In this document: piece by piece, positions 1-64,000 of the stretch
How positions within the stretch are numbered: the stretch's first letter is position 1
Layout: every line of letters begins with the position of its first letter
Assembly: GCF_014518425.1 (NCBI RefSeq)
Contig: NZ_JACVCU010000001.1
Span: 1,178,001 to 1,242,000 of the forward strand
Length of the DNA: 64,000 bases
Direction of reading: 5' to 3'
Source of the DNA: Terrabacter sp. MAHUQ-38
GTDB taxonomy: Bacteria > Actinomycetota > Actinomycetes > Actinomycetales > Dermatophilaceae
Made by a program: the position numbers and the translations under genes
The notes under the pieces: generated by a model
Told to the model about the DNA's origin: nothing
What the model saw: only the letters and a program-made list of their open reading frames with translations
Databases searched by the model: none

Positions 1-2613
<2,613 letters not shown>

Positions 2614-2653
2614 GCGCAACCTCGCCGCTGACCCCGACGGCGCAGGCCCGCCA

Positions 2654-2684
2654 CGTCAGCGCCCCGTTGGGTGGGGCAGTGACG
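2654..2684. terminator. Imperfect hairpin between convergent genes
   Basis: Arms CGTCAGCGCCCC (2654-2665) and GGGGCAGTGACG (2673-2684) pair with two internal mismatches around a 7-nt loop. It lies in the 135-bp gap between the convergent helicase and sugar-dehydrogenase genes, so it could end transcription from both sides. There is no T-tract. Inference only. Confidence 0.4.
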
Positions 2685-2748
2685 TCGGGCGTGGAGGAGG
2701 TCGCGTGCGGCGGGTGGGCGTGCGGCGGCTGCGTCAGTGCTCTGACGG

Positions 2749-4032
2749 TCAGAGGCGCTCGGCGCGCTCGCTCGGCGTGACGACGCCCCGGGTGTCCAGG
2801 AACCGTTTCGCTCGAGCGGCGAGGTCGTCGACGGCATACGCCCGGTGGTGCTGGAGCAGGACCACGATGTCAGCCTCGTCAACCGCGGCGCGCAGGTCCG
2901 GCACGGACGCCGCGGCGTCACCGAGCTCGTCGGCCAGCTCGTCCCAGCGGGCGATGAGCGGGTCGTGGAACGAGACGTCGGCGCCCTGCTCGAGGAGCCG
3001 CCGCCCGACCGGCACCGCGGGAGACTCGCGCTGGTCGGCGATGTCGGCCTTGTACGTGACTCCCAGCAGGAGCACCTTCGCGCCGCGCAGCGCCTTGCCA
3101 CCCTCGTTGAGCGCGTCCTGCACGCGGCGCACGACATAGGCAGGCATGGCCGCGTTGATCTCCTGCGCGAGCTCCACGAACCGGAAGGGGTAGCCCAGCC
3201 GCGTACGCACATTGTGCGACAGGTAGTTCGGGTCGATCGGGATGCAGTGCCCGCCGACGCCGGGGCCCGGGTAGAACGCCTGGAAACCGAAGGGCTTCGT
3301 GCGTGCCGCGGCGATGACCTCCCACAGGTCGATGTCGAGGTCGTGGCAGAAGCGGGCCATCTCGTTGACGAGCGCGATGTTGATGTGGCGGTACGTGTTC
3401 TCGAGGAGCTTGGCCGTCTCGGCCTCCCGCGTGCCGCGTGTGGGTACGACCGTGTCGACGAAGAGCGCGTAGAACGACGAGGCGGCCTCGGTGCACGCCG
3501 GCGTGTGCCCGCCGACGACCTTCGGGGTGTTGCGGATGCCGTAGACCGCGTTGCCCGGGTCCACGCGCTCCGGCGAGAACGCCAGGTGGAAGTCGGCGCC
3601 GGCCCGTAGACCGCTCGTCTCGAGGAGGGGGCGGACCACCTCGTCGGTCGTCCCCGGGTACGTCGTCGACTCGAGGACGACGAGGGTGCCGGGCACGAGG
3701 TGCTCGGCGAGCGTCGTGACCGCCGCCCGCACGGCAGCCAGGTCGGGACCGCCGTCGGGGCTGAGCGGGGTCGGGACGCAGACGACGACGGTCGACGCGT
3801 CGGCAAGGCACGCGGCATCGGTCGTCGGCTCGAAGCCGGACACCACCATCTTCGCGACGTCGTCGTCGGACAGGTCGTCGACGTGCGAGCGCCCGGCCGC
3901 CAGGTCGGCCACGACGTCGGCGCTCGTGTCGAGACCAGCCACGACGAGGCCGGAGTGCACCGCGGCCTGCGCCAGGGGCAGCCCGACGTAGCCCAGACCG
4001 ATGACGGCGACGTCGTACCGCCGACCGTTCAC
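2749..4032 (-). CDS. Nucleotide-sugar dehydrogenase (UDP-GlcNAc 6-dehydrogenase, WbpA-like)
   Basis: A 427-residue UDP-glucose/GDP-mannose dehydrogenase family protein that oxidises C6 of a UDP-sugar to the uronic acid with two NAD+. The N-terminal Rossmann motif VIGLGYVGLPLA and the catalytic-Cys motif YPGPGVGGHCIPIDPNYLS are visible; the IPIDPNYL form of the latter is typical of the UDP-GlcNAc (WbpA-type) branch, so UDP-GlcNAcA is the probable product. I chose the GTG at 4032 because GGGAG lies 5 nt upstream; a TTG at 4044 is also in frame. It is the last gene of the minus-strand polysaccharide operon, 18 bp after wecB. The exact sugar specificity is inference. Confidence 0.88.
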   Translation of the reverse strand: MNGRRYDVAVIGLGYVGLPLAQAAVHSGLVVAGLDTSADVVADLAAGRSHVDDLSDDDVAKMVVSGFEPTTDAACLADASTVVVCVPTPLSPDGGPDLAAVRAAVTTLAEHLVPGTLVVLESTTYPGTTDEVVRPLLETSGLRAGADFHLAFSPERVDPGNAVYGIRNTPKVVGGHTPACTEAASSFYALFVDTVVPTRGTREAETAKLLENTYRHINIALVNEMARFCHDLDIDLWEVIAAARTKPFGFQAFYPGPGVGGHCIPIDPNYLSHNVRTRLGYPFRFVELAQEINAAMPAYVVRRVQDALNEGGKALRGAKVLLLGVTYKADIADQRESPAVPVGRRLLEQGADVSFHDPLIARWDELADELGDAAASVPDLRAAVDEADIVVLLQHHRAYAVDDLAARAKRFLDTRGVVTPSERAERL

Positions 4033-4050
4033 CGTGGCTCCCAAGAGGAC

Positions 4051-5235
4051 TCAGACCCGCACATGCTCGGCTGCCGGCTCGAAGTCCGGTGCGCGGTGCC
4101 CGACACCCAGCAGCTCGGTGATCGCCGCGACACACCGCTCGGCCGCCCGTCCGTCGCCGTACGGGTTGACGGCGTTCGCCATGTCCGCGTACGCGTCGGC
4201 ATCGTCGAGCAGCCGCTCGACGGCCGCGCGGATCGTGGGCCCGTGCGTGCCGACGAGGCGAACCGTGCCGGCCTCGACGGCCTCGGGCCGCTCGGTCGTG
4301 TCGCGCATGACGAGCACCGGCTTGCCGAGGCTCGGGGCCTCCTCCTGGACGCCGCCCGAGTCCGTGAGGACGACGGTCGCGCCGGCGAGGGCGTGGGCGA
4401 ACTGGTGGTAGTCCACCGGTTCGGTGAGCACCACGTTGTCGAGCCGGCCGAGGAGCGGCTCGATGACCTCTCGGACGACCGGGTTGCGGTGCATCGGCAG
4501 CAGCACCTGCAGGTCGGGCCGTTCGCGGGCGAGGTCGCGGATCGCCGTCATCGTCTCGACCATCCGCGGCCCCCAGGACTCGCGCCGGTGCGACGTGACG
4601 AGCAGCAGGTCGCGGCCCGACCGCGCCTCCTCCACGACGGCGGCCACTCGCCGGTCGGCGAACTCGACCGGCTGCGCGGTGGTCCAGTGCAGCGCGTCGA
4701 TGACGGTGTTGCCGGTGACGGGCACCCGCGCGGGATCGACCGACTCGCGGACCAGGTTGGCCTTGGACGTCGCCGTCGGCGCGAGGTGCAGGTCAGCGAG
4801 CGGCGCCGTCAGGCGGCGGTTCGCCTCCTCCGGGAAGGGTGAGCGCACGTCCCCGGTGCGCAGGCCGGCCTCGAGGTGCACGACCGGGATGTGCTCGTAG
4901 AAGGCGGCCAGCCCGGTCGCGAGGACGGTCGTCGTGTCGCCCTGCACGACGACGACGTCGGGGCGCGTCTGCCGGAGCAGCTCCGACGTCGCCAGCACGG
5001 TGCGCGCGGTGATCTCCGCGAGCGTGGCGCCGGGCGCCATCAGGTCGAGGTCGTGCGCCGGAACGATGCCGAAGAGGGCGTTGACCTGGTCGAGCATCTC
5101 CCGGTGCTGGCCCGTCACGGCGACGATCGGCTCCACCCGCTCGTCGGCCTCGAGCGCGGCGACGAGAGGCGCCATCTTGATGGCCTCGGGCCGGGTCCCG
5201 TAGACGGTCATGACACGGTGCTGGGTCGAGTGCAT
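4051..5235 (-). CDS. wecB: UDP-N-acetylglucosamine 2-epimerase (non-hydrolysing)
   Basis: A 394-residue WecB/MnaA-type epimerase interconverting UDP-GlcNAc and UDP-ManNAc in the cytoplasm. The start MTVYGTRPEAIKMAPL, the QGDTTT and HLEAGLRTGD motifs, the SHRRESWG segment and the TDSGGVQEEAPSLGKPVLVMR nucleotide-binding stretch are family hallmarks. The ATG at 5235 follows the Shine-Dalgarno AAGGAGA, which overlaps the end of wecC, and gives the expected length. Immediate neighbours wecC and a second dehydrogenase place it in making UDP-ManNAc as precursor of ManNAcA for the surface glycan. It could also feed ManNAc itself into a linkage unit. Confidence 0.93.
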   Translation of the reverse strand: MHSTQHRVMTVYGTRPEAIKMAPLVAALEADERVEPIVAVTGQHREMLDQVNALFGIVPAHDLDLMAPGATLAEITARTVLATSELLRQTRPDVVVVQGDTTTVLATGLAAFYEHIPVVHLEAGLRTGDVRSPFPEEANRRLTAPLADLHLAPTATSKANLVRESVDPARVPVTGNTVIDALHWTTAQPVEFADRRVAAVVEEARSGRDLLLVTSHRRESWGPRMVETMTAIRDLARERPDLQVLLPMHRNPVVREVIEPLLGRLDNVVLTEPVDYHQFAHALAGATVVLTDSGGVQEEAPSLGKPVLVMRDTTERPEAVEAGTVRLVGTHGPTIRAAVERLLDDADAYADMANAVNPYGDGRAAERCVAAITELLGVGHRAPDFEPAAEHVRV

Positions 5236-5248
5236 GATCGAATCTCCT

Positions 5249-6508
5249 TCAGCGCCAGAGGCCGCGGGTGTCGACGAGCTCGCGACCACGCAGGTCGCCC
5301 AGGCTGATCGAGCGGAACGCGGCATGGTCGACGAGCAGCACGACCACGTCGGCCTCGCGGATCGCCTGCTCCGTCGCGGCGAGCTCGACGTTGGGGAGGG
5401 CGGCGAGACTCACTGGCAGGGCGTCGACGTGGGGCTCGACGGCGAGCACCCGCACGTCGGGGTTCTCGGCCGCCAGCAGCTCGGTGATCGACAGCGCGGG
5501 GGACTCGCGCAGGTCGTCGATGTCTGCCTTGAACGCCAGGCCGAGGCAGGCGACCGTGGGCGTGACGCCCTCACGGTCCCGGACGAACGCGAGCGCCTCG
5601 GTCACCTTGCCCAGGACCGTGCGCGGGCGGGCGTCGTTGGTCTCGCGGGCGGCCCGGATGATCTTCGCCTGCTGAGGCGCCGCCGCCACGATGAACCACG
5701 GGTCGACCGCGATGCAGTGCCCGCCGACACCGGGCCCGGGCTGGAGGATGTTGACGCGCGGGTGGTGGTTGGCCATCGAGATGACCTCCCAGACGTCGAG
5801 CCCGACGTGCTCGCAGATCTCGGCGAGCTCGTTGGCGAAGGCGATGTTGACGTCACGGAACGCGTTCTCGGTCAGCTTCGACATCTCGGCCGACTTCGCG
5901 TCGGTGAGGATGATCTCGCCCGTCACGAACGTCCGGTAGACCTCTGCGGCGCGCAGCGCGCACTCCGGCGAGAGGCCGCCGACGATGCGGTCGTTCGAGA
6001 AGATCTCGACCATGATCCGCCCCGGCAGCACCCGCTCGGGGCAGTGCGCGAGGTGCACGTCGGAGATGCCGCCCTGGTGCGGCAGCTTGAGGTCGGGACG
6101 CAGGTCCGAGATCCACCCGGAGATCAGCTCCGTCGTGCCAGGCGGCGACGTGGACTCGAGGATGACGACCTCGCCGCCGCGCAGCATCGGCGCGATCGCT
6201 TCGGTCGCCGAGCGCACGTGGCGCAGGTCGGGCTCGTGGTCCCCGGTGAAGGGCGTCGGAACGGCGATGAGGTAGACGGACGCGTGCGGCATCGTCGTCG
6301 TCGCCGTGAGCAGCCCGTCGTCGACGGCGGCCGCGATCGCGACGTCGAGGTTCGGCTCGACGATGGGCACTCGTCCGGCGTTGATCTCGGACACGGTGCG
6401 CTCGTTGACGTCGACGCCCGTCACGCGCAGGCCCTGCTTCGTCAGGGCGGCGCAGGTGGGCAGGCCGATGTAGCCGAGGCCGATGACGGCGATTCCGTCG
6501 TCGAACAT
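5249..6508 (-). CDS. wecC: UDP-N-acetyl-D-mannosaminuronate dehydrogenase
   Basis: A 419-residue nucleotide-sugar dehydrogenase with Rossmann motif VIGLGYIGLPTCAAL and catalytic motif GPGVGGHCIAVDPWFIV; the AVDPWFIV form is that of WecC, which oxidises UDP-ManNAc to UDP-ManNAcA. The ATG at 6508 has GGGAGAT upstream. The gene precedes wecB by 13 bp, so the two probably act in sequence (UDP-GlcNAc to UDP-ManNAc to UDP-ManNAcA). ManNAcA is known in Micrococcus teichuronic acid, so an actinobacterial wall polymer is a reasonable product. That last point is inference from context. Confidence 0.92.
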   Translation of the reverse strand: MFDDGIAVIGLGYIGLPTCAALTKQGLRVTGVDVNERTVSEINAGRVPIVEPNLDVAIAAAVDDGLLTATTTMPHASVYLIAVPTPFTGDHEPDLRHVRSATEAIAPMLRGGEVVILESTSPPGTTELISGWISDLRPDLKLPHQGGISDVHLAHCPERVLPGRIMVEIFSNDRIVGGLSPECALRAAEVYRTFVTGEIILTDAKSAEMSKLTENAFRDVNIAFANELAEICEHVGLDVWEVISMANHHPRVNILQPGPGVGGHCIAVDPWFIVAAAPQQAKIIRAARETNDARPRTVLGKVTEALAFVRDREGVTPTVACLGLAFKADIDDLRESPALSITELLAAENPDVRVLAVEPHVDALPVSLAALPNVELAATEQAIREADVVVLLVDHAAFRSISLGDLRGRELVDTRGLWR

Positions 6509-6566
6509 GGATGGATCTCCCGGGGGTGGTGAGGGGGTGGTGGGTTGGGAAAGGTCGCGCGGGTGG

Positions 6567-7823
6567 TCAGACGGCGAGTCCGCGGCGCTCCCAGGCCGTG
6601 CTGCCGGCGCTGCCGGCGCTGCCGGCGCTGCCGGTGCTGCCGGTGCGTCGCGGCGCGGGCTCGTCGACGTGGTGGGGGAGCGCGGAGGTCCCGGCCGCCT
6701 TACCGCGCCGGCGCTGCGCGAGGTCGGTCACGTGGCGCACGAAGTCGTGGCCGATGACGTTCCAGTCGTAGTGCTCCCGCACGTACGCGTGCCCGGCGCG
6801 TCCCATCGCCTCACGGCGCTCGCGGTCGCGCGAGAGCTCGATGAGTGCGGTGGCCGTGGCCTCGGCGTCGTCGAACGGGACGACGACGCCGCAGCCGGCC
6901 GTCTCGACGAGGTCGGCGGCGAGCGGCAGCGGGGTCGTCACGACGGGCAGGCCGTGGGCCATGTACTCGATGACCTTCGTCGGCATCGAGTGCCGGTAGT
7001 TCGGCCGGTCCTCGAGCAGCGACAGGCCCGCGAGGGCGCCGTCGAGCATCGGCAGGGCCCGGGCGCTCGGCACGAAACCGTGGTGCACGACGTGCCCGCA
7101 CTTCACGCCCCAGGTCAGGGTGTCGGCGGTGCGTGAGTCGCGCGCCGCTCCGATGATCTCGACCTTCACTTCGCCGCGCGTCGCGACCGTGAGCAGTCGG
7201 CCGGCCTGCAGGAGGGTCGCCGCCCCGCGGGCCATCGTCAGCGACCCCAGATAGACGGCGCGCGATCCGCCGGGTGGCTGCGCCGTGCTGGGCACGCGCA
7301 CCGTGTTGGGCACGACGACGTGCTCGCGCTCGAAACGGTCGGCGTACGCGTACTCCGCGAGGATGAGGTCGTGGCGCCGCTCGGCGTGCCGCTCGATCGC
7401 GCGCGCGGCGCGGGCGAGGGGACCTCGGGCCCGCTCCGGCACCCAGGGCTTGGCCTCGATGGCCGCGGCGGTGTCCTCGTGGACGTCCCACACGAGGTTG
7501 TCGAGGCCGAGTCCTGCTGCGGCAGCGACGATCTCGGGATCGTGGACGAGCACGACGTCGTGCTGGGCCGCTTCGCGCGCGAGCAGCCGTCGCGCCGCGC
7601 GGAACGCCTCGCCGCGGCTGCGGGCCACGGCGTGCGGCAGGTCGACGGGACGCAGCCCCGGCACGTCGGGGAGGTCGACGCCGTGCGCGGCGAAGGGGGC
7701 GGCATACGTCACCTGGAGACCGGCGTCGAGGAGCGCGCCGATCTCGCGGTGCCGGATCCGTGCGTCCTCCGGGTGGTGCACGACGGTGACGACGAGGGCA
7801 CTCAGGGGTGCGTCGGGGCTCAC
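6567..7823 (-). CDS. Glycosyltransferase family 4
   Basis: A 418-residue GT-B fold protein. The N-terminal half (PEDARIRHREIGALLDAG, HDPEIVAAAAGLG, VWDVHED) matches GT4 acceptor domains. The C-terminal half has the nucleotide-sugar segment YRHSMPTKVIEYMAHGLPVV with its conserved Glu. The GTG at 7823 overlaps the stop of the ABC ATPase gene (GTGA). The longer open frame upstream of this GTG is only the other frame of the ATPase gene. The last about 25 residues are a Gly/Ser/Thr/Ala tail encoded by a 9-bp tandem repeat. It probably transfers a sugar to the cytoplasmic lipid-linked glycan before export; donor and acceptor are unknown. Confidence 0.88.
   Translation of the reverse strand: MSPDAPLSALVVTVVHHPEDARIRHREIGALLDAGLQVTYAAPFAAHGVDLPDVPGLRPVDLPHAVARSRGEAFRAARRLLAREAAQHDVVLVHDPEIVAAAAGLGLDNLVWDVHEDTAAAIEAKPWVPERARGPLARAARAIERHAERRHDLILAEYAYADRFEREHVVVPNTVRVPSTAQPPGGSRAVYLGSLTMARGAATLLQAGRLLTVATRGEVKVEIIGAARDSRTADTLTWGVKCGHVVHHGFVPSARALPMLDGALAGLSLLEDRPNYRHSMPTKVIEYMAHGLPVVTTPLPLAADLVETAGCGVVVPFDDAEATATALIELSRDRERREAMGRAGHAYVREHYDWNVIGHDFVRHVTDLAQRRRGKAAGTSALPHHVDEPAPRRTGSTGSAGSAGSAGSTAWERRGLAV
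6601..6645 (-). repeat. Five tandem 9-bp units in a glycosyltransferase tail
   Basis: The plus strand reads CTGCCGGCG three times then CTGCCGGTG twice. On the coding strand this gives five Gly-Ser-(Thr/Ala) triplets near the C-terminus of the glycosyltransferase, probably a flexible, slippage-prone tail. Confidence 0.85.
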
Positions 7824-8611
7824 GCCGTGACCTTCCTGTGGGACTGCTCGTAGGCGCGGACGACGTCCTCGGTCGGACCGTCCATGACGAGCCGGCCCTG
7901 GTCCATCCACAGGACCCGGTCGCAGGACTCGCGGATCGCGGCGTTGCTGTGACTGACGAGGAAGACGGTCGACGCGTCGCGCCGGATCTCGGCGATGCGC
8001 TCGCGGCTGCGCGCCTGGAAGTCGGCGTCGCCGGTCGCGAGGGCCTCGTCGATCATGAGGATGTCGGGTGCGGCGGCCGTCGAGATGGCGAAGCGCAGCC
8101 GCGCCCCCATGCCCGAGGAGTAGGCGCTCATCGGCAGGTCGACGAAGTCGCCGATGCCGGAGAACGCGACGATGTCGTCGTAGCGGTCGCGGACCTGTCG
8201 CGGGGTGAGCCCGAGTGCGAGGCCGCCGATCATCACGTTCTTCGAGCCGGTGAGCCCGGAGAGGAGCACGGCGTTGACGCCGAGCAGTGACGGTCGTCCG
8301 GCCGCCCAGACCCGTCCGCCCGTCGGCGGGATGAGACCGGCGATCGCTCGGAGCAGCGTGCTCTTGCCCGACCCGTTGCGCCCGATGATGCCGACGGCCT
8401 CGCCGTGGCCCACCACGAACGACACCTTCTTGACGGCATGGACCTTGCGCACGGAGCTGACCGGGTTGCGCTTCGTCAGCAGCCGCTCGACGAACGGCAG
8501 GTCGCCACCCGTGTCGGTGCCCTTCTTCTTGGCCCCGAAGACGGTGTAGACGATGTCGAGGTCCGAGCACACGACGCTCGGCCTGTGATGTGTCACCTCA
8601 GTTGCTGCCAT
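7820..8611 (-). CDS. Polysaccharide ABC exporter, ATP-binding subunit (Wzt/TagH type)
   Basis: A 263-residue ABC ATPase. Visible are Walker A GRNGSGKST (about residue 82), signature YSSGMGARLRFAIS, Walker B ILMIDEALATGD and the switch His in LVSHSN. The DEALATGD form and the motif order match the Wzt/TagH/RfbE subfamily that powers export of lipid-linked polysaccharides. There is no long C-terminal sugar-binding domain as in some Wzt proteins, so chain-length or cap recognition is probably not done by this subunit. It overlaps the permease gene by 14 bp and the following glycosyltransferase gene by 4 bp, so translation is probably coupled. Confidence 0.92.
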   Translation of the reverse strand: MAATEVTHHRPSVVCSDLDIVYTVFGAKKKGTDTGGDLPFVERLLTKRNPVSSVRKVHAVKKVSFVVGHGEAVGIIGRNGSGKSTLLRAIAGLIPPTGGRVWAAGRPSLLGVNAVLLSGLTGSKNVMIGGLALGLTPRQVRDRYDDIVAFSGIGDFVDLPMSAYSSGMGARLRFAISTAAAPDILMIDEALATGDADFQARSRERIAEIRRDASTVFLVSHSNAAIRESCDRVLWMDQGRLVMDGPTEDVVRAYEQSHRKVTA

Positions 8612-9509
8612 AGCGACCCTCCCCGCGCCAGAAGAAGATGAGCCCGGCGGCGCAGAGCCCGACTCCCCAGGCCGCGGCCGCGACCCAGCTGCCCCACGTC
8701 AGGGCGTACTGGTCCATGAGGGCCTCGCGCGCCGTCGTCATGCTCACCGCGAGCGGCTGGTAGAGCAGGAGCGCGCTCACCAGGCCGTGCCCGGCGTAGT
8801 GCGGGATGGAGAAGAAGACGCCCGACACGTAGCGGGCCAGGCGCACGCCGACGGGCACGAGGTTCGACGAGTCGCGGGCCGCGTTGACGATGCGCGCCAG
8901 GAAGAACGCGAGCCCGAGGTTGATGAGCGTCTGGAGCAGCAGCGCGACCGGGAAGAGCAGCCAGTGCAGCGAGAACGGCTCTCCCGTCAAGGGGATCATG
9001 ACGATGAGCACCGCGAAGGCCGGCACGTTGACGAGCAGCTGCGTCAGCGTCACCGAGATCGGCAGCACCGCCCGGGGGAAACGCAGGGCGCGCACGAGCC
9101 CGATCTGTCCGACGACGGCGCGTGAGCCGGCGATGATCGCCGTCGCCGAGTACCCGAAGACGAAGATGCCGATCGTGAGGAACGCGATGTAGTTCTCGGT
9201 GCCGCCGCGGGTCTTCAGCAGCAGCCCGAAGATCAGGTAGTACGAGCCGACGAGCAGGAGCGGGTTGATGACCGCCCACAGCTGCCCGAGGTAGTTGTTC
9301 TGGTTCGCGGCCCAGGCCTGCGCCGACGACAGGTGCCACACGAGGTGCCGGTAGCCCCAGACCTCGCGTACGTAGCCGCCGAACCGCGGCCGCACGCCGA
9401 GCTCCTCGAGCCCGGCGCCCCGCGCCAGGGTCGCGGCCTGCTCTGGCGTGAGCCGTGCCGGCACGGTCCGCTCCTCCACACCGTCAACCACGTTGCTCCC
9501 GATCGTCAT
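8598..9509 (-). CDS. Polysaccharide ABC exporter, ABC-2 permease (Wzm/TagG type)
   Basis: A 303-residue integral membrane protein with about six hydrophobic segments and the ABC-2 features YRHLVWHLSSAQ, NNYLGQLWAVINPLLLVGSYYLIFG and LRFPRAVLPISVTLTQLL, typical of Wzm/TagG permeases. The ATG at 9509 overlaps the stop of the upstream glycosyltransferase gene (ATGA), which favours it over an in-frame start 60 bp further up. With the adjacent ATPase it would form the 2+2 exporter that flips a completed undecaprenyl-linked polymer across the membrane. No Wzx flippase or Wzy polymerase gene is nearby, which agrees with the ABC route. Confidence 0.92.
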   Translation of the reverse strand: MTIGSNVVDGVEERTVPARLTPEQAATLARGAGLEELGVRPRFGGYVREVWGYRHLVWHLSSAQAWAANQNNYLGQLWAVINPLLLVGSYYLIFGLLLKTRGGTENYIAFLTIGIFVFGYSATAIIAGSRAVVGQIGLVRALRFPRAVLPISVTLTQLLVNVPAFAVLIVMIPLTGEPFSLHWLLFPVALLLQTLINLGLAFFLARIVNAARDSSNLVPVGVRLARYVSGVFFSIPHYAGHGLVSALLLYQPLAVSMTTAREALMDQYALTWGSWVAAAAWGVGLCAAGLIFFWRGEGRYGSN

Positions 9510-11218
9510 GCCGCCACCGTCCGCACCTGCTCGTAGACCCGCCCGTATGCCGTCGCGGCCGCCGACCACGTCCGCTCGGTCGCGACGTGGTCGCGGGCGC
9601 GGGCCCCCAGCCGCGCGCGGCGGTCCGGGTCGTCGACGAGGGCGCGCAGGGCCTGCGCCAGCAGGGCCGCGTCGTCGGGCGGTACGACGACGCCGCGGTC
9701 GTGGTCGACCACCTCACAGAGCGGCGGCAGGTCCGTGACGACGACCGGACGCCCGAGCGCCATGGCCTCCACGGGCTTGAGCGGAGGCACCATCGCCGTC
9801 ACGGGGGTCGCGCGGCGCGGCACGCAGAAGACGTCGATCGCGGCATGGTGGTCGCGCGTGCGGGCATGCGGAACGCGCCCGGTGAGGACGAAGCGGGTGC
9901 GCGTCCCTGAGCGGCGCAGCTCGGCGGCGCGTCGCACCAGTCGGTCGCGGGCGGCGCCGTCACCGACGACGAGCACCACGAGCCGCGCGTCGTCGAGCAG
10001 CGCGCCGGCCTCGACGAGCACGTCGATGCCCTCGTACGCGTTGAGCGTCGTCACGGTGCCGACGACGACGTCTCCGGGCCGGATGTCGAGGGCCGTGCGC
10101 ACGGACCCGCCGTCCACGGGGTCGGTGAGGTGGGTGTCGGGCACGCAGTTGCCGATGACGTGGACGCGCGACCGGTCGACCCCGCGCGCGACGACGTCGT
10201 CGCGCATGGTCTCCGACAGCACGACGACGGCGGCAGCCAGGATCATGCAGCGGGTCTCGGTGGCACGCGTCCAGCGGTAGAAGTCGCTGGCGACGTCACC
10301 GCCGCGGCTGCGCCACGTGTCCTCGAGGAAGCCGCGGGCCTCGTAGACGACGGGTACGCCGAGGCGCTCGCCGGCGAGCAGCGCGGCCTGGCCGTTGACG
10401 TGCTTCGAGTGCGCGTGGAGGACGTCGGCGCCGACCGCTCGCGCGAGCGAGACGACCGTGGCGGCATACGCCTCGAGGTGGCGGTCGGGCAGGTCGAGCC
10501 GGCGTCCACCTCGCAGGTCGCGGTGGTAGGACACGCCCTCGAGCGTCACGTGGCCGGGGGCGCCGACGTGGCCCTGCGCGACGGGGAAGCCGGGTGGCGT
10601 GCAGACGTGCGCGTCGACCCCGGCCGCGCGCTGGGCCGCGACGAGTCCCTGGGTGCGGACGGTGTAGCCGGCCTGGACCTCTGGCAGCGAGTTCGTGACG
10701 ACGTGGAGCACGGCCGAGCGCGACGACGCGGTCTGTGCGACGGCCGTCGGTCGGCCCAGCCCGTCGAGGGCTGCGCCGGTGAGGACGGAGCGCTCGCCCT
10801 CGAGCCACCGGCGGTGGGCGCGGGCCAACGGGTTGCGCACGCCGTCGAGTGCGCGCTGGGCAGCGCCGACGTCGCCGGCCGCGTGAGCGAGGAAGGCCGC
10901 CGCGCTGCCGCGGGCCGGCTCCGGCTGCGCCGTGCCGGTGGGTGACGCGCTCCACTGGCCCGTGGCGGCCGCCGCGGCGAGGAGGTGCTGCGCCCGGCGC
11001 GGTCCGGCGCTGCGCAGCTCGTCGGCGAGGCGGCGCCGGGCGAGCTCGCGCTGACCCGACGCTGCGGCGGCGATGACGGAGAGCGGGCCCCGGGTGCGGC
11101 GGCTCAGCTCGCGCCGCACACCGGCGGGGAGCACCCGCGTGCCGACCCACACCGCCTGCCACGGGTTGCGGGTCAGGTGCGCGCGGGCGACACACGCGGC
11201 CACCGGGAGGTTCGCCAC
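9506..11218 (-). CDS. Glycosyltransferase family 4 with N-terminal extension
   Basis: About 570 residues. The first about 180 residues are Ala/Arg-rich with no domain I recognise. From HVVTNSLPEVQAGYTVRTQGL onward it is a GT4 enzyme, with ADVLHAHSKHVNGQAALLAG, PVVYEARGFLEDTW, and the C-terminal PPLKPVEAMALGRPVVVTDLPPL segment. It is the first gene of the minus-strand export operon and overlaps the permease start by 4 bp. The start is uncertain: the frame is open to 11455, no good Shine-Dalgarno or TAnnnT box is seen, and I chose GTG 11218 because it is the last start before the conserved stretch. GTG 11305 is an alternative. Confidence 0.8.
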   Translation of the reverse strand: MANLPVAACVARAHLTRNPWQAVWVGTRVLPAGVRRELSRRTRGPLSVIAAAASGQRELARRRLADELRSAGPRRAQHLLAAAAATGQWSASPTGTAQPEPARGSAAAFLAHAAGDVGAAQRALDGVRNPLARAHRRWLEGERSVLTGAALDGLGRPTAVAQTASSRSAVLHVVTNSLPEVQAGYTVRTQGLVAAQRAAGVDAHVCTPPGFPVAQGHVGAPGHVTLEGVSYHRDLRGGRRLDLPDRHLEAYAATVVSLARAVGADVLHAHSKHVNGQAALLAGERLGVPVVYEARGFLEDTWRSRGGDVASDFYRWTRATETRCMILAAAVVVLSETMRDDVVARGVDRSRVHVIGNCVPDTHLTDPVDGGSVRTALDIRPGDVVVGTVTTLNAYEGIDVLVEAGALLDDARLVVLVVGDGAARDRLVRRAAELRRSGTRTRFVLTGRVPHARTRDHHAAIDVFCVPRRATPVTAMVPPLKPVEAMALGRPVVVTDLPPLCEVVDHDRGVVVPPDDAALLAQALRALVDDPDRRARLGARARDHVATERTWSAAATAYGRVYEQVRTVAA

Positions 11219-11408
11219 GAGCAGGGCCGTCGTGGTCGGGACGTCACCAACTGTTCGGCTTCCCGTTGCATCGCGTGATCCGGGAGCGCCGAATGCGGAT
11301 GCCACACTGGCGCCGAGTCTGGGGGTCACCCACCGAACGTTGCAGCCGAACGCCGAACGGCGGACCGGCCCGGGCGGAACGACAGTCGAACAGAGAGAGA
11401 AGTTTGTG
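11219..11408. other. Divergent intergenic region of the glycan locus
   Basis: About 190 bp between divergent glycosyltransferase genes, presumably holding promoters for both directions. It contains no TA dinucleotide until just before the plus-strand gene, so no sigma-70-like -10 box can be named. GAGAGAAG at 11395-11402 is the ribosome binding site for the plus-strand gene. If the minus-strand gene starts further upstream, part of this would be coding. Confidence 0.5.
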
Positions 11409-13289
11409 GTGAACACGCGGCAGCGGTTGCTCTCGGACCTGACCCGGGCGCGCACCGCGGCAGCGCGAGCGGCTCGCGACCCCCTGGCACGCAGCGCCCT
11501 CCCGCGGAAGGTGCGGGCCGAGGTCGAGCGGCGCCTTCCCCGAGTGCGGTCGGCGCGGCTGCGCGTCGACCTGCCGCGAGCCGAGATCCCGTCGGGTCCC
11601 GTGGCCCGGCCGGGCGTGGCCGCGGCCGTGATCCTCGACGACTTCTCCCGGCTGGCGCTCGGCTACGAGTGGGTCCAGGTGTGCGTCACGCCGCAGGACT
11701 GGCGCGCACAGCTCGCTGCCAACCCGGTCGACCTGCTCTTCGTCGAGTCGGCGTGGCACGGGAACGGCGGCACGTGGCGTCTCGCGATGACGACCGAGGG
11801 CGGGCCGTCGGAGCAGCTGCGTGAGCTCGTCGAGCACTGCCGGGAGAGCGGCATCCCCACGGTCTTCTGGAACAAGGAGGACCCGCCCAACTACGACGTC
11901 TTCGTCGAGACGGCACGCCTCTTCGACCACGTCTTCACCGTCGACGCCGGGCGCATCGCGGACTACGAGCGCGACCTCGGCCACACGCGGATCGGCCTGC
12001 TGCCCTTCGGTGCCCAGCCCCGCATCCACACGCCGGTCCGCCACGGCGGGGGGCGCACCCGCGAGGTCGCCTTCGCCGGCAGCTACTTCGCCGACAAGCA
12101 CGACGAGCGCCGGGCGCAGATGTCGTACGTCCTCGAGCCGGCGATCCCGCTCGGCCTCGAGGTCTTCTCACGCCTCGCCGGGCGCGACTCCCGCTACCAG
12201 TTCCCCCGGACGTATGCCGGGTCGCTCGTCGGGAGCCTCCCGTACCGTCGCATGCTGGGCGCCTACACGACGTACAAGGTGTTCCTCAACGTCAACTCCG
12301 TCGTCGACTCGCCGACGATGTGCGCACGGCGGCTGTTCGAGCTGTCGGCAGCGCAGACGCCCGTGCTGTCCGGGCCGGCCGCGTCGATCGAGCCGTTCTT
12401 CGGCGACACGGTCCGGGTGACCCGGAGTGCGGAGGAGACCGAGCGCGAGCTGCGGGCGCTGCTCCAGCACGAGGACTACCGGGACCGTCTCGGCCTGCGG
12501 GCGCACCGCCGGGTCCTCGATGAGCACACCTACGGCCACCGCATCGCCACGGTGCTCGAGGCGGTCGGGCTCGAGGTCCCGGTCCGCGACCGCACCGTGT
12601 CGGCGGTCGTGCCGACGATGCGCCCGGACCAGGTCGACCACGTGATGCGGTTCGTCGCGGCGCAGGTGCATCGCGACGTCGAGCTCGTCCTCGTGACGCA
12701 CGGTTTCGAGGTGGGTGCCGACGACTCACGCCGTCGTGCCGAGGCCGCGGGGCTCGACCCGTCGAGGCTCGTGCTCGTGCCGCGCCCCTCGGACGAGACG
12801 CTCGGTGCCTGCATGAACGCCGGTGTCGATGCCTCGTCCGGGCGCTACGTGGCGAAGATGGACGACGACAACGTCTACGCCGAGCACTACCTGCGTGACC
12901 TCGTGCGTGCCTTCGACTACACGGACGCGGCCGTCGTCGGCAAGTGGGCGCACTATGCGCACCTGACCGCGACCGGGGCGACCCTGCTGCGCTTCCCCGA
13001 TGCCGAGCACCGCTACGTCGACCTCGTGCAGGGCGGCACGCTGCTGCTCGAGCGCGACCTCGCCGCGCGGCTGCGCTTCGAGGACCTACCGCGCCGCGTC
13101 GACACGACCTTCCTCGACAAGGTGCGCGCCGAGGGCGGTCGCGTCTACTCCACCGACCGCTTCAACTTCGTCTCGGTGCGCGCCTCGACGCCGGACGGGC
13201 ACACGTGGCCCATCTCCGACGTCGAGCTGCTCTCGCGCCGCGGGGTGCTCGCCTTCCACGGCGACCCGACCGAGCACGTCACCGTCTGA
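11409..13289 (+). CDS. Fused CgeB-like glycosyltransferase and GT2 glycosyltransferase
   Basis: 626 residues. Residues about 75-390 resemble CgeB/DUF3880-type glycosyltransferases: VAAAVILDDFSRLALGYEW, DLLFVESAWHGNGGTW, IPTVFWNKEDPPNYDVF, REVAFAGSYFADKH and the C-terminal FELSAAQTPVLSGPA. Residues about 395-620 form a GT-A family 2 domain: VVPTMRPDQVDHVMRFVAAQ, ACMNAGVDASSGRYVAKMDDDN, where DDDN is the metal-binding DxD site. Two catalytic folds in one chain suggest two successive sugar transfers. Of the two adjacent GTG codons I chose 11409 (6 nt after GAGAGAAG). The next gene begins 13 bp downstream with its own GAGGGGAAC site. Confidence 0.85.
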   Translation: MNTRQRLLSDLTRARTAAARAARDPLARSALPRKVRAEVERRLPRVRSARLRVDLPRAEIPSGPVARPGVAAAVILDDFSRLALGYEWVQVCVTPQDWRAQLAANPVDLLFVESAWHGNGGTWRLAMTTEGGPSEQLRELVEHCRESGIPTVFWNKEDPPNYDVFVETARLFDHVFTVDAGRIADYERDLGHTRIGLLPFGAQPRIHTPVRHGGGRTREVAFAGSYFADKHDERRAQMSYVLEPAIPLGLEVFSRLAGRDSRYQFPRTYAGSLVGSLPYRRMLGAYTTYKVFLNVNSVVDSPTMCARRLFELSAAQTPVLSGPAASIEPFFGDTVRVTRSAEETERELRALLQHEDYRDRLGLRAHRRVLDEHTYGHRIATVLEAVGLEVPVRDRTVSAVVPTMRPDQVDHVMRFVAAQVHRDVELVLVTHGFEVGADDSRRRAEAAGLDPSRLVLVPRPSDETLGACMNAGVDASSGRYVAKMDDDNVYAEHYLRDLVRAFDYTDAAVVGKWAHYAHLTATGATLLRFPDAEHRYVDLVQGGTLLLERDLAARLRFEDLPRRVDTTFLDKVRAEGGRVYSTDRFNFVSVRASTPDGHTWPISDVELLSRRGVLAFHGDPTEHVTV

Positions 13290-13302
13290 GGGGAACCCGC
13301 CC

Positions 13303-14517
13303 ATGCCCGCGCTCGCCCGCCGCCTCGTCGCGTCGTACTGCTTCCCGCCCTACAGTGACACGGCCGCCGTCGTCGCGGCCAAACGCGTGCACGACCGCGG
13401 CGAGCCCGTCGACGTCATCTGCAACGCGATGGACTCGATCCGCCACCAGGATCCCGACCTCGTGCAGCTGTGCGGCGGTCTCGTGCGGCGCTTCGCCGCG
13501 GTCCCGTCGAAGACGGCGTTCAGCTCGTGGGGCTCCATCGTCGACTACCAGCACCTCGGACTCGAGACGTTCCTGCGTTGGGAGTCGCTGCAGGGTGAGT
13601 ACGAGTCCGTCTACAGCAGGGCACAGTTCGCGGCGTCGCACTTCCTCGCTGCGGCGCTCAAGACCGCCCGCCCCGGGATCACGTGGGACGCGGAGTTCTC
13701 GGACCCCCTCTCGCACGACGTCCTCGGCGCGGTCCGCTCGGCACCCGCGCACGACGACCGAACGCTCGCCCGACTGCGTTCGGCCGTCGAGGCGGCCGGC
13801 TTCCGCGCGCCGTCGGAGCTCAACGCCTTCGAGTGGTGCGAGGTCGTCGCGTTCGCCCTGGCCGACTCGGTGATGTTCACCAACGAGCACCAGCGCGACT
13901 TCATGCTCGAGGTCTGCCACGACCCCGAGCTCGCGGCGCGCGTCGAGCGGGTCGCCGTGGTCTCTCCCCACCCGACCCCACCCGCCGCGCTGTACGACAC
14001 GAAACCCTCGCAGCACCAGCTCGATCCGCACCGGCGCCACATCGGCTACTTCGGCAACTTCTACGCGAACCGCGGCGTCAGCGGGGTGCTCGACGCGTTG
14101 GCGCTCCTGCCTCGCGCCGCGCGCGACCGCGTCATGCTGCACGTCTTCACGTCGAAGCCCGACGAGCTGCACGAGGTCGTCGTGAGCCGCGGTCTCGCCG
14201 ACTGCGTGCGGGTCGGCGCGTTCGTCGGGTACCTCGAGTTCCTCGCGCTGTCGCGGCGGATGGACTGCCTGCTCGTCAACGATGCAGTGAGCCCGCCCGG
14301 CGCGCCGAACCCGTTCCTGCCGTCGAAGTGGAGCGACTACCGGGGCAGCGGCACCCCGGTGTGGGGCGTCGTCGAGGAGGGCAGCGCCCTCGACGGGCAG
14401 CCGCTGGACCACCGGTCGCCGATCGAGCACACGAGCGCGGCTGTGCAGGTGCTGCGCCGGATCAGCGCTCTCCCAGCACGATCCGTCGCAGCCGCTCTCC
14501 CGAGTCCGTCCCGCTGA
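13303..14517 (+). CDS. Probable glycosyltransferase (GT-B type)
   Basis: 404 residues beginning MPALARRLVASYCFPPYSDTAA. The ATG at 13303 follows GAGGGGAAC. The C-terminal half (HIGYFGNFYANRGVSGVLDAL, VMLHVFTSKPDELHEVV, FLPSKWSDYRGSGTPVWGVVEEGSALD) looks like the donor domain of GT-B glycosyltransferases, with a strongly diverged N-terminal half (ITWDAEFSDPLSHD, MFTNEHQRDFML). It lies 13 bp after the CgeB-GT2 fusion, presumably in one operon. Its last 56 bp overlap the 3' end of the convergent large glycosyltransferase gene. Acceptor and donor cannot be read from the sequence. Confidence 0.72.
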   Translation: MPALARRLVASYCFPPYSDTAAVVAAKRVHDRGEPVDVICNAMDSIRHQDPDLVQLCGGLVRRFAAVPSKTAFSSWGSIVDYQHLGLETFLRWESLQGEYESVYSRAQFAASHFLAAALKTARPGITWDAEFSDPLSHDVLGAVRSAPAHDDRTLARLRSAVEAAGFRAPSELNAFEWCEVVAFALADSVMFTNEHQRDFMLEVCHDPELAARVERVAVVSPHPTPPAALYDTKPSQHQLDPHRRHIGYFGNFYANRGVSGVLDALALLPRAARDRVMLHVFTSKPDELHEVVVSRGLADCVRVGAFVGYLEFLALSRRMDCLLVNDAVSPPGAPNPFLPSKWSDYRGSGTPVWGVVEEGSALDGQPLDHRSPIEHTSAAVQVLRRISALPARSVAAALPSPSR

Positions 14518-17422
14518 AGCGCCGGCGCACCGTCTCGACGGTGGCGGCGCTCGCCTCGTCCCACGCGCCCGACGCGCTGATGCGCAGGATGCGCTCGGCC
14601 GCCTCCTCCGGGGTGGTCGAGACCCATTCGGCGGGGAAGAGGCCTGTCGCGCCGCCGATGCCGGCATACACCGGCCAGTCGCGCACGACGGGCACAGCGC
14701 CGCTGGCGGCCATCTCGACGAGGCCGATGTGGAAGCCCTCGCGACGGCTCGAGCTGACCGCCCAGCCCACCTCGCGGAGGTGCTCGGGCAGGCGCGAGGT
14801 GTAGCCGACGAAGTCGACGGCGTCGGCCACGACCGGGTCGGCGAGGCGCGCATGGAACGCGCGGGCGGCAGCGCGCTCGACCGGGTTCGAGTCGTTGACG
14901 TCGACGTCGGCGCCGATGAGCCGAAGCCGCCACCGTGGGTCCTGGCGGCGCAGCGCGGCGAGCAGGTCGAGGGTCCACCCCGGGTCCTTCACCTGCTGGG
15001 CCCAGCCGACCATGCCGAGCGTCGTGCGGGCGGTCTCACTCTTCGGCAGGACGTGGCGCTCGACGTCGACGGGGTTGGCGACCACGTGCTGGCGCACTCC
15101 GTCGAGGCGGCCCCCGAGCGCCGCGGCGGCCGCCCGGCGCAGGTGCTCGCTCGGGAAGATGACGTCGTCGACCTTCTCCCACTGCGCGGTGTGCAGCCAC
15201 GCGCTCAGGGTGTCGACGCCGTGCATGCGCACGACGACTCGGGGGCCCTCCGGGACGACCTGGGTGAGCCAGGTCAGGCCCTTGTCGGCCCAGTCGGCGA
15301 AGACGACGTCGGCCGACAGCGCCTCTGCCGTCGCCAGGTCGAGAGCGGGCGGGTGGCCGGTCGCGGTGAGGAGGCGCTCGCGGACGGTCACGGGGTCGAC
15401 GCCGGTGTTGGCGAAGCGCTTCTGCCGCGCCGCGAGCTCGAGCACCTCGACGTCGGCATGGCCGGCGAGCTGGCCGACGACGGCCTTCGCGAACTTCGGG
15501 TACGCGCCGGGAAGCACGGTCACGCGCAGTCGGTCCGAGCTGTGTGTGCTCGCCTGGCGCGGCGTGCGCGTCGTCGTCCTCGTCGCGAGGAGCCGGCCGA
15601 CCTCGCTCTCGCGCAGCGGCGCGAGGAAGGTGCCGGGCTCGGAGACGATCGGCGTGCGCACCTCGGCCGTGTGCAGGCGACGTGTGAAGAGCAGGTCGAG
15701 CGCGACGGTCGTGAGGAACGCCGCGTGCTCGACGTCGTCGTCCGCGAGGGCCGCATCGGCCTGGTGCAGCGTGTCCCCGACAGCACCGACGACGTCGGGT
15801 GTCGCCGGGACGCTGCCGGTGAGGATGCGCTGCAGCGTCACGAGAGCGGGGCACACGTCGCCGCCGAAGACGGCCGTCCGGTCGTCGAGCAGCTGGGCCG
15901 CCGCCTCGAGCCGACCCGCGCGCTGGAGCCGGTAGGCGACCATCGTCCACAGCTCGGGGTCGAGGTCGGCGCGCGTGCGGGTGACGTCGCCGCGCAGGAC
16001 CCGGGACGCCCGGCGAGCCGCGTGCGCGTCGGCGAGCGACCCGCGCAGCTGGCTCGCGGCCGTCCGCAGGGTCAGGGCCGCGAGCTCGTGGACCCCCACA
16101 GTCGGGCTGTCGTCGCCCCACGTCCGCAGCAGCGTCGGTCCGCCGCGGTCGAGCACGATCCGTGTCCCGGGCTCGGCGAGGAGCCTCGCTGAGCGCTCGT
16201 CGACCCGGCCGTATGCCGGCGCGGCCAGACCCACCGGCACGACCTCCGGGAGCGCGCGCCGGCCCAGTCGCAGTGCTTCCTGCGACGCACGCAGGGCGAG
16301 CCGGCGGCGGCGGGCACTGCGCGCCCCGCCGGCCGCGACCTGTGACTCGATCCAGCCGATCGACTCCGGCAGGGTGTCGACGCGGTGCGTCTCGGGGAGC
16401 TTGCGCAGGCTCTGCTTGAGCCGGCCACGGTAGTGCAGCACGCGGATGCCGTAGCCGCTGCGGGCGAGGAAGCCGAGCATCCGGGCGTGCTCGTTGACGG
16501 ACGCGGCGCTGCCGGCGACGACGACGAGCGACCGGGGCCCCGCGGGCGGAGTGTGGAACAGGGTGAAGCCGTCAGCAGCGCCATCGTGCGCGGCCGCGGC
16601 CAGCGAGTGCACGCCGGCGATCTCCGCGGCGCGGAGCAGTCCCTCGACGCGGGCGCGCTCACCGTCGTCCGGGCCCGTGTCGGCGGCGCGCCTCAGGTCG
16701 GCGAGCTCGGCGGCGACGAGGGCGTTCGTGATGGCGGACCGGTCGGCCGGGTCGGTCTGTGTGCCGCATGTCAGCGCCGCGACGACGGCGATGTGCTCCC
16801 GGACGTCGAGCTCGGGGGACGGACCCGTGACATAGCCCCCGCCCGACCGGCTGGGGGACAGGTCGACCTCCGTGAACTGGCGGTCGAAGCGGCTCAGCAG
16901 CTGCCCGTGGAGCACGGTGTCCTCGCCCCCGCACAGCGTCTCGACGAACGGGGTGTCGACGAGCCACCGCGTCGGGTAGAGCCGGCCGCCGCGGCCCCGC
17001 AGGGCGTCGACCGCGCGGTGCGGCGCGACGTGGGCACGGGGACCGTCTACAGGGCCGGCCGCCGAGGCCACCGCGACGCGTTCGGGATGGCGGGCGGCAT
17101 GCAGCGCCTCGAGGTGACGGGGCGCGAGGGTGTCGGCTCCGTCGACGAACGTCGTCCACGGCGCGCGCGCGAGATCTACCCCGATGTTGCGGGCCGCGCC
17201 GGGGCTGGGCGCCACGGCATCGACGAGCTCCACCTCGTGACCGGCCAGAGCGCCGAGGGTCGCCTGCTCGACGGCCGTCCGGGCCTGCGTGCCCGGGCCG
17301 TGGAGCACGACGACCAGCTCGAAGCGGTCGGCGGGCAGGGTCTGGACGGCCAGCGAGTCGAGGCACGCGGCCACCCGGTCGCAGGAGCCGTGGGCGGACA
17401 CCACGACGGAGAGGTCACGCAC
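14462..17422 (-). CDS. Large multidomain glycosyltransferase (GT2 + central region + GT4)
   Basis: 986 residues. Residues 1-235 are a GT2 domain (LSVVVSAHGSCDRVAACLDSL, ELVVVLHG, FVDGADTLAPRHLEAL), with an Asp-containing DGAD at the usual DxD position. Residues about 240-640 have no fold I recognise. Residues about 650-985 are GT4-like (VTVLPGAYPKFAKAVVGQL, VVRMHGVDTLSAWLH, EGFHIGLVEMAASGAVPVV). The frame is open well upstream, but GTG 17422 is supported by the leaderless-type box TACCTT exactly 6 nt before it and by the GT2 start immediately after. It is convergent with, and overlaps by 56 bp, the preceding plus-strand gene. Probably it elongates the same surface glycan. Confidence 0.82.
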   Translation of the reverse strand: MRDLSVVVSAHGSCDRVAACLDSLAVQTLPADRFELVVVLHGPGTQARTAVEQATLGALAGHEVELVDAVAPSPGAARNIGVDLARAPWTTFVDGADTLAPRHLEALHAARHPERVAVASAAGPVDGPRAHVAPHRAVDALRGRGGRLYPTRWLVDTPFVETLCGGEDTVLHGQLLSRFDRQFTEVDLSPSRSGGGYVTGPSPELDVREHIAVVAALTCGTQTDPADRSAITNALVAAELADLRRAADTGPDDGERARVEGLLRAAEIAGVHSLAAAAHDGAADGFTLFHTPPAGPRSLVVVAGSAASVNEHARMLGFLARSGYGIRVLHYRGRLKQSLRKLPETHRVDTLPESIGWIESQVAAGGARSARRRRLALRASQEALRLGRRALPEVVPVGLAAPAYGRVDERSARLLAEPGTRIVLDRGGPTLLRTWGDDSPTVGVHELAALTLRTAASQLRGSLADAHAARRASRVLRGDVTRTRADLDPELWTMVAYRLQRAGRLEAAAQLLDDRTAVFGGDVCPALVTLQRILTGSVPATPDVVGAVGDTLHQADAALADDDVEHAAFLTTVALDLLFTRRLHTAEVRTPIVSEPGTFLAPLRESEVGRLLATRTTTRTPRQASTHSSDRLRVTVLPGAYPKFAKAVVGQLAGHADVEVLELAARQKRFANTGVDPVTVRERLLTATGHPPALDLATAEALSADVVFADWADKGLTWLTQVVPEGPRVVVRMHGVDTLSAWLHTAQWEKVDDVIFPSEHLRRAAAAALGGRLDGVRQHVVANPVDVERHVLPKSETARTTLGMVGWAQQVKDPGWTLDLLAALRRQDPRWRLRLIGADVDVNDSNPVERAAARAFHARLADPVVADAVDFVGYTSRLPEHLREVGWAVSSSRREGFHIGLVEMAASGAVPVVRDWPVYAGIGGATGLFPAEWVSTTPEEAAERILRISASGAWDEASAATVETVRRRFSGTDSGERLRRIVLGER

Positions 17423-17428
17423 CCGCCG

Positions 17429-17434
17429 AAGGTA
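17429..17434 (-). promoter_or_regulatory. Leaderless-type -10 box for the large glycosyltransferase gene
   Basis: TACCTT on the minus strand, followed by 6 nt and the GTG at 17422. It matches the TAnnnT-N6-start layout seen repeatedly in this window. No convincing -35. Confidence 0.5.
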
Positions 17435-17507
17435 GTTGCGGGGGTTGAATGGGCATGACGGGCGCGGAGCCCCGTAGGTGAACGCCCGATGAAGGTCAGG
17501 AGGTGCC

Positions 17508-18377
17508 GTGCCCGAGGGAGACACCGTCTGGCGCACGGCGGCCCGGCTGCACGAGGCCCTCGCCGGCCGCGACATCGTCGAGTCGGACCTGCGATGGCCG
17601 GAGATCTCGACGGCCGACCTCACCGGCCGCGCGACGATCGAGGTCGTGAGCCGTGGGAAGCACATCCTGCACCGCATCGAGGGCGGCCTGACATTGCACT
17701 CGCACCTGCGCATGGAGGGACAGTGGCGCGTCGAGGCGACGGCCGGGCTGTCCGACCGGTGGCGGCGCAACCCGCAGCTGCGGGCGCTCCTCGGCGCTGC
17801 GGACTGGACGGCGCTCGGCCTGCGCCTGGGGATGCTCGACCTCCTGCCGACGGCGCGCGAGGGCGAGCTCGTCGGGCACCTAGGGCCGGACGTGCTCGGC
17901 GCGGACTGGGACCTCGGGCGCGCCGTCGACAACGTCGCCGCTAGCCGGGCGCCGGTCGGGCAGGCGCTGCTCGACCAGCGCAACCTGGCCGGCGTGGGCA
18001 CGTTGTGGTGCGCCGAGGCGCTCTTCCTCGAGCGGGTGCCGCCGTGGACAACGGCCGGCGAGCTCGACCGATCGGTGCTCGAGCGCATCGTCTCGCGCGC
18101 CCAGCGGCTCATAGACAACGGGCGCCGGCACGCCACGCAGACGAGCACCGGCAGCTACCGGGCCGACGACGCGCACTACGTGCACGCGAGGAGTGGGCGA
18201 CCGTGCCGGCGCTGCGGCGCGACGGTGCGCGTCGCCCCCATCGGCGACCCGAACCGCGAGCGCACGATGTTCTACTGCCCCGGCTGCCAGGGCGGGCTCG
18301 GGCCGACCGACGACGGCAGACCCCAGGCGCCCCTCGGTTCGAACCGTGGGGCGACCCGGTCGCGGCGCTCCTACTGA
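17508..18377 (+). CDS. nei: Fpg/Nei-family DNA glycosylase (endonuclease VIII type)
   Basis: 289 residues. After Met come the catalytic Pro2 and Glu3 (PEGDTVWRTAARL), then the Lys-containing SRGKHILHR loop, HSHLRMEGQW, the helix-two-turn-helix QALLDQRNLAGVGTLWCAEALF and a C-terminal zinc finger with four Cys (PCRRC and YCPGC, residues about 232-264). It excises oxidised bases and nicks the abasic site by beta/delta elimination. GTG 17508 has the strong site AGGAGG upstream. After the zinc finger about 25 extra residues (LGPTDDGRPQAPLGSN) form an unconserved tail. It is the likely former neighbour of lhr, now separated by the glycan genes. Confidence 0.93.
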   Translation: MPEGDTVWRTAARLHEALAGRDIVESDLRWPEISTADLTGRATIEVVSRGKHILHRIEGGLTLHSHLRMEGQWRVEATAGLSDRWRRNPQLRALLGAADWTALGLRLGMLDLLPTAREGELVGHLGPDVLGADWDLGRAVDNVAASRAPVGQALLDQRNLAGVGTLWCAEALFLERVPPWTTAGELDRSVLERIVSRAQRLIDNGRRHATQTSTGSYRADDAHYVHARSGRPCRRCGATVRVAPIGDPNRERTMFYCPGCQGGLGPTDDGRPQAPLGSNRGATRSRRSY

Positions 18378-18414
18378 CGCCCCCGAAGCCCACGTGCGTG
18401 TCGGGCGTCCGTCC

Positions 18415-18420
18415 TAAGGT
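18415..18420 (+). promoter_or_regulatory. Probable -10 box upstream of the VOC gene
   Basis: TAAGGT 35 bp before the ATG, in the 77-bp gap after nei. GAGAGGAG serves as ribosome binding site. No clear -35. Confidence 0.35.
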
Positions 18421-18454
18421 GAGAGACACCCACTTCCCCGAGAGGAGCACGGTC

Positions 18455-18895
18455 ATGGCAACCCGCCTCAACCCCTACATCAGCTTCAAGGACAACGCCC
18501 GCGACGCGATGGAGTTCTACAAGTCCGTCTTCGGTGGTGAGCTCGCCCTCAACACGTTCGGCGAGTACGGCGACACCGGCCCGAGCGCCGACAAGGTCAT
18601 GCACGCCATGCTCGAGAGCCCCAGCGGCTACACGATCATGGCCGCCGACACCCCTGAGGGCATGACGTACGACCCGGGCACCAACATCGCCGTCAGCCTG
18701 AGCGGTGACGACAGCGACGAGCTGCGCGGCTACTGGGACAAGCTCGCCGACGGCGGCAACGTCACGATGCCCCTCGAGAAGCAGATGTGGGGCGACGAGT
18801 TCGGCATGGTCACCGACCGTTTCGGCATCAGCTGGCTCGTCAACATCGCCGGCGACCAGTCCGGTGGTCCCTCCGGCGACGCTCCCGCGCAGTGA
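18455..18895 (+). CDS. VOC-family protein (PhnB-like)
   Basis: 146 residues: MATRLNPYISFKDNARDAMEFYKSVFGGEL is the standard opening of PhnB-like vicinal-oxygen-chelate proteins, and the C-terminal MWGDEFGMVTDRFGISWLVNI completes the second beta-alpha-beta-beta-beta unit. These small cytoplasmic proteins are often annotated as glyoxalase/bleomycin-resistance relatives; most, including this subgroup, have no proven substrate. The ATG at 18455 follows GAGAGGAGCACGGTC. It appears to be a single-gene unit, convergent with the PfkB gene 28 bp downstream. Family is certain, function unknown. Confidence 0.9.
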   Translation: MATRLNPYISFKDNARDAMEFYKSVFGGELALNTFGEYGDTGPSADKVMHAMLESPSGYTIMAADTPEGMTYDPGTNIAVSLSGDDSDELRGYWDKLADGGNVTMPLEKQMWGDEFGMVTDRFGISWLVNIAGDQSGGPSGDAPAQ

Positions 18896-18923
18896 GCGAC
18901 CGCGGTCCGGGGCAGGGGATCGG

Positions 18924-19865
18924 TCAGGCCCGACCCGCGCCGGCCCCGTAGCGGGCGGCGAGCTGACGCGACAGCTCGCCGTCGTCGATGAGGCTCGAGT
19001 GGGTTCCCTCGGTGCCGCACGCCCACGCGCCGGCCACGGTGCCCGCCCGCGCAGCGGCCCGGGTGTCGCCGCCACCCAGCCACGTCCTGAGGAAGGCCGC
19101 GACGTATGCGTCGCCGGCGCCGTTGGAGTCGATGGCCGGCCGGCCCGGCAGGTCGACGGCGGCGACCGCGAACGTGCCACCGTCGCGCACGGTGACCCGG
19201 CTGCCGTGCGCTCCGTCCATGACGACGACGAGCCGCGCACGACCGCGGTCGAGCACGTCGGCGACGATGTCGTCCTCGACCCCGTCGAGGCGTGAGCCCG
19301 ACACGAAGACGAGGTCGGCGGCATACGCGAACGGCTTGTGGTGCGGGTTGCGCCCGTCCCAGTCGTGCAGGTCGGTGGAGGTGGTGGCCCCGGCCGCGCG
19401 GGCGTCCTCGAGCGCGGCCACGGTCCACGGCATGATCGACGCGTGCACGTGGCGGGCGCCCGGCAGGTGTCGGCGCCACAGCGACGGGTCGGGCGCGAGG
19501 TCGTAGGGGTGACGCGGGTCGTAGAACGACATCCGCCGGCCGGCGGCGTCGACGAGGTTGACCGCGCGACGCGTGCCGCTCTTGTGGATGACGTGGTCGA
19601 AGGGCAGGCCCTCCGCGGCGAAGCGGCCCACCAGCATGCGGCCCTCGTGGTCGTCGCCGATGACGTCGACGAACCGCGTCGTGATGCCGAGCCGGTGGCA
19701 GCCGAGCGCGACGCCGCTGCCCGTGTGGCCCACGACGGTGTCGATGGGGGGCACGACGTGCGAGTCGGCGAGCGGGACGGGCAGCGCGTCGACGCGCACG
19801 ATGGTGTCGACGCCGGCGCCGCCGACGACGAGGACGTCAGTGCTCACCGGGTCATTCTTGGTCAT
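18924..19865 (-). CDS. PfkB-family carbohydrate kinase
   Basis: 313 residues of ribokinase fold. The N-terminal glycine motif VLVVGGAGVDTIVRVD, the GHTGSGVALGCHRLG substrate region and the C-terminal PfkB signature DSNGAGDAYVAAFL (catalytic Asp in GAGD) are clear. It phosphorylates a sugar or nucleoside with ATP in the cytoplasm; the substrate is not evident. ATG 19865 is taken as the start, although GTG 19846 would also leave the fold intact. It lies 13 bp behind the copper monooxygenase-like gene and may be cotranscribed with it, but no functional link is apparent. Confidence 0.88.
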   Translation of the reverse strand: MTKNDPVSTDVLVVGGAGVDTIVRVDALPVPLADSHVVPPIDTVVGHTGSGVALGCHRLGITTRFVDVIGDDHEGRMLVGRFAAEGLPFDHVIHKSGTRRAVNLVDAAGRRMSFYDPRHPYDLAPDPSLWRRHLPGARHVHASIMPWTVAALEDARAAGATTSTDLHDWDGRNPHHKPFAYAADLVFVSGSRLDGVEDDIVADVLDRGRARLVVVMDGAHGSRVTVRDGGTFAVAAVDLPGRPAIDSNGAGDAYVAAFLRTWLGGGDTRAAARAGTVAGAWACGTEGTHSSLIDDGELSRQLAARYGAGAGRA

Positions 19866-19878
19866 TCGCCGTCGTTCT

Positions 19879-21099
19879 TCACGGCCGGGTGACGCTGAGC
19901 AGCCCCAGGCACATCTCGTCGGTGGTCCCCTCGCCCCACACGACGTAGCGCTCCGGCAGCCCCTTGAGGTCCGGGATACGGTCGCGCCAGGCCTGGTCGT
20001 GGGTGCAGCTGACGCGGATCGAGTCGCCCGGCCGGATCCTCGTCGCGGCGACCGGCACTGCAGCCTGGTTGTCGAAGTCCCAGGCCGCGATGTCGAGCAG
20101 GGTGCGCGCCCTCGCGGTGCCGGGGTTGAGGTCGATGCGCAGCGACGAGCCGAGCAGGTGCATGTGGCCGGCGACGGCGCGTACCGTGGCGTCCTCGTCG
20201 ACGGTGCGCGTGCACGACTGGGTCCTGCCGGGGGTCGGGATGACCGTGCCGGAGCAGACGAGCAGCAGCCCGTTGACGATGTGCGGGGACATCGCACCGA
20301 AGCGCTCTGTCACGTCGGCCACGGCTGCCGATCGGTCACACAGAGGCCCGGACCTGCCTGCGCGGCAAGGCAGCTCGACCGGTGCGGGGTAGAGCATGGT
20401 CTCGAGCGCCTTCAGCTTCGACGACGAGGAGAGTCGCAGCGCAACAGACGTGCGGTCGGGCTCGGAGCCGTTCCGCAGGTTGTAGTGCACCTGCATGACC
20501 AGGAGCGAGCCGCGTTCGAGGGGGATGCCGACGTCGGCGGGCAGGACGTTCTCGCGGCCGCCGGGGGCCCACGCGCCGACCCAGGGTGCGTCGTCGAGCG
20601 TCGCGCCGCGCGAGCCGAGCCCCGTGCCGCCGAAGCAGGTCCAGCCGTTGCCGCGGCTCTCTGCGTCGCGGGCGCGCGCGGCCGCCGCGGCCGAAGGTGG
20701 CACGCGGAAGAGGATGACGTGGTGCACCTCGGACGGCTGGCCGGGGGTGATGTCGAAGCCGGTGACGTAGGCGTCGCGGGTGAGGCGTGGGTCGAGGACG
20801 AAGCAGCGGTAGTCGTCGGTGCCCGTCGTCGGGGCCTTCGGCGTGTACGCCACGGGAGAGGCGACGGTGCGCAGGGACTCGCCGGCGCGCAGCGGCACCG
20901 GCCGGGTTGGTGCGGCGGGCTTGGCGTCGTGGTCGGAGCCGGCGGATGCCGTGTGGCCCGGTTTCGCAGCTGCCGCGTGGCCGGTCGAGTGGGCCTCGAG
21001 ACGGGCCGCCGTCGGGTTCGGGGCGCCGCAGCCGGCGGCGAGCAGGGCGACGACCATGACCGCAGCAGCGATCGCGCCCACCCGTCCTCGGGTCCTCAC
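19879..21099 (-). CDS. Secreted lipoprotein, copper type II monooxygenase-like (PHM/DBH fold)
   Basis: 406 residues. A hydrophobic leader ends in the lipobox LLAAGC (Cys24), so it is a lipoprotein on the outer face of the membrane, followed by a His/Ala/Lys-rich linker. The rest resembles ascorbate-dependent copper type II monooxygenases (peptidylglycine alpha-hydroxylating monooxygenase and dopamine beta-hydroxylase). All six copper ligands of that fold have candidates in the right order: His126-His127 in SEVHHVILF, His205 in QVHYN, His312 and His314 in AGHMHLLG, and Met396 in TDEMCLGLL. Paired Cys residues suggest disulfides. GTG 21099 has the leaderless box TACACT 6 nt upstream. Substrate unknown. 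Confidence 0.8.
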   Translation of the reverse strand: MRTRGRVGAIAAAVMVVALLAAGCGAPNPTAARLEAHSTGHAAAAKPGHTASAGSDHDAKPAAPTRPVPLRAGESLRTVASPVAYTPKAPTTGTDDYRCFVLDPRLTRDAYVTGFDITPGQPSEVHHVILFRVPPSAAAAARARDAESRGNGWTCFGGTGLGSRGATLDDAPWVGAWAPGGRENVLPADVGIPLERGSLLVMQVHYNLRNGSEPDRTSVALRLSSSSKLKALETMLYPAPVELPCRAGRSGPLCDRSAAVADVTERFGAMSPHIVNGLLLVCSGTVIPTPGRTQSCTRTVDEDATVRAVAGHMHLLGSSLRIDLNPGTARARTLLDIAAWDFDNQAAVPVAATRIRPGDSIRVSCTHDQAWRDRIPDLKGLPERYVVWGEGTTDEMCLGLLSVTRP

Positions 21100-21105
21100 C
21101 CAGCC

Positions 21106-21111
21106 AGTGTA
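21106..21111 (-). promoter_or_regulatory. Leaderless-type -10 box for the copper lipoprotein gene
   Basis: TACACT on the minus strand, 6 nt before GTG 21099; no Shine-Dalgarno is present. Confidence 0.5.
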
Positions 21112-21154
21112 GGAAGCGGTCCGGCGCGGCGGCCTCGATCGCGGATTCGCGCGC

Positions 21155-22879
21155 TCAGTGCACGTCGGCGGCCCGGCTCACCGGGATTCGGCGCACGTCG
21201 GGGGCGCTGAGGCGCTCGGCGTTGGCCTCGGAGTCGGCGAGCTCCTTCTGCGACTCGAGCTCGGCCTCGACGCGGGCGATGTATGCGTCGACCTCGGCGT
21301 CGACCCGGGCGGCGTCCCACCCGAGGACCGGCGCGACGATCTCGGCGACCGCGCGGGCGCTGTCGACCCCCCGGCTCGGCGTCTCGATGGAGATGCGGGT
21401 GCGGCGCGCGAGGAGGTCGTCGAGGTGCAACGCCCCCTCGTGCGTCGCGGCATACAGCGCCTCGACCTTGAGGTACTCCTCGGCGCCGGGGAGCGGCTCG
21501 TAAAGCGTGCGGTCGTCCTCGGCGAGGGCGAAGAGCTCGTGGACGAGCGAGCCGTAGCGCTCGAGCAGGTGCGTGATCCGCCAGACCGGCAGGTCCTGGT
21601 GGCGGGCGAGCCGGTCGATCTGGTTGACGAGGGCGACGTAGCCCTCGGCACCGGAGAGCGGGATGAACTCCGTGACGCTGTCGGACACGTCGCCGCCGAT
21701 GTCCTCCCGCGCCGCGTCCACGGCGTCGGCGGCCATGACGCGGTAGGTCGTGTACTTGCCGCCCGCGATGGAGATGAGGCCGGGCTGCGGTCGGGCCACC
21801 GCGTGCTCGCGCGAGAGCTGGCTGGTGTCCTCGCTCTCGCCGGAGAGCAGGGGTCGCAGCCCCGCGTAGACGCCCTGGATGTCGTCGTGGGTCAGCGGCA
21901 CCTTCAGCACGGTGTTGATGTGCTCGAGGATGTAGTCGATGTCGGCGCGCGTCGCGGCCGGGTGGGCGCGGTCGAGCTCCCAGTCGGTGTCGGTGGTGCC
22001 GATGATCCAGTGCGTGCCCCACGGGATGACGAAGAGCACGGACTTCTCGGTGCGCAGGATGAGGCCGGTCTCCGAGTTGATGCGGTCGCGCGCGACGACG
22101 ATGTGCACGCCCTTGCTGGCCCGCACGTGGAAGCGGCCGCGGCCGCCGGCCATGGTCTGGATGTCGTCGGTCCACACGCCGGTGCAGTTGATGACGACGG
22201 ACGCGTGGACCTCGGTTCGCTCGCCGCTCTCGACGTCCTCGACGACGGCGCCGACGACGCGCTCGCCGGCCCGGAGCAGGTCGACGACGCGAGCCGACGC
22301 GACAACTGTCGCGCCGTAGGCGGCGGCGGTGCGAACCGTGGTCAGCGTGTGCCGGGCGTCGTCGGCCTGGGCGTCGTAGTAGAGGAGTGCGCCGGTGAGG
22401 GCCTCGCGCTTGAGGGCTGGGGCGAGCTTGAGGGCGCCGGTGCGGGTCAGCTGCCGGTGCCGCGGCACCGACCGCGCCCCGCCCATCGAGTCGTAGAGCG
22501 TGAGCCCGGCTGTGACGTAAGGGCGTTCCCAACCCCGGCTCGTCAGCGGGTAGAGGAAGGAGACGGGCTTGACGAGGTGCGGCGCGATGCGGCTCAGCAT
22601 GAGCTCACGCTCCTTGAGCGCCTCCCGCACCAGGTCGAAGTTCATCTGCTCGAGGTAGCGCAGGCCGCCGTGGAAGAGCTTCGAGCTGCGCGACGACGTG
22701 CCCGAGCCGAAGTCGCGCTGCTCCACGAGGGCGGTCGAGAGTCCGCGCGTGGCCGCGTCGAGGGCGACCCCGCCGCCGGTCACACCGCCGCCGATGACGA
22801 GCACGTCGAACTGCTTGGTCGCGAGGCGCTTCCACGCCCGCGTGCGGTAGTCCGGGTCGAGTCGCACTGGGCTCGTCAT
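21155..22879 (-). CDS. glpD: Glycerol-3-phosphate dehydrogenase, FAD-dependent
   Basis: 574 residues, the normal GlpD length. FAD-binding DVLVIGGGVTGGGVALDAATRG, then SRSSKLFHGGLRYLEQMNFDLV, the KGVHIVVARDRI segment and GGKYTTYRVMAADAVD are diagnostic. It oxidises sn-glycerol-3-phosphate to dihydroxyacetone phosphate at the membrane and passes electrons to quinone. ATG 22879 has AAGGGATAT upstream. Its partner glpK is 2.3 kb away on the opposite strand, separated by a membrane protein and a DUF222-HNH gene. No glpF or glpR is nearby. Confidence 0.95.
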   Translation of the reverse strand: MTSPVRLDPDYRTRAWKRLATKQFDVLVIGGGVTGGGVALDAATRGLSTALVEQRDFGSGTSSRSSKLFHGGLRYLEQMNFDLVREALKERELMLSRIAPHLVKPVSFLYPLTSRGWERPYVTAGLTLYDSMGGARSVPRHRQLTRTGALKLAPALKREALTGALLYYDAQADDARHTLTTVRTAAAYGATVVASARVVDLLRAGERVVGAVVEDVESGERTEVHASVVINCTGVWTDDIQTMAGGRGRFHVRASKGVHIVVARDRINSETGLILRTEKSVLFVIPWGTHWIIGTTDTDWELDRAHPAATRADIDYILEHINTVLKVPLTHDDIQGVYAGLRPLLSGESEDTSQLSREHAVARPQPGLISIAGGKYTTYRVMAADAVDAAREDIGGDVSDSVTEFIPLSGAEGYVALVNQIDRLARHQDLPVWRITHLLERYGSLVHELFALAEDDRTLYEPLPGAEEYLKVEALYAATHEGALHLDDLLARRTRISIETPSRGVDSARAVAEIVAPVLGWDAARVDAEVDAYIARVEAELESQKELADSEANAERLSAPDVRRIPVSRAADVH

Positions 22880-22914
22880 CGATATCCCTTCACGTCACTG
22901 CCGAGACCGCCACT

Positions 22915-23595
22915 CTAGCCAGCCGCGTGCTCGACCCGGATGGCGTGGTAGCCCGGGCCTCGGCGACGGCCCTCGCGGGCCGGGATCACGAGGACGAAGG
23001 CCGAGCTCCCCGCCTGCACCGTGAGGCGGGTGCCCGACGGCACCGGAAGGAACGCGGCGGCGTCCTGGTCCCGGTAGAGCACTCTCGTGCGCAGCCGCTC
23101 GCAGAGGTCCCTCTCCGCCTCCGGCGTCAGGCGCGCGAGGGACTCCCGTGTCGCCTGCGCCCCCGCCCGGACGTTCGCTCCCGGAGTATCGGGGCCTCCG
23201 ACGAGCACGACCATGGTCGCGTCGTCGACCTTTCCGGAGGTGAGGGCGGTGTCGCGCCGCAGCCGGCTCGACCCTTCGCCCGAGTCGTCGCGGACCAGGC
23301 CGATCGGGACCTGCGACGCGACCCAGCCGCGGTCCCGGTAGGCCGTGTGCATCGACCGCAGGAGCAGCCGCTCGCGGACGAGGCCGGCCAGCAGGACCAC
23401 CAGACCCACGGCCACCCAGGCGAGGACAGATGGCCACGCCTCCCACCGACCCTGCACGGCCAGCCCGATCCCGCCGAACAGCACGAAGACGAGGATGACG
23501 CCCGCCCCGAACCGACGCAGCCCCTTCGGCGGCTCGACCCGCGCTGCGAATCCTCGGCGGGAGGTCAGTTCGGCCTGCAGCTGCTCGAGAGTCAC
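22915..23595 (-). CDS. Hypothetical membrane protein
   Basis: 226 residues, no family recognised. Two hydrophobic segments (VILVFVLFGGIGLAV, about 32-48, and VLAWVAVGLVVLLAGLV, about 57-73) are followed by about 150 soluble residues, probably cytoplasmic given the Arg-rich stretch RERLLLRSMHTAYRDRG after the second helix. The soluble part ends in a strand-rich segment (GTRLTVQAGSSAFVLVIPA). GTG 23595 is supported by TAGCCT 6 nt upstream (leaderless type). It sits 35 bp upstream of glpD on the same strand and could be cotranscribed. Confidence 0.7.
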   Translation of the reverse strand: MTLEQLQAELTSRRGFAARVEPPKGLRRFGAGVILVFVLFGGIGLAVQGRWEAWPSVLAWVAVGLVVLLAGLVRERLLLRSMHTAYRDRGWVASQVPIGLVRDDSGEGSSRLRRDTALTSGKVDDATMVVLVGGPDTPGANVRAGAQATRESLARLTPEAERDLCERLRTRVLYRDQDAAAFLPVPSGTRLTVQAGSSAFVLVIPAREGRRRGPGYHAIRVEHAAG

Positions 23596-23601
23596 GGCTC
23601 G

Positions 23602-23607
23602 AGGCTA
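23602..23607 (-). promoter_or_regulatory. Leaderless-type -10 box for the hypothetical membrane protein gene
   Basis: TAGCCT on the minus strand, 6 nt before GTG 23595. The promoter could also serve glpD downstream. Confidence 0.5.
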
Positions 23608-23677
23608 GTCAGCAGCGACCTGGGGCCGCACCACGGGAGTCGCTCGCTTACACGCAGCCTCGGGGGACAGGTGGCGC

Positions 23678-25045
23678 TCAGAAGGGTGGCGGGTCGTCGT
23701 TCCTGGGTCGAGGTGGCGGGCTGGAGCCCGGGTCGTCGAGGGCCTCGCGCCAGTCCTTGGGGTAGGTGACGTAGTCACGCCCGGCGAGGGTCGTCCAACG
23801 GATGCCGTCGTCCGGCGCGCGAGCGGCCGTCCACACACGGGCGGTCTTGGGGTTGTGGCATGCGCGGCTCAGCGACTGGGCGTTCGTGACGCTCGTGGGT
23901 CCGGCCGGCCAGGGGACGAGGTGGTCGATGTCGCACCGGTCGGCCGGTGTCTGGCATCCCGGTCCGCGGCACACCCCGTCGACCGCCCGGACGTGCTCGA
24001 CCATGGCTGCCGTCGGCCGGTAGGAGTCGGTGGAGAGCTCGATCGCGCGACCCGTCTCGACGTCGACGGCAAGCCGCTGCCAGACCGAACCCGGTGCGGT
24101 CATGATCCGCCGCGCGTGCGCCGCTGTGACCCAGCCGTGGCCGGGTAGCTCACACGCCGCGTCGGACAGGCCGGCCGCGACCTCGAACGGCACGACGATG
24201 CGCACCGTCGCGGCCGGCGCGGACGTGAACGAACCCGCCTGCGACCCCAGCGAGCCGAAGATCGCCAGATCGCACAGGGCGTCGCTCCGGAGCTGGTCGA
24301 GGGTGCGCGGGTCGCCGGCGGCCCGGGCCGCCCGCGCCATCGCGTCGGCCCGGTCGAGCGCGGCGATGACCCGCTCGGCCGTCGCGGTCACGGTGAACGT
24401 CCCCATGCCGTCCTCGGTCACCCGGCCGTATGCCGTCCGCGCCGCCTCGGCGGAACGCCCCCGTTCGTCCGACCGGCGGTCGTCGGCCGCCCGGATGCAG
24501 CGCCGGAGGCGGCTCGAGAACAGCCGCTGTGAGGCGATCGAACCGTCCGGCGCAGGAGCGAGCACCGTCGTCGCGACGTCACCGACGAGCTCATCGGGCA
24601 GGGTCCGCGTCTCGGTGACGACCTGGAGCGCGCGGTAGAGGCTGACCTCGCCGCGGCGCAACGCCTCGCGGACCACTCGGTGTCGACGTGGTGCCGTCGC
24701 GAGCTCGAGCCGGCGCGACACCTCGGCCGGCCCGACGCCGGTGGCGCAGGCGATCTCCTGGGTGACGACCTGCGTCACGGTGATCGGCACGGGTGACGAG
24801 GTGACCAGGGCGGTGGCCTGCTGCTCCTCGATGGTGTGGAGGGCGGCATACGCGTCGACGAGGCGTCCCTCGATGCGCGCCTTCTCCGCCTCAAGCCGCT
24901 CGATCCGGGCGAGAGCCGCCTCGGACGCGGCGAGGAGCGAGGGGAGCGGATCGTCCACGGTGGCGGGAACAGCGATCCCGGCGCCGGTGAGGAGGGCCTC
25001 GAGCGACGTCTCGAGGGCGGAGCGGGGCGGCGCAATGAACGGCAC
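23678..25045 (-). CDS. DUF222/HNH endonuclease (13E12-type repeat family)
   Basis: 455 residues. A long helical DUF222 region (about 30-330) with AEVSRRLELATAPRRHRVVREAL is followed by a C-terminal HNH domain: CRGPGC, CDIDHLVPW, then NAQSLSRACHNPKTA. The usual HH pair of this family is CH here, but the Asp-His, Asn and last His of the HNH core remain. Proteins of this kind occur in many copies in actinobacteria and include the mycobacterial 13E12 repeats; they are assumed to be DNA endonucleases of mobile or selfish character, without proven targets. GTG 25045 has GAGGAG upstream. A probable LexA-controlled promoter precedes it. It sits between glpD and glpK. Confidence 0.88.
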   Translation of the reverse strand: MPFIAPPRSALETSLEALLTGAGIAVPATVDDPLPSLLAASEAALARIERLEAEKARIEGRLVDAYAALHTIEEQQATALVTSSPVPITVTQVVTQEIACATGVGPAEVSRRLELATAPRRHRVVREALRRGEVSLYRALQVVTETRTLPDELVGDVATTVLAPAPDGSIASQRLFSSRLRRCIRAADDRRSDERGRSAEAARTAYGRVTEDGMGTFTVTATAERVIAALDRADAMARAARAAGDPRTLDQLRSDALCDLAIFGSLGSQAGSFTSAPAATVRIVVPFEVAAGLSDAACELPGHGWVTAAHARRIMTAPGSVWQRLAVDVETGRAIELSTDSYRPTAAMVEHVRAVDGVCRGPGCQTPADRCDIDHLVPWPAGPTSVTNAQSLSRACHNPKTARVWTAARAPDDGIRWTTLAGRDYVTYPKDWREALDDPGSSPPPRPRNDDPPPF

Positions 25046-25091
25046 GCTGGCTCACTCCTCTCCCTGCGACGACTCAACTCCTCACACCTCC

Positions 25092-25120
25092 AGTAGAACA
25101 CCTGTTCGACTGCAAGTCAA
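25092..25120 (-). promoter_or_regulatory. Promoter with overlapping SOS (LexA) box
   Basis: Minus-strand -35 TTGACT (25115-25120), 17-bp spacer, -10 TCTACT (25092-25097). The palindromic sequence TAGAACACCTGTTCGA at 25094-25109 overlaps the spacer and -10 and matches the actinobacterial SOS box (TCGAAC-N4-GTTCGA) at 11 of 12 fixed positions. It lies about 50 bp upstream of the DUF222-HNH start, so DNA-damage induction is predicted. Confidence 0.75.
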
Positions 25121-25181
25121 GCCCGCCGTTCGCCAATTCGTCTGTCGGACAACGAGATCGGAGCAACCACCGCCCGCACGG

Positions 25182-25210
25182 GTGACGTCCTCACCTCGCG
25201 ACGGTACGGT
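25182..25210 (+). promoter_or_regulatory. glpK promoter, leaderless type
   Basis: -35 GTGACG (25182-25187), 17-bp spacer, -10 TACGGT (25205-25210), then 6 nt to the ATG at 25217, with no Shine-Dalgarno. The imperfect palindrome around TGTCGGACA (25143-25151) further up could be an operator, but this is weak. Confidence 0.6.
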
Positions 25211-25216
25211 CTGCTC

Positions 25217-26743
25217 ATGTCGACGGAGCAGCGCAGCCATGTCGTGGCGATCGACCAGGGGACGACGAGCACCCGCGCCATGGTGTTCGACAGGCGGGGT
25301 GGGGTCGTGGCCGTCGACCAGCTCGAGCACCGCCAGGTCCTCCCGCGCGCCGGCTGGGTCGAGCACGACCCCCTGGAGATCTGGCAGAACACCCGCGCCG
25401 TCGTCGGCGGGGCGCTGGGCAAGGCCAACCTCAACGCGACCCACGTCGCCGCGGTCGGCATCACCAACCAGCGCGAGACGACCGTCGTCTGGGACCGGGC
25501 GACCGGCGAACCCGTCCACAACGCCATCGTCTGGCAGGACACCCGCACCCAGTCGATCTGCGACGAGCTCGCCCGAGACGGCGGCGTCGAGCGGTTCAAG
25601 GACGTCACCGGGCTGCCACTGGCGACGTACTTCGCCGGGCCGAAGGCTCGCTGGATCCTCGACCACGTCGACGGCGCCCGCGAGCGCGCGGAGACCGGCG
25701 AGCTGCTCTTCGGCACCGTCGACTCCTGGCTGCTGTGGAACCTCACCGGCGGCGCCTCTGACGGCGGTGTGCACGTCACCGACGTCACGAACGCGTCGCG
25801 CACGATGCTCATGGACCTGCGCACGCTGGACTGGGACGCGTCGATCGCCGAGCAGCTGGGCATTCCGCTCGCGATGCTTCCCGAGATCAGGTCGTCTTCC
25901 GAGGTCTACGGCACGTGCAAGCCGGGCATCCTCATCGACGTCCCCGTGGCCGGCATCCTGGGCGACCAGCAGGCGGCCACCTTCGGGCAGGCCTGCCTCG
26001 ACGTCGGCACGGCCAAGAACACCTACGGCACCGGCAACTTCATGCTGCTCAACACCGGCGAGGAGATCGTCGCGTCGAAGAACGGCCTGCTGACGACGGT
26101 CTGCTACCAGCTCGGCGACGCCAAGCCGGTCTACGCGCTCGAGGGGTCCATCGCCGTCACGGGCTCGCTGGTGCAGTGGCTCCGCGACAACCTCGGCCTC
26201 ATCAAGGATGCCAAGGAGGTCGAGGCGCTCGCCGCCACCGTCGACGACAACGGTGGCGCCTACTTCGTGCCCGCGTTCTCCGGGCTCTTCGCACCCCACT
26301 GGCGACCTGATGCGCGAGGCGCGCTCGTCGGTCTCACGCGCTTCGTCAACAAGGGCCACATCGCGCGGGCGGCCTTGGAGGCCACGGCATTCCAGACGCG
26401 CGAGGTCCTCGAGGCCATGGACGCAGACTCCGGCGTGCCGCTCACGGAGCTCAAGGTCGACGGCGGGATGGTCGTGAACGAGACGCTCATGCAGTTCCAG
26501 GCCGACCTGCTCGGCGTCGACGTGGTGCGCCCGGTCGTCGCCGAGACGACGGCACTCGGTGCGGCGTATGCCGCGGGGCTGGCCGTGGGCTACTGGGAGA
26601 GCACCGACGAGATCCGGGACAACTGGGGTGAGGACCGGCGCTGGTCACCGCAGCTCGGCGAGCGGGAGCGGGAGCGTCTCTACCGCCAGTGGAAGAAGGC
26701 CGTGGAGCGCACCCTCGACTGGGTGGACGACGACACCGCCTGA
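25217..26743 (+). CDS. glpK: Glycerol kinase
   Basis: 508 residues, full length. FGGY kinase hallmarks are present: phosphate loop [50 protein letters not shown], the [16 protein letters not shown] adenosine region and [22 protein letters not shown]. It phosphorylates glycerol to sn-glycerol-3-phosphate, which the nearby GlpD oxidises. ATG 25217 follows a leaderless promoter. It ends 3 bp before the stop of the convergent MarR gene. Confidence 0.96.
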
Positions 26744-26746
26744 CCC

Positions 26747-27250
26747 TCAACCCTCCTCGAGGTGCAGGACGACCTTGCGCAGCAGGCTGTTGAGCGTCAC
26801 GAGCTCCTTGGCCGTGAGCACCGAGAAGGCGTCCTGCTCGCGCGACATGCCCGCAGCGATTCCCTTCTCCCACAGGGCTCTTCCTGACGCCGTGGGCCGG
26901 ATCAGGATGCGCCGCCGGTCGATCGGGTCGACGTCGCGGGTCACGTGACCGCGTGCGACGAGTCGGTCGAGACGTGAGGTCATGGCAGCGCGGGTGATGC
27001 CGCACGAGTCGGCGAGCTGCGCAGGAGTCGCCTGCTCCGGGTAGGGCTGGATGAGGAGGGCGTGGAGGGTGTAGTAGTCCTCGATCGTGTCCTCGGTGTC
27101 GGCGTAGCTGGCGTGGCTGTCCGCCCTCAGCCGCTTGGTGATCGCCTGCATGCGCGTGATGGCACCCTCCACCTGCGGGTCGATGCCCTCGATGAGCCCG
27201 GACCATCGCGCGACGTGCCGGTCGACCGAGTCCTGCGGTGCTCTCGCCAT
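26747..27250 (-). CDS. MarR-family transcriptional regulator
   Basis: 167 residues. The winged helix lies at about 55-125: YTLHALLIQ, TPAQLADSCGITRAAMTSRLDRLVARGHVTRDVDPIDRRRILIRPTASG. Helices at both ends would form the dimer interface. ATG 27250 starts just after a short upstream in-frame extension that lacks a binding site. It is divergent from an MFS exporter gene with a shared 89-bp region carrying a near-perfect 18-bp palindrome, so it probably represses that exporter and perhaps itself, being relieved by a small ligand. The ligand is unknown. Confidence 0.9.
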   Translation of the reverse strand: MARAPQDSVDRHVARWSGLIEGIDPQVEGAITRMQAITKRLRADSHASYADTEDTIEDYYTLHALLIQPYPEQATPAQLADSCGITRAAMTSRLDRLVARGHVTRDVDPIDRRRILIRPTASGRALWEKGIAAGMSREQDAFSVLTAKELVTLNSLLRKVVLHLEEG

Positions 27251-27303
27251 GGCGCCAGTGTGGCAGAGCGGCGCAGCCATCGACGGATCCCTCTGACTAT
27301 TCG

Positions 27304-27333
27304 TTGACAGATAGTAAGACGTCTAACTACATT
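27304..27333 (+). promoter_or_regulatory. MFS gene promoter, leaderless
   Basis: -35 TTGACA (27304-27309) and -10 TACATT (27328-27333), or CTACAT at 27327 with exact 17-bp spacing. The ATG at 27340 is 6 nt beyond the -10, so the transcript would begin at or near the start codon. Confidence 0.7.
27312..27329. promoter_or_regulatory. Probable MarR operator
   Basis: TAGTAAGACGTCTAACTA is an 18-bp palindrome with one mismatched pair, filling the spacer and touching the -10 of the MFS promoter. A bound MarR dimer would block polymerase. Assignment to the adjacent MarR gene is inference. Confidence 0.68.
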
Positions 27334-27339
27334 CGGGAC

Positions 27340-28635
27340 ATGACCATCCGCGAGCTCCTCCGCGTCCGCGACTTCCGCCTCCTCCTCACCGGGCAGGGCC
27401 TGTCGTGGGTCGGAGACGCGTTCAACCCGATCGCGCTGTCGGTCGCGGTCGTCCTCACGGGCGGGGGAGCGGGTGAGCTCGGCCTCATCCTCGCGAGCGG
27501 CGTGGTCGCCCGGCTGCTGTGCACGCTCCTGGGCGGCGTCTGGGCCGACCGCACGACGCCGCACCGGGTCATGGTCGTCGCCGACGTCGTGCGGGCACTC
27601 TCGGTCAGCGGCCTGGCGGTCGCCTTCGCCCTCGGGGACCCTCCGGTGGCCCTCCTCGCCGCGCTCGCCGCGGTCACGTCGGGGGCCGGTGCGTTCTTCT
27701 ACCCGGCCTTCGTCGCCGTCCGTCCCCTCATCGTCCCCGCGGCCGGGCTGCAGAGCTCGAACGCCGCCGTCAGCTTCCTCCAGTCCTCTGCCCAGGTCGC
27801 CGGCCCCGTTCTCGCGGGCGTCGTCGTCGCGCAGCTCGGGTCGGTGCCGGGCTTCCTCGTCAACGCCGTGACGTTCGCATGGTCGGCCGTGTGCGTCGCG
27901 CGCCTTCACGCGCGCACCGACCGCATCACGCAGCGGGTCGGCCTGCTCGCCGAGGTCGGGGACGGACTGCGGGAGATCCGCAGCCGTGAGTGGCTCTGGA
28001 CGGGTCTCACGTCCGCCGCGATGTTCCACGTCGCCGGCGGCGCCTTCATCGTCCTCGTCGAGGTGACGGCCGTGCGCGACCTGGGCGGCGCGCACGCGCT
28101 GGGCCTCATCACGACCGCCCTCGGCGTGGGCGGCATCGTCGGCGGGCTCGTGGGACTGCGGCTCCAGCCGCGACGCATGCTGCTCTGGGCCTTCGTCGCG
28201 CTCGGCCTCTTCCCGCTCTTCCCGTTCTCCTTCGCGTGGGGCTCGGGCCTCGTGGCGATCCTCGCGATGGCCGCCGTCGCGCAGGCCGGACTGCTCTACT
28301 TCGACGTCGGCTGGCAGACCGCGCTCCAGCAGGGGGTGCCGCACGACCGTCTCGCCAGAGTGGTCTCGTGGGACGTCCTCATCTCGTTCATCGCGCTGCC
28401 GCTGGGCAACGTGCTCGCGGGCCCACTCAGTGAGCGCTTCGCGACGCGTGACCTCATGGTGGGCATCGCCGCCTGGATGCTCGTGGCCGGCTGCTGGCCG
28501 GTCCTCGTCCGCGGCGTCCGAGGCTTCACCCGTGACGGCGGCGCTCCCTCCGTCGCCACGGGTGAGGGCGCGGTGCAGGGCGCGGTGCAGGGCGCGCCCG
28601 AGGCCGCGCCACGTGCGGCGGTCGGGGCGTCGTAG
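27340..28635 (+). CDS. MFS transporter (probable drug/metabolite exporter)
   Basis: 431 residues with about 12 hydrophobic segments. Opening RELLRVRDFRLLLTGQGLSWVGDAFNPIAL and the loop-2 motif GVWADRTTPHRVMVV (MFS motif A) are typical of the MFS exporter group that includes macrolide-efflux-like proteins. ATG 27340 is fixed by the leaderless promoter. The C-terminal about 40 residues after the last helix are Ala/Gly/Gln-rich with a duplicated short segment (EGAVQGAVQGAPEA). The divergent MarR gene and the palindrome in the promoter suggest induction by the exported compound. Confidence 0.88.
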   Translation: MTIRELLRVRDFRLLLTGQGLSWVGDAFNPIALSVAVVLTGGGAGELGLILASGVVARLLCTLLGGVWADRTTPHRVMVVADVVRALSVSGLAVAFALGDPPVALLAALAAVTSGAGAFFYPAFVAVRPLIVPAAGLQSSNAAVSFLQSSAQVAGPVLAGVVVAQLGSVPGFLVNAVTFAWSAVCVARLHARTDRITQRVGLLAEVGDGLREIRSREWLWTGLTSAAMFHVAGGAFIVLVEVTAVRDLGGAHALGLITTALGVGGIVGGLVGLRLQPRRMLLWAFVALGLFPLFPFSFAWGSGLVAILAMAAVAQAGLLYFDVGWQTALQQGVPHDRLARVVSWDVLISFIALPLGNVLAGPLSERFATRDLMVGIAAWMLVAGCWPVLVRGVRGFTRDGGAPSVATGEGAVQGAVQGAPEAAPRAAVGAS

Positions 28636-28638
28636 GTT
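28633..28638 (+). promoter_or_regulatory. Leaderless-type -10 box for the small membrane protein gene
   Basis: TAGGTT, 7 nt before ATG 28646, straddling the stop of the MFS gene. No -35 seen. Confidence 0.4.
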
Positions 28639-28645
28639 GGGGGCC

Positions 28646-28894
28646 ATGGCTGCTTCGCAGGACTCGGGCGCTGGGTCGCGTTTCGTCGTCAACATCGTCG
28701 GACTCGTCGGCATCGTCTTCGGCCTGCTGCCCGTGGTGCGCTACCTGCTCGACCTGTCCTACTTCGGGTTCACCACGGCTCCCTACGACTGGCTCCGGCT
28801 CGACGGCGCCCTGCGCTACCTGCCACCGGTCATGGTGCTCGTCGTCTGCATCGCGGTCGCGTATGCGATGGAGAAGCGGCTGGAGCGGGACTGA
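28646..28894 (+). CDS. Small two-helix membrane protein, unknown function
   Basis: 82 residues with two hydrophobic stretches (FVVNIVGLVGIVFGLLPVV, about 13-31, and YLPPVMVLVVCIAVAYAM, about 58-75) separated by an aromatic-rich loop (LSYFGFTTAPYDWLRLDG). Starts 10 bp after the MFS gene, either cotranscribed or from its own TAGGTT box. GC and codon use agree with a real gene. No family recognised. Confidence 0.7.
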   Translation: MAASQDSGAGSRFVVNIVGLVGIVFGLLPVVRYLLDLSYFGFTTAPYDWLRLDGALRYLPPVMVLVVCIAVAYAMEKRLERD

Positions 28895-28966
28895 CAGCTC
28901 TCGCGGGCCGGCCGACGCCAGACGGTCGATGACGGTTCAACGACTCGCGCGTGATGTGATGTGGGC

Positions 28967-31798
28967 ATGCCGGTCCGGGCCCCCCTCGTCGCCGCGCTCG
29001 TCCTCGGGTCGAGCCTGGCGCTGACGCCCGCCCCCAGCTCAGTAGCGGCGCCGACCACGGAGTCGGCCACCCAACTCGCCACGCCGGAGGTCCTGACCGT
29101 GCCGGTCGGCGCCGAGCCCGACGGCACCAAGGTCCGGCTCGACGTCTCGGTCTGGCCCCAGGCGTCGGGGAGGCGCCCGGTCGTCCTGCTCGCTCACGGC
29201 TTCGGCGGTACGAAGGAGTCCGTCGCCGACGAGGCTGCCCAGCTGCAGGAGCGCGGTTACGTCGTCGTCGCGTGGAGCTCCCGCGGCCACGGGCAGTCGG
29301 GTGGTCGCATCCACCTCAACGACCCGGCCTACGAGATCGCCGACGCCAGAGCGTTGCTCGACCTCGCAGCGAAGCGCCGCGACGTCGAGCTCGACGGCCC
29401 CGGCGACCCCCGCGCCGGGGTCATGGGCGCGTCCTACGGAGGCGCGCTCGGCCTGATGCTCGCCGGCATCGACAGGCGCGTCGACGGAGTCGTCTCGGCG
29501 ATCACGTGGAACGACCTCGCCGACGCCTTCTTCCCCCAGGCCGCGGTGACCCGGTCCGCGACCACGGCGGCCGGCCGCCACCCGATCGGCGTCGCCGGCC
29601 CGTTCAAGCAGGTCTGGGCGACCAACTTCTTCCTCTCGGCGCTCCGTGGCGTCGCCGGTGAGGAGAACGGCGCGGGAGCCGCTGCCACCGACCGCTGCGG
29701 ACGCTTCGACCCCACCGTCTGCCGCCTGTTCGTCCAGGCGTCCGAGACCGGGAAGGCCTCACCCCAGCTCACTGCGCTGCTGCGCGCGCACAGCCCCAAG
29801 CCCACGATGAATGCCGTGCACGCCCCGACGTTCCTCGTCCAGGGCGTCGCCGACTCGCTCTTCGGGCTCGACCAGGCGGACGCCACCGCGTCCGCGCTCG
29901 CCGCCACGGGCACGCCGTATGCCGTCCGGTGGAGCGACGGCGGCCACGACGCCGCGAGCACGCACGAGGCCGAGGAGGTCGAGGCGTCCTACACCTGGCT
30001 GGACCACTACGTCCGCGACAAGGCGCCGCGCGAGTCCGCCCTCCCGACAGCCGCATTCACCTACGGCACCCCAGCCGGCCGCCCGGGACAGCCGACAGCG
30101 CTCCACAACCTGCCGGCATACCCCGGGCTGTCCGGAGCGCCCGTCGAGACCCGCGAGCTGCCGCTGACGACGACCGGGGGCAGCCTGCTGCACCCTCCCG
30201 GTGGCCAGCCCGCCTCACTCATCGCCGTGCCCGGCCTCGCGGCCCTCGGGGTCAGCCTGTCCACCTACCAGGTCGCGGCCCTGCCGGGTCAGTCCGCCGC
30301 GCTCGACTCGAGCCCCATCGCCGAGGCGGCCACGGTCGTCGGCTCGCCGACGATGCGCTTCACGGTCACGTCCGACACGTCCGACGTGACCCTCTTCGCC
30401 TCGGTCTGGCGGGTCACGGGTGGCGCGGTCACGCTGACCAACCCGCTCGTCGCGCCCGCGCGCCTGACGGTGACGCCGGGCCGGCCGACACCCGTCACGA
30501 TCTCGCTGCCGGCCGCGACCTACGAGATGCCCGCCGGCACGCGGTGGCGGGTGCTGCTGACGAGCACCGAGTCGACGTACTCCAACTCCCGTGAGCCGAG
30601 CCGCATCCGCATCCAGGACGCGTCGGCGCTGACGCTGCCCGTGGCGACCGGTACCGAGGTCGGCCGCGTCGCCGTCGCTGGTGTCGACACCGAGACGCTC
30701 ATCGCGTCCGCGCTCCTCGCGCTCCTGCTCCTCCTCGCCCTCGCCGGCTGGCTCGTGCGCCGCCGGCGCCGGCGGCACCTGCCGTCGCGGCCCGACCTGG
30801 CGGACGTCCCGCTCGTGGTCGAGGGCCTCGTCAAGACCTACTCGGACGGGCACCGAGCCGTCGACGACGTGACGTGGCGCGCCGAGAAGGGCCAGGTCGT
30901 CGGCCTGCTCGGGCCCAACGGCGCGGGCAAGACGACGACGATGCGCATGGTCATGGGCCTCATCTCGTCGGACGCCGGCAGCGTCCACGTGCTCGGCGAG
31001 CCGGTCACCGCCGGCGCCCGGGTGCTCGCCCGCGTCGGCGCGCTCATCGAGGGTCCCGGCTTCCTGCCACACCTCACGGGCCGCCAGAACCTCGAGGCGT
31101 ACTGGGCCGCCACCGGTCGCAGGCCGGAGGAGGCCCACTTCGCGGAGGCCCTCGACGTCGCGGCGCTCGGCGGTGCCGTGGACCGCCCCGTGAAGTCCTA
31201 CAGCCACGGCATGCGCCAGCGCCTCGGCATCGCGCAGGCCATGCTCGGCCTGCCCGAGCTGCTCGTCCTCGACGAGCCGACCAACGGGCTCGACCCGCCG
31301 CAGATCGCGGCGATGCGCCCGATCCTCAAGCGCTACGCCGAGACCGGTCGCACCGTCGTCGTGTCCAGCCACCTGCTCGCCGAGGTCGAGATGACCTGCA
31401 CCCACGTCGTCGTCATGCACGCGGGTCGCGTCATCACCCAGGGCCTGGTCGCCGACCTCGTCGACAGCGACGACACGACGATCCTCGACCTCGGTGAGCA
31501 CGTCGACCACGACGTCGTCAGTGCCGGTGTCCACGCCCTCGAGGCGACCCGGGGCGTCACCGACGTGCGGGTCGACACGCCCACGCGCCTCGTCGTCGTC
31601 GCCGAGCGAGGCCGGGCCGAGGTCGTCGCGGCTGCCGTCGAGGGAGGGCTGCCCGTCGTCGGCGTCAGCAGCAGGCGGCACCTCGAAGAGGTCTTCCTCG
31701 GCGTCATCTCGTCGGCCTCCGCGCCGCTCGACGGGGCTGAGCCCGGTGACGAGGGAGCGTCCCTCGTCGAGCGACTTAGGCAGGTGAGGGCGCGTTGA
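28967..31798 (+). CDS. Fusion: secreted alpha/beta hydrolase - transmembrane helix - ABC ATPase
   Basis: 943 residues. Residues 1-28 are a signal sequence. About 45-370 form an alpha/beta hydrolase of the CocE/X-Pro-peptidase type: HGFGGTKES, SSRGHGQSGG, nucleophile Ser156 in MGASYGG, Asp in VQGVADSLFG, His in DGGHDAAS. A beta-rich region (about 400-560) follows, like the C-terminal jelly-roll of that family. One helix (about 576-598) ends in an RRRRRR stop-transfer, then a cytoplasmic ABC ATPase: Walker A GPNGAGKTTT (about 649), signature YSHGMRQRLG (about 745), Walker B LLVLDEPTNGLD, SSHLL. So the hydrolase is outside and the ATPase inside. Start ATG 28967 preferred; GTG 28961 possible. The permease gene overlaps its stop. 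Confidence 0.85.
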   Translation: MPVRAPLVAALVLGSSLALTPAPSSVAAPTTESATQLATPEVLTVPVGAEPDGTKVRLDVSVWPQASGRRPVVLLAHGFGGTKESVADEAAQLQERGYVVVAWSSRGHGQSGGRIHLNDPAYEIADARALLDLAAKRRDVELDGPGDPRAGVMGASYGGALGLMLAGIDRRVDGVVSAITWNDLADAFFPQAAVTRSATTAAGRHPIGVAGPFKQVWATNFFLSALRGVAGEENGAGAAATDRCGRFDPTVCRLFVQASETGKASPQLTALLRAHSPKPTMNAVHAPTFLVQGVADSLFGLDQADATASALAATGTPYAVRWSDGGHDAASTHEAEEVEASYTWLDHYVRDKAPRESALPTAAFTYGTPAGRPGQPTALHNLPAYPGLSGAPVETRELPLTTTGGSLLHPPGGQPASLIAVPGLAALGVSLSTYQVAALPGQSAALDSSPIAEAATVVGSPTMRFTVTSDTSDVTLFASVWRVTGGAVTLTNPLVAPARLTVTPGRPTPVTISLPAATYEMPAGTRWRVLLTSTESTYSNSREPSRIRIQDASALTLPVATGTEVGRVAVAGVDTETLIASALLALLLLLALAGWLVRRRRRRHLPSRPDLADVPLVVEGLVKTYSDGHRAVDDVTWRAEKGQVVGLLGPNGAGKTTTMRMVMGLISSDAGSVHVLGEPVTAGARVLARVGALIEGPGFLPHLTGRQNLEAYWAATGRRPEEAHFAEALDVAALGGAVDRPVKSYSHGMRQRLGIAQAMLGLPELLVLDEPTNGLDPPQIAAMRPILKRYAETGRTVVVSSHLLAEVEMTCTHVVVMHAGRVITQGLVADLVDSDDTTILDLGEHVDHDVVSAGVHALEATRGVTDVRVDTPTRLVVVAERGRAEVVAAAVEGGLPVVGVSSRRHLEEVFLGVISSASAPLDGAEPGDEGASLVERLRQVRAR

Positions 31799-32673
31799 CC
31801 GCCAAGACGCACGTTCCCCGCACGCCGCCGTCCCTCGAGCTGACCCAGGTGCGAGACCCGCTCTCGTGGCGCGCCGAGCTGGGCCGGCAGTGGGGGAGGC
31901 GGCGTACGGCCTGGGCCTTCGGGCTACTGCTCGCGCTGCCGCTCATCCTCGTCGCCTCGTTCGCCTTCGGGGAACGGTCCGACAGCAGCCGCGGCGGCAC
32001 GACGACCCGCATCTTCGACCTCGCCCAGAGCGGAGCCGCGAACTTCAGCCTCGTCCTCGTCTTCCTCGCGTCCGAGCTGCTGCTCGTGCTCCTCGCCGCC
32101 CTGTTCTGCGGCGACGCCGTGCCGTCGGAGGCGTCGTGGGCGTCGCTGCGCTACCTGCTCATCGCGCCCGTCCAGCGCGCGCGGCTGCTGACGAGCAAGC
32201 TCGCCATCGGCGTCGCCTCGACCCTGCTCGCGACCGTCCTGCTCCCCGCCTGGGGCCTGCTCGTCGGCGGCCTCGCCTACGGCTGGGACCCGCTGACCAA
32301 CCCCATCGGCGAGAACCTCACGTGGGGCCAGTTCCTGCCGCGGCTCGCGCTCGCGATGGGCTACATCTTCGTGACGCTGCTGCCCATCGCGGCCGTGGCG
32401 TTCTGGCTCGGCACCCGCTCGGACGCGCCCCTCGCGGCGGTCGGCGGGGCGGTCCTCGTCAGCATCGTGCTCAACATCCTCGACCAGCTCGACGCCCTCG
32501 ACCCGTACCGCAACGCCTTCCCCGGCCACTACTCCCGGGCCTGGATGGACGCCCTCGCGGTGTCGCCCGACTACACCGACATGCTGCACGGTGCGCTGTG
32601 GGCGCTCGTCTGGGCCGTCGCGTTCACGATGCTCGCCTACCGCCGCTTCCGCCGCTCGGACATCCTCAGCTGA
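31795..32673 (+). CDS. ABC-2 type permease, partner of the hydrolase-ATPase fusion
   Basis: 292 residues with six hydrophobic segments in the ABC-2 pattern: LLLALPLILVASFAF, a long extracytoplasmic loop, LVLVFLASELLLVLLAALFCGD, then AVPSEASWASLRYLLIAPVQRARLLTSKL, the cytoplasmic coupling region typical of NatB/CcmB-like exporters. It starts with TTG at 31795, its TGA sharing bases with the stop of the fusion gene (TTGA), with GAGGG 5 nt upstream. The transported substrate is unknown. Tight coupling implies a 2+2 complex with the ATPase part of the fusion protein, bringing the extracellular hydrolase to the exporter mouth. Confidence 0.88.
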   Translation: MTAKTHVPRTPPSLELTQVRDPLSWRAELGRQWGRRRTAWAFGLLLALPLILVASFAFGERSDSSRGGTTTRIFDLAQSGAANFSLVLVFLASELLLVLLAALFCGDAVPSEASWASLRYLLIAPVQRARLLTSKLAIGVASTLLATVLLPAWGLLVGGLAYGWDPLTNPIGENLTWGQFLPRLALAMGYIFVTLLPIAAVAFWLGTRSDAPLAAVGGAVLVSIVLNILDQLDALDPYRNAFPGHYSRAWMDALAVSPDYTDMLHGALWALVWAVAFTMLAYRRFRRSDILS

Positions 32674-32698
32674 GCGCCGGCCGGCGGGCGTCCGAGAG

Positions 32699-32704
32699 TA
32701 CCGT
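32699..32704 (+). promoter_or_regulatory. Probable -10 box of the molybdoenzyme gene
   Basis: TACCGT, 25 bp upstream of ATG 32724, with a good ribosome binding site (GGAGGTG) in the short leader. Confidence 0.35.
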
Positions 32705-32723
32705 CGGCCGTGGAGGTGGGGCC

Positions 32724-33857
32724 ATGACGACTCCTGTCGACGACATCAGTGCACCCGGCCGGCTCGCGGACCCGGACGAGGGCATCACGCTCGACGAGCT
32801 GCTGCTCGCGAGCCGGAACCACGCGATGCCCATGGAGGCGCTCCGCGACGACGTCACGCCCGCGGGGCTGCACTACGTCCTCGTCCACTACGACATCCCG
32901 TCCGTGGACGCCGCGACGTGGCAGCTGGCCGTGACGGGCGAGGTCGAGCGGCCACTCACCGTCGACCTGGAGAGGCTCCGCTCGATGCCGTCCCGCACGG
33001 TCCGGGTGACCATGGAGTGCGCCGGCAACGGACGGGCAGCCTTGAGCCCCAGGGCGATCAGCCAGCCCTGGCTCAACGGTGCCGTGGGCACGGCCGACTG
33101 GACCGGCATACCCCTGCGGGCACTCCTCGACGAGGCAGGCCTGCGGACGCAGGCGCACTCGGTCGCCTTCGCCGGTCTCGACCACGGCATCGAGCGCGGC
33201 GTCGAGCAGGACTACGAGCGCGGCCTCACCCTCGACGAGGCCGTCGGCGACGACGTGCTCGTCGCCTTCGAGATGAACGGCGCCCCGCTGCCACCCCAGC
33301 ACGGCCACCCGGTCCGGCTCGTCGTCCCGGGCTGGTACGGCATGGCGCACGTCAAGTGGCTCACGAGCGTCACGGTGCTCGACCACCCGTACGAAGGGTT
33401 CCAGAACGCCGTCGCCTACCGCCTGCGCCAGGAGCGGGGCGAGCGGGGTGAGGCGATCACGCGCATCAACCCGCGGGCCCTGCTCGTGCCACCGGGCTTC
33501 CCCGACTTCCAGACCCGCGCTCGCGTCGTCCGCGCGGGTTCCGTCGACCTGCAGGGCCGGGCGTGGTCGGGCTGGGCCCCCGTCGAACGCGTGGAGGTGA
33601 GCACCGACGACGGCGCGACGTGGTCGGACGCGGAGCTCGACCGCGGCGCCGACCGGTGGGCGTGGCGCAGGTTCACGTTCGGGTGGGAGGCGCGGCCGGG
33701 ACGGCACCTGCTGAGGGCACGGGCCACGGACGCCTCGGGACGGGTCCAGCCCACCGAGCCCCAGTGGAACCTCGGCGGCTTCACGAACAACGCCGACCAG
33801 GCCGTCGTCGTCCACGTCCTCGAGCCGGCGGTCAGCCCGCCTGAGGGTCCGCCGTGA
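32724..33857 (+). CDS. Sulfite-oxidase-family molybdopterin enzyme
   Basis: 377 residues. The molybdopterin core (about 25-235) carries the Mo-ligating Cys in VTMECAGNGRAAL, plus DWTGIPLRALLDEAG, GLDHGIERGVEQDYERGL and HGHPVRLVVPGWYGMAHVKWL. About 265-375 is the C-terminal Ig-like dimerisation domain (GRAWSGWAPVERVEVSTDDGATW). No signal peptide or Tat RR motif and no haem domain is visible, so it is probably cytoplasmic, unlike most sulfite oxidases. Substrate could be sulfite or another oxo-acceptor; not determinable here. ATG 32724 has GGAGGTG upstream. The last 26 bp overlap the convergent phosphoribosyltransferase gene. Confidence 0.87.
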   Translation: MTTPVDDISAPGRLADPDEGITLDELLLASRNHAMPMEALRDDVTPAGLHYVLVHYDIPSVDAATWQLAVTGEVERPLTVDLERLRSMPSRTVRVTMECAGNGRAALSPRAISQPWLNGAVGTADWTGIPLRALLDEAGLRTQAHSVAFAGLDHGIERGVEQDYERGLTLDEAVGDDVLVAFEMNGAPLPPQHGHPVRLVVPGWYGMAHVKWLTSVTVLDHPYEGFQNAVAYRLRQERGERGEAITRINPRALLVPPGFPDFQTRARVVRAGSVDLQGRAWSGWAPVERVEVSTDDGATWSDAELDRGADRWAWRRFTFGWEARPGRHLLRARATDASGRVQPTEPQWNLGGFTNNADQAVVVHVLEPAVSPPEGPP

Positions 33858-34365
33858 CCTGCGAGCCGGACACGGGCGGCTCGGCCGACCACGGGAAGAC
33901 GATCCACCTGTCGGTCTCCCGCCACACGTAGTCGGGGGTGACCTCCGACCGCGGCTTGCTGTAGAGGACGGCGCTGCGCGCCTCGGCGCCGTGCTGCTGG
34001 ATGAGTGCCAGCACGAGGGCGAGGGTGCGCCCCGAGTCGGCGACGTCGTCGACGACGAGGATCTGGCGGCCCTTGATGCTGTCGAGGTCGAGGTGCGGGG
34101 CGAGGAGCACCGGGTCGGGCAGCGTCTCCTCGACGTCGGTGTAGAACTCGACGTTGATCGCGTCGGTGAGCTTCACGCCCAACGCGTACGAGAGGCCGCC
34201 ACCGGGGATGAGCCCACCCCTGGCGACGGCGACGAGGATGTCGGGGCGGAAGCTCGAGTCCGCCACGAGCGTCGCCAGCTCGCGGACGGCGACGCCGAAG
34301 CCTTCCCACGTCAGCACCTCCTTGTCCACGAGGGTCGAGGCATCGGCGTGGTACGCGGTCGTCAT
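33832..34365 (-). CDS. Purine-type phosphoribosyltransferase
   Basis: 177 residues. The PRPP-binding motif ILVVDDVADSGRTL (about 101-114), DILVAVARGGLIPGGGLSYALG near the N-terminus and YVWRETDRWIVFPWSAEP at the C-terminus place it with Gpt/hypoxanthine-type type I phosphoribosyltransferases, which make nucleotides from free bases and PRPP. Base specificity is not clear from the sequence. ATG 34365 is supported by TAGCCT 6 nt upstream. Its 3' end overlaps the molybdoenzyme gene by 26 bp. Confidence 0.87.
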   Translation of the reverse strand: MTTAYHADASTLVDKEVLTWEGFGVAVRELATLVADSSFRPDILVAVARGGLIPGGGLSYALGVKLTDAINVEFYTDVEETLPDPVLLAPHLDLDSIKGRQILVVDDVADSGRTLALVLALIQQHGAEARSAVLYSKPRSEVTPDYVWRETDRWIVFPWSAEPPVSGSQVTADPQAG

Positions 34366-34371
34366 GGGAAG

Positions 34372-34377
34372 AGGCTA
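34372..34377 (-). promoter_or_regulatory. Leaderless-type -10 box for the phosphoribosyltransferase gene
   Basis: TAGCCT on the minus strand, 6 nt before ATG 34365; no Shine-Dalgarno. Confidence 0.5.
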
Positions 34378-34441
34378 GCCACCCGGGCCCGACCCGTGCT
34401 CGTCCCCGTGCGCGACCTCTGCTCGACCACTGGTTCGACCC

Positions 34442-34470
34442 TTGACCGGCGCGGGCCGCACTGACAGAGT
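34442..34470 (+). promoter_or_regulatory. GH3 gene promoter
   Basis: -35 TTGACC (34442-34447), 17-bp spacer, -10 CAGAGT (34465-34470). The first operator begins at the last base of the -10, so repressor would cover the start site. Confidence 0.6.
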
Positions 34471-34498
34471 CGAAGCGCTTCGAATCGAAGCGCTTCGA
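34470..34498. promoter_or_regulatory. Tandem LacI-family operators upstream of the GH3 gene
   Basis: Two perfect 14-bp palindromes TCGAAGCGCTTCGA at 34470-34483 and 34485-34498, one base apart (centres 15 bp apart). The GAAGCGCTTC core is the classic LacI-family operator form. The same 14-mer lies in the promoter of the sugar-transport operon at 44857-44870, next to the LacI gene. Confidence 0.88.
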
Positions 34499-34518
34499 CA
34501 ATCTTTCAGGAGGACACC

Positions 34519-37500
34519 GTGGTCCATCCCCCACGAACGGTCACGCGAAGGCAGACCCGGCGGACGGCGGTCCTCGCGGCCGCAGCCCTCATGGCCGCGA
34601 CCGGAGCCCTGGTCGCACCGCACGCCGCCAGCGGTGCGCTCGTCGCGACAGCGGACCTTCCCTTCCGCAACCCCAGGCTCCCGATCGAGGAGCGGGTCAA
34701 GGACCTCATGGCCCGGCTCACGCTCGACGAGCGCATCGGGCTGCTGCACCAGTACCAGCAACCGGTGCCCCGACTGGGGATCGGCATCTTCAAGGCAGGC
34801 ACCGAGGCGCTCCACGGTCTCGCCTGGTCGAACAACCACCGCGACGGCGGCAACGGCGTGACCGCGACCGCCACCCAGTTCCCCCAGGCACTCGGCTTGG
34901 CCAGCACCTGGGATCGGGCACTCGTCGAGCAGGTCGGCTCCGCCGTGGGCGACGAGGCCCGCGGCATGCACGCGAAGGACCCCGAGGTGTGGGGCCTGAA
35001 CCTGTGGGCTCCGGTCGTCAACCTGCTGCGCGACCCGCGGTGGGGCCGCAACGAGGAGGGCTACTCCGAGGACGCGCTGCTCACCGGGGCCGTCGCGACG
35101 GCCTACGGCTCGGGGATCCAGGGCCACGACCCGACGTACCTGAAGGCCGCGCCCACGCTCAAGCACCTCATCGGCTACAACAACGAGGCGCAGCGCGACA
35201 CCTCGTCGTCCAACCTGCCGCCGCGCGTCCTGAAGGAGTACGAGCTCAAGGCGTTCGAGGCGCCGCTGGCGGCGGGGGCTGCGACCGGGATGATGGCCTC
35301 CTACAACCTCGTCAATGGGCGCCCGTCCACGGTCGACCCCCTGATCGGCGAGCTGCGGTCGGTCTCGAAGACGCCGCTCTTCAACGTCAGCGACGCCTTC
35401 GCACCGGGCAACCTCGTCGGGTCCCAGCACTACTTCGACACCCAGCCCGAGGCGAACGCGGCCATGTTCAAGGCCGGCATCGACGGCTACGTGGCGGACA
35501 ATGCCGACCCGACCCCGATGACCAGCGCGGTCAAGGACGCGCTGGCCAAGGGGTTCATGACCGAGGCGGACGTCGACGCAGCAGCGTCGCATGCCCTGAC
35601 CCTGCGGTTCCGGCTCGGTGAGTTCGACCCCGACGGCGGACCGTACGGGGCGCTCGGGGCCTCGGAGGTCAACGCCCCGGAGCACCAGCGGCTGGCTCGC
35701 ACCGCGGCGGCCGAGGCGATGGTGCTGCTGAAGAACTCGAAGGACGCCCTGCCCCTCGACGCCGCCCGGGACAAGAGCGTGGCCGTGATCGGCCAGCTTG
35801 CCGACACGGTCTACGGCGACTGGTACGGCGGCAACGCCCCCTACGCGGTGACCCCGGCCGCGGGTATCGCCAAGCGGCTCGGCGGCTCCGGCTCGGTGAG
35901 CACCGTCGAGGGCGTCGACCGGATCGCCCTGCGCGACAAGGCAACCGGCAAGTATGTGACCTCACGGGGCGCCACCGACGCCGACACGGTCGCGGCGGTG
36001 GCCGACACCGCAGGTCCGGCCGCCCAGTTCGACGTCTTCGACTGGGGCGAGGACGTCGTCACGCTTCGCAACGTCGCGACGGGCAATGTCGTGGGCAGCA
36101 ACTGGTCCGCCTTCGTCACCAAGGACAAGCAGCCGAACGGGTGGTTCGTGCAGCAGCAGTTCGCGATCGAGGACCAGCCCGACGGGTCGGTGGTCCTGCG
36201 CTACGCCGGCTACGAGACGAGGGAGAGCTGGTACGGCGGCGGCACCTACGTGCGTGTCGGGGACGACGGCATCCTGCGCGCCGACGCGAAGTCCGCGGCG
36301 GAGGCCAGCCGTTTCACGCGCGAGACACTGAGCAGCGGCGCCGCGCAGGCAGCCGCCGCGGCTGCGAGGAGCGACGCTGCTGTCCTCGTCGTCGGCAGCA
36401 TGCCGTTCATCAACGGCCGCGAGAACCGCGACCGCACGAGCATGGACCTTCCCGCCGGCCAGCGGCGTCTCGTCGAGGCCGTGCTCGCCGCCAACCCGAA
36501 GACAGTGCTCGTGCTCGAGAGCTCCTACCCGGAGACGATCGACTGGGCGCAGCAGACCGTGCCCGCGATCGTATGGACGACCCATGCCGGTCAGGAGACG
36601 GGCAACGCCCTGGCCGACGTCCTCTTCGGCGACATCAACCCCTCCGGGCACCTGACGCAGACGTGGTACCGGGCAGGCACCCAGCTGCCGAGCATCCACG
36701 ACTACGACATCATCAAGAGCAAGCGCACCTACCAGTACTTCGAGGGCACGCCGCTCTACCCCTTCGGGCACGGCCTCAGCTACACCGACTTCGCGTACGG
36801 CCCGGTCACGGCCACGCCCGGATCGGTGGCACCCGACGGCACGGTCACCGTCCGGGTGACGGTGCGCAACACCGGCACCCGCGCGGGCGAGGACGTCGTG
36901 CAGCTCTACGACCACCAGCGAACGTCTCGCACTCCCCAGCCGGACCGGCGACTGGTCGGTTTCGCCAAGGTGCGGCTCGCCGCCGGCGAGTCCCGGCAGG
37001 TGGCGATCACCGTCAAGGCCGCCGACCTCGCGGTCTGGGACGTGACGCGCGGGCGCTGGGTCGTCGAGGACTCGGTGCACGACCTCCTGGTAGGCCGGTC
37101 CGTCGAGGACATCCGCGCCACGGCGTCGCTGGACGTGCGGGGCGAGGTCGTGCCTCCGCGAGACCTGAGCGTGACGACGAGGGCCATGAACTTCGACGAC
37201 TACTCCGGCATCAGCCTCGTCGACGAGTCCAAGACCTCCGGAACGTCGATCACCGCCCCCGAGGCCGGAGGCTGGGCCGTCTACCGCGACGCCCGCCTCG
37301 GCAAGCGGGCGCTGACGTTCACCGCGCAGGCCGCGCTGGCCGGACCAGCCCCCGCGACCGTCGAGCTGCGTGTCGGGTCCCCGACCGGCGCGCTCGTCGG
37401 ACGGGCCAGCGTGGCGCCGACCGGCAGCGTGTACTCGTACCGGTCCGTCACGGCCTCGGTCACGGCGCCGGTGGCCCACGGGGACCTCTACCTCGTCCTC

Positions 37501-37539
37501 GGCAAGGGGGTGCGGATCTCCTCCTTCACGCTCCGGTAG
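34519..37539 (+). CDS. Secreted GH3 glycoside hydrolase with inserted beta-trefoil-like and C-terminal CBM6-like domains
   Basis: 1006 residues. A Tat-like leader (RRQTRRTAVLAAAALMAATG) implies secretion. The GH3 barrel (about 50-360) shows TEALHGLAW, GRNEEGYSED, KHLIGYNNE and the nucleophile Asp in FNVSDAFAPG. The alpha/beta sandwich starts at AMVLLKNSKDALPLD and is interrupted at about 470-600 by a segment with repeats like IALRDKATGKYVTS and GTYVRVGDDGILRAD, resembling a fascin-type beta-trefoil. A fibronectin-III-like domain (about 775-860) and a CBM6-like domain (about 885-1006) follow. Activity is probably beta-glucosidase or beta-xylosidase on plant glycans. GTG 34519 has a perfect AGGAGG. 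Confidence 0.86.
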   Translation: MVHPPRTVTRRQTRRTAVLAAAALMAATGALVAPHAASGALVATADLPFRNPRLPIEERVKDLMARLTLDERIGLLHQYQQPVPRLGIGIFKAGTEALHGLAWSNNHRDGGNGVTATATQFPQALGLASTWDRALVEQVGSAVGDEARGMHAKDPEVWGLNLWAPVVNLLRDPRWGRNEEGYSEDALLTGAVATAYGSGIQGHDPTYLKAAPTLKHLIGYNNEAQRDTSSSNLPPRVLKEYELKAFEAPLAAGAATGMMASYNLVNGRPSTVDPLIGELRSVSKTPLFNVSDAFAPGNLVGSQHYFDTQPEANAAMFKAGIDGYVADNADPTPMTSAVKDALAKGFMTEADVDAAASHALTLRFRLGEFDPDGGPYGALGASEVNAPEHQRLARTAAAEAMVLLKNSKDALPLDAARDKSVAVIGQLADTVYGDWYGGNAPYAVTPAAGIAKRLGGSGSVSTVEGVDRIALRDKATGKYVTSRGATDADTVAAVADTAGPAAQFDVFDWGEDVVTLRNVATGNVVGSNWSAFVTKDKQPNGWFVQQQFAIEDQPDGSVVLRYAGYETRESWYGGGTYVRVGDDGILRADAKSAAEASRFTRETLSSGAAQAAAAAARSDAAVLVVGSMPFINGRENRDRTSMDLPAGQRRLVEAVLAANPKTVLVLESSYPETIDWAQQTVPAIVWTTHAGQETGNALADVLFGDINPSGHLTQTWYRAGTQLPSIHDYDIIKSKRTYQYFEGTPLYPFGHGLSYTDFAYGPVTATPGSVAPDGTVTVRVTVRNTGTRAGEDVVQLYDHQRTSRTPQPDRRLVGFAKVRLAAGESRQVAITVKAADLAVWDVTRGRWVVEDSVHDLLVGRSVEDIRATASLDVRGEVVPPRDLSVTTRAMNFDDYSGISLVDESKTSGTSITAPEAGGWAVYRDARLGKRALTFTAQAALAGPAPATVELRVGSPTGALVGRASVAPTGSVYSYRSVTASVTAPVAHGDLYLVLGKGVRISSFTLR

Positions 37540-37560
37540 CACCCATCCGCCGGACCGACG

Positions 37561-37599
37561 CGAACGGCCCCGCTCACCACAGGTGGGCGGGGCCGTTCG
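37561..37599. terminator. Strong bidirectional terminator hairpin
   Basis: 18-bp arms CGAACGGCCCCGCTCACC (37561-37578) and its complement (37582-37599), one G-T wobble, loop ACA. Lies between the convergent GH3 and GH1 genes. Confidence 0.85.
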
Positions 37600-37695
37600 A
37601 CGTGCGGGCTTCCGGGGGGGCAAGTCAGCCGTGGCGCGGCTGGCGCGGCGTCCGCAAGGACGGCGCGCTGGGCGACCGTGAGCTTGTGCGCTTCC

Positions 37696-39156
37696 TCAGT
37701 CGCGCGCCGCGTCCCCTCGCGAGACTGCCTCGTGGACGGCGAGGAGGCCGGCGTACCACCGGCCGGAGTCCTTGATGGTCCGGACCTGGGTGTCGTAGTC
37801 GACGTGCACGATGCCGAAGCGCCGCTCGTAGCCGTAGGCCCACTCGAAGTTGTCGAGCAGTGACCAGACGAGGTAGCCGCCCACGTCGGCGCCGGCGTCG
37901 ATCGCGTCGGCCACCGCCCCGAGGTGTGACCGGACGTATGCCGTCCGGTCGGCGTCGCGGACTCGCCCGTCCGCATCGACCCGGTCGGGGAACGCCGCCC
38001 CGTTCTCGGTAATGAGCAGGGGCAGGCCCGGGTAGCGCCTCGCGAGGCCGGTGAGCAGCTCGGTCAGCCCGGCAGGGTCGATGTTCCAGCCCATGGCGGT
38101 GTGTGGTGGTGCCGTGGCGGGGAACTCGACGTCGTCCGCCCCGACCCACGGGCTCGCGCCGTCGCCATGGCCGTCGGCCGTCTGCTTCGGGCCGGTCCCG
38201 ACGTGCTGGCGCACCAGGCAGCTCGCGTAGTAGTTGACGCCCAGGGTCGTCAGCGGCACGGCGATCTGCTCGAGATCGCCGTCGTGGACGAACCCGAAGT
38301 CGCTGACGCCGGCGACGTCGTGGAGCAGGTCGTCGGGATAGCGGCCCTCGAGCATGGGCCCGAGGAACGCACGGTTCGCCAGGGCGTCGACCTTGCGCAC
38401 GGCCTCGAGGTCTCCGGGGCTGGACGGGTCGACGGGGCGCGGCACGTGGAAGTTGAGCGCTGCGCCCACCCCGAGGTCGTCGCCCGCGACGGCCCGCAAC
38501 GCCCGCCCGCCGAGTCCGTGCGCGAGGTTGAGGTGGTGCACGGCGGCGAGGGCTGCCGCCGGTTCGGTACGTCCGGGTGCGTGCACGCCCGCGGCGTAGC
38601 CGAGGTAGGCCGAGCACCACGGTTCGTTGAGCGTCAGCCACAACGGGATCCGGTCGCCGAGGCGCTGGGCGACGAGGCCCGCATACTCGGCGAAGCGGTA
38701 GGCCGTGTCGCGCACCGGCCACCCGCCGGCATCCTCGAGTGCCTGCGGCAGGTCCCAGTGGTAGAGCGTCGGGATGGGCTGGATCCCCTTGTCCAGCAAG
38801 GAGTCCACGAGCCGCGAGTAGAAGTCGAGGCCCTTCTCGTTTGCGGGGCCACGTCCGGTCGGCTGGACCCGCGGCCACGCGATCGAGAAGCGGTAGGCGC
38901 CCAGGCCGAGTCCCGCCATGAGTGCGACGTCCTCGCGCCAGCGGTGGAAGTGGTCCACGGCCACGTCGCCGGTGTCGCCCCCGAGCGTGCGGCCCGGCGT
39001 GTGGCTGAACGTGTCCCAGATGGAGGATCCGCGCCCGTCCTCGTGCACGCTTCCCTCGATCTGGTATGCCGCGGTCGCGGCACCCCAGCGGAAGCCCGCC
39101 GGGAACCGCTGGGCGAGAGAGGCCGTCGCGGAGCGCACGCGGGTCGGGGTCGTCAT
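37696..39156 (-). CDS. GH1 beta-glucosidase
   Basis: 486 residues, typical GH1 length and no signal peptide, so cytoplasmic. [18 protein letters not shown] opens the barrel; acid/base Glu178 lies in LTLNEPW and nucleophile Glu384 in ITENGAAF, with [18 protein letters not shown] near the end. It hydrolyses terminal beta-glucosides (possibly beta-galactosides) of imported oligosaccharides. ATG 39156 overlaps the GH31 stop (ATGA), so translation is coupled. It is the last gene of the LacI-controlled operon. Confidence 0.94.
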
Positions 39157-41519
39157 GACGCCGGCCCGGTGGCGAGGGTGATCTCGACGACCTCGTCCGC
39201 CGCCTCGACGAGGAGGCCGCCGACGGCATACGGCAGGTCGTCCGGGTGCGGGATCGCCCGCCCGCCGACCACGGTCGCCGCACTGCCGGCGCCCACGACG
39301 AGCACCCGGAAGCCGCCCGCGAGGTCGGGGCCCGAGGCCCGTCGCGCGGTGATGACCTCGCCAGTGCGCTCCACGGTGAAAACGGTGTCGGCGTCGCCCG
39401 CGAAGCCGGGGACGGTCACCTCGCGGACACCGTCGGCGAGCTCGACGAGGGCCAGCGTGACGCCGTCTGCCCACGCGTACTCGGGTGAGTCGCTGCGAGC
39501 GCCGAGCGGCAGCACCGTGTCGGGCCGGACGAGCAGGGGAACCGAGTCGAAGCCGTGCTGTTCGCGCACCCACGCGGGGCCCGTGACCGTGCGTCCGTCG
39601 AGCAGGCCGGTCCAGCGGCCGGAGGGCACGTAGTAGTCGACCGCGCCCTCGTGCGAGAGCACCGGCGCGACGAGCAGCGAGTCGCCGAGGGTGTACTGGC
39701 GGTCGAGGTGTGCCACGGCCGGGTCGTCCGGGAACTCGAGGAGCAGGGGACGCATCACCCCCACGCCGTCGCTCGTCACCTCCCGCGCGACCCTCGCGAG
39801 GTAGGGCATGAGGGCGAGCTTGAGCCGGGTGAAGCGGCGCGTCACCTCGACCGCCTCGTCGTCGAACGCCCATGGCACGCGGTAGGAGTCCGACCCGTGC
39901 AGCCGGCTGTGGCTCGAGAGCAGCCCGAAGGCGAGCCACCGCTTGAAGACCGCAGGGTCCGGTGTGCCCTCGAAGCCGCCGATGTCGTGGGACCAGTAGC
40001 CGAACCCCGAGTAGGCGAGGGAGAGCCCGCCCCGGAGCGACTCGGCCATCGACGGGAACGTCGAGTCGCAGTCGCCACCCCAGTGGACCGGGAACTGCTG
40101 CCCGCCCGCCGTGGCGGAGCGGGCGAAGAGCACCGCCTCCCCGTCACCCTTGGTGCGCCGGAGCAGGTCGAAGACCGCGCGGTTGTAGAGATGCGTGTAG
40201 TAGTTGTGCATCCGCTCCGGGTCGCTGCCGTCGTGCCAGACGACATCCGTCGGGATCCGCTCGCCGAAGTCGGTCTTGAACGCGTCGACGCCCAGGTCGA
40301 GCAGCTTGTGGAGCTCACCGGTGAACCAGTCGACGGCGGCCGGGTTGGTCAGGTCGACGAGGCCCATCCCGGCCTGCCACTTGTCCCACTGCCACACGCT
40401 GCCGTCGGGCCGTCGCACGAGGTAGCCCTTCTCCATCCCCTCGGCGAACAGGTGCGACCGTTGCGCGATGTAGGGGTTGATCCACACGCACACCCGCAGG
40501 CCCTTTGCCTTGAGCCGCCGGAGCATCCCCGCGGGGTCGGGGAACGTGGCGGGATCCCAGACGAAGTCGCACCAGTGGAACTCGCGCATCCAGAAGCAGT
40601 CGAAGTGGAAGACCGACAGGGGCAGCCCGCGCTCGGTCATGCCGTCGACGAAGGACATGACCGTCGCCTCGTCATAGCTCGTCGTGAACGACGTGGAGAG
40701 CCAGAGACCGTACGACCAGGCCGGCACCTGCGGGGCCCGGCCGGTGAGAGCCGTGTACCTCGCGAGGATCTCCTTCGGCGAGGGCCCGTGGATGACGTAG
40801 TACTCGAGCTGCTCGCCTGCGACGGAGAACTGGGTCGCGGACACCGCCTCCGACGCCACCTCGAACGACACCTCCTCGGGGTGCCGCACGAAGACCCCGT
40901 AGCCCGCGTTCGTGAGGTAGAACGGCACGTTCTTGTAGGCCTGCTCGCTGCTCGTGCCGCCGTCGGCGTTCCAGATGTCGACGGTCTGCCCGTTCTTGAC
41001 GAGCGGACCGAAGCGCTCGCCCAGCCCATAGACGAGGTCGCCGACCCCGAGGGCCAGCTGGTCGACGGCGAAGACGTCGTCGTCCTCGAAGAGGGCGACG
41101 CCGGTGCCGCGCGGCATCGACCCGGTCAGGCGGCGTCCGCCGGCAAGGAAGCTCACCGCGTACCCGGGGCCCTTCGCGACGTGCACGCTGAGGCCACCGG
41201 CAGTGAGCGTCCCGCCGTCGTCGTCGACGCTCACGCAGACCGGCGCGTCAGCGACACCGTCGACCCCGAACTGCGGGTGCCTCGGGCCCCCTCCCAGGTG
41301 CCGGCCCAGCCGGACGCGGATGACGTCGGGCATGGGGGAGCTGAACTCGACCGTCAGCAGGGGGCGGTTGAGCGTGTCGCCGCGGGTGTGGATGCGGGCC
41401 GTGGGGGCGTATGCCGTCAGTGTCCTGCCGTCGTCGCCGACCTCGAGGTCGCGGACCTCGGCGGGGCGCAGCAGCGTCACGCCGTGGCGGGACTGCCAGT
41501 AGCCGTCAGTGAACTTCAT
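39153..41519 (-). CDS. yicI: GH31 alpha-xylosidase (YicI type)
   Basis: 788 residues, the size of YicI. The nucleophile Asp417 lies in [12 protein letters not shown], which with [16 protein letters not shown] closely follows E. coli YicI; the acid/base Asp is in [13 protein letters not shown] (about 485). The KTDFGERIP form separates alpha-xylosidases from GH31 alpha-glucosidases. No signal peptide, so it acts in the cytoplasm, releasing xylose from alpha-xylosyl ends such as isoprimeverose. With the GH1 and GH3 enzymes and the importer this fits xyloglucan-oligosaccharide breakdown. ATG 41519 has CGGAG upstream. Confidence 0.92.
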
Positions 41520-41579
41520 GGGAGCTCCGTGCTCGCTTTCGTCGTGCGGGGGGCGTCACGTCTGCGCTCACTTCTGCGC

Positions 41580-42503
41580 TCACTTCTCGGCGCCGGCCAT
41601 GACGCCGCGCGTCAGGGTGCGCTGGAAGATGAGGAAGAAGATGACGCAGGGGATGAGGGAGATGAGAGCGCCGGCATTCGTCGTGGGGGCGTCCATGATG
41701 CGGTCGCCCTGGAGCGTCGCGAGCGCGACGGGCACGGTCTGCGTCTTGTTGGAGATGAGCATCACCAGGGGGATGAAGAACTCGTTCCACGTCCAGATGA
41801 AGAAGAAGATGACGAGCACCGTGAGCGTCGGGCGCGTGATGGGGAAGACGACGCGCCACAGGGTCTGCCACCGGCTCGCGCCGTCCAGGGCTGCGGCCTC
41901 GAGCACCGACCGCGGGAAGGTGCCGAGGACGGAGGCGAGCAGGTAGGTGCCGAACGCGCTCTGGATGACGGTGAAGATGATGATCACCGAGAGCTGCGTG
42001 TTGTAGAGGCCGACCTGCTTGGCGAAGAAGTAGAGCGGGTAGACCAGGGCTTCCTGCGGCAGCATGTTGGCGAGCAGGAAGAGCCCGACGATCCACAGCC
42101 GTCCCCTCACCCGGCCGATGCCGAGGGCGAACGCGTTGAGCAGCGACACGACGGTCGCCGCGACCGCCACGGCGCTCGAGATGATGATCGAGTTGAGCAG
42201 CTTCTGGGGGTAGTTCACCTGCTCCCAGTAGGTCGTCAGCCCCTTCGTGTAGATCTCGGTCGGCAGGCTCAGTGGGCCGTTGCTGCTGTAGTCCGACGGC
42301 GACTTGAACGCGTTGAGCAGCATGAGCAGGAACGGCGCGATGACGGCGAGGGCGCACAGGGTGATGAGGACGAGGACGACCCAACGGCCCGGGCCGCGGT
42401 GCAGCCGGCTGGTGAACCGGGGAGCCGGAGAGGCCGGCCCGTCGGTGCCGGGGGCCTGCGTCCCGGGAGCCTGGGTGGTGGAGGTGGTGATGATGGCGCT
42501 CAT
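41580..42503 (-). CDS. Carbohydrate ABC importer permease (MalG type)
   Basis: 307 residues, six membrane helices. The cytoplasmic EAA loop reads EAAALDGASRWQTLWRVVFPI, as in the CUT1 family. A Pro/Gly/Thr-rich N-terminus with short direct repeats (QAPGTQAPGT) precedes the first helix. ATG 42503 overlaps the stop of the preceding permease gene (ATGA). The ATPase of this importer is not in the window; as usual for actinobacterial CUT1 systems a shared MsiK-type ATPase elsewhere is expected. GH31 follows after 60 bp containing a short direct repeat TCTGCGCTCACT. Confidence 0.93.
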   Translation of the reverse strand: MSAIITTSTTQAPGTQAPGTDGPASPAPRFTSRLHRGPGRWVVLVLITLCALAVIAPFLLMLLNAFKSPSDYSSNGPLSLPTEIYTKGLTTYWEQVNYPQKLLNSIIISSAVAVAATVVSLLNAFALGIGRVRGRLWIVGLFLLANMLPQEALVYPLYFFAKQVGLYNTQLSVIIIFTVIQSAFGTYLLASVLGTFPRSVLEAAALDGASRWQTLWRVVFPITRPTLTVLVIFFFIWTWNEFFIPLVMLISNKTQTVPVALATLQGDRIMDAPTTNAGALISLIPCVIFFLIFQRTLTRGVMAGAEK

Positions 42504-43456
42504 CGCTCATCCCTTCGCTCGGCCCGAGCCTGCAGGGCCATGAAGACCCCTGCGACGACCACGATGATCAGCGTGAGCACCGTTGCGATGGCGGCCCCGT
42601 AGCCGACGTCGAGCTTCTTGAAGAACGTGTTGTAGGCGAAGTAGGAGGGCACGTTGGTGCTGTTCTCCGGCCCGCCGCGGGTCAGTGCGAAGATCGGCGC
42701 GAAGACCTTGAGCGCGGCGATCGTGCAGGTCAGCGTGACGACGTAGGTCTCCGGGCGGATCTGCGGGATCGTGATGGCCCGGAGTCGGTCCCACCACCCG
42801 GCGCCGTCGAGCTCGGCTGCCTCGTAGAGCTCGGGGTCGACCCGGCCGAGCGCCGCCATGAAGATGACGACCGGGTAGCCGATCTGCACCCAGACGAGCA
42901 CGAGCATGACCGCCGGCATGGCGAACCCCGGGTCGCCGAGCCAGTCCTGGCCCAGCGAGCCGAGGCCTACCGCCTCGAGGAGGCCGTTGACGGCCCCGTC
43001 CGGTCGCAGCACCCACCCCCACACGATGCCGGCCACGACGACCGGCAGGATCTGCGGGAGGTAGAAGGTCGCGCGCAGCACAGACACGACACCGGCTCCG
43101 AACCGGCGGCCGAGGTAGTCGAACAGGACGGCGGCGAGCACGAGGCCGATGACCGTGGGCACGACGACCATCGCGACGACCATCGCCAGCGAGTTGCGGA
43201 ACGATGTCCAGAACACGTCGTCGGCGAAAAGCCTTGCGTACTGGTGGAACCCGGCGAAGCGGGGCTTGCCGACACCGGACCAGCGGGTCAGCGAGAGGTA
43301 GATGTTGTAGAAGAAGGGGATCCCGATGACGGCCGTGAAGAGGACCGCCCCCGGGATGAAGTACGTCCAGTAGGACGCCTCCCGGCGGCGCCGGCTCGTG
43401 AGCCGGCCGGTCGGGACCGACGCGTCGTCGGTGCGGCTGAGTGTGGCGCTCGACAT
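42500..43456 (-). CDS. Carbohydrate ABC importer permease (MalF type)
   Basis: 318 residues, six helices, with the MalF-type EAA loop YEAAELDGAGWWDRLRAITIPQIRP and the start WTYFIPGAVLFTAVIGIPFFYNIYLSLT. ATG 43456 has GGAGGAAAC upstream. It lies 58 bp after the binding-protein gene, from which it is separated by a 14-bp hairpin, and overlaps the second permease by 4 bp. Forms the membrane channel with that permease. Confidence 0.93.
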   Translation of the reverse strand: MSSATLSRTDDASVPTGRLTSRRRREASYWTYFIPGAVLFTAVIGIPFFYNIYLSLTRWSGVGKPRFAGFHQYARLFADDVFWTSFRNSLAMVVAMVVVPTVIGLVLAAVLFDYLGRRFGAGVVSVLRATFYLPQILPVVVAGIVWGWVLRPDGAVNGLLEAVGLGSLGQDWLGDPGFAMPAVMLVLVWVQIGYPVVIFMAALGRVDPELYEAAELDGAGWWDRLRAITIPQIRPETYVVTLTCTIAALKVFAPIFALTRGGPENSTNVPSYFAYNTFFKKLDVGYGAAIATVLTLIIVVVAGVFMALQARAERRDER

Positions 43457-43468
43457 GTTTCCTCCGTT

Positions 43469-43498
43469 CGGGGTGGGGCGGCTGGCCGCCCCACCCCG
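43469..43498 (-). terminator. Intercistronic hairpin behind the binding-protein gene
   Basis: Perfect 14-bp arms CGGGGTGGGGCGGC (43469-43482) and its complement (43485-43498), with an effective 4-nt loop. It sits between binding-protein stop and first permease start, where such hairpins stabilise the upstream message or terminate part of the transcripts, favouring excess binding protein. Confidence 0.7.
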
Positions 43499-43514
43499 GT
43501 TGACGGCATCCGGG

Positions 43515-44831
43515 CTACTTGGCCTGGATCTCCTTGATGCCGTCGGCGTACGGCTTGGCCAGTGCGTCGAGCACTGCGCTCGGCTGCGCGGACTGGTTGA
43601 TGAGCCCCTGCAGCTTCGCCACGAGCACGTCGTAGTAGCCCGGGACCGGCCAGTCGGGGTAGAAGGCGAGCCCGTCCTGGTCGAGGAGCGTGGCGAAGTC
43701 CTCGGTCATCTTCCGGGTGCGCTCGTCGGTGATCTTCGACGGGTCCCCCGCCACGGGCAGGCCGCCCTTCTCGCCGAGGAGGTCCTGGACCTCCGGGCGG
43801 AGCGTGATGTCGATGAAGTCGTAGGCGAGCGACTTCGCCTTGGAGTTCTCGGGCACGACCCAGAGGTTGCCCGAGGAGCCGGCATCGAGCTTGTTGCCGG
43901 GGAAGAGCATGGTGCCCCAGTCGAATCCCTTGATCTCGTCGGCGAACCGGCCGAACCACCAGCTGCCCGACACGATCATCGGCGTCTTGCCGCCGATGAA
44001 GGCCGTGCCCATGTCCTCCGCCTTGGCGCTCGCGGTGTTCTTTGCGACGTAGCCCTTCTTGACCCAGGCGTCGAAGGTGTCGGCGCCGTACTTCAGCGGG
44101 TCGGCGTGGAAGTCGACGGCCCCCTTGTAGAGCTGGTAGCTGTCGACGAAGGCACGATCGGCCTTGGACAGGGCCAGCTGGTAGTAGAGCTGGCCTGCGG
44201 GGTACTCGGCGCCGGACATCCCGAGGCCGGCAATCCCCTTGGCCTTGAAGGCTGCCAGCGCCGACTCGAGCTCGGCGAAGGTCGTCGGCAGCTTGACGCC
44301 GTTCTTCGTGAAGAGGTCCTTGTTGTAGTAGACCATGACGTACTCGCCGTAGTTCGGGACGCCGTACCAGACGTTGCCGCCCATGACGCCCTTCTCGTCG
44401 TACTTGGCCGTCGTCTGCAGGCTCGGGCTCAGCTTCTTGTCCCAGCCGCGCTTCTGCGCCTCTCCGGTCAGGTCGGTGAGCAGCCCCTGGGAGGCGAGCA
44501 GGCCGGCGGTGGCGTTGCCCTTGTTGTACTCCATGATGTCGGGACCCTCTTCGGAGTTGAGGATCATGCCGGCGTTCTGCTGGATCTGCTCGAACGCCTT
44601 GCGCTCGAACTCGACCTTCACACCGGGGTGCTCCTTCTTGAAGATCTCGATGGCCTTGTCCCAGGCCACGCCCATCGCGCCGTTCGCGCTCTCGTAGTGC
44701 CACAGGCGCAGGGTCTTGGCCCCGGTGTCGTCGGCACCCGCTCCCGGTGACTCGCCGCCGCTGCAGGCGCCCAGGGCCAGGGCCGCTGCGGCCGCAGCCG
44801 CCAGGGCTGCCCGGTGAAAGGAAAACCTCAT
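43515..44831 (-). CDS. Sugar-binding lipoprotein of ABC importer
   Basis: 438 residues. The leader MRFSFHRAALAAAAAAALALGAC ends in a lipobox (LGAC), so it is membrane-anchored outside the cell. The mature part is a CUT1 binding protein: TLRLWHYESANGAM, EQIQQNAGMILNSEEGPDIMEYN, YGVPNYGEYVMVYYNKDLF, GKTPMIVSGSWWFGRF. Aromatic residues around GSWWFG probably stack on the sugar. ATG 44831 has AAGGAG upstream. It is the first gene of the operon and is directly behind a LacI operator. Probable ligand: a glucan or xyloglucan oligosaccharide, inferred from the linked hydrolases. Confidence 0.93.
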   Translation of the reverse strand: MRFSFHRAALAAAAAAALALGACSGGESPGAGADDTGAKTLRLWHYESANGAMGVAWDKAIEIFKKEHPGVKVEFERKAFEQIQQNAGMILNSEEGPDIMEYNKGNATAGLLASQGLLTDLTGEAQKRGWDKKLSPSLQTTAKYDEKGVMGGNVWYGVPNYGEYVMVYYNKDLFTKNGVKLPTTFAELESALAAFKAKGIAGLGMSGAEYPAGQLYYQLALSKADRAFVDSYQLYKGAVDFHADPLKYGADTFDAWVKKGYVAKNTASAKAEDMGTAFIGGKTPMIVSGSWWFGRFADEIKGFDWGTMLFPGNKLDAGSSGNLWVVPENSKAKSLAYDFIDITLRPEVQDLLGEKGGLPVAGDPSKITDERTRKMTEDFATLLDQDGLAFYPDWPVPGYYDVLVAKLQGLINQSAQPSAVLDALAKPYADGIKEIQAK

Positions 44832-44855
44832 TGTCGCTCCTTGGTCAGGTACAGT

Positions 44856-44871
44856 GTCGAAGCGCTTCGAC
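44856..44871. promoter_or_regulatory. LacI-family operator of the transport operon
   Basis: Perfect 16-bp palindrome GTCGAAGCGCTTCGAC, containing the same 14-mer found twice before the GH3 gene. It covers the predicted start site of the minus-strand operon. Confidence 0.88.
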
Positions 44872-44898
44872 TGTCCCATCGACAGCGGAGGGAGTCAA
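44870..44898 (-). promoter_or_regulatory. Promoter of the sugar transport/hydrolase operon
   Basis: Minus-strand -35 TTGACT (44893-44898), 17-bp spacer, -10 GACAGT (44870-44875), abutting the operator. The same -35/17/-10/operator layout is seen at the GH3 promoter. An AT-rich patch at 44895-44922 probably also holds the promoter of the divergent LacI gene. Confidence 0.68.
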
Positions 44899-44967
44899 TA
44901 GTTTTGCGGGAATACAAATTAGGCCGGAGGGCGATCCCGGCCGCGGACGACCGAGACGGAGGTGGCG

Positions 44968-46026
44968 GTGACCGAGCAGTCCCTCGCCTATGGTGATCGC
45001 ATGCCCACGATCGCGGACGTCGCCCGAGAGGCCGGCGTGGCACCGAGCACGGTGTCCTACGTGCTGAGCGGCAAGCGGGCCATCTCGCCCGGGACGCGGG
45101 CCCGCGTCGAGGCCGGCATCGCCCGCCTGGGCTACCGGCCGAACGCCGGGGCGCGAGCCCTCGCCAGCGCGAGCACGAAGATCGTGGCGCTCGTGGCACC
45201 ACTGCGCACCGACATCAACGTGCCGGTCATCATGCAGTTCGTCGCGGCCATCGCCCTGCAGTGTCGGGCTCGCGACTACGACGTGCTGCTCGTGATCAAG
45301 GACGAGGGCCCCGAGGTGCTCGACCGGATCGTCCAGGGCTCGATGGCGGATGCGCTCATCGTCATGGACGTCGAGGCCCACGAGCCCCGGCTCGAGAGCC
45401 TGCGCGGCTCCGGCTTTCCCGTCGTGCTCATCGGGGTGCCCGAGACGCCGGGCGACTTCAGCTGCGTCGACCTCGACTTCGCCGCAGCTGCGAGGGTCTG
45501 CGTCGAGCGGCTCGCGGAGCTCGGGCACCGCGACATCGCGCTCCTCGGTCCCACACCGGCGGTCTACGAGCGGGGGACGAGCTACGCGCTGCGTTTCCGG
45601 GACGGGTTCGAGGCCGGCGCGGCGGAGGCTGGGCTGCGCGCCTCGGTCCACGCCCTCAGCCCGGGCCACCACGAGGTCGAGGCCCAGGTCGACGCGCTGC
45701 TCCGTGACGAGCCGGAGGTCACGGGCCTGGTGGTGCACAACGAGGCGGCGCTGCCGGCCCTGCTCACGGCCCTGAGGTCGCGCGGCCGCGACGTCCCGGA
45801 GCGCATGTCGATCGTCGCCCTGTGCCCCGACGACATCGCCGAGGCGCAGTCGGTGCCACTCGACGCCGTGTCGATCCCCGCCGCCGACGTGGGCCGTCGC
45901 GCGGTCGAGCTGGCCATGGGCCAGCTGGCCGGGCAGCTCGGCGGCCAGGAGCTCCTCCCACCGCACCTGCAGGTCCGCGGCAGCGCCGCAGAGCCTCACC
46001 GCGTGGAGGTCACCGGTCGTCCGTGA
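44968..46026 (+). CDS. LacI-family repressor of the glycoside regulon
   Basis: 352 residues. Helix-turn-helix MPTIADVAREAGVAPSTVSYVLSGKR with hinge helix RPNAGARALASAST, then a sugar-binding periplasmic-type domain. Start GTG 44968 has GGAGG 5 nt upstream and adds 11 residues before the usual MPTIADVA; ATG 45001 is the alternative. It is divergent from the binding-protein gene, and the operator sequence is repeated at the GH3 promoter, so it probably represses both units and is released by an oligosaccharide or its product. No operator copy was seen overlapping its own promoter. Confidence 0.9.
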   Translation: MTEQSLAYGDRMPTIADVAREAGVAPSTVSYVLSGKRAISPGTRARVEAGIARLGYRPNAGARALASASTKIVALVAPLRTDINVPVIMQFVAAIALQCRARDYDVLLVIKDEGPEVLDRIVQGSMADALIVMDVEAHEPRLESLRGSGFPVVLIGVPETPGDFSCVDLDFAAAARVCVERLAELGHRDIALLGPTPAVYERGTSYALRFRDGFEAGAAEAGLRASVHALSPGHHEVEAQVDALLRDEPEVTGLVVHNEAALPALLTALRSRGRDVPERMSIVALCPDDIAEAQSVPLDAVSIPAADVGRRAVELAMGQLAGQLGGQELLPPHLQVRGSAAEPHRVEVTGRP

Positions 46027-46075
46027 CCGGCGGCTCGTGTGCCCGGGACGCCACCCGGTGGGGGAGACTGGCGCG

Positions 46076-47284
46076 GTGACCACCCCGCCCCGATCGCTCC
46101 AGCCGTCACGCCGCTCGCAGGTGCCGCCCTTCCAGGTCATGGACGTGCTCGACCGGGTGGCCGTGCTGCGGGCTGACGGGCGCGACGTCGTGTCCCTCTG
46201 CGCGGGTGAGCCCTCGGGAGGAGCACCGAGCCTCGTGTCGGAGGCGGCGGCCCGTATCCACGCGTCAGGCCGGGCGCTGACGTACACGTCTGCTCTCGGC
46301 ATCCGTGAGCTGCGAGCCGAGCTCGCCGCGCACTACCGCCGCTGGTACGACCTCGACGTCGACCCAGCGCGCGTCGCGATCACGACCGGTTCGTCGGGCG
46401 GGTTCGTGCTCGCCTTCCTCGCCGCCTTCGAGGCCGGCGACCGGGTCGCGCTGGCCCGGCCCGGCTACCCCGCCTACCGCAACATCCTGTCCTCGCTCGG
46501 CTGCGAGGTCGTCGAGATCGACTGCGGCCCCGACACCCGCTACCAGCCGACCCCGGCCCTGCTCGACGCCGCCCAGGCCGACGGGCCGCTCGCCGGCCTC
46601 ATCGTCGCCTCGCCCGCCAACCCCACCGGCACGATGGTCGACCGCGGCGAGCTCGCCGCGATCGCCGGCTGGTGCGCCGACCACGGCGTGCGCCTCGTCA
46701 GCGACGAGATCTACCACGGCGTGACCTATCCCGAGCCCGGCGCCGCCGACCCGCGCGGCGTCTGCGCGTGGGAGCACGACGACGCGTCGGTGGTCATCTC
46801 CTCCTTCAGCAAGTACTGGGGGATGACCGGCTGGCGCCTCGGCTGGATGCTCCTGCCCGAGGACCTCGTGCGGCCCGCCGACGCGCTCGCCGGCAACGTC
46901 GCGCTGTGCCCACCCGCGCCCGCGCAGTATGCCGCCGTGTCGGCCTTCGCGGAAGAGTCCTACCGTGAGTGCGACGAAGCCGTCGCAGAGTTCGCTCGTA
47001 CGCGAGAGCTGTTGCTGGACAATGCTGCCCGTCTCGGCTGGGGAGAGTCGGCGCCCCCCGACGGCGCGTTCTACTACTGGGCCGAGCTCGGACCGCAGCT
47101 CGAGCGCTGGGGGAGCTCGGCGGCATACGCGAGCGCCCTGCTCGAGCAGGCGGGCGTGGCGATCACGCCGGGCGGGGACTTCGACGACCGCGCCGGCGGG
47201 CGTTCGGTGCGGCTCAGCTTCGCGGCGGGGAGCACGGCCGTCGGCGAGGCGATCGAGCGGGTCGTCGCCTTCCACGGCGGCTGA
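46076..47284 (+). CDS. PLP-dependent class I/II aminotransferase
   Basis: 402 residues. Fold type I features: VSLCAGEPSGGAP, ITTGSSGGFVLAFLAAFE, ARPGYPAYRNIL, SPANPTGTMVD, DEIYHGVTY and the Schiff-base Lys in SSFSKYWGMTGWRLGW. Resembles aspartate/aromatic aminotransferase-like enzymes; the amino donor is not clear. GTG 46076 follows GGGGGAG by 9 nt. It starts 50 bp after the LacI gene on the same strand and could be read through from it, but no functional link is evident. Confidence 0.9.
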   Translation: MTTPPRSLQPSRRSQVPPFQVMDVLDRVAVLRADGRDVVSLCAGEPSGGAPSLVSEAAARIHASGRALTYTSALGIRELRAELAAHYRRWYDLDVDPARVAITTGSSGGFVLAFLAAFEAGDRVALARPGYPAYRNILSSLGCEVVEIDCGPDTRYQPTPALLDAAQADGPLAGLIVASPANPTGTMVDRGELAAIAGWCADHGVRLVSDEIYHGVTYPEPGAADPRGVCAWEHDDASVVISSFSKYWGMTGWRLGWMLLPEDLVRPADALAGNVALCPPAPAQYAAVSAFAEESYRECDEAVAEFARTRELLLDNAARLGWGESAPPDGAFYYWAELGPQLERWGSSAAYASALLEQAGVAITPGGDFDDRAGGRSVRLSFAAGSTAVGEAIERVVAFHGG

Positions 47285-47288
47285 CCGC

Positions 47289-47294
47289 TACGGT
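47289..47294 (+). promoter_or_regulatory. Leaderless-type -10 box of the DUF5995 gene
   Basis: TACGGT, 7 nt before ATG 47302 and directly after the aminotransferase stop. No Shine-Dalgarno, no clear -35. Confidence 0.5.
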
Positions 47295-47301
47295 CCCCCG
47301 T

Positions 47302-48051
47302 ATGGGGTGGTTCACCGATCTCGTGACCGTCGTCCGTCAGCGGCTCGGCGGCCGCACCGAACCGGTGCCGCCGGGCCAGCCGGCATCGATCGAGGAGCTG
47401 CTCGAGCGGATGCGGGTCGTCGGGCAGACGTTGCCCGACGGCGACGGCGTCCGCGCCTTCCACGAGATGTACGTCCGCGTCACCGAGCTCGTGCGCGACC
47501 GCGTCGTCGAGGGGCACTTCAGTGACGCGCGGTTCATGACTCGGCTCGATGTCGTCTTCGCCGGCCTCTACCTCGAGGCGGTCGCCGCGCAGCGGCCCGC
47601 GCACGCCTGGGCGCCGGTGCTCGACTGCCGCCGCACGCCGGGGATCCTGTCGATCCAGTTCGCGCTCGCCGGCATGAACGCCCACATCAACCACGACCTG
47701 CCGGTCGCCCTCGTGCGCACCTGCCGCCAGCTCGGCACGAACCTCGACGCCCCGGGGGTCGAGGCGGACTACCGACGCATCACAGGCATCCTCGAGTCGG
47801 TGCAGGAGCAGGTGCGGCAGTCGTTCTTCGACGGCATCCACCTCGAGCTCGACCGCTGGGCGGCCCCCGTGTCGAACCTCGTCGCCTCGTGGAGCATCGG
47901 CCGGGCGCGCGAGGCCGCGTGGACCAATGCCCGTGTCCTCGGGGAGCTCGACGGGGTCGAGCCACTGCGTACCGAGTTCCTCGACCGGCTCGACCGCAGC
48001 GTCGGGCTCGCGGGCCGCTTCCTCCTCACGCCGGTCGCGGTGGCGGCCTGA
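47302..48051 (+). CDS. DUF5995 family protein
   Basis: 249 residues. FHEMYVRVTELV, FAGLYLEAVAAQ, HAWAPVLD and IQFALAGMNAHINHDLPVALVRTC are typical of DUF5995, a mostly helical actinobacterial family of unknown role. The conserved His/Asn/Asp residues in AGMNAHINHDLP look like a metal or catalytic site. No signal peptide or membrane helix. Its own leaderless promoter suggests it is expressed independently of the aminotransferase. Function unknown. Confidence 0.87.
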   Translation: MGWFTDLVTVVRQRLGGRTEPVPPGQPASIEELLERMRVVGQTLPDGDGVRAFHEMYVRVTELVRDRVVEGHFSDARFMTRLDVVFAGLYLEAVAAQRPAHAWAPVLDCRRTPGILSIQFALAGMNAHINHDLPVALVRTCRQLGTNLDAPGVEADYRRITGILESVQEQVRQSFFDGIHLELDRWAAPVSNLVASWSIGRAREAAWTNARVLGELDGVEPLRTEFLDRLDRSVGLAGRFLLTPVAVAA

Positions 48052-48142
48052 AGGGTCGCTGGACATCGCTCAGGGTCGAGCCGGGGTCGCGTGGGGGACG
48101 AACCCGATGGCCCGAGGCGGCCGGCTCGGCGAGCGTGGGGGC

Positions 48143-48829
48143 ATGCTCGAGAGCCTCACCGACCAGCTGCTCGCCCTCGCCGGATCCCCGTGGGCCCTCG
48201 TGCTCCTCACGGCACTCTGCATGTTCGACGCCCTGCTGCCGCCGGTGCCGAGCGAGACCGTCGTCATCGGGCTGGCCACGCTCGGGGCGGCCGGCCACGG
48301 CGCCAGCCCGTGGCTCGTGCTGGCGGTCGCCGCCTCCGCGGCCTGGGTGGGTGACCGCCTCGTCTTCGAGCTCGGCCGGCGCCTGCCCGCGGCACGTCTG
48401 GCCGTTCACAGCCCCCGCGTCGGCCGCGCCGTCGAACGGGCGGGGCGGCTGCTGCGCGAACGCGGTGCGCCGTTCATCGTGTCGGCGCGTTACGTCCCGA
48501 CGGGCCGGGCGGGCGTCAACCTCGCCGCCGGAGTCACGGGCTACCCGTCGCTGCGGTTCGCCGCCCTGTCCGCGGTGGCCGTGACCCTCTGGGCGCTGTG
48601 GTCCGTGGGTCTCGGCGTCGGGGTGGGTGCCGCCCTCGCCGACGAGCCGCTGCTCGCGATGGTCCTCGGCGTCGTCGGCGGCGTCGTCATCGGCCTGGTC
48701 ATCGAGGTCGCGCTCCGCCGGGTGCGCGGCCGCCGGCGACCGCGGCCGTATGCCGCGTCCGACCTGCCGCTGTCCGGCTCAGCGGCGCTGGAGTCCTTCG
48801 GCGTCGCTGAGCCGGACCCGCGTCGCTGA
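48143..48829 (+). CDS. DedA-family-like membrane protein
   Basis: 228 residues, about four or five membrane segments. DALLPPVPSETVVIGLATLG, the FELGRRL loop and FIVSARYVPTGRAGVNLAAG match the DedA motifs (PSE and R-x-x-P-x-x-R). DedA proteins are linked to membrane homeostasis and undecaprenyl-phosphate or phospholipid recycling. The last nine codons (AEPDPRR and stop) are the start of a 19-bp tandem repeat, so the C-terminus is set by where the repeat introduces TGA. ATG 48143 lacks a strong ribosome binding site. Confidence 0.83.
   Translation: MLESLTDQLLALAGSPWALVLLTALCMFDALLPPVPSETVVIGLATLGAAGHGASPWLVLAVAASAAWVGDRLVFELGRRLPAARLAVHSPRVGRAVERAGRLLRERGAPFIVSARYVPTGRAGVNLAAGVTGYPSLRFAALSAVAVTLWALWSVGLGVGVGAALADEPLLAMVLGVVGGVVIGLVIEVALRRVRGRRRPRPYAASDLPLSGSAALESFGVAEPDPRR
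48772..48817. repeat. 13-bp perfect inverted repeat pairing with the tandem repeat
   Basis: GTCCGGCTCAGCG at 48772-48784 is the exact complement of CGCTGAGCCGGAC at 48805-48817, and of the same segment in every later repeat copy. It can form alternative hairpins with each unit. Confidence 0.88.
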
Positions 48830-48928
48830 GCCGGACCCGCGTCGCTGAGCCGGACCCGCGTCGCTGAGCCGGACCCGCGTCGCTGAGCCGGACCCGCGTC
48901 GCTGAGCCGGACCCGCGTCGCTGGGCCG
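48802..48928. repeat. 19-bp tandem repeat, six full copies
   Basis: Unit CGTCGCTGAGCCGGACCCG starts at 48802, 48821, 48840, 48859, 48878 and 48897, all identical; a seventh partial copy at 48916-48928 carries A-to-G. It fills the space between the convergent DedA-like gene (whose stop is in unit 2) and the MFS gene (whose stop is at 48929), and probably also serves as terminator. Confidence 0.95.
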
Positions 48929-50200
48929 TCAGGCGGCGACGGCGAGGGGTGCCGGACGGGTCTCCGTCGGGAGCGCCTCGACCGGCTGCTCGCCGGTGCG
49001 GTGGCGCAGGGTGCGGCGCAGGCGCCACGCGCCGTAGACGGCGACGAGGCTGATGACGAGGTGCAGACCGAGGAAGCCGTTCGTGAGGCCCAGGCCGAGC
49101 AGGGCGCCCGCGACGAGCGGGCCGACGGCCGAGAAGGTCGTCTGGATCGCGGTGAACATGCCGAGGGTCGTGCCGACCAGGCCCGCGGGGGCGAGGCTCG
49201 CCGTGAGCGGGTTGAGGACGGGGGCGTACATCGTCTCGCCGACCGCGAAGATGCCGAACGTCGTGACGAAGAGCGCGGCCGCGACCTCGGGCGTCAGCTG
49301 AGCGACCGACAGCACGACCCACGACACCGTCCACACGCCGCCCACGACCATGAGCAGGCTCGCTGCGTTGCGCCGCGCGGTGACCCGCACGACGACGACC
49401 TGCAAGGCGACGATGACGACGCAGTTGACGGCGGCGGCGAGACCGATCGCGGACTCGTCGACGTCGAGCACGGTGAGGGCATACGCCGGCAACCCCGACT
49501 CGAACTGCGCGTAGAAGGCGAGGGCGAGCGCGACCGCCACGACCGCGGTCCAGCGCAGCGCGGGCACGGCGAAGATGCGGCGCAGCGCCTCGAGCGTGCT
49601 CGGTCGCGCCTCGGCGTCACCGGCGGCGAGGTCGGGTGCGACCTCGGCCGGCGCACCGATGCCGGCGAGGTGGATGATCGCGGCTGACAGCGCGAAGCCG
49701 ACACCTGCCGCGACGAAGGCGAACATCATGCCGTCGGCCCGTGACAGGTCGACGAACTGGCCGGCGACGAAGGCGCCCACGGCCATGCCGATGGCCTCAC
49801 CCGTGAACTTGTAGGCGAAGACCTTGCGTCGGTCGTCGCCGCCGGCCCACCGCAGCACGAGCACGGACGCGGCGGGGGCGGCCGCGGTCAGGCCGAAGCC
49901 GAAGACGAACATGCCGACGAGGAACGACCCCGCCGACTCGGCCCAGACGAGGCTGCCGACACCGACGGCGGCGAGCAGCTTCGCGAGGACGGCGACGGTG
50001 ACCGGGTTGAAGCGGTCGCTGAGGCGGCCGGCGAAGGGAGCCGCGACGAGCGCGCCGACGGAGAACAGCGTGCTGGCCAGGGCGGCCGCGAAGGCGCCCC
50101 AGCCGCGGGTGTTGGCCGCGTACGCGTACTGGTAGGGCAGTACGGTGCCCCATCCGAGCATGCCGATGGAGGAGGCGAGGACGAGGAGCTTGGTGCGCAC
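48929..50200 (-). CDS. MFS transporter
   Basis: 423 residues with about 12 membrane helices. Starts VRTKLLVLASSIGMLGWGTVLPYQYAYAANTRGWG; MFS motif A appears as GRLSDRFNPVTVAVL. GTG 50200 is chosen because AAAGGG lies about 10 nt upstream; GTG 50209 is too close to it. The C-terminus (ALPTETRPAPLAVAA) ends exactly where the 19-bp repeat stops. It is divergent from a MarR gene, with TTCGA palindromes between them, so it is probably a regulated exporter. Substrate unknown. Confidence 0.87.
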   Translation of the reverse strand: MRTKLLVLASSIGMLGWGTVLPYQYAYAANTRGWGAFAAALASTLFSVGALVAAPFAGRLSDRFNPVTVAVLAKLLAAVGVGSLVWAESAGSFLVGMFVFGFGLTAAAPAASVLVLRWAGGDDRRKVFAYKFTGEAIGMAVGAFVAGQFVDLSRADGMMFAFVAAGVGFALSAAIIHLAGIGAPAEVAPDLAAGDAEARPSTLEALRRIFAVPALRWTAVVAVALALAFYAQFESGLPAYALTVLDVDESAIGLAAAVNCVVIVALQVVVVRVTARRNAASLLMVVGGVWTVSWVVLSVAQLTPEVAAALFVTTFGIFAVGETMYAPVLNPLTASLAPAGLVGTTLGMFTAIQTTFSAVGPLVAGALLGLGLTNGFLGLHLVISLVAVYGAWRLRRTLRHRTGEQPVEALPTETRPAPLAVAA

Positions 50201-50251
50201 GGGTTTCACACCCTTTCTGTTCTGGGGACGCGGACCGTCGGTCAACGTGGT

Positions 50252-50292
50252 TTCGAGCTCGAATATTTCGTATTCGAATTTCGATGTCGAAA
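50252..50292. promoter_or_regulatory. AT-rich operator island between MFS and MarR genes
   Basis: Three palindromes in a row share the TTCGA half-site: TTCGAGCTCGAA (50252-50263), ATTCGAAT (50272-50279) and TTTCGATGTCGAAA (50279-50292). The patch is strikingly AT-rich for this genome. Probable binding sites of the divergent MarR regulator, covering promoters in both directions. Confidence 0.65.
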
Positions 50293-50330
50293 GAATAGCA
50301 GGTGGCCCAAGGGTGGAACAATGCCTTTCC

Positions 50331-50843
50331 ATGGCAGCGAAGCGACGACAGACCGCCCAGCAGGAACATGCGGCCGACGTCGCGACCTACGTCGCGGCCG
50401 GCGGCGAGGAGTCGGTCCAGCGCGTCATCACCGCGGTCTACGCCGTGACGAAGAAGCTCGACCAGTGGTACGCGCGCCAGTTCGCCGACCTCGACCTGAG
50501 CCAGGGGGAGTGGTCGGTGCTCGCGGCGCTCGCCCGCGCGGGCGACACGTGCCTGACGCCGAGCCAGCTCGCCGACCTCTCGAGCGTCGCGCCGTCGTCG
50601 ATGACGCACCGGCTCGACAAGATGGCAGGCCGGGGCCTGCTCGAGCGCCGCCCCGACGAGTCCAACCGCACCCGCATCCTCGTCTCCCTCACGAAGGAGG
50701 GCTGGAACCTCTTCAGCGCCGCCGTCCGCGAGTCCAACGTCGTCGAGAGCGACACCCTGCGCGGCCTGTCCACGTCGGAGCGCCACGAGCTCGCCCGACT
50801 TCTCGAGATCGTCATCGACGGCCTCGACGACATCGAGGCCTGA
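50331..50843 (+). CDS. MarR-family transcriptional regulator
   Basis: 170 residues. Winged helix at about 50-120: LSQGEWSVLAALARAG, TPSQLADLSSVAPSSMTHRLDKMAGRGLLERRPDESNRTRILVSLTKEG. The Asp/Arg wing (DESNRTR) is standard. ATG 50331 taken as start; GTG 50314 is also possible, and neither has a good ribosome binding site. It probably controls itself and the divergent MFS gene through the TTCGA palindromes. Confidence 0.9.
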   Translation: MAAKRRQTAQQEHAADVATYVAAGGEESVQRVITAVYAVTKKLDQWYARQFADLDLSQGEWSVLAALARAGDTCLTPSQLADLSSVAPSSMTHRLDKMAGRGLLERRPDESNRTRILVSLTKEGWNLFSAAVRESNVVESDTLRGLSTSERHELARLLEIVIDGLDDIEA

Positions 50844-50865
50844 CCGGCGGACCCCAGTCGCTCGT

Positions 50866-50871
50866 TAGAGT
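50866..50871 (+). promoter_or_regulatory. Leaderless-type -10 box of the bluB-cobT fusion
   Basis: TAGAGT, 6 nt before GTG 50878. The only gap between the MarR stop and this gene is 34 bp. Confidence 0.5.
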
Positions 50872-50877
50872 TCGCCC

Positions 50878-52545
50878 GTGAGCTACCGCAGGCCCGTCCC
50901 GACGATCGGCGACGCGTCGTCGGCCGCCGAGCGCGCCCAGGTGCCCGACGCGTGGGCGCTGCGCGACGACCTCGCATCGCTCGAGCGCGTCGTCGGGGCG
51001 CGCCGCGACATCCGTCGCTTCCGGCCCGACCCCGTGCCCGAGGACGTGCTGACCGCCGTGCTCACGGCCGGCCACCGCGGCCCCTCGGTCGGGCACAGCC
51101 AGCCGTGGCGGTTCATCGTGGTCACCGAGGCCGCCACGCGCGACACGGCGGCGCTGATGGCCGACCGCAGCCGCCTGCGTCAGGCCGCGGGCATGGCCGA
51201 GGAGTCGGCTCGTGGCCTGCTCGACCTGCGGCTCGAAGGCATCCGCGAGGCTCCCATCGGGGTCGTCGTCGCGTGCGACCGGCGCACCCCGCCCGCCGGT
51301 GTGCTGGGCCGGGCGACGTTTCCGGACGCCGACCTCTGGTCGTGCGCCGCCGCCATCGAGAACATGTGGCTGACCGCGCGTGCGCACGGCCTCGGCCTCG
51401 GCTGGGTCACCCTCTTCGAGCCGGCCGAGCTCGCCGACCTGCTCGGGCTGCCTGACGGCGTCGAGACCCTCGGCTGGCTCTGCCTCGGCTGGCCCGACGA
51501 GCGCCCGCCCGAGCCCGGTCTGGAACGAGCCGGCTGGTCGAAGCGCCTCCCGCTCGAGCAGGTCGTCATGCGCGAGCGCTGGACCGAGCGTGACGCGCCG
51601 ACGTCCCACCTCAGGGCTCCCGAGCCCGCCGACGTCGTCGCCGCGCGCGACCGTTCCGACGACCTGCTCACCGTGCCCGGCTCGCTCGGCGTCCTCGACA
51701 CCGTCCTCGACCGGATCACCGCGCTGCCAGCCGTCGAGGGCCGGGGCACTCTGGTCGTGGCGGCCGCCGACCACGCCGTCACGGCATACGGCGTCACGGC
51801 GTTCGACCCGTCGGTCACAGCCGACGTCGCCCGTGCCACCCGCGAGGGCACATCGATGGGCGCGGTCGCCGCTCGCGCCTCCGACCTGGAGGTCGAGCTC
51901 ATCGACGCCGGGATCGGTTGCAGCAGAGGTGATCTCGTCACTTCTGACGCTCTCGACGAGCCGACGTATGCCGCCCTGCTGGGTCGCGGTCACGAGCGCG
52001 GTCGCGCCCTGGCCGGGAGCGGTCCGGTCGCCCTCGGTGAGGTCGGTGTCGGCAACACGACCGTGGCTGCCGCGCTCGCCGCCGCGCTGCTCGAGCTCCC
52101 CGCCGAGGACGTCGTCGGACGCGGCTCGTCGGCGGACGCGGCGATGATCGACCGCAAGCGCGACGTCGTGACGCGAGCCTGCGCGCGCGTCGGTCGCGTC
52201 GAGGCGGCGGAGGCCGTGCGCCGGCTCGGTGGTGGCGAGCTCGCCGTGCTGACGGGTCTCGTCCTCGGTGTGGCCGAGGCCGGTGGGATCCTCGTGCTCG
52301 ACGGGCTCGCGACGTCCGTGTGCGCCCTGGCCGCCGTGCGTGTCGAGCCGGCCGTCGCCGCGCACCTCGTGGCAGGCCAGCGCTCGCGCGAGAAGGCCCA
52401 CGCCGCGGTGCTCCGCGAGCTCGGTCTCGAGCCGCTCCTCGACCTTCGCATCCGTGCGGGGGAGGGCGTCGGCGCGGCGCTCGCGACCGGCCTGGTCAAG
52501 GACGCACTGGCCCTCCGCAGGGGCGTCGCGCGCACGCGCGCCTGA
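50878..52545 (+). CDS. BluB-CobT fusion: DMB synthase and nicotinate-nucleotide:DMB phosphoribosyltransferase
   Basis: 555 residues. About 30-235 is BluB, a flavin enzyme that destroys FMNH2 with oxygen to make 5,6-dimethylbenzimidazole: RRDIRRFRPDPVPEDVL, GHRGPSVGHSQPWRFIVV, GLGLGWVTLFEP. About 255-555 is CobT, which attaches phosphoribose to DMB for the lower ligand of cobalamin: GSLGVLDTVLDRITALP, AAADHAVTAYGV, GEVGVGNTTVAAALAAALL and the catalytic Glu529 in RAGEGVGAAL. One chain thus makes and activates DMB. No other cobalamin gene is nearby. GTG 50878 is supported by a leaderless box. Confidence 0.92.
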   Translation: MSYRRPVPTIGDASSAAERAQVPDAWALRDDLASLERVVGARRDIRRFRPDPVPEDVLTAVLTAGHRGPSVGHSQPWRFIVVTEAATRDTAALMADRSRLRQAAGMAEESARGLLDLRLEGIREAPIGVVVACDRRTPPAGVLGRATFPDADLWSCAAAIENMWLTARAHGLGLGWVTLFEPAELADLLGLPDGVETLGWLCLGWPDERPPEPGLERAGWSKRLPLEQVVMRERWTERDAPTSHLRAPEPADVVAARDRSDDLLTVPGSLGVLDTVLDRITALPAVEGRGTLVVAAADHAVTAYGVTAFDPSVTADVARATREGTSMGAVAARASDLEVELIDAGIGCSRGDLVTSDALDEPTYAALLGRGHERGRALAGSGPVALGEVGVGNTTVAAALAAALLELPAEDVVGRGSSADAAMIDRKRDVVTRACARVGRVEAAEAVRRLGGGELAVLTGLVLGVAEAGGILVLDGLATSVCALAAVRVEPAVAAHLVAGQRSREKAHAAVLRELGLEPLLDLRIRAGEGVGAALATGLVKDALALRRGVARTRA

Positions 52546-52586
52546 CGCCGGGTCCAGGCCTTCCGGTACGAGCCCGGCTTTCGGCA

Positions 52587-53180
52587 TCACCTCGACGTCG
52601 TGAGCTCCGCGGTGCCGCGAGGCGAGGCGTGGAGCACGCCGGCGGCGAGGTCCCTGGCGAGACGCACGGCATCGGGGTGTGCGTCGAGCTGGGAGTTGGC
52701 CACCGCTCCGTCGTAGAGCAGCTGGAGCCGCTTGGCCACGTCGTCGGGATCGCTGAAACCAGCCTCCTGGGCCAGGGCGAGGAGCATGTGGGCCAGCCAG
52801 CCGCGGAACGTACGCAGGGCCTGGTGCTCCACGCTGCCGGGTCGCGCCTCGGCGCTCGCGTTGGCGAAGGCACACCCCTTGTAGGTGGGTGAGGTGACCG
52901 CTTCCTGGAGCGCGTCGAACACCGCGAGGAGTCGCTCGACGGGATCGTCGAGGCCCTCCTGGTGGCGCGCGATCCGTAGCCGCCGCTGCTCGTCGCGCCC
53001 GGCGAGGTACGCGGCGACGAGGTCGTCCTTGCCGGAGAAGTTGTAGAAGAGCGAGCCCTTGGCCACGCCGGCCTCGTCGATGAGCCGGTCGATTCCGACG
53101 GTGTGCACGCCTTCGGCGTAGAAGAGCCGGTCGGCCGCATCAAGCAGCCGCTGACGGGCGCTGGGACGCTTCTCAGCCAT
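52587..53180 (-). CDS. TetR-family repressor
   Basis: 197 residues. HTH in RLLDAADRLFYAEGVHTVGIDRLIDEAGVAKGSLFYNFSGKDDLVAAYL; the ligand domain has the motif YKGCAFANASAEAR found in many TetR proteins that control efflux. ATG 53180. It is divergent from an MFS gene. The shared region has AGACA/TGTCT palindromes, making it the likely repressor of that transporter. Inducer unknown. Confidence 0.9.
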   Translation of the reverse strand: MAEKRPSARQRLLDAADRLFYAEGVHTVGIDRLIDEAGVAKGSLFYNFSGKDDLVAAYLAGRDEQRRLRIARHQEGLDDPVERLLAVFDALQEAVTSPTYKGCAFANASAEARPGSVEHQALRTFRGWLAHMLLALAQEAGFSDPDDVAKRLQLLYDGAVANSQLDAHPDAVRLARDLAAGVLHASPRGTAELTTSR

Positions 53181-53194
53181 TCCTCCACGCTATC

Positions 53195-53270
53195 AGACAG
53201 ATTTGTCTAAATGACGCTTGACACGACTGGACCGACCTGTCTAAATGGAACGCAGTTAGACCAACCTGTC
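53195..53270. promoter_or_regulatory. TetR operator/promoter region of the MFS gene
   Basis: Palindrome AGACA-N4-TGTCT at 53195-53208. The 10-mer TGTCTAAATG occurs at 53204-53213 and again at 53238-53247, and TTAGAC with TGTC at 53256-53270 gives a third site. A promoter TTGACA (53218-53223)-N17-CTAAAT (53241-53246) is interleaved with them. AAGGAG at 53272-53277 is the ribosome binding site of the MFS gene. Confidence 0.68.
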
Positions 53271-53282
53271 CAAGGAGCCCTC

Positions 53283-54503
53283 GTGTCTCGCACCATGCCA
53301 CCGTCGCCAGCGTTCGCCGGGGTCGCCGTCGTCTTCGCAGCCTTCTTCTTCGCAGCCGGCGCGCCCACGCCGCTGCTGGCGCTCCGTCAGCAGGAGTGGG
53401 GCTTCTCGGCGGGCATGTTCACCATCGCCTTCTCGACCTATGCGCTCGGACTGCTGGTGGCCCTCCTGGTCGGGGGATCGCTCTCCGACCATGTCGGTCG
53501 ACGCCCGGTGCTGCTCACCGCGTTGTACGTCGAGCTGGCGTCGATGGTCGTCTTCCTGGTGGCGCCGTCGATCACGTGGGTGGTCGTCGCGCGGGCCGTG
53601 CAGGGCCTGGCCACCGGTCTCGGGACCAGCGCCTTCAGCGCGGCCATCGCCGAGCACGCGCCCGCTCACCTCAAGAAGCTCGCGGGCGGCCTCGCCGGTG
53701 CTTCAGTGGCAGGCGGTCTCGGCCTCGGCGCGCTGCTGACCGGCGCGGCCGTGCAGTTCACCTCGGACCCGAACACGCTCGTCTTCGGCGCACTCACCGT
53801 GACCATGGTCCTCGCCATCGTCCTCGTGACCCTCACCGCCGAGACGGCCGAGAGGCGGCCCGGAGCGCTTCGGTCGCTGACCCCGCGCATCACGCTCCCC
53901 ATCCACGTCCGTGGCGAGTTCCTGGCGGGCATCCCGGTTCATGTCGCGGGCTGGATGTTCCCGGCGCTGTTCCTCGGGCTGTCGCCGGCACTTCTCCGGC
54001 TCCACTTCGGCCTCCAGGACGGTCTCGTCGTGGGCTTCACGGCCTTCGTCGGTCCCTTCGCCGCGGCCCTCTCGGGTTTCGCGTTCGCTCGGCATGCTGC
54101 TCGCCGCAGCACGCTCGTCGGCCTCGGCCTGATCCTGCTCGGCATGGCCGTCGTCCTCGCCGGCGTCACGGCGACGTGGCTTCCCCTGGTCTGGCTGGGT
54201 GCCCTGCTCGGTGGCGCGGGCTTCGGCGGGACGTTCGGTGGTCAGCTTCGTCTGATCGCACCGCAGGTCCAGGCGCACCAGCGCGCCGGCGTCTTCGCCG
54301 GTGTCTACACGGTCGCGTACCTCTCGTTCGGTGTGCCGGTCATCGTCGCCGGGCAGCTCGCGCCCCGATGGGGCCTGATCCCCACGGTCGAGTCGTACGC
54401 CGCGGCCGTCATCGTCCTTGCCGTCGTCGGGATCGGCGTCCAGGGGCTGCTCGCGCGGCGAGACGCCGCAGCCGCGCCGGTGGTGACCGCGGCGACTGCC
54501 TGA
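53283..54503 (+). CDS. MFS transporter, TetR-controlled
   Basis: 406 residues, 12 predicted helices. MFS motif A reads GGSLSDHVGRRPVLLTAL and motif C-like GAGFGGTFGGQLRLIAP sits near the C-terminal half. GTG 53283 has AAGGAG 5 nt upstream. The frame is open to 53211, but that stretch is promoter and operator DNA. The divergent TetR gene points to an efflux role. Substrate unknown. Confidence 0.88.
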   Translation: MSRTMPPSPAFAGVAVVFAAFFFAAGAPTPLLALRQQEWGFSAGMFTIAFSTYALGLLVALLVGGSLSDHVGRRPVLLTALYVELASMVVFLVAPSITWVVVARAVQGLATGLGTSAFSAAIAEHAPAHLKKLAGGLAGASVAGGLGLGALLTGAAVQFTSDPNTLVFGALTVTMVLAIVLVTLTAETAERRPGALRSLTPRITLPIHVRGEFLAGIPVHVAGWMFPALFLGLSPALLRLHFGLQDGLVVGFTAFVGPFAAALSGFAFARHAARRSTLVGLGLILLGMAVVLAGVTATWLPLVWLGALLGGAGFGGTFGGQLRLIAPQVQAHQRAGVFAGVYTVAYLSFGVPVIVAGQLAPRWGLIPTVESYAAAVIVLAVVGIGVQGLLARRDAAAAPVVTAATA

Positions 54504-54541
54504 CCCCCGGGGTGCCCCGGCGAGGCGGCTTTCGGCACGCG

Positions 54542-55303
54542 TCAGCGCAGCAGCAGGACCGCGGCCACGACGCCGGCGATGACGACGAGCACGCGGAAGA
54601 GCGTCGGGGGGAGGCGGCGTCCGACGCGCGCCCCGACGTAGCCGCCGACGACCGACCCCGAGGCGAGCAGCGCGATCGCGAGCCAGTCGAGGTCGGCGAC
54701 CGCGACGAAGATGAGGCCGGCGACGACGTTGCCGGCGAAGATCGCGAGCGTCTTGAGGCCGTTGACGACCCGCAGGTCGATGTCGAGCCCGAGCCCGAGG
54801 ACGGCGACCATCATGACGCCGGAGCCGGCGCCGAAGTAGCCGCCGTAGACGCCGGTCAACAGTGCGAAGAACGTCGTGACCGGCCCCATGCGGGTGCGCG
54901 GACCGAGGTCCTGGCCGCCGCGCGACCGGAGCCAGCGGCCGATCCACGGCTGCACGCCGACGAGCAGGCAGGTGAAGAGGATGAGCCACGGCACGACGGC
55001 CTCGAAGACCCCGGGCGGCAGGGCGAGCAGCAGGGCCGCGCCCCCGACCGCGCCGACGGCGCACGTGATGACGACGGTCCACGTGATGCGGGGGTGCTCG
55101 CGCAGCTCCGCGCGGTAGCCGAACGACCCGCTCACCCCGGCCGACACGAGCCCGACGGTGTTGGACGCGTTGGCGACGACCGGCGGCAGGCCGACCGCGA
55201 GCAGCACGGGGAAGCTGACGAGCGAGGCGACCCCGACCGTGGAGGTGAGGACGCCGGCGGCGAGACCCGCGCCGAGCACGGCGAGCATCTCGAGCGTGGT
55301 CAC
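54542..55303 (-). CDS. TSUP (TauE/SafE) family anion transporter
   Basis: 253 residues, about eight helices. The duplicated TSUP motifs are visible: AAGVLTSTVGVASLVSFPVLLAVGL with NASNTVGL in the first half and YGGYFGAGSGVMMVAVLG with NGLKTLAIFAGN in the second. Family members move sulfite, sulfonates or small organic anions, usually outward. GTG 55303 overlaps the GntR stop (GTGA), so it is coupled to the regulator that faces the matC-like operon. That suggests an anion related to the same pathway. Confidence 0.9.
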   Translation of the reverse strand: MTTLEMLAVLGAGLAAGVLTSTVGVASLVSFPVLLAVGLPPVVANASNTVGLVSAGVSGSFGYRAELREHPRITWTVVITCAVGAVGGAALLLALPPGVFEAVVPWLILFTCLLVGVQPWIGRWLRSRGGQDLGPRTRMGPVTTFFALLTGVYGGYFGAGSGVMMVAVLGLGLDIDLRVVNGLKTLAIFAGNVVAGLIFVAVADLDWLAIALLASGSVVGGYVGARVGRRLPPTLFRVLVVIAGVVAAVLLLR

Positions 55304-55998
55304 GACCCGTCTCGCAGCACCGCGACGTCGCTCACCATGACGACGTGGGCGTGCATCGCGGCCGCGGCGGCCTCGGGATCACCGCTCCGGATCGCGTCGG
55401 CGATGGCGCGGTGGTGGACGAGCGAGTCGGCGGGCCGGCCGGGCTGCGAGAGCGACTCGATGCGCGTCTCGCGGATGAGGTCGCGGATCTCGTCCATGAG
55501 CCGGGCGAGAAGCAGGGAGTGTGCGGCCGCGGTGACGGCGCCGTGGAATCGCTCGTCGCCCTCGACGCCGCGCCCGCCGGCCTCGACGTCGTGCTGCATC
55601 TCGTCGAGCGCCTCGTCGATGCGGGCCAGGTCGTCGGCCGTGTGCCGGGTCGCGGCGAGTGCGGCGATCTTCGTCTCGAGCGCGTCGCGGGTCTCGATGA
55701 TCTCGGGCAACCGGTGAGCGTGCGCCCGGATGGCCTCGACGATGCGGCGGGGTCCGGGGGCGTCGGCCAGGACGGTGCCGTCGCCGTGCCGGACGGTGAC
55801 CACGCCGATCACCTCAAGGGCGACGAGGGCCTGGCTCAGCGTCGCGCGGCTCACCCCGAGACGTTGCGCGAGCTCGCGCTCGGGAGGCAGCCGGTCGCCG
55901 GCAGTCAGACCGTTCTGGTCGATCCACGACGTGATCTGCTCGGCCACCTGCTCGTAGAGCCGGGTCCTCGCGAGGCGTGGCATCCCCGATGTCGACAT
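55300..55998 (-). CDS. GntR/FadR-type regulator
   Basis: 232 residues. Winged HTH LYEQVAEQITSWIDQNGLTAGDRLPPERELAQRLGVSRATLSQALVALEVIGVV, then an all-helical FCD ligand domain with metal-ligand-type Asp/His residues (ERFHGAVTAAAHS, DSLVHHRAIADAI). FadR-type regulators often sense carboxylates. ATG 55998 is supported by TAGAGT 6 nt upstream. It is divergent from the matC-like operon and probably controls it and the coupled TSUP gene. Confidence 0.9.
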   Translation of the reverse strand: MSTSGMPRLARTRLYEQVAEQITSWIDQNGLTAGDRLPPERELAQRLGVSRATLSQALVALEVIGVVTVRHGDGTVLADAPGPRRIVEAIRAHAHRLPEIIETRDALETKIAALAATRHTADDLARIDEALDEMQHDVEAGGRGVEGDERFHGAVTAAAHSLLLARLMDEIRDLIRETRIESLSQPGRPADSLVHHRAIADAIRSGDPEAAAAAMHAHVVMVSDVAVLRDGS

Positions 55999-56004
55999 GA
56001 GGCC

Positions 56005-56010
56005 ACTCTA
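56005..56010 (-). promoter_or_regulatory. Leaderless-type -10 box of the gntR-like gene
   Basis: TAGAGT on the minus strand, 6 nt before ATG 55998. Confidence 0.5.
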
Positions 56011-56044
56011 TTGACAGCCGGCCCATTGACCTATTGGCTAGGCC
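56011..56044 (+). promoter_or_regulatory. matC-side promoter region with candidate GntR operator
   Basis: TTGACA at 56011-56016 is a candidate -35 for the plus-strand operon, without a good -10. GACCTA-N5-TAGGCC (56028-56044) is an inverted repeat with one mismatch, between the divergent start sites, and may bind the GntR regulator. GGAGGAAG near 56108 is the ribosome binding site. Confidence 0.4.
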
Positions 56045-56117
56045 ACTGAGCCAGCCATGAGCCTCGTCACAAGGGCGTGGAACCAGGCGTGCTGGCCGGG
56101 ACCGACGGAGGAAGCCA

Positions 56118-57467
56118 ATGGGACCGGAATGGGTCTCCATCATCGCGCTCGTCGCACTGTTCGTGATCGGCACGCTGCTGCCCATCAACATGGGAGCCCT
56201 CGCGTACGTGGCGGCCTGGCTCGTCGGCGTCTACGCGCTCGACCTCAGTGAGAAGGAGATTCTCGCCGGGGTGAGCGGCGACCTCGTCCTGACGCTCATC
56301 GGCGTCACGTACCTGTTCGCCATCGCCAGGAACAACGGCACCGTCGACCTGATCGTCAGATCCGCGGTACGGGCCGTCGGTGGCCGTGTCGCGCTGATCC
56401 CGTGGGTGATGTTCTTCGTCACCGCGCTGCTCACCTCGATCGGTGCCGCGAGCCCGGCCGCCTGCGCCATCATCGGCCCGATCGCGCTCGGCTTCGCCGG
56501 TCGCTACAAGATCAACCCACTCCTCATGGGCATGTTCGTCGTGCACGGAGCGCAGGGCGGCGGCTTCTCCCCGATCAGCATCTACGGCACCATCACGAAC
56601 TCGGTCATGGAGGAGAACAACCTCCCGTCGAGCGAGATGACGGTCTTCCTCGCGAGCCTCGGGGTCAACCTGCTCATGGCCGTCGTCCTGTTCGTCGTGC
56701 TCGGCGGCCGCCGGCTCATGAGCATGCGGGCCGACGACCTCGACGACGAGCTGACCGACGACACGACGACCGACGGCCTGCGTGACGGCGGCGGCGTCTC
56801 GGTCCGCGGCGGCGGTTCCGGCACCGGCACGGCCACGATGACCGCGACCCGCACCACGCCGGCCCTCGGCGTCAGGCGCGACCAGGTGCTGACGCTCGTG
56901 GCCTTCGCCCTCGTCGCCGTCATCGCCCTCGCCTTCGACAAGAACATCGGCTTCGTCGCCATCACCGCCGCCGTGGTGCTGGCGATCCTCTCGCCCAACG
57001 AGCACAAGGACGCGGTCAAGCAGGTCGCGTGGCCGACCGTGCTGCTCGTCGCCGGCGTGAGCACGTATGCCGCCGTGCTGACCGAGGCGAAGGCGCCTGA
57101 GTTCGTGGGCAACTGGGCCGCGGGCCTCGGCGCAGCCGTCGTCGGTGCGCTCGTGCTCTGCTACGTCGGCGGCGTCGTGTCGGCGTTCGCGTCGTCGACC
57201 GCCCTGCTGCCCGTCATCATCCCGATCGCCGTGCCGCTCATCGCGAACGGTGGCATCGGAGCGGCGACCTTCGTGGCCGCGCTTGCGGTCAGCTCGACGA
57301 TCGTCGACGTCAGCCCGTTCTCGACGAACGGAGCGCTGATGCTGGCCAACCGGCCCGACACGATCAGCGAGCCGCGGTACTACAAGCAGATCCTCACCTA
57401 CAGCGTCATCGTGGTCGTCGTCGGCCCGTTGCTCGTGTGGGCCGCCCTGATCCTCCCCGGATGGTGA
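56118..57467 (+). CDS. MatC-type dicarboxylate (malonate) carrier, SLC13-like
   Basis: 449 residues, about 11 helices in two halves. The N-terminus (VSIIALVALFVIGTLLPINMGALAYVAAWLVG) is the MatC N-terminal domain of malonate/dicarboxylate carriers, and the paired hairpin motifs TSIGAASPAACAIIGPIAL and VSAFASSTALLPVIIPIAVPL resemble the ion-transporter superfamily binding sites. A hydrophilic Asp/Thr/Gly-rich loop (about 195-250) separates the halves. ATG 56118 has GGAGGAAG upstream. It is the first gene of a three-gene operon with a CoA transferase and a carboxyltransferase. Confidence 0.85.
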   Translation: MGPEWVSIIALVALFVIGTLLPINMGALAYVAAWLVGVYALDLSEKEILAGVSGDLVLTLIGVTYLFAIARNNGTVDLIVRSAVRAVGGRVALIPWVMFFVTALLTSIGAASPAACAIIGPIALGFAGRYKINPLLMGMFVVHGAQGGGFSPISIYGTITNSVMEENNLPSSEMTVFLASLGVNLLMAVVLFVVLGGRRLMSMRADDLDDELTDDTTTDGLRDGGGVSVRGGGSGTGTATMTATRTTPALGVRRDQVLTLVAFALVAVIALAFDKNIGFVAITAAVVLAILSPNEHKDAVKQVAWPTVLLVAGVSTYAAVLTEAKAPEFVGNWAAGLGAAVVGALVLCYVGGVVSAFASSTALLPVIIPIAVPLIANGGIGAATFVAALAVSSTIVDVSPFSTNGALMLANRPDTISEPRYYKQILTYSVIVVVVGPLLVWAALILPGW

Positions 57468-57471
57468 CGCC

Positions 57472-58647
57472 ATGACCTCTGACGGACCCCTCTCCGACGT
57501 GCTCGTCGTCGACCTCTCGCGGGCGCTCGCCGGACCCCACGCGACGATGATGCTCGCCGACCTCGGTGCGCGGGTCATCAAGGTCGAGGCACCCGGCCGC
57601 GGTGACGACACACGGGGCTGGGGCCCGCCGTTCGTCGGCGAGGACGGGCGCCGGGAGGCGACGTACTTCCTTTCGGCCAACCGCAACAAGGAGTCGATCA
57701 CCCTCGACCTGAAGGACGCCGACGACAAGGAGGTGCTGCTCGCCCTGGTCGACCGCGCCGACGTGGTCGTCGAGAACTTCCGCACCGGTGTGCTCGAGCG
57801 GCTCGGGCTCGGCATCGACGAGCTGACCCGCCGCAACCCGCGGCTCGTCGTCCTGTCGATCACCGGCTTCGGCCACGACGGTCCCGAGGGGGGCCGCGCC
57901 GGCTACGACCAGATCGCCCAGGGTGAGGCGGGTCTCATGTCGCTCACCGGCTCGGGGCCCGACGACCCGCAGCGTGTCGGCGTGCCCATCGCCGACCTCC
58001 TCTCCGGCATGTACGGCGCGTACGGCGTCGTCGCCGCGCTCAACGAGCGCCACCGCACCGGGAAGGGCACCGTCGTGCGCACGTCGCTGCTCGCATCCGT
58101 CGTGGGTGTGCACGCCTTCCAGGGCACCCGGTGGACGGTGGCGGGCGAGGTGGGGCGGTCGGCAGGCAACCACCACCCCTCGATCGCGCCGTACGGCCTG
58201 TTCCACTGCCGCGACGGGTCCGTCCAGATCGCCGTCGGCAGCGAGGGACTGTGGCAGCGGCTGTGCACCGCGTTCGGGCTCGACCCCGTCGCGGAGGGGC
58301 TCGCGACCAACCCCGAGCGGGTCGCCCATCGGGACCGCGTCATCGAGGTGCTCGAGACTGCGTTCGCCGAGTGGGACGCCGAGCCGTTGCTCGCGCGTCT
58401 CGCCGAGGCCGGCGTGCCTGCGGGCAAGGTGCGCACGCTCGACGAGGTGTACGCGTGGGACCAGACCGCGAGCCAGGGGCTCCTCGTCGAGGTCGAGCAC
58501 CCCACCCTCGGTCGGCTCACCCTTCCGGGGCCGCCCCTGCGCTTCTTCGACGGCGCGGGAGCCGAGGTGACGCGCCGTGACCACGCCGCGCCGCCCACCC
58601 TCGACGAGGACGGCGCGGCGATCCGTGCCTGGTTGAGGGAGGACTGA
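57472..58647 (+). CDS. CaiB/BaiF-type (family III) CoA transferase
   Basis: 391 residues. LSDVLVVDLSRALAGPHATMMLADLGARVIKVEAPGRGDDTR is the canonical opening; the catalytic Asp is in AGYDQIAQGEAG (about residue 145); the swapped domain has PYGLFHCRDGSVQIAVG. It would move CoA between two acids, for example activating an imported dicarboxylate with acetyl- or succinyl-CoA. It starts 4 bp after the carrier stop, and its TGA shares a base with the next ATG. Substrate is inferred from context only. Confidence 0.9.
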   Translation: MTSDGPLSDVLVVDLSRALAGPHATMMLADLGARVIKVEAPGRGDDTRGWGPPFVGEDGRREATYFLSANRNKESITLDLKDADDKEVLLALVDRADVVVENFRTGVLERLGLGIDELTRRNPRLVVLSITGFGHDGPEGGRAGYDQIAQGEAGLMSLTGSGPDDPQRVGVPIADLLSGMYGAYGVVAALNERHRTGKGTVVRTSLLASVVGVHAFQGTRWTVAGEVGRSAGNHHPSIAPYGLFHCRDGSVQIAVGSEGLWQRLCTAFGLDPVAEGLATNPERVAHRDRVIEVLETAFAEWDAEPLLARLAEAGVPAGKVRTLDEVYAWDQTASQGLLVEVEHPTLGRLTLPGPPLRFFDGAGAEVTRRDHAAPPTLDEDGAAIRAWLRED

Positions 58648-60098
58648 TGGGACGCCGCCCCTGGACCGCGCACGAGCTGCTCGACCTCGTGCTCGACTCG
58701 GGCTCCTTTGAGTCGTGGGACGAGCCGATCGACATCAGTGGGCAGCCCGAGGAGTACCGCCGCCAGCTCGAGGCCGCCGCGGAGAAGGCGGGCACCGACG
58801 AGTCGGTGCTGACGGGACGCGGGCTGGTGCGCGGGCGGCCGGTCGCCGTGGTCGTCAACGAGTTCCGCTTCCTCGCCGGGTCGATCGGCCGCGCCGCCGC
58901 GGCGCGGATCACGGCAGCCGTACGCCGCGCCACCGCCGAGGGTCTGCCCGTCCTGGCCTCGACGGCATCCGGCGGCACGCGCATGCAGGAGGGGACACCG
59001 GCATTCGTCGAGATGGTCGAGATCTCACGGGCGCTCATGGCGCACCGGGCCGCCCGGCTGCCCTACCTCGTGCACCTGCGCCACCCGACGACCGGCGGGG
59101 TCTACGCGTCGTGGGGCTCGCTCGGGCACGTCACCGTGGCCGAGCCCGGCGCGCTCGTCGGCTTCCTCGGGCCGAAGGTCTACGAGGCGCTCAACGGCGT
59201 GCCGTTCCCGGCCGGCGTGCAGAGCGCCGAGAACCTCACGGCCAAGGGCGTGCTCGACGCCGTCGTCGCGGCCGAGGACCTGCCCATGCTCGTCGACCGC
59301 GCCCTCGGCGTCCTCGTCGACGGACCGACGCTGCCGCGCCTCGAGCGGCGGCTGGGCGAGCCCAGCAGGCACCTGACGGCGTGGGAGTCGATCGAGGTCA
59401 CCCGCCGGCCCGACCGCGCCGGAGTGCGCGAGCTGCTCCGGCACGGCGCGAGCAACACGCTGAGGCTGAACGGGACCGACGAGGGTGAGCGTGACTCGAC
59501 GATGCTTGTGGCCCTCACGCGCCTCGACGGCCAGCCCTGCGTGCTCGTCGGGCAGGACCGGGCGCGGCAGTCCGCGGTGACGCCGATGGGGCCTGGCGCG
59601 TTGCGCGAGGCTCGTCGCGCCATGCGCCTTGCCGAGGAGCTGGGCTTGCCGCTCGTCACCGTCATCGACACCCCCGGCGCCGAGCTGTCGCCGCACGCCG
59701 AGGAAGGCGCCATCGCCGGGGAGATCGCACGGTGCATCGCGACGCTCACGACGATGACCGTGCCGACGGTTTCGATCGTGCTCGGGCAGGGGTGTGGCGG
59801 AGGGGCGCTCGCGCTCCTGCCCGCCCGCGAGGTCATCGCGGCCGAGAACGCGTGGCTGTCCCCGCTGCCACCCGAGGGCGCCAGCGCGATCGTTCACGGC
59901 GACGTCTCGCACGCCGCGGAGATGGCCGAGCTCCAGCAGGTCGGCGTGCTGGACCTCGCCGCACACGGCATCGTCAGCCGCGTCGTGCCCGAGCCGGCCG
60001 ACGACGATGCGGCCGGGCTAGCGCTCGCGGTCGTCGCCGAGTGCGCGGCGGCCCTCCGTCGCCAGACCCAAGGTGACGCCCACGGCCTCGCCAGCTGA
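58647..60098 (+). CDS. Fused AccD-AccA-like carboxyltransferase/decarboxylase
   Basis: 483 residues carrying two crotonase-fold carboxyltransferase halves. About 1-245 is AccD/beta-like (VLTGRGLVRGRPVAVVVNEFRFLAGSIG, LASTASGGTRMQEGT) without the Cys4 zinc finger. About 250-480 is AccA/alpha-like (GQDRARQSAVTPMGPGALREARRAMRLAEELGLPLVTVIDTPGAEL, GQGCGGGALALLPAREVIA). Such a pair either carboxylates an acyl-CoA via biotin or, as in MdcD/MdcE, decarboxylates a malonyl thioester. No biotin carboxylase or carrier gene is adjacent. ATG 58647 overlaps the CoA transferase stop. The context suggests malonyl-CoA or a similar substrate. Confidence 0.87.
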   Translation: MGRRPWTAHELLDLVLDSGSFESWDEPIDISGQPEEYRRQLEAAAEKAGTDESVLTGRGLVRGRPVAVVVNEFRFLAGSIGRAAAARITAAVRRATAEGLPVLASTASGGTRMQEGTPAFVEMVEISRALMAHRAARLPYLVHLRHPTTGGVYASWGSLGHVTVAEPGALVGFLGPKVYEALNGVPFPAGVQSAENLTAKGVLDAVVAAEDLPMLVDRALGVLVDGPTLPRLERRLGEPSRHLTAWESIEVTRRPDRAGVRELLRHGASNTLRLNGTDEGERDSTMLVALTRLDGQPCVLVGQDRARQSAVTPMGPGALREARRAMRLAEELGLPLVTVIDTPGAELSPHAEEGAIAGEIARCIATLTTMTVPTVSIVLGQGCGGGALALLPAREVIAAENAWLSPLPPEGASAIVHGDVSHAAEMAELQQVGVLDLAAHGIVSRVVPEPADDDAAGLALAVVAECAAALRRQTQGDAHGLAS

Positions 60099-60140
60099 CC
60101 GGCGAGCGGCCCTCCGGACACATGAAGTCGACCGGGTCAG

Positions 60141-60161
60141 CGTGCGTTCACCTCACGCACG
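60141..60161. terminator. Weak hairpin between convergent genes
   Basis: CGTGCG (60141-60146) and CGCACG (60156-60161) with a 9-nt loop, in the 100-bp gap between the carboxyltransferase and AraC genes. Only 6 bp of stem, so tentative. Confidence 0.3.
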
Positions 60162-60198
60162 CAGAACTGACGTGCCTTTGTGTGTCCCGCGGTCCCAG

Positions 60199-61017
60199 TC
60201 AGCGGAAGCGGGAGGCAAACTCGCCGGGAGTCATGCCTGTCGCCTTGCGGAAGTCACGCGTGAAGTGGGCCTGGTCGGCGTAGCCGAGCTCGACCGCGAC
60301 ACCGGCCAGCTCGACGTCCGAGTCGCGCAGCCGCTCGGCCGCCTCCTGGAGGCGTCGGCGCCGGATGAGCCACTTGGGTCCGAGCCCGATCCGCTTGTCG
60401 AGCAGGCGCTGCAGCGTGCGCTCGCTGATGTCGAACCGGGCGCAGAGGTCGTCGACCCGGAGCAGCTCGGGTGAGGTCTCGACGTTCTCGACGATCGCGT
60501 TGACGAGCAGACCCTCCTCGTCGACGGGCAGCAGCGGTCGCAGAGCATCCTCGACGACCTCGCGCGCCTGCGCCTGCGCCTCGGGGGAGCGTGGGTCGGG
60601 GCGCATCAGCGACCGCACGCGACGGGTGAGTGTGGCTGCGTCGAGGGTCTCCAGGGTCGTGAGGTCGACGAAGCGGTCGGTCATCCGGCGTACCGGCTCG
60701 CGGGTGATGAGGTGACCCGCCGCGGGCTGGAGCATGACGCCGACGGCCCAGCCGCGTCCGGTCAGCATCGTGTGCGACAGGCCGGACACGACGCCGTAGA
60801 GGCGGGTGTACGTGTCCGAGACGACGACGAGGCACACGGGGTACTGGAGCACGCGCTGCACGGAGTCACGTCCCTCCGGCACGTCCCACACCGGGATCCA
60901 GAAGCGACGCGCGAGGTCGGTCAGGTCGGGGGAGACGGTGGTTCGGGCGATCGACCACGTGCGGTCGGTGGGGTCGACGAGGTGCGCCCGCTCGACGTCG
61001 TGGGCAGCGCGTCTCAT
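60199..61017 (-). CDS. AraC-family regulator
   Basis: 272 residues. The C-terminal double HTH is clear: RVDDLCARFDISERTLQRLLDKRIGLGPKWLIRRRRLQEAAERL and VAVELGYADQAHFTRDFRKATGMTPGEFASRF. The N-terminal domain (about 15-150) looks like the small cupin-like sensor region of the DUF6597 group. ATG 61017 overlaps the response-regulator stop (ATGA), so it is the third gene of the kinase-regulator operon, which is an unusual partner for a CitA/CitB-type pair. Target unknown. Confidence 0.88.
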   Translation of the reverse strand: MRRAAHDVERAHLVDPTDRTWSIARTTVSPDLTDLARRFWIPVWDVPEGRDSVQRVLQYPVCLVVVSDTYTRLYGVVSGLSHTMLTGRGWAVGVMLQPAAGHLITREPVRRMTDRFVDLTTLETLDAATLTRRVRSLMRPDPRSPEAQAQAREVVEDALRPLLPVDEEGLLVNAIVENVETSPELLRVDDLCARFDISERTLQRLLDKRIGLGPKWLIRRRRLQEAAERLRDSDVELAGVAVELGYADQAHFTRDFRKATGMTPGEFASRFR

Positions 61018-61712
61018 CGGCTCCACAGGTACTCGACCTCGGGACGTCCCGCCCCGGCATACCTCGAACGGCGCACCGCGACGCGCGTCTCGCACAGGTG
61101 CTCGGCGTAGCGGCGGGCCGTGACCCGGCTGACACCGAGGGCCTCGGCCAGCTCGGAGGCCGAGCGGCCGGCGTCGGCGTCACGCAGCGCGCGCGAGACC
61201 TTGGCGAGCAGCTCCTCGCCCATGCCCTTGGGCAGCCGCGACTCCGCCGCCGCCCGCGCGCCGGCGAAGACCTCGTCGACCTCCGCCTGGGTGCCGACCT
61301 CGGCGCCGCTCGTGACCTGGGAGCGGTACGCGCGGTAGGCGAGCAGCCGCTCGCGCAGCGTCGCGAAGACGAACGGCTTGAGGACGTACTGCACGATCCC
61401 GAGCGACACCGCGGTCCGCACGACGTCGAGGTCGCGTGCCGAAGTGACGGCGATGACGTCGGCGCGGTGACCGGCGGCGCGCATCGCACGCACGACGTCG
61501 AGGCCGTGCCGGTCGGGAAGGTTCATGTCGAGCAGGACGACGTCGATCTCCTTGTCCTGCAACGTCTTCAGGGCCGCTTGGGACGTGCCCACCGTGGCGA
61601 CGACCTCGAAGCCGTCGACCCTTCCGACGTACGCGGTGTGGGCCTCCGCCGCGATGGGCTCGTCCTCGACGACGAGGACACGGAGCGGGCCCTGCGGGCC
61701 GGTCTCATCCAT
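61014..61712 (-). CDS. CitB/DcuR-type response regulator
   Basis: 232 residues. Receiver domain with acidic pocket VVEDEP and phosphoacceptor Asp62 in VVLLDMNLPDRHG, then Thr/Ser in VTSARD and Lys in LKPF. The output domain ends in a HTH (SASELAEALGVSRVTARRYAEHL), as in CitB/DpiA proteins. ATG 61712 has GGAGGTGG upstream and overlaps the kinase stop by 8 bp; the open frame further up is the kinase gene in another frame. It probably activates the divergent dctA gene. Confidence 0.92.
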   Translation of the reverse strand: MDETGPQGPLRVLVVEDEPIAAEAHTAYVGRVDGFEVVATVGTSQAALKTLQDKEIDVVLLDMNLPDRHGLDVVRAMRAAGHRADVIAVTSARDLDVVRTAVSLGIVQYVLKPFVFATLRERLLAYRAYRSQVTSGAEVGTQAEVDEVFAGARAAAESRLPKGMGEELLAKVSRALRDADAGRSASELAEALGVSRVTARRYAEHLCETRVAVRRSRYAGAGRPEVEYLWSR

Positions 61713-63345
61713 CGCCACCTCCGACGGGCAGGCGGACCGTGAACGTCGCACCGGGCGGACCCGACACCTCGAGCGTGCCCCCGAGCCGGTCGACCGTCTG
61801 CCCGACGAGGGCGAGGCCGATGCCGCGACGGCCGGCGCTGCCCTGCTCCTTCGTCGACCAGCCGCGTCGGAAGGCGTCCTTGACGGCGCCCGGCGGCAGG
61901 CCCGGACCGTCGTCGGAGACCTCGAGGACGGCATACGCGCCCTCCACCCGCGAGTCCACGCTGACGTGCCGCTCGGGCCGGGGCGTGCCGGTCTCTCCGG
62001 CGACGGCGTCGAGGGCGTTGTCGATGAGGTTGCCGACGATCGTCACGACGTCTCGAGTCGGGGCGACATCGCGCGGCCAGTGCGCGCCGGGCTCGATCTC
62101 GAAGGCGATGCCGCGCTCGTGCGCCTCCGCGGCCTTGCCGAGAAGCAGGGCCGTGAGCACGGGCTCGTCGACGGCACCGACGACCCGGTCGGTGAGCACC
62201 TGGGACACCTGCAGCTCCTCCGTGGCGAAGGCGAGTGCCCGGTCGGTGTGCCCCAGCTCGATGAGGCTGACGATGGTGTGCAGGCGGTTGGCCGACTCGT
62301 GAGCCTGCGACCGGAGGGCGTCGGTGAGGCCCCGGGCGGAGTCGAGCTCGCCGGTGAGCGCCTCGAGGTCGGTGCGGTCACGCAGGGTCGCGACGTGGCC
62401 GAGCAGCCGCCCGCGCCACGTCGCCGGGCCCCGGTTGAGCACGAGCACCCGTGCCGATGTGACGTGCAGCTCGTCCTCGTGGGGCAGGTCGTCGGTGAGG
62501 GCGGCGACGAGTGGCTCGGCGAGCCCGAGATCGGCGACGGGCCGGCCGATGGCGTCCGCGGGCAGGTCGAGCAGCCGCACGGCCTCGTCGTTGGCCAGCC
62601 GCAGCGTGCCGTCGAGGTCGGTGATGACGAGCCCTTCGCTCACGGCGTGGAGCACTGCGTCGTAGTACTCGTACATCTCACGCAGCTGGGGCTCGCCGAG
62701 ACCGTGGGTCTGGCGCCGGATGCGGCGGGCGACCAAGGCGGTGCCGAGGCCGGACAGCGCTGCGGCGGCCAGGCCGGCCAGGAGCAGGACGGGAAGCTGC
62801 GTGCGGACCCGCTCGCCGACGGCGGACGTGCGGATGCCGACGGAGACGAGCGCGACGATGCGGCCGCCGTCGCGCACGGGCACGACGACGCGTGACGACG
62901 GGCCGAGCGTCCCCGTGTAGTCCTCGGCGACGACGCCGCCGGCGAGAGCCGCCTCCGTGTGCCCCAGGAACTTCCCGCCGATCTGCGCCGGGTCGGGGTG
63001 CGTGTAGCGGATGGCGTCGCGGCTCATGATGACGACGAAGTCGGTGCCGGACTCGACGCGCACCCGCTCGGCGTAGGGCTGCAGGGTGGCCGACGGGTCC
63101 GGCTGCTGGACCGCCTCGACGACGCTGGGCGTGGCGGCGACGGTCTCGGCGACGGCGAGTGCCCGCGCGCTCGCCTCCTGGTCGCCGGCCCGCTTCGCCT
63201 GCGCGAAGGCGCCGGCGAGGCCCGCCCCGACGACGAGGATCGCGATGAGCACCTGCAACGCGAAGGTCTGGGCGGCCACGCTCCACCGCCCCGGCGCCCC
63301 CAGGGCCCTGCCGAGGCGCGACTCATGTGTGGTCACGGGCGTCAC
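61705..63345 (-). CDS. CitA/DcuS-type sensor histidine kinase
   Basis: 546 residues. Helix 1 (about 26-48), an extracytoplasmic sCache/PDC sensor (about 50-180) with DFVVIMSRDAIRYTHPDPAQIGGKFLG, helix 2 (about 184-206), a PAS domain (about 225-330, GLVITDLDGTLRLANDEAV), then His349 in AHESANRLHTIVSL and an HATPase domain (NLIDNALDAV, DDGPGLPP, GIGLALVGQTVDRLGG). The domain order and THPDPAQIGGKF segment are those of citrate/C4-dicarboxylate sensors. GTG 63345 is taken as start; GTG 63336 is possible. It faces a dctA gene. Confidence 0.92.
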   Translation of the reverse strand: MTPVTTHESRLGRALGAPGRWSVAAQTFALQVLIAILVVGAGLAGAFAQAKRAGDQEASARALAVAETVAATPSVVEAVQQPDPSATLQPYAERVRVESGTDFVVIMSRDAIRYTHPDPAQIGGKFLGHTEAALAGGVVAEDYTGTLGPSSRVVVPVRDGGRIVALVSVGIRTSAVGERVRTQLPVLLLAGLAAAALSGLGTALVARRIRRQTHGLGEPQLREMYEYYDAVLHAVSEGLVITDLDGTLRLANDEAVRLLDLPADAIGRPVADLGLAEPLVAALTDDLPHEDELHVTSARVLVLNRGPATWRGRLLGHVATLRDRTDLEALTGELDSARGLTDALRSQAHESANRLHTIVSLIELGHTDRALAFATEELQVSQVLTDRVVGAVDEPVLTALLLGKAAEAHERGIAFEIEPGAHWPRDVAPTRDVVTIVGNLIDNALDAVAGETGTPRPERHVSVDSRVEGAYAVLEVSDDGPGLPPGAVKDAFRRGWSTKEQGSAGRRGIGLALVGQTVDRLGGTLEVSGPPGATFTVRLPVGGGDG

Positions 63346-63409
63346 GGGCCCACCGGGAGTGCGCGCGAGCAGCCGGTGCCACGGCCACGCGAGAACTCAA
63401 TGAACACAA

Positions 63410-63423
63410 TCGTGACCCTAGTC
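63410..63423. promoter_or_regulatory. Inverted repeat between kinase operon and dctA
   Basis: GTGAC-CCTA-GTCAC, perfect 5-bp arms, in the 151-bp divergent region, itself set in a locally AT-richer patch (63391-63420). Candidate binding site for the response regulator. Confidence 0.4.
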
Positions 63424-63496
63424 ACTGAGCGGGCCACTCTCGTAGACATTCACCGGCCCGCGCCCCGAGGTGCGGACCCAGCCAACGGAGGTCACC

Positions 63497-64000
63497 GTGA
63501 GTTACACCGCCGACAGCGCCGTCGACGCCCAGCCAGGGCCGACTCCGAAGCGCGACCGCACCCATCTTCTCTACGTCGCCGTCATCGTCGCGATGGTGGC
63601 CGGCATCCTCGTCGGTTGGGTCTTCCCCGACGTGGGCAAGTCGCTGAAGCCGCTCGGCACCGGCTTCGTCAACCTCATCAAGATGATGATCACGCCCATC
63701 ATCTTCTGCACGATCGTCCTCGGCATCGGCTCCGTGCGAAAGGCCGCCCAGGTCGGCAAGGTCGGAGGCCTCGCCCTCGGCTACTTCGTCACGATGTCGA
63801 CCGTGGCGCTCGGCATCGGCCTCGTCGTGGGCAACATCATCCACCCGGGCGCAGGACTCAACCTCACTGACGACCTGGCCAAGGCCGGCCAGGGCGCGGT
63901 CTCTGCCGAGGCAGAGGGCCCCGTCGACTTCCTCCTCGGGCTCATCCCCGACACGCTCGTCTCGGCACTCACGTCCGGATCGGTGCTGCAGGCGCTGCTG
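63497..64000 (+). CDS. dctA: C4-dicarboxylate:cation symporter DctA (3' truncated by window)
   Basis: The first 168 residues of a dicarboxylate/amino acid:cation symporter. After a hydrophilic N-terminus come HLLYVAVIVAMVAGILVGWVFP, GTGFVNLIKMMITPIIFCTIVLGIGSV (a DctA signature region) and KVGGLALGYFVTMSTVALGIGLVVGNII. GTG 63497 has GGAGGT upstream. It would import succinate, fumarate or malate, and its expression is probably driven by the divergent CitA/DcuS-type system. The remaining about 270 residues lie beyond the window. Confidence 0.92.
   Translation, partial: MSYTADSAVDAQPGPTPKRDRTHLLYVAVIVAMVAGILVGWVFPDVGKSLKPLGTGFVNLIKMMITPIIFCTIVLGIGSVRKAAQVGKVGGLALGYFVTMSTVALGIGLVVGNIIHPGAGLNLTDDLAKAGQGAVSAEAEGPVDFLLGLIPDTLVSALTSGSVLQALL

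Follow-up and report, generated by a model that had tools for sequence, protein, structure and literature searches.

In this work, we present the analysis of a two-gene module of Terrabacter sp. MAHUQ-38, in which an extracellular hydrolase, one transmembrane helix and an ABC ATPase form a single polypeptide, and the gene of a separate ABC-2 permease follows directly. The principle of such a pairing is already known from ZmaM and YbbAP-TesA, and this exact architecture is widespread and apparently undescribed. Our analysis tentatively suggests that the pair may well work like YbbAP-TesA, its ABC complex lifting a hydrophobic molecule to the attached outside esterase. The whole stretch of DNA analysed, 64,000 nucleotides, is called the window, and positions refer to it.

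Architecture of the fused gene

The fused gene is a single open frame in the window, from GTG 28961 or ATG 28967 to TGA 31798. The following features were assigned to it and to the permease gene:

28967..31798, + strand: fused gene for extracellular hydrolase, one transmembrane helix and ABC ATPase (943 aa from ATG 28967)
28967..29050, + strand: predicted signal peptide, cleavage near SSVAA/PTTES (inferred from sequence)
29087..30025, + strand: alpha/beta hydrolase domain with cap (Pfam, model, residue conservation)
29432-29434, 29852-29854 and 29945-29947, + strand: catalytic residues Ser158, Asp298 and His329, respectively
29696..29722, + strand: cysteine pair C246/C254 in the cap, a possible disulphide (each in 103/105 fused ORFs)
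30098..30661, + strand: beta jelly-roll domain of PepX_C type (Pfam, model)
30689..30772, + strand: residues 577-604 as the only transmembrane helix, which leads into RRRRRR (AlphaFold model; hydropathy and charge)
30809..31480, + strand: ABC ATPase domain (Pfam, fold match, residue conservation)
31049-31051, + strand: E697, in the usual place of the Q-loop glutamine
31481..31720, + strand: small C-terminal domain beyond the ATPase, which many distant relatives lack (alignment, model)
31795..31798, + strand: TTGA stop/start overlap between the fused gene and the permease gene
31795..32673, + strand: NosY-like ABC-2 permease, modelled with six membrane helices

GTG 28961 is a possible alternative start, and residues of the fused protein are numbered from it; the start of aligned close relatives, selected there by a script, coincides with ATG 28967. 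A pattern for a strong Shine-Dalgarno site ahead of an ATG had no match in the window, and scanning it for Rfam families and tRNAs gave no match either.

In the fused chain Pfam recognised Peptidase_S15 (57.6 bits, cut-off 23), PepX_C (37.5, cut-off 22.5) and ABC_tran (96.8, cut-off 25), the first two of which also exceed their cut-offs in three fused relatives (L162, L187 and L180). An N-terminal hydrophobic segment is present in 27 of 34 alignment rows at the threshold chosen. Together with the motifs and the helix of the AlphaFold model, the Pfam matches bear out the sequence-only reading from which this work started, namely signal peptide, hydrolase, one helix and a complete ABC ATPase in one polypeptide.

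In 166 sources examined we found 160 near-full ectodomain ORFs, 132 fused and 28 not fused, two of the latter being cut by contig ends. Many sources carry an identical gene, and the fused ORFs amount to 105 distinct ones. The recurrence of the fusion in 132 ORFs from the fetched loci rules out an assembly or sequencing artefact at the linker (about 30690-30790), a danger to which the same reading had pointed. Its guess that such proteins may stand in databases under plain annotations was correct for one annotated case, the Tsukamurella copy, which is entered as 'alpha/beta fold hydrolase', with its neighbour as 'ABC transporter permease'.

Hydrolase and ATPase domains

Computation supports an ectodomain that is secreted and belongs to the alpha/beta hydrolases of esterase/lipase type, with predicted activity. 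The best fold match is PaL lipase, followed by cocaine esterase and amino-acid ester hydrolases, with 11-20% identity to the matches listed; a literature search on the structures 8YZN/8YZO returned nothing relevant. Ser158, Asp298 and His329 are kept in all 105 distinct fused ORFs, so that a dead enzyme is rejected on residues and the loss of catalytic residues in orthologues, which had been named as a possible objection, is not observed. The triad is also present in 21/21 standalone relatives. In the putative oxyanion region the strand ends in HGFG, with its H in 104/105 fused ORFs; the oxyanion tyrosine of CocE is Tyr44. R108 and E125 are invariant in the fused ORFs (105/105), whereas of the 21 standalone relatives 12 have Leu and 5 have Arg at the former position, and 18 have Asp and 3 have Glu at the latter. 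This difference hints at a substrate common to the fused clade.

The ATPase motifs are complete: Walker A K657, signature S748/G750, Walker B D771/E772, D-loop D778 and H-loop H804. Nine ATPase positions are each kept in 104-105 of the 105 distinct fused ORFs and, with the invariant triad, this makes both ends of the chain look functional. The Q-loop position is occupied by glutamate in 104/105; a literature search on this type of Q-loop yielded nothing usable. Among fold matches TM_1403 came first and NosF next, and matches to PADLOC (anti-phage defence) were confined to the ATPase part.

Permease and topology

Lysine and arginine are richer after the helix than before it in 34/34 alignment rows (window included) and in 104/105 distinct fused ORFs, so by the positive-inside rule the C-terminus of the fused chain would lie inside.

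The permease scored 37.1 bits with ABC2_membrane_4 (PF12730, cut-off 27) and 36.1 with ABC2_membrane_2 (PF12679, cut-off 27.2). Six helices are seen in its model and seven peaks by plain hydropathy. Its best fold match is NosY (E 9e-4, TM 0.54/0.59), a modest one and the sole match under 0.001. As predicted from the sequence, the permease starts within the stop codon of the fused gene, its TTG start at 31795 spanning CGT-TGA. Among 100 module pairs the overlap is ATGA in 71, GTGA in 18 and TTGA in 3. A TGA that follows any base but C gives such an overlap anyway, therefore the overlap alone proves little; the base before TGA is A in 71/100 module pairs, as compared with 50/282 called TGA-stop genes in 36 loci, module genes included. 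A dedicated adjacent permease, also foreseen, is supported: it follows directly and on the same strand in 100 of the 101 distinct fused loci with enough sequence, its projected start lying at -67 to +173 bases relative to the stop codon of the fused gene.

Distribution and phylogeny

The quick tree started from 132 fused ORFs and 26 standalone ones, of which a redundancy filter retained 84 and 21, respectively; L053, L079, L145 and L171, cut by contig ends, were left out. The tree, rooted on a chosen standalone row and supported by SH-aLRT only, contains one fusion clade, formed by the 84 fused rows and the standalone L039, with SH-aLRT of 98 for its branch. L039 represents one re-split inside the clade and is one of only two changes between fused and standalone labels, hence a repeatedly arising or splitting fusion is not supported; the sequences suggest one old fusion that was kept. 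Long branches lead to L177 and L187.

The ectodomain profile can score standalone relatives (L198 and L199, about 1e-123) above fused ones (L173, 9.6e-89), so genome counts by E-value are ectodomain counts only. In one large genus such a match occurs in 136/150 genomes, one match each at E 1e-100; open frames of at least 854 aa are present in 134 of these 136, and 10/10 fetched were fused. The fusion also occurs in two genomes of 1.3-1.4 Mb (L187 and L188) and, together with the high count in the large genus, this suits a general role. The genera in which the module was found include Terrabacter, Intrasporangium and Actinomadura, all Actinomycetota.

Gene neighbourhood

The gene caller used for the neighbourhoods was crude: where the GC content was very high it called antisense artefacts, and it overlooked some real genes. 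In the window, a molybdopterin enzyme gene lies directly downstream and was missed by it. With this caller, no neighbour gene recurred in more than 6 of the 35 other loci (36 loci in all, module matches aside), and neither a regulator nor a peptide gene was seen to recur near the pair. Pfam, applied to 119 neighbours, gave MFS as the commonest family (6 neighbours); no recurrent biosynthetic family was seen among the 25 commonest of 161, and AMP-binding was met in 2. Co-occurring peptide, ester or antibiotic genes, which the sequence-only reading had suggested looking for, thus gave no recurrent partner in the 36 loci.

PF09924 is present in 46/73 ectodomain-positive and 53/113 negative family genomes (Fisher p 0.036, uncorrected for kinship and genome incompleteness). 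An obligate aminoacyl-lipid link, with the ester hydrolase acting on MprF products, is rejected, as 27 positive genomes have no PF09924 match.

Proposed working and alternative explanations

In the proposed working, two genes would give one membrane complex of two fused chains and two permeases, as in NosF2Y2, with two outside enzymes placed above the channel. Powered by ATP binding and hydrolysis, the permease would bring a hydrophobic or amphiphilic ester or peptide out of the membrane, or across it, to the outer side, and there the tethered hydrolase would cleave it. The substrate might be a common envelope lipid or a membrane-active amphiphile rather than one specialised antibiotic. That the substrate would be cleaved as it leaves the cell, as the sequence-only reading inferred, is a reasonable assumption; the structural matches fix neither direction nor substrate. 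Against lifting counts the permease itself, whose outer loops (conservation 0.55-0.61) are no more conserved than its helices (0.55-0.76) and thus show no obvious conserved surface for docking. We consider it possible, although rather doubtful, that the module is a conserved actinobacterial machine for processing lipids or amphiphiles, with ATP-driven extraction and cleavage mechanically coupled through one chain. It would then be an independent invention, on a NosY/ABCG-type fold, of the principle proposed for YbbAP-TesA and ZmaM, an ABC part with an outside hydrolase, and would serve the envelope in a general way in most of the large genus.

Outer-leaflet lifting, ATP-driven switching of the enzyme and a mere tether all fit the same anatomy. 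Export-coupled maturation, in which the pump would export a product of the cell in protected form and the hydrolase outside would take off the protecting part, as proposed for ZmaM with zwittermicin, is in our opinion unlikely. The overall idea is the same as for ZmaM, EdeA and PamJ, and ABC-2 transporters are commonly exporters; however, the crude caller showed no recurrent biosynthetic genes beside the pair, and the module is kept even in the two small genomes.

Improbable in our view is also an ATP-driven switch, by which, with no transport, the ATPase cycles would pull the helix or the permease and toggle the outside hydrolase in an FtsEX-like manner. FtsEX systems are a precedent for the control of hydrolases from the other side of the membrane, and NosDFY, the best-matching fold, has an outside partner, NosD. 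Most linkers flanking the helix are short, with a median of 12 residues on either side (interquartile 10-16 and 11-16), which favours switching as well as lifting; but the helix is poorly conserved (0.40 versus 0.77 for the ATPase) and resembles a plain anchor. This low conservation suits a passive tether too and counts against lifting.

No more should be expected of a mere tether, by which the fusion would keep hydrolase and pump together in equal numbers, the enzyme acting on an outside substrate of its own and the pump doing separate work. In its favour, standalone relatives are common, and a permease of the module family was found in none of the 20 regions fetched around them (another ABC ATPase ORF in 4). 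L200, which is the same gene as L039, has a fused-clade hydrolase with the membrane helix retained and no ATPase; the enzyme is thus apparently able to work without the motor, which again argues against lifting. On the other hand, only a single standalone row lies within the clade of 84 fused rows, and R108/E125 differ between the fused and most standalone forms. A self-protection pump of the lantibiotic/bacitracin immunity kind, also destroying the expelled compound, is very improbable: the best NCBIfam scores of the ATPase are for a lantibiotic protection subunit (TIGR03740) and DrrA (TIGR01188), and its Q-loop glutamate is a trait of lantibiotic immunity ATPases, but with 168.7 bits the ATPase falls far short of the curated cut-offs (309.75 and 312.45) and the 36 loci showed no recurrent regulator or peptide gene.

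If the coupling of lifting and cleavage is real, a cytosolic motor would feed an outer-face enzyme via a single helix. The module is small, no other partner genes have been seen so far and it is present in named genera, which makes direct testing feasible.

Comparison with known systems

The exact layout of hydrolase, one helix and ATPase in one chain with a separate permease was not found in narrow literature searches. To say, as was done earlier, that this design is without a characterised example was nevertheless too strong, as ZmaM and YbbAP-TesA are analogues.

Of the solved structures, NosDFY (PDB 7o0y, 7o0z, 7o17 and others) is the one that the permease matches best; for the ATPase it is the second-best kind of match, behind the lone subunit TM_1403. 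Its NosD is a separate protein and no hydrolase, and NosDFY is not known as a lipid extractor. PaL lipase (8yzn, 8yzo), CocE, alpha-amino acid ester hydrolases and X-Pro dipeptidyl peptidases share the alpha/beta hydrolase with jelly-roll, but have no fused ATPase. In FtsEX with cell-wall hydrolases an inside ATPase also controls an outside hydrolase; those are, however, separate proteins with a Type VII membrane fold and another enzyme class. A fungal ABC transporter with an internally fused nuclease domain, mentioned in PMC3482391, is of a different design.

According to the available parts of the papers, ZmaM, EdeA and PamJ are, as here, extracytoplasmic hydrolases with an ABC part in one chain (PMC9889268, PMC9889270), and ZmaM was purified and assayed (PMC9889270). 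They combine a PF00144 beta-lactamase-family peptidase with an ABC half-transporter domain, whereas our fused chain lacks PF00144, is assigned to S15 by Pfam and joins one helix and an ATPase to a separate permease. They also sit in antibiotic gene clusters, while no such recurrent cluster was seen in our 36 loci with the crude caller.

YbbAP-TesA of Escherichia coli is, like the module, an ABC complex with an extracytoplasmic Ser hydrolase, the esterase activity being that of TesA; it is proposed to lift hydrophobic membrane molecules to the enzyme, an extraction which, in the available part of the paper, its authors regard as still awaiting confirmation (PMC12646458). It has a Type VII fold with periplasmic domains and a separate GDSL hydrolase, in contrast to the NosY-like permease model and the fused S15-type hydrolase found here. 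If the coupling is real, the module would stand with ZmaM and YbbAP-TesA as different ABC folds each paired with an outside hydrolase, and the logic proposed for YbbAP-TesA would have been realised from unrelated components that are linked covalently.

The fused gene and its permease

The fused hydrolase-ATPase gene noticed in the sequence-only reading is real and widespread. In the window, a single open frame encodes a signal peptide, an alpha/beta hydrolase, a jelly-roll domain, one transmembrane helix and an ABC ATPase, and the TTG start (31795) of the following permease spans its stop codon.

28967-31798, + strand: fused hydrolase-ATPase gene
31795-32673, + strand: ABC-2 type permease gene

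In this pair the Peptidase_S15, PepX_C, ABC_tran and ABC-2 permease families each scored above the curated Pfam cut-off. A whole-protein search of the own genome gave 101 matching places, with the full length covered only at the window's own locus; one place (C11:738271) is a short partial match to the hydrolase part (E 3e-5), and the remaining matches start at residue 499 or later, in the ATPase part or shortly ahead of it.

The AlphaFold model of the fused chain, built with 34 sequences, reached a mean pLDDT of 85.7 and a pTM of 0.64, with unreliable relative domain placement. Foldseek ranked PaL lipase top for the ectodomain, then cocaine esterase, amino-acid ester hydrolases and X-Pro peptidases, and for the ATPase TM_1403 followed by NosF. 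A sequence profile likewise placed the two PaL chains top, with the match extending over both parts of the ectodomain (E 6e-32). The permease model (pLDDT 83.9) best matched NosY chains, modestly (E 9e-4, TM 0.54 and 0.59), then ABCG proteins; its sequence search against solved structures found nothing related.

Conserved residues and topology

Residues were counted in 105 distinct fused ORFs, left from 132 after removal of copies. Ser158, Asp298 and His329 (numbered from GTG 28961), as well as K657, S748, G750, D771, E772, D778 and H804 of the ATPase, are conserved in all 105, T658 and E697 of the ATPase each in 104, and the cap cysteines are each present in 103.

Topology was assessed in the window protein and 33 relatives, which were picked for being fused, their common domain order not being an independent count. 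All 34 carry a K/R excess on the ATPase side of the helix (159 vs 10 in total), as do 104 of the 105 in the larger set. The N-terminal hydrophobic segment exceeded the set threshold in 27 rows and fell below it in seven, some with start codons assigned too late by the script; eight rows have an extra weak hydrophobic stretch elsewhere in the chain. Taken together, the helix asymmetry and the N-terminal signals put the hydrolase on the outer side of the membrane and the ATPase on the cytoplasmic side. Two of the 34 N-termini (L073, L075) bear a lipoprotein-type signal, and the outside end of these proteins may be lipid-anchored as well. Linkers are mostly short, with a median of 12 residues either side of the helix and outliers from -13 to 50 on one side and from 6 to 106 on the other. 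A standalone relative (L213, 1742-3541) ends in LPATGG, a hydrophobic run and RRR, resembling a cell-wall sorting signal, so hydrolases of the wider family may be extracellular too.

Linkage to the permease

For 101 fused ORFs the sequence extends 250 bases or more past the stop; 100 of them are followed by a same-strand permease-family ORF, with a projected start between -67 and +173 bases relative to the stop codon of the fused gene. The sole exception (L032) had 396 downstream bases covered. Overlap of the kind found in the window arises from every TGA stop without a preceding C. Among the 100 pairs the fused gene ends in ATGA (71), GTGA (18), CTGA (7), TTGA (3) or ATAA (1), but only 50 of 282 called genes with a TGA stop in 36 loci have A ahead of it.

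Origin and distribution of the fusion

The 84 fused rows of the ectodomain tree group together in a single clade (support 98), which lies within the standalone hydrolases and itself contains one standalone row (L039; L200 is the same gene). The simplest history is thus a single fusion event and a single reversal. The L200 hydrolase (3943-5805, - strand) ends after the membrane helix without an ATPase, its region holds no ATPase or permease of the module's family, and it appears to have lost the motor naturally; the same genome (G001) has a second copy, whose open frame measures 1130 aa. Every member of the fused set has R108 and E125, and in 21 standalone forms these positions hold Leu (12), Arg (5), Gln (2) or Ser (2), and Asp (18) or Glu (3), respectively; this difference suggests that the fused proteins share a substrate type. 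Among 20 standalone regions fetched, a permease of the module's family occurred in none and another ABC ATPase ORF in four.

At E 1e-30, ectodomain plus anchor had a match in 73 of the family's 186 genomes, some standalone forms among them, and the fusion was confirmed in carriers such as Terrabacter, Humibacillus, Intrasporangium, Knoellia, Austwickia, Actinomadura, Pseudokineococcus and Nanopelagicales. At E 1e-40, a profile built from 25 ectodomains matched 146 of the 394 genomes of the class and 48 of the 396 of the phylum, fused and standalone forms mixed. The 59 loci drawn from the class and phylum searches (L119-L177) comprise 52 fusions, two loci cut by contig ends (L145, L171) and five standalone hydrolases (L172, L174-L177). 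One large genus, probably Streptomyces, with genomes of 5.5-12.4 Mb, gave an ectodomain match in 136 of 150 genomes at E 1e-100, with an open frame of at least 854 aa for 134 matches and of 599 and 748 aa for the other two; all ten loci fetched from it (L150, L151, L153-L160) are fused. A contig bearing the name Rubrivirga, from outside the actinomycetes, has the module too (L077, 5911-9278); its protein nests on the tree beside Nanopelagicales L069, and the contig is possibly mis-binned.

Genomic neighbourhood

The module is flanked in the window by the following features.

26747-28635: MFS transporter and divergently oriented MarR-type regulator, upstream
28640-28894: small hydrophobic protein, directly upstream
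32724-33857: sulfite-oxidase-like molybdopterin enzyme, directly downstream, under the SorA cut-off (248.5 vs 600 bits)
34519-41519: glycosidase group (family 3 with CBM6, family 1, family 31)

The small hydrophobic protein has no Pfam match, and five close relatives (L041, L042, L045, L049, L052) have similar sequence ahead of the module. Fused gene and permease were both found in 36/36 loci; with the module's own matches set aside, none of the other genes listed recurred in more than six of the 35 other loci. A Pfam scan of 119 neighbours (up to three per side, 20 loci) gave MFS as the commonest family (six) among the 25 of 161 families listed. The gene caller overlooked some real genes, so absences here are weak evidence. 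The neighbourhood gives no substrate hint and speaks against one antibiotic pathway.

Possible function and known systems

By analogy with known systems, the reading we tentatively favor, at somewhat under even chances, is that the pump brings a molecule, by extraction or export, to the attached outside hydrolase; the ABC complex would deliver a hydrophobic or amphiphilic compound. The evidence does not discriminate between extraction, export, switching and tethering. Maturation of the cell's own product is unlikely, a switch or a tether each slightly more so, and an immunity pump improbable.

A narrow search of open-access literature found no description of this fused architecture, which does not imply its absence from print; the only copy encountered with an annotation, from a Tsukamurella plasmid, has its fused protein named just 'alpha/beta fold hydrolase'. 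For delivery to the hydrolase, YbbAP-TesA is a precedent, proposed to be an ABC complex that supplies an outside hydrolase, differing in fold and not a family member; its authors state that extraction itself still awaits experimental proof (PMC12646458). ZmaM (PMC9889268, PMC9889270) likewise differs in fold and is not a family member, and provides the precedent for covalent joining.
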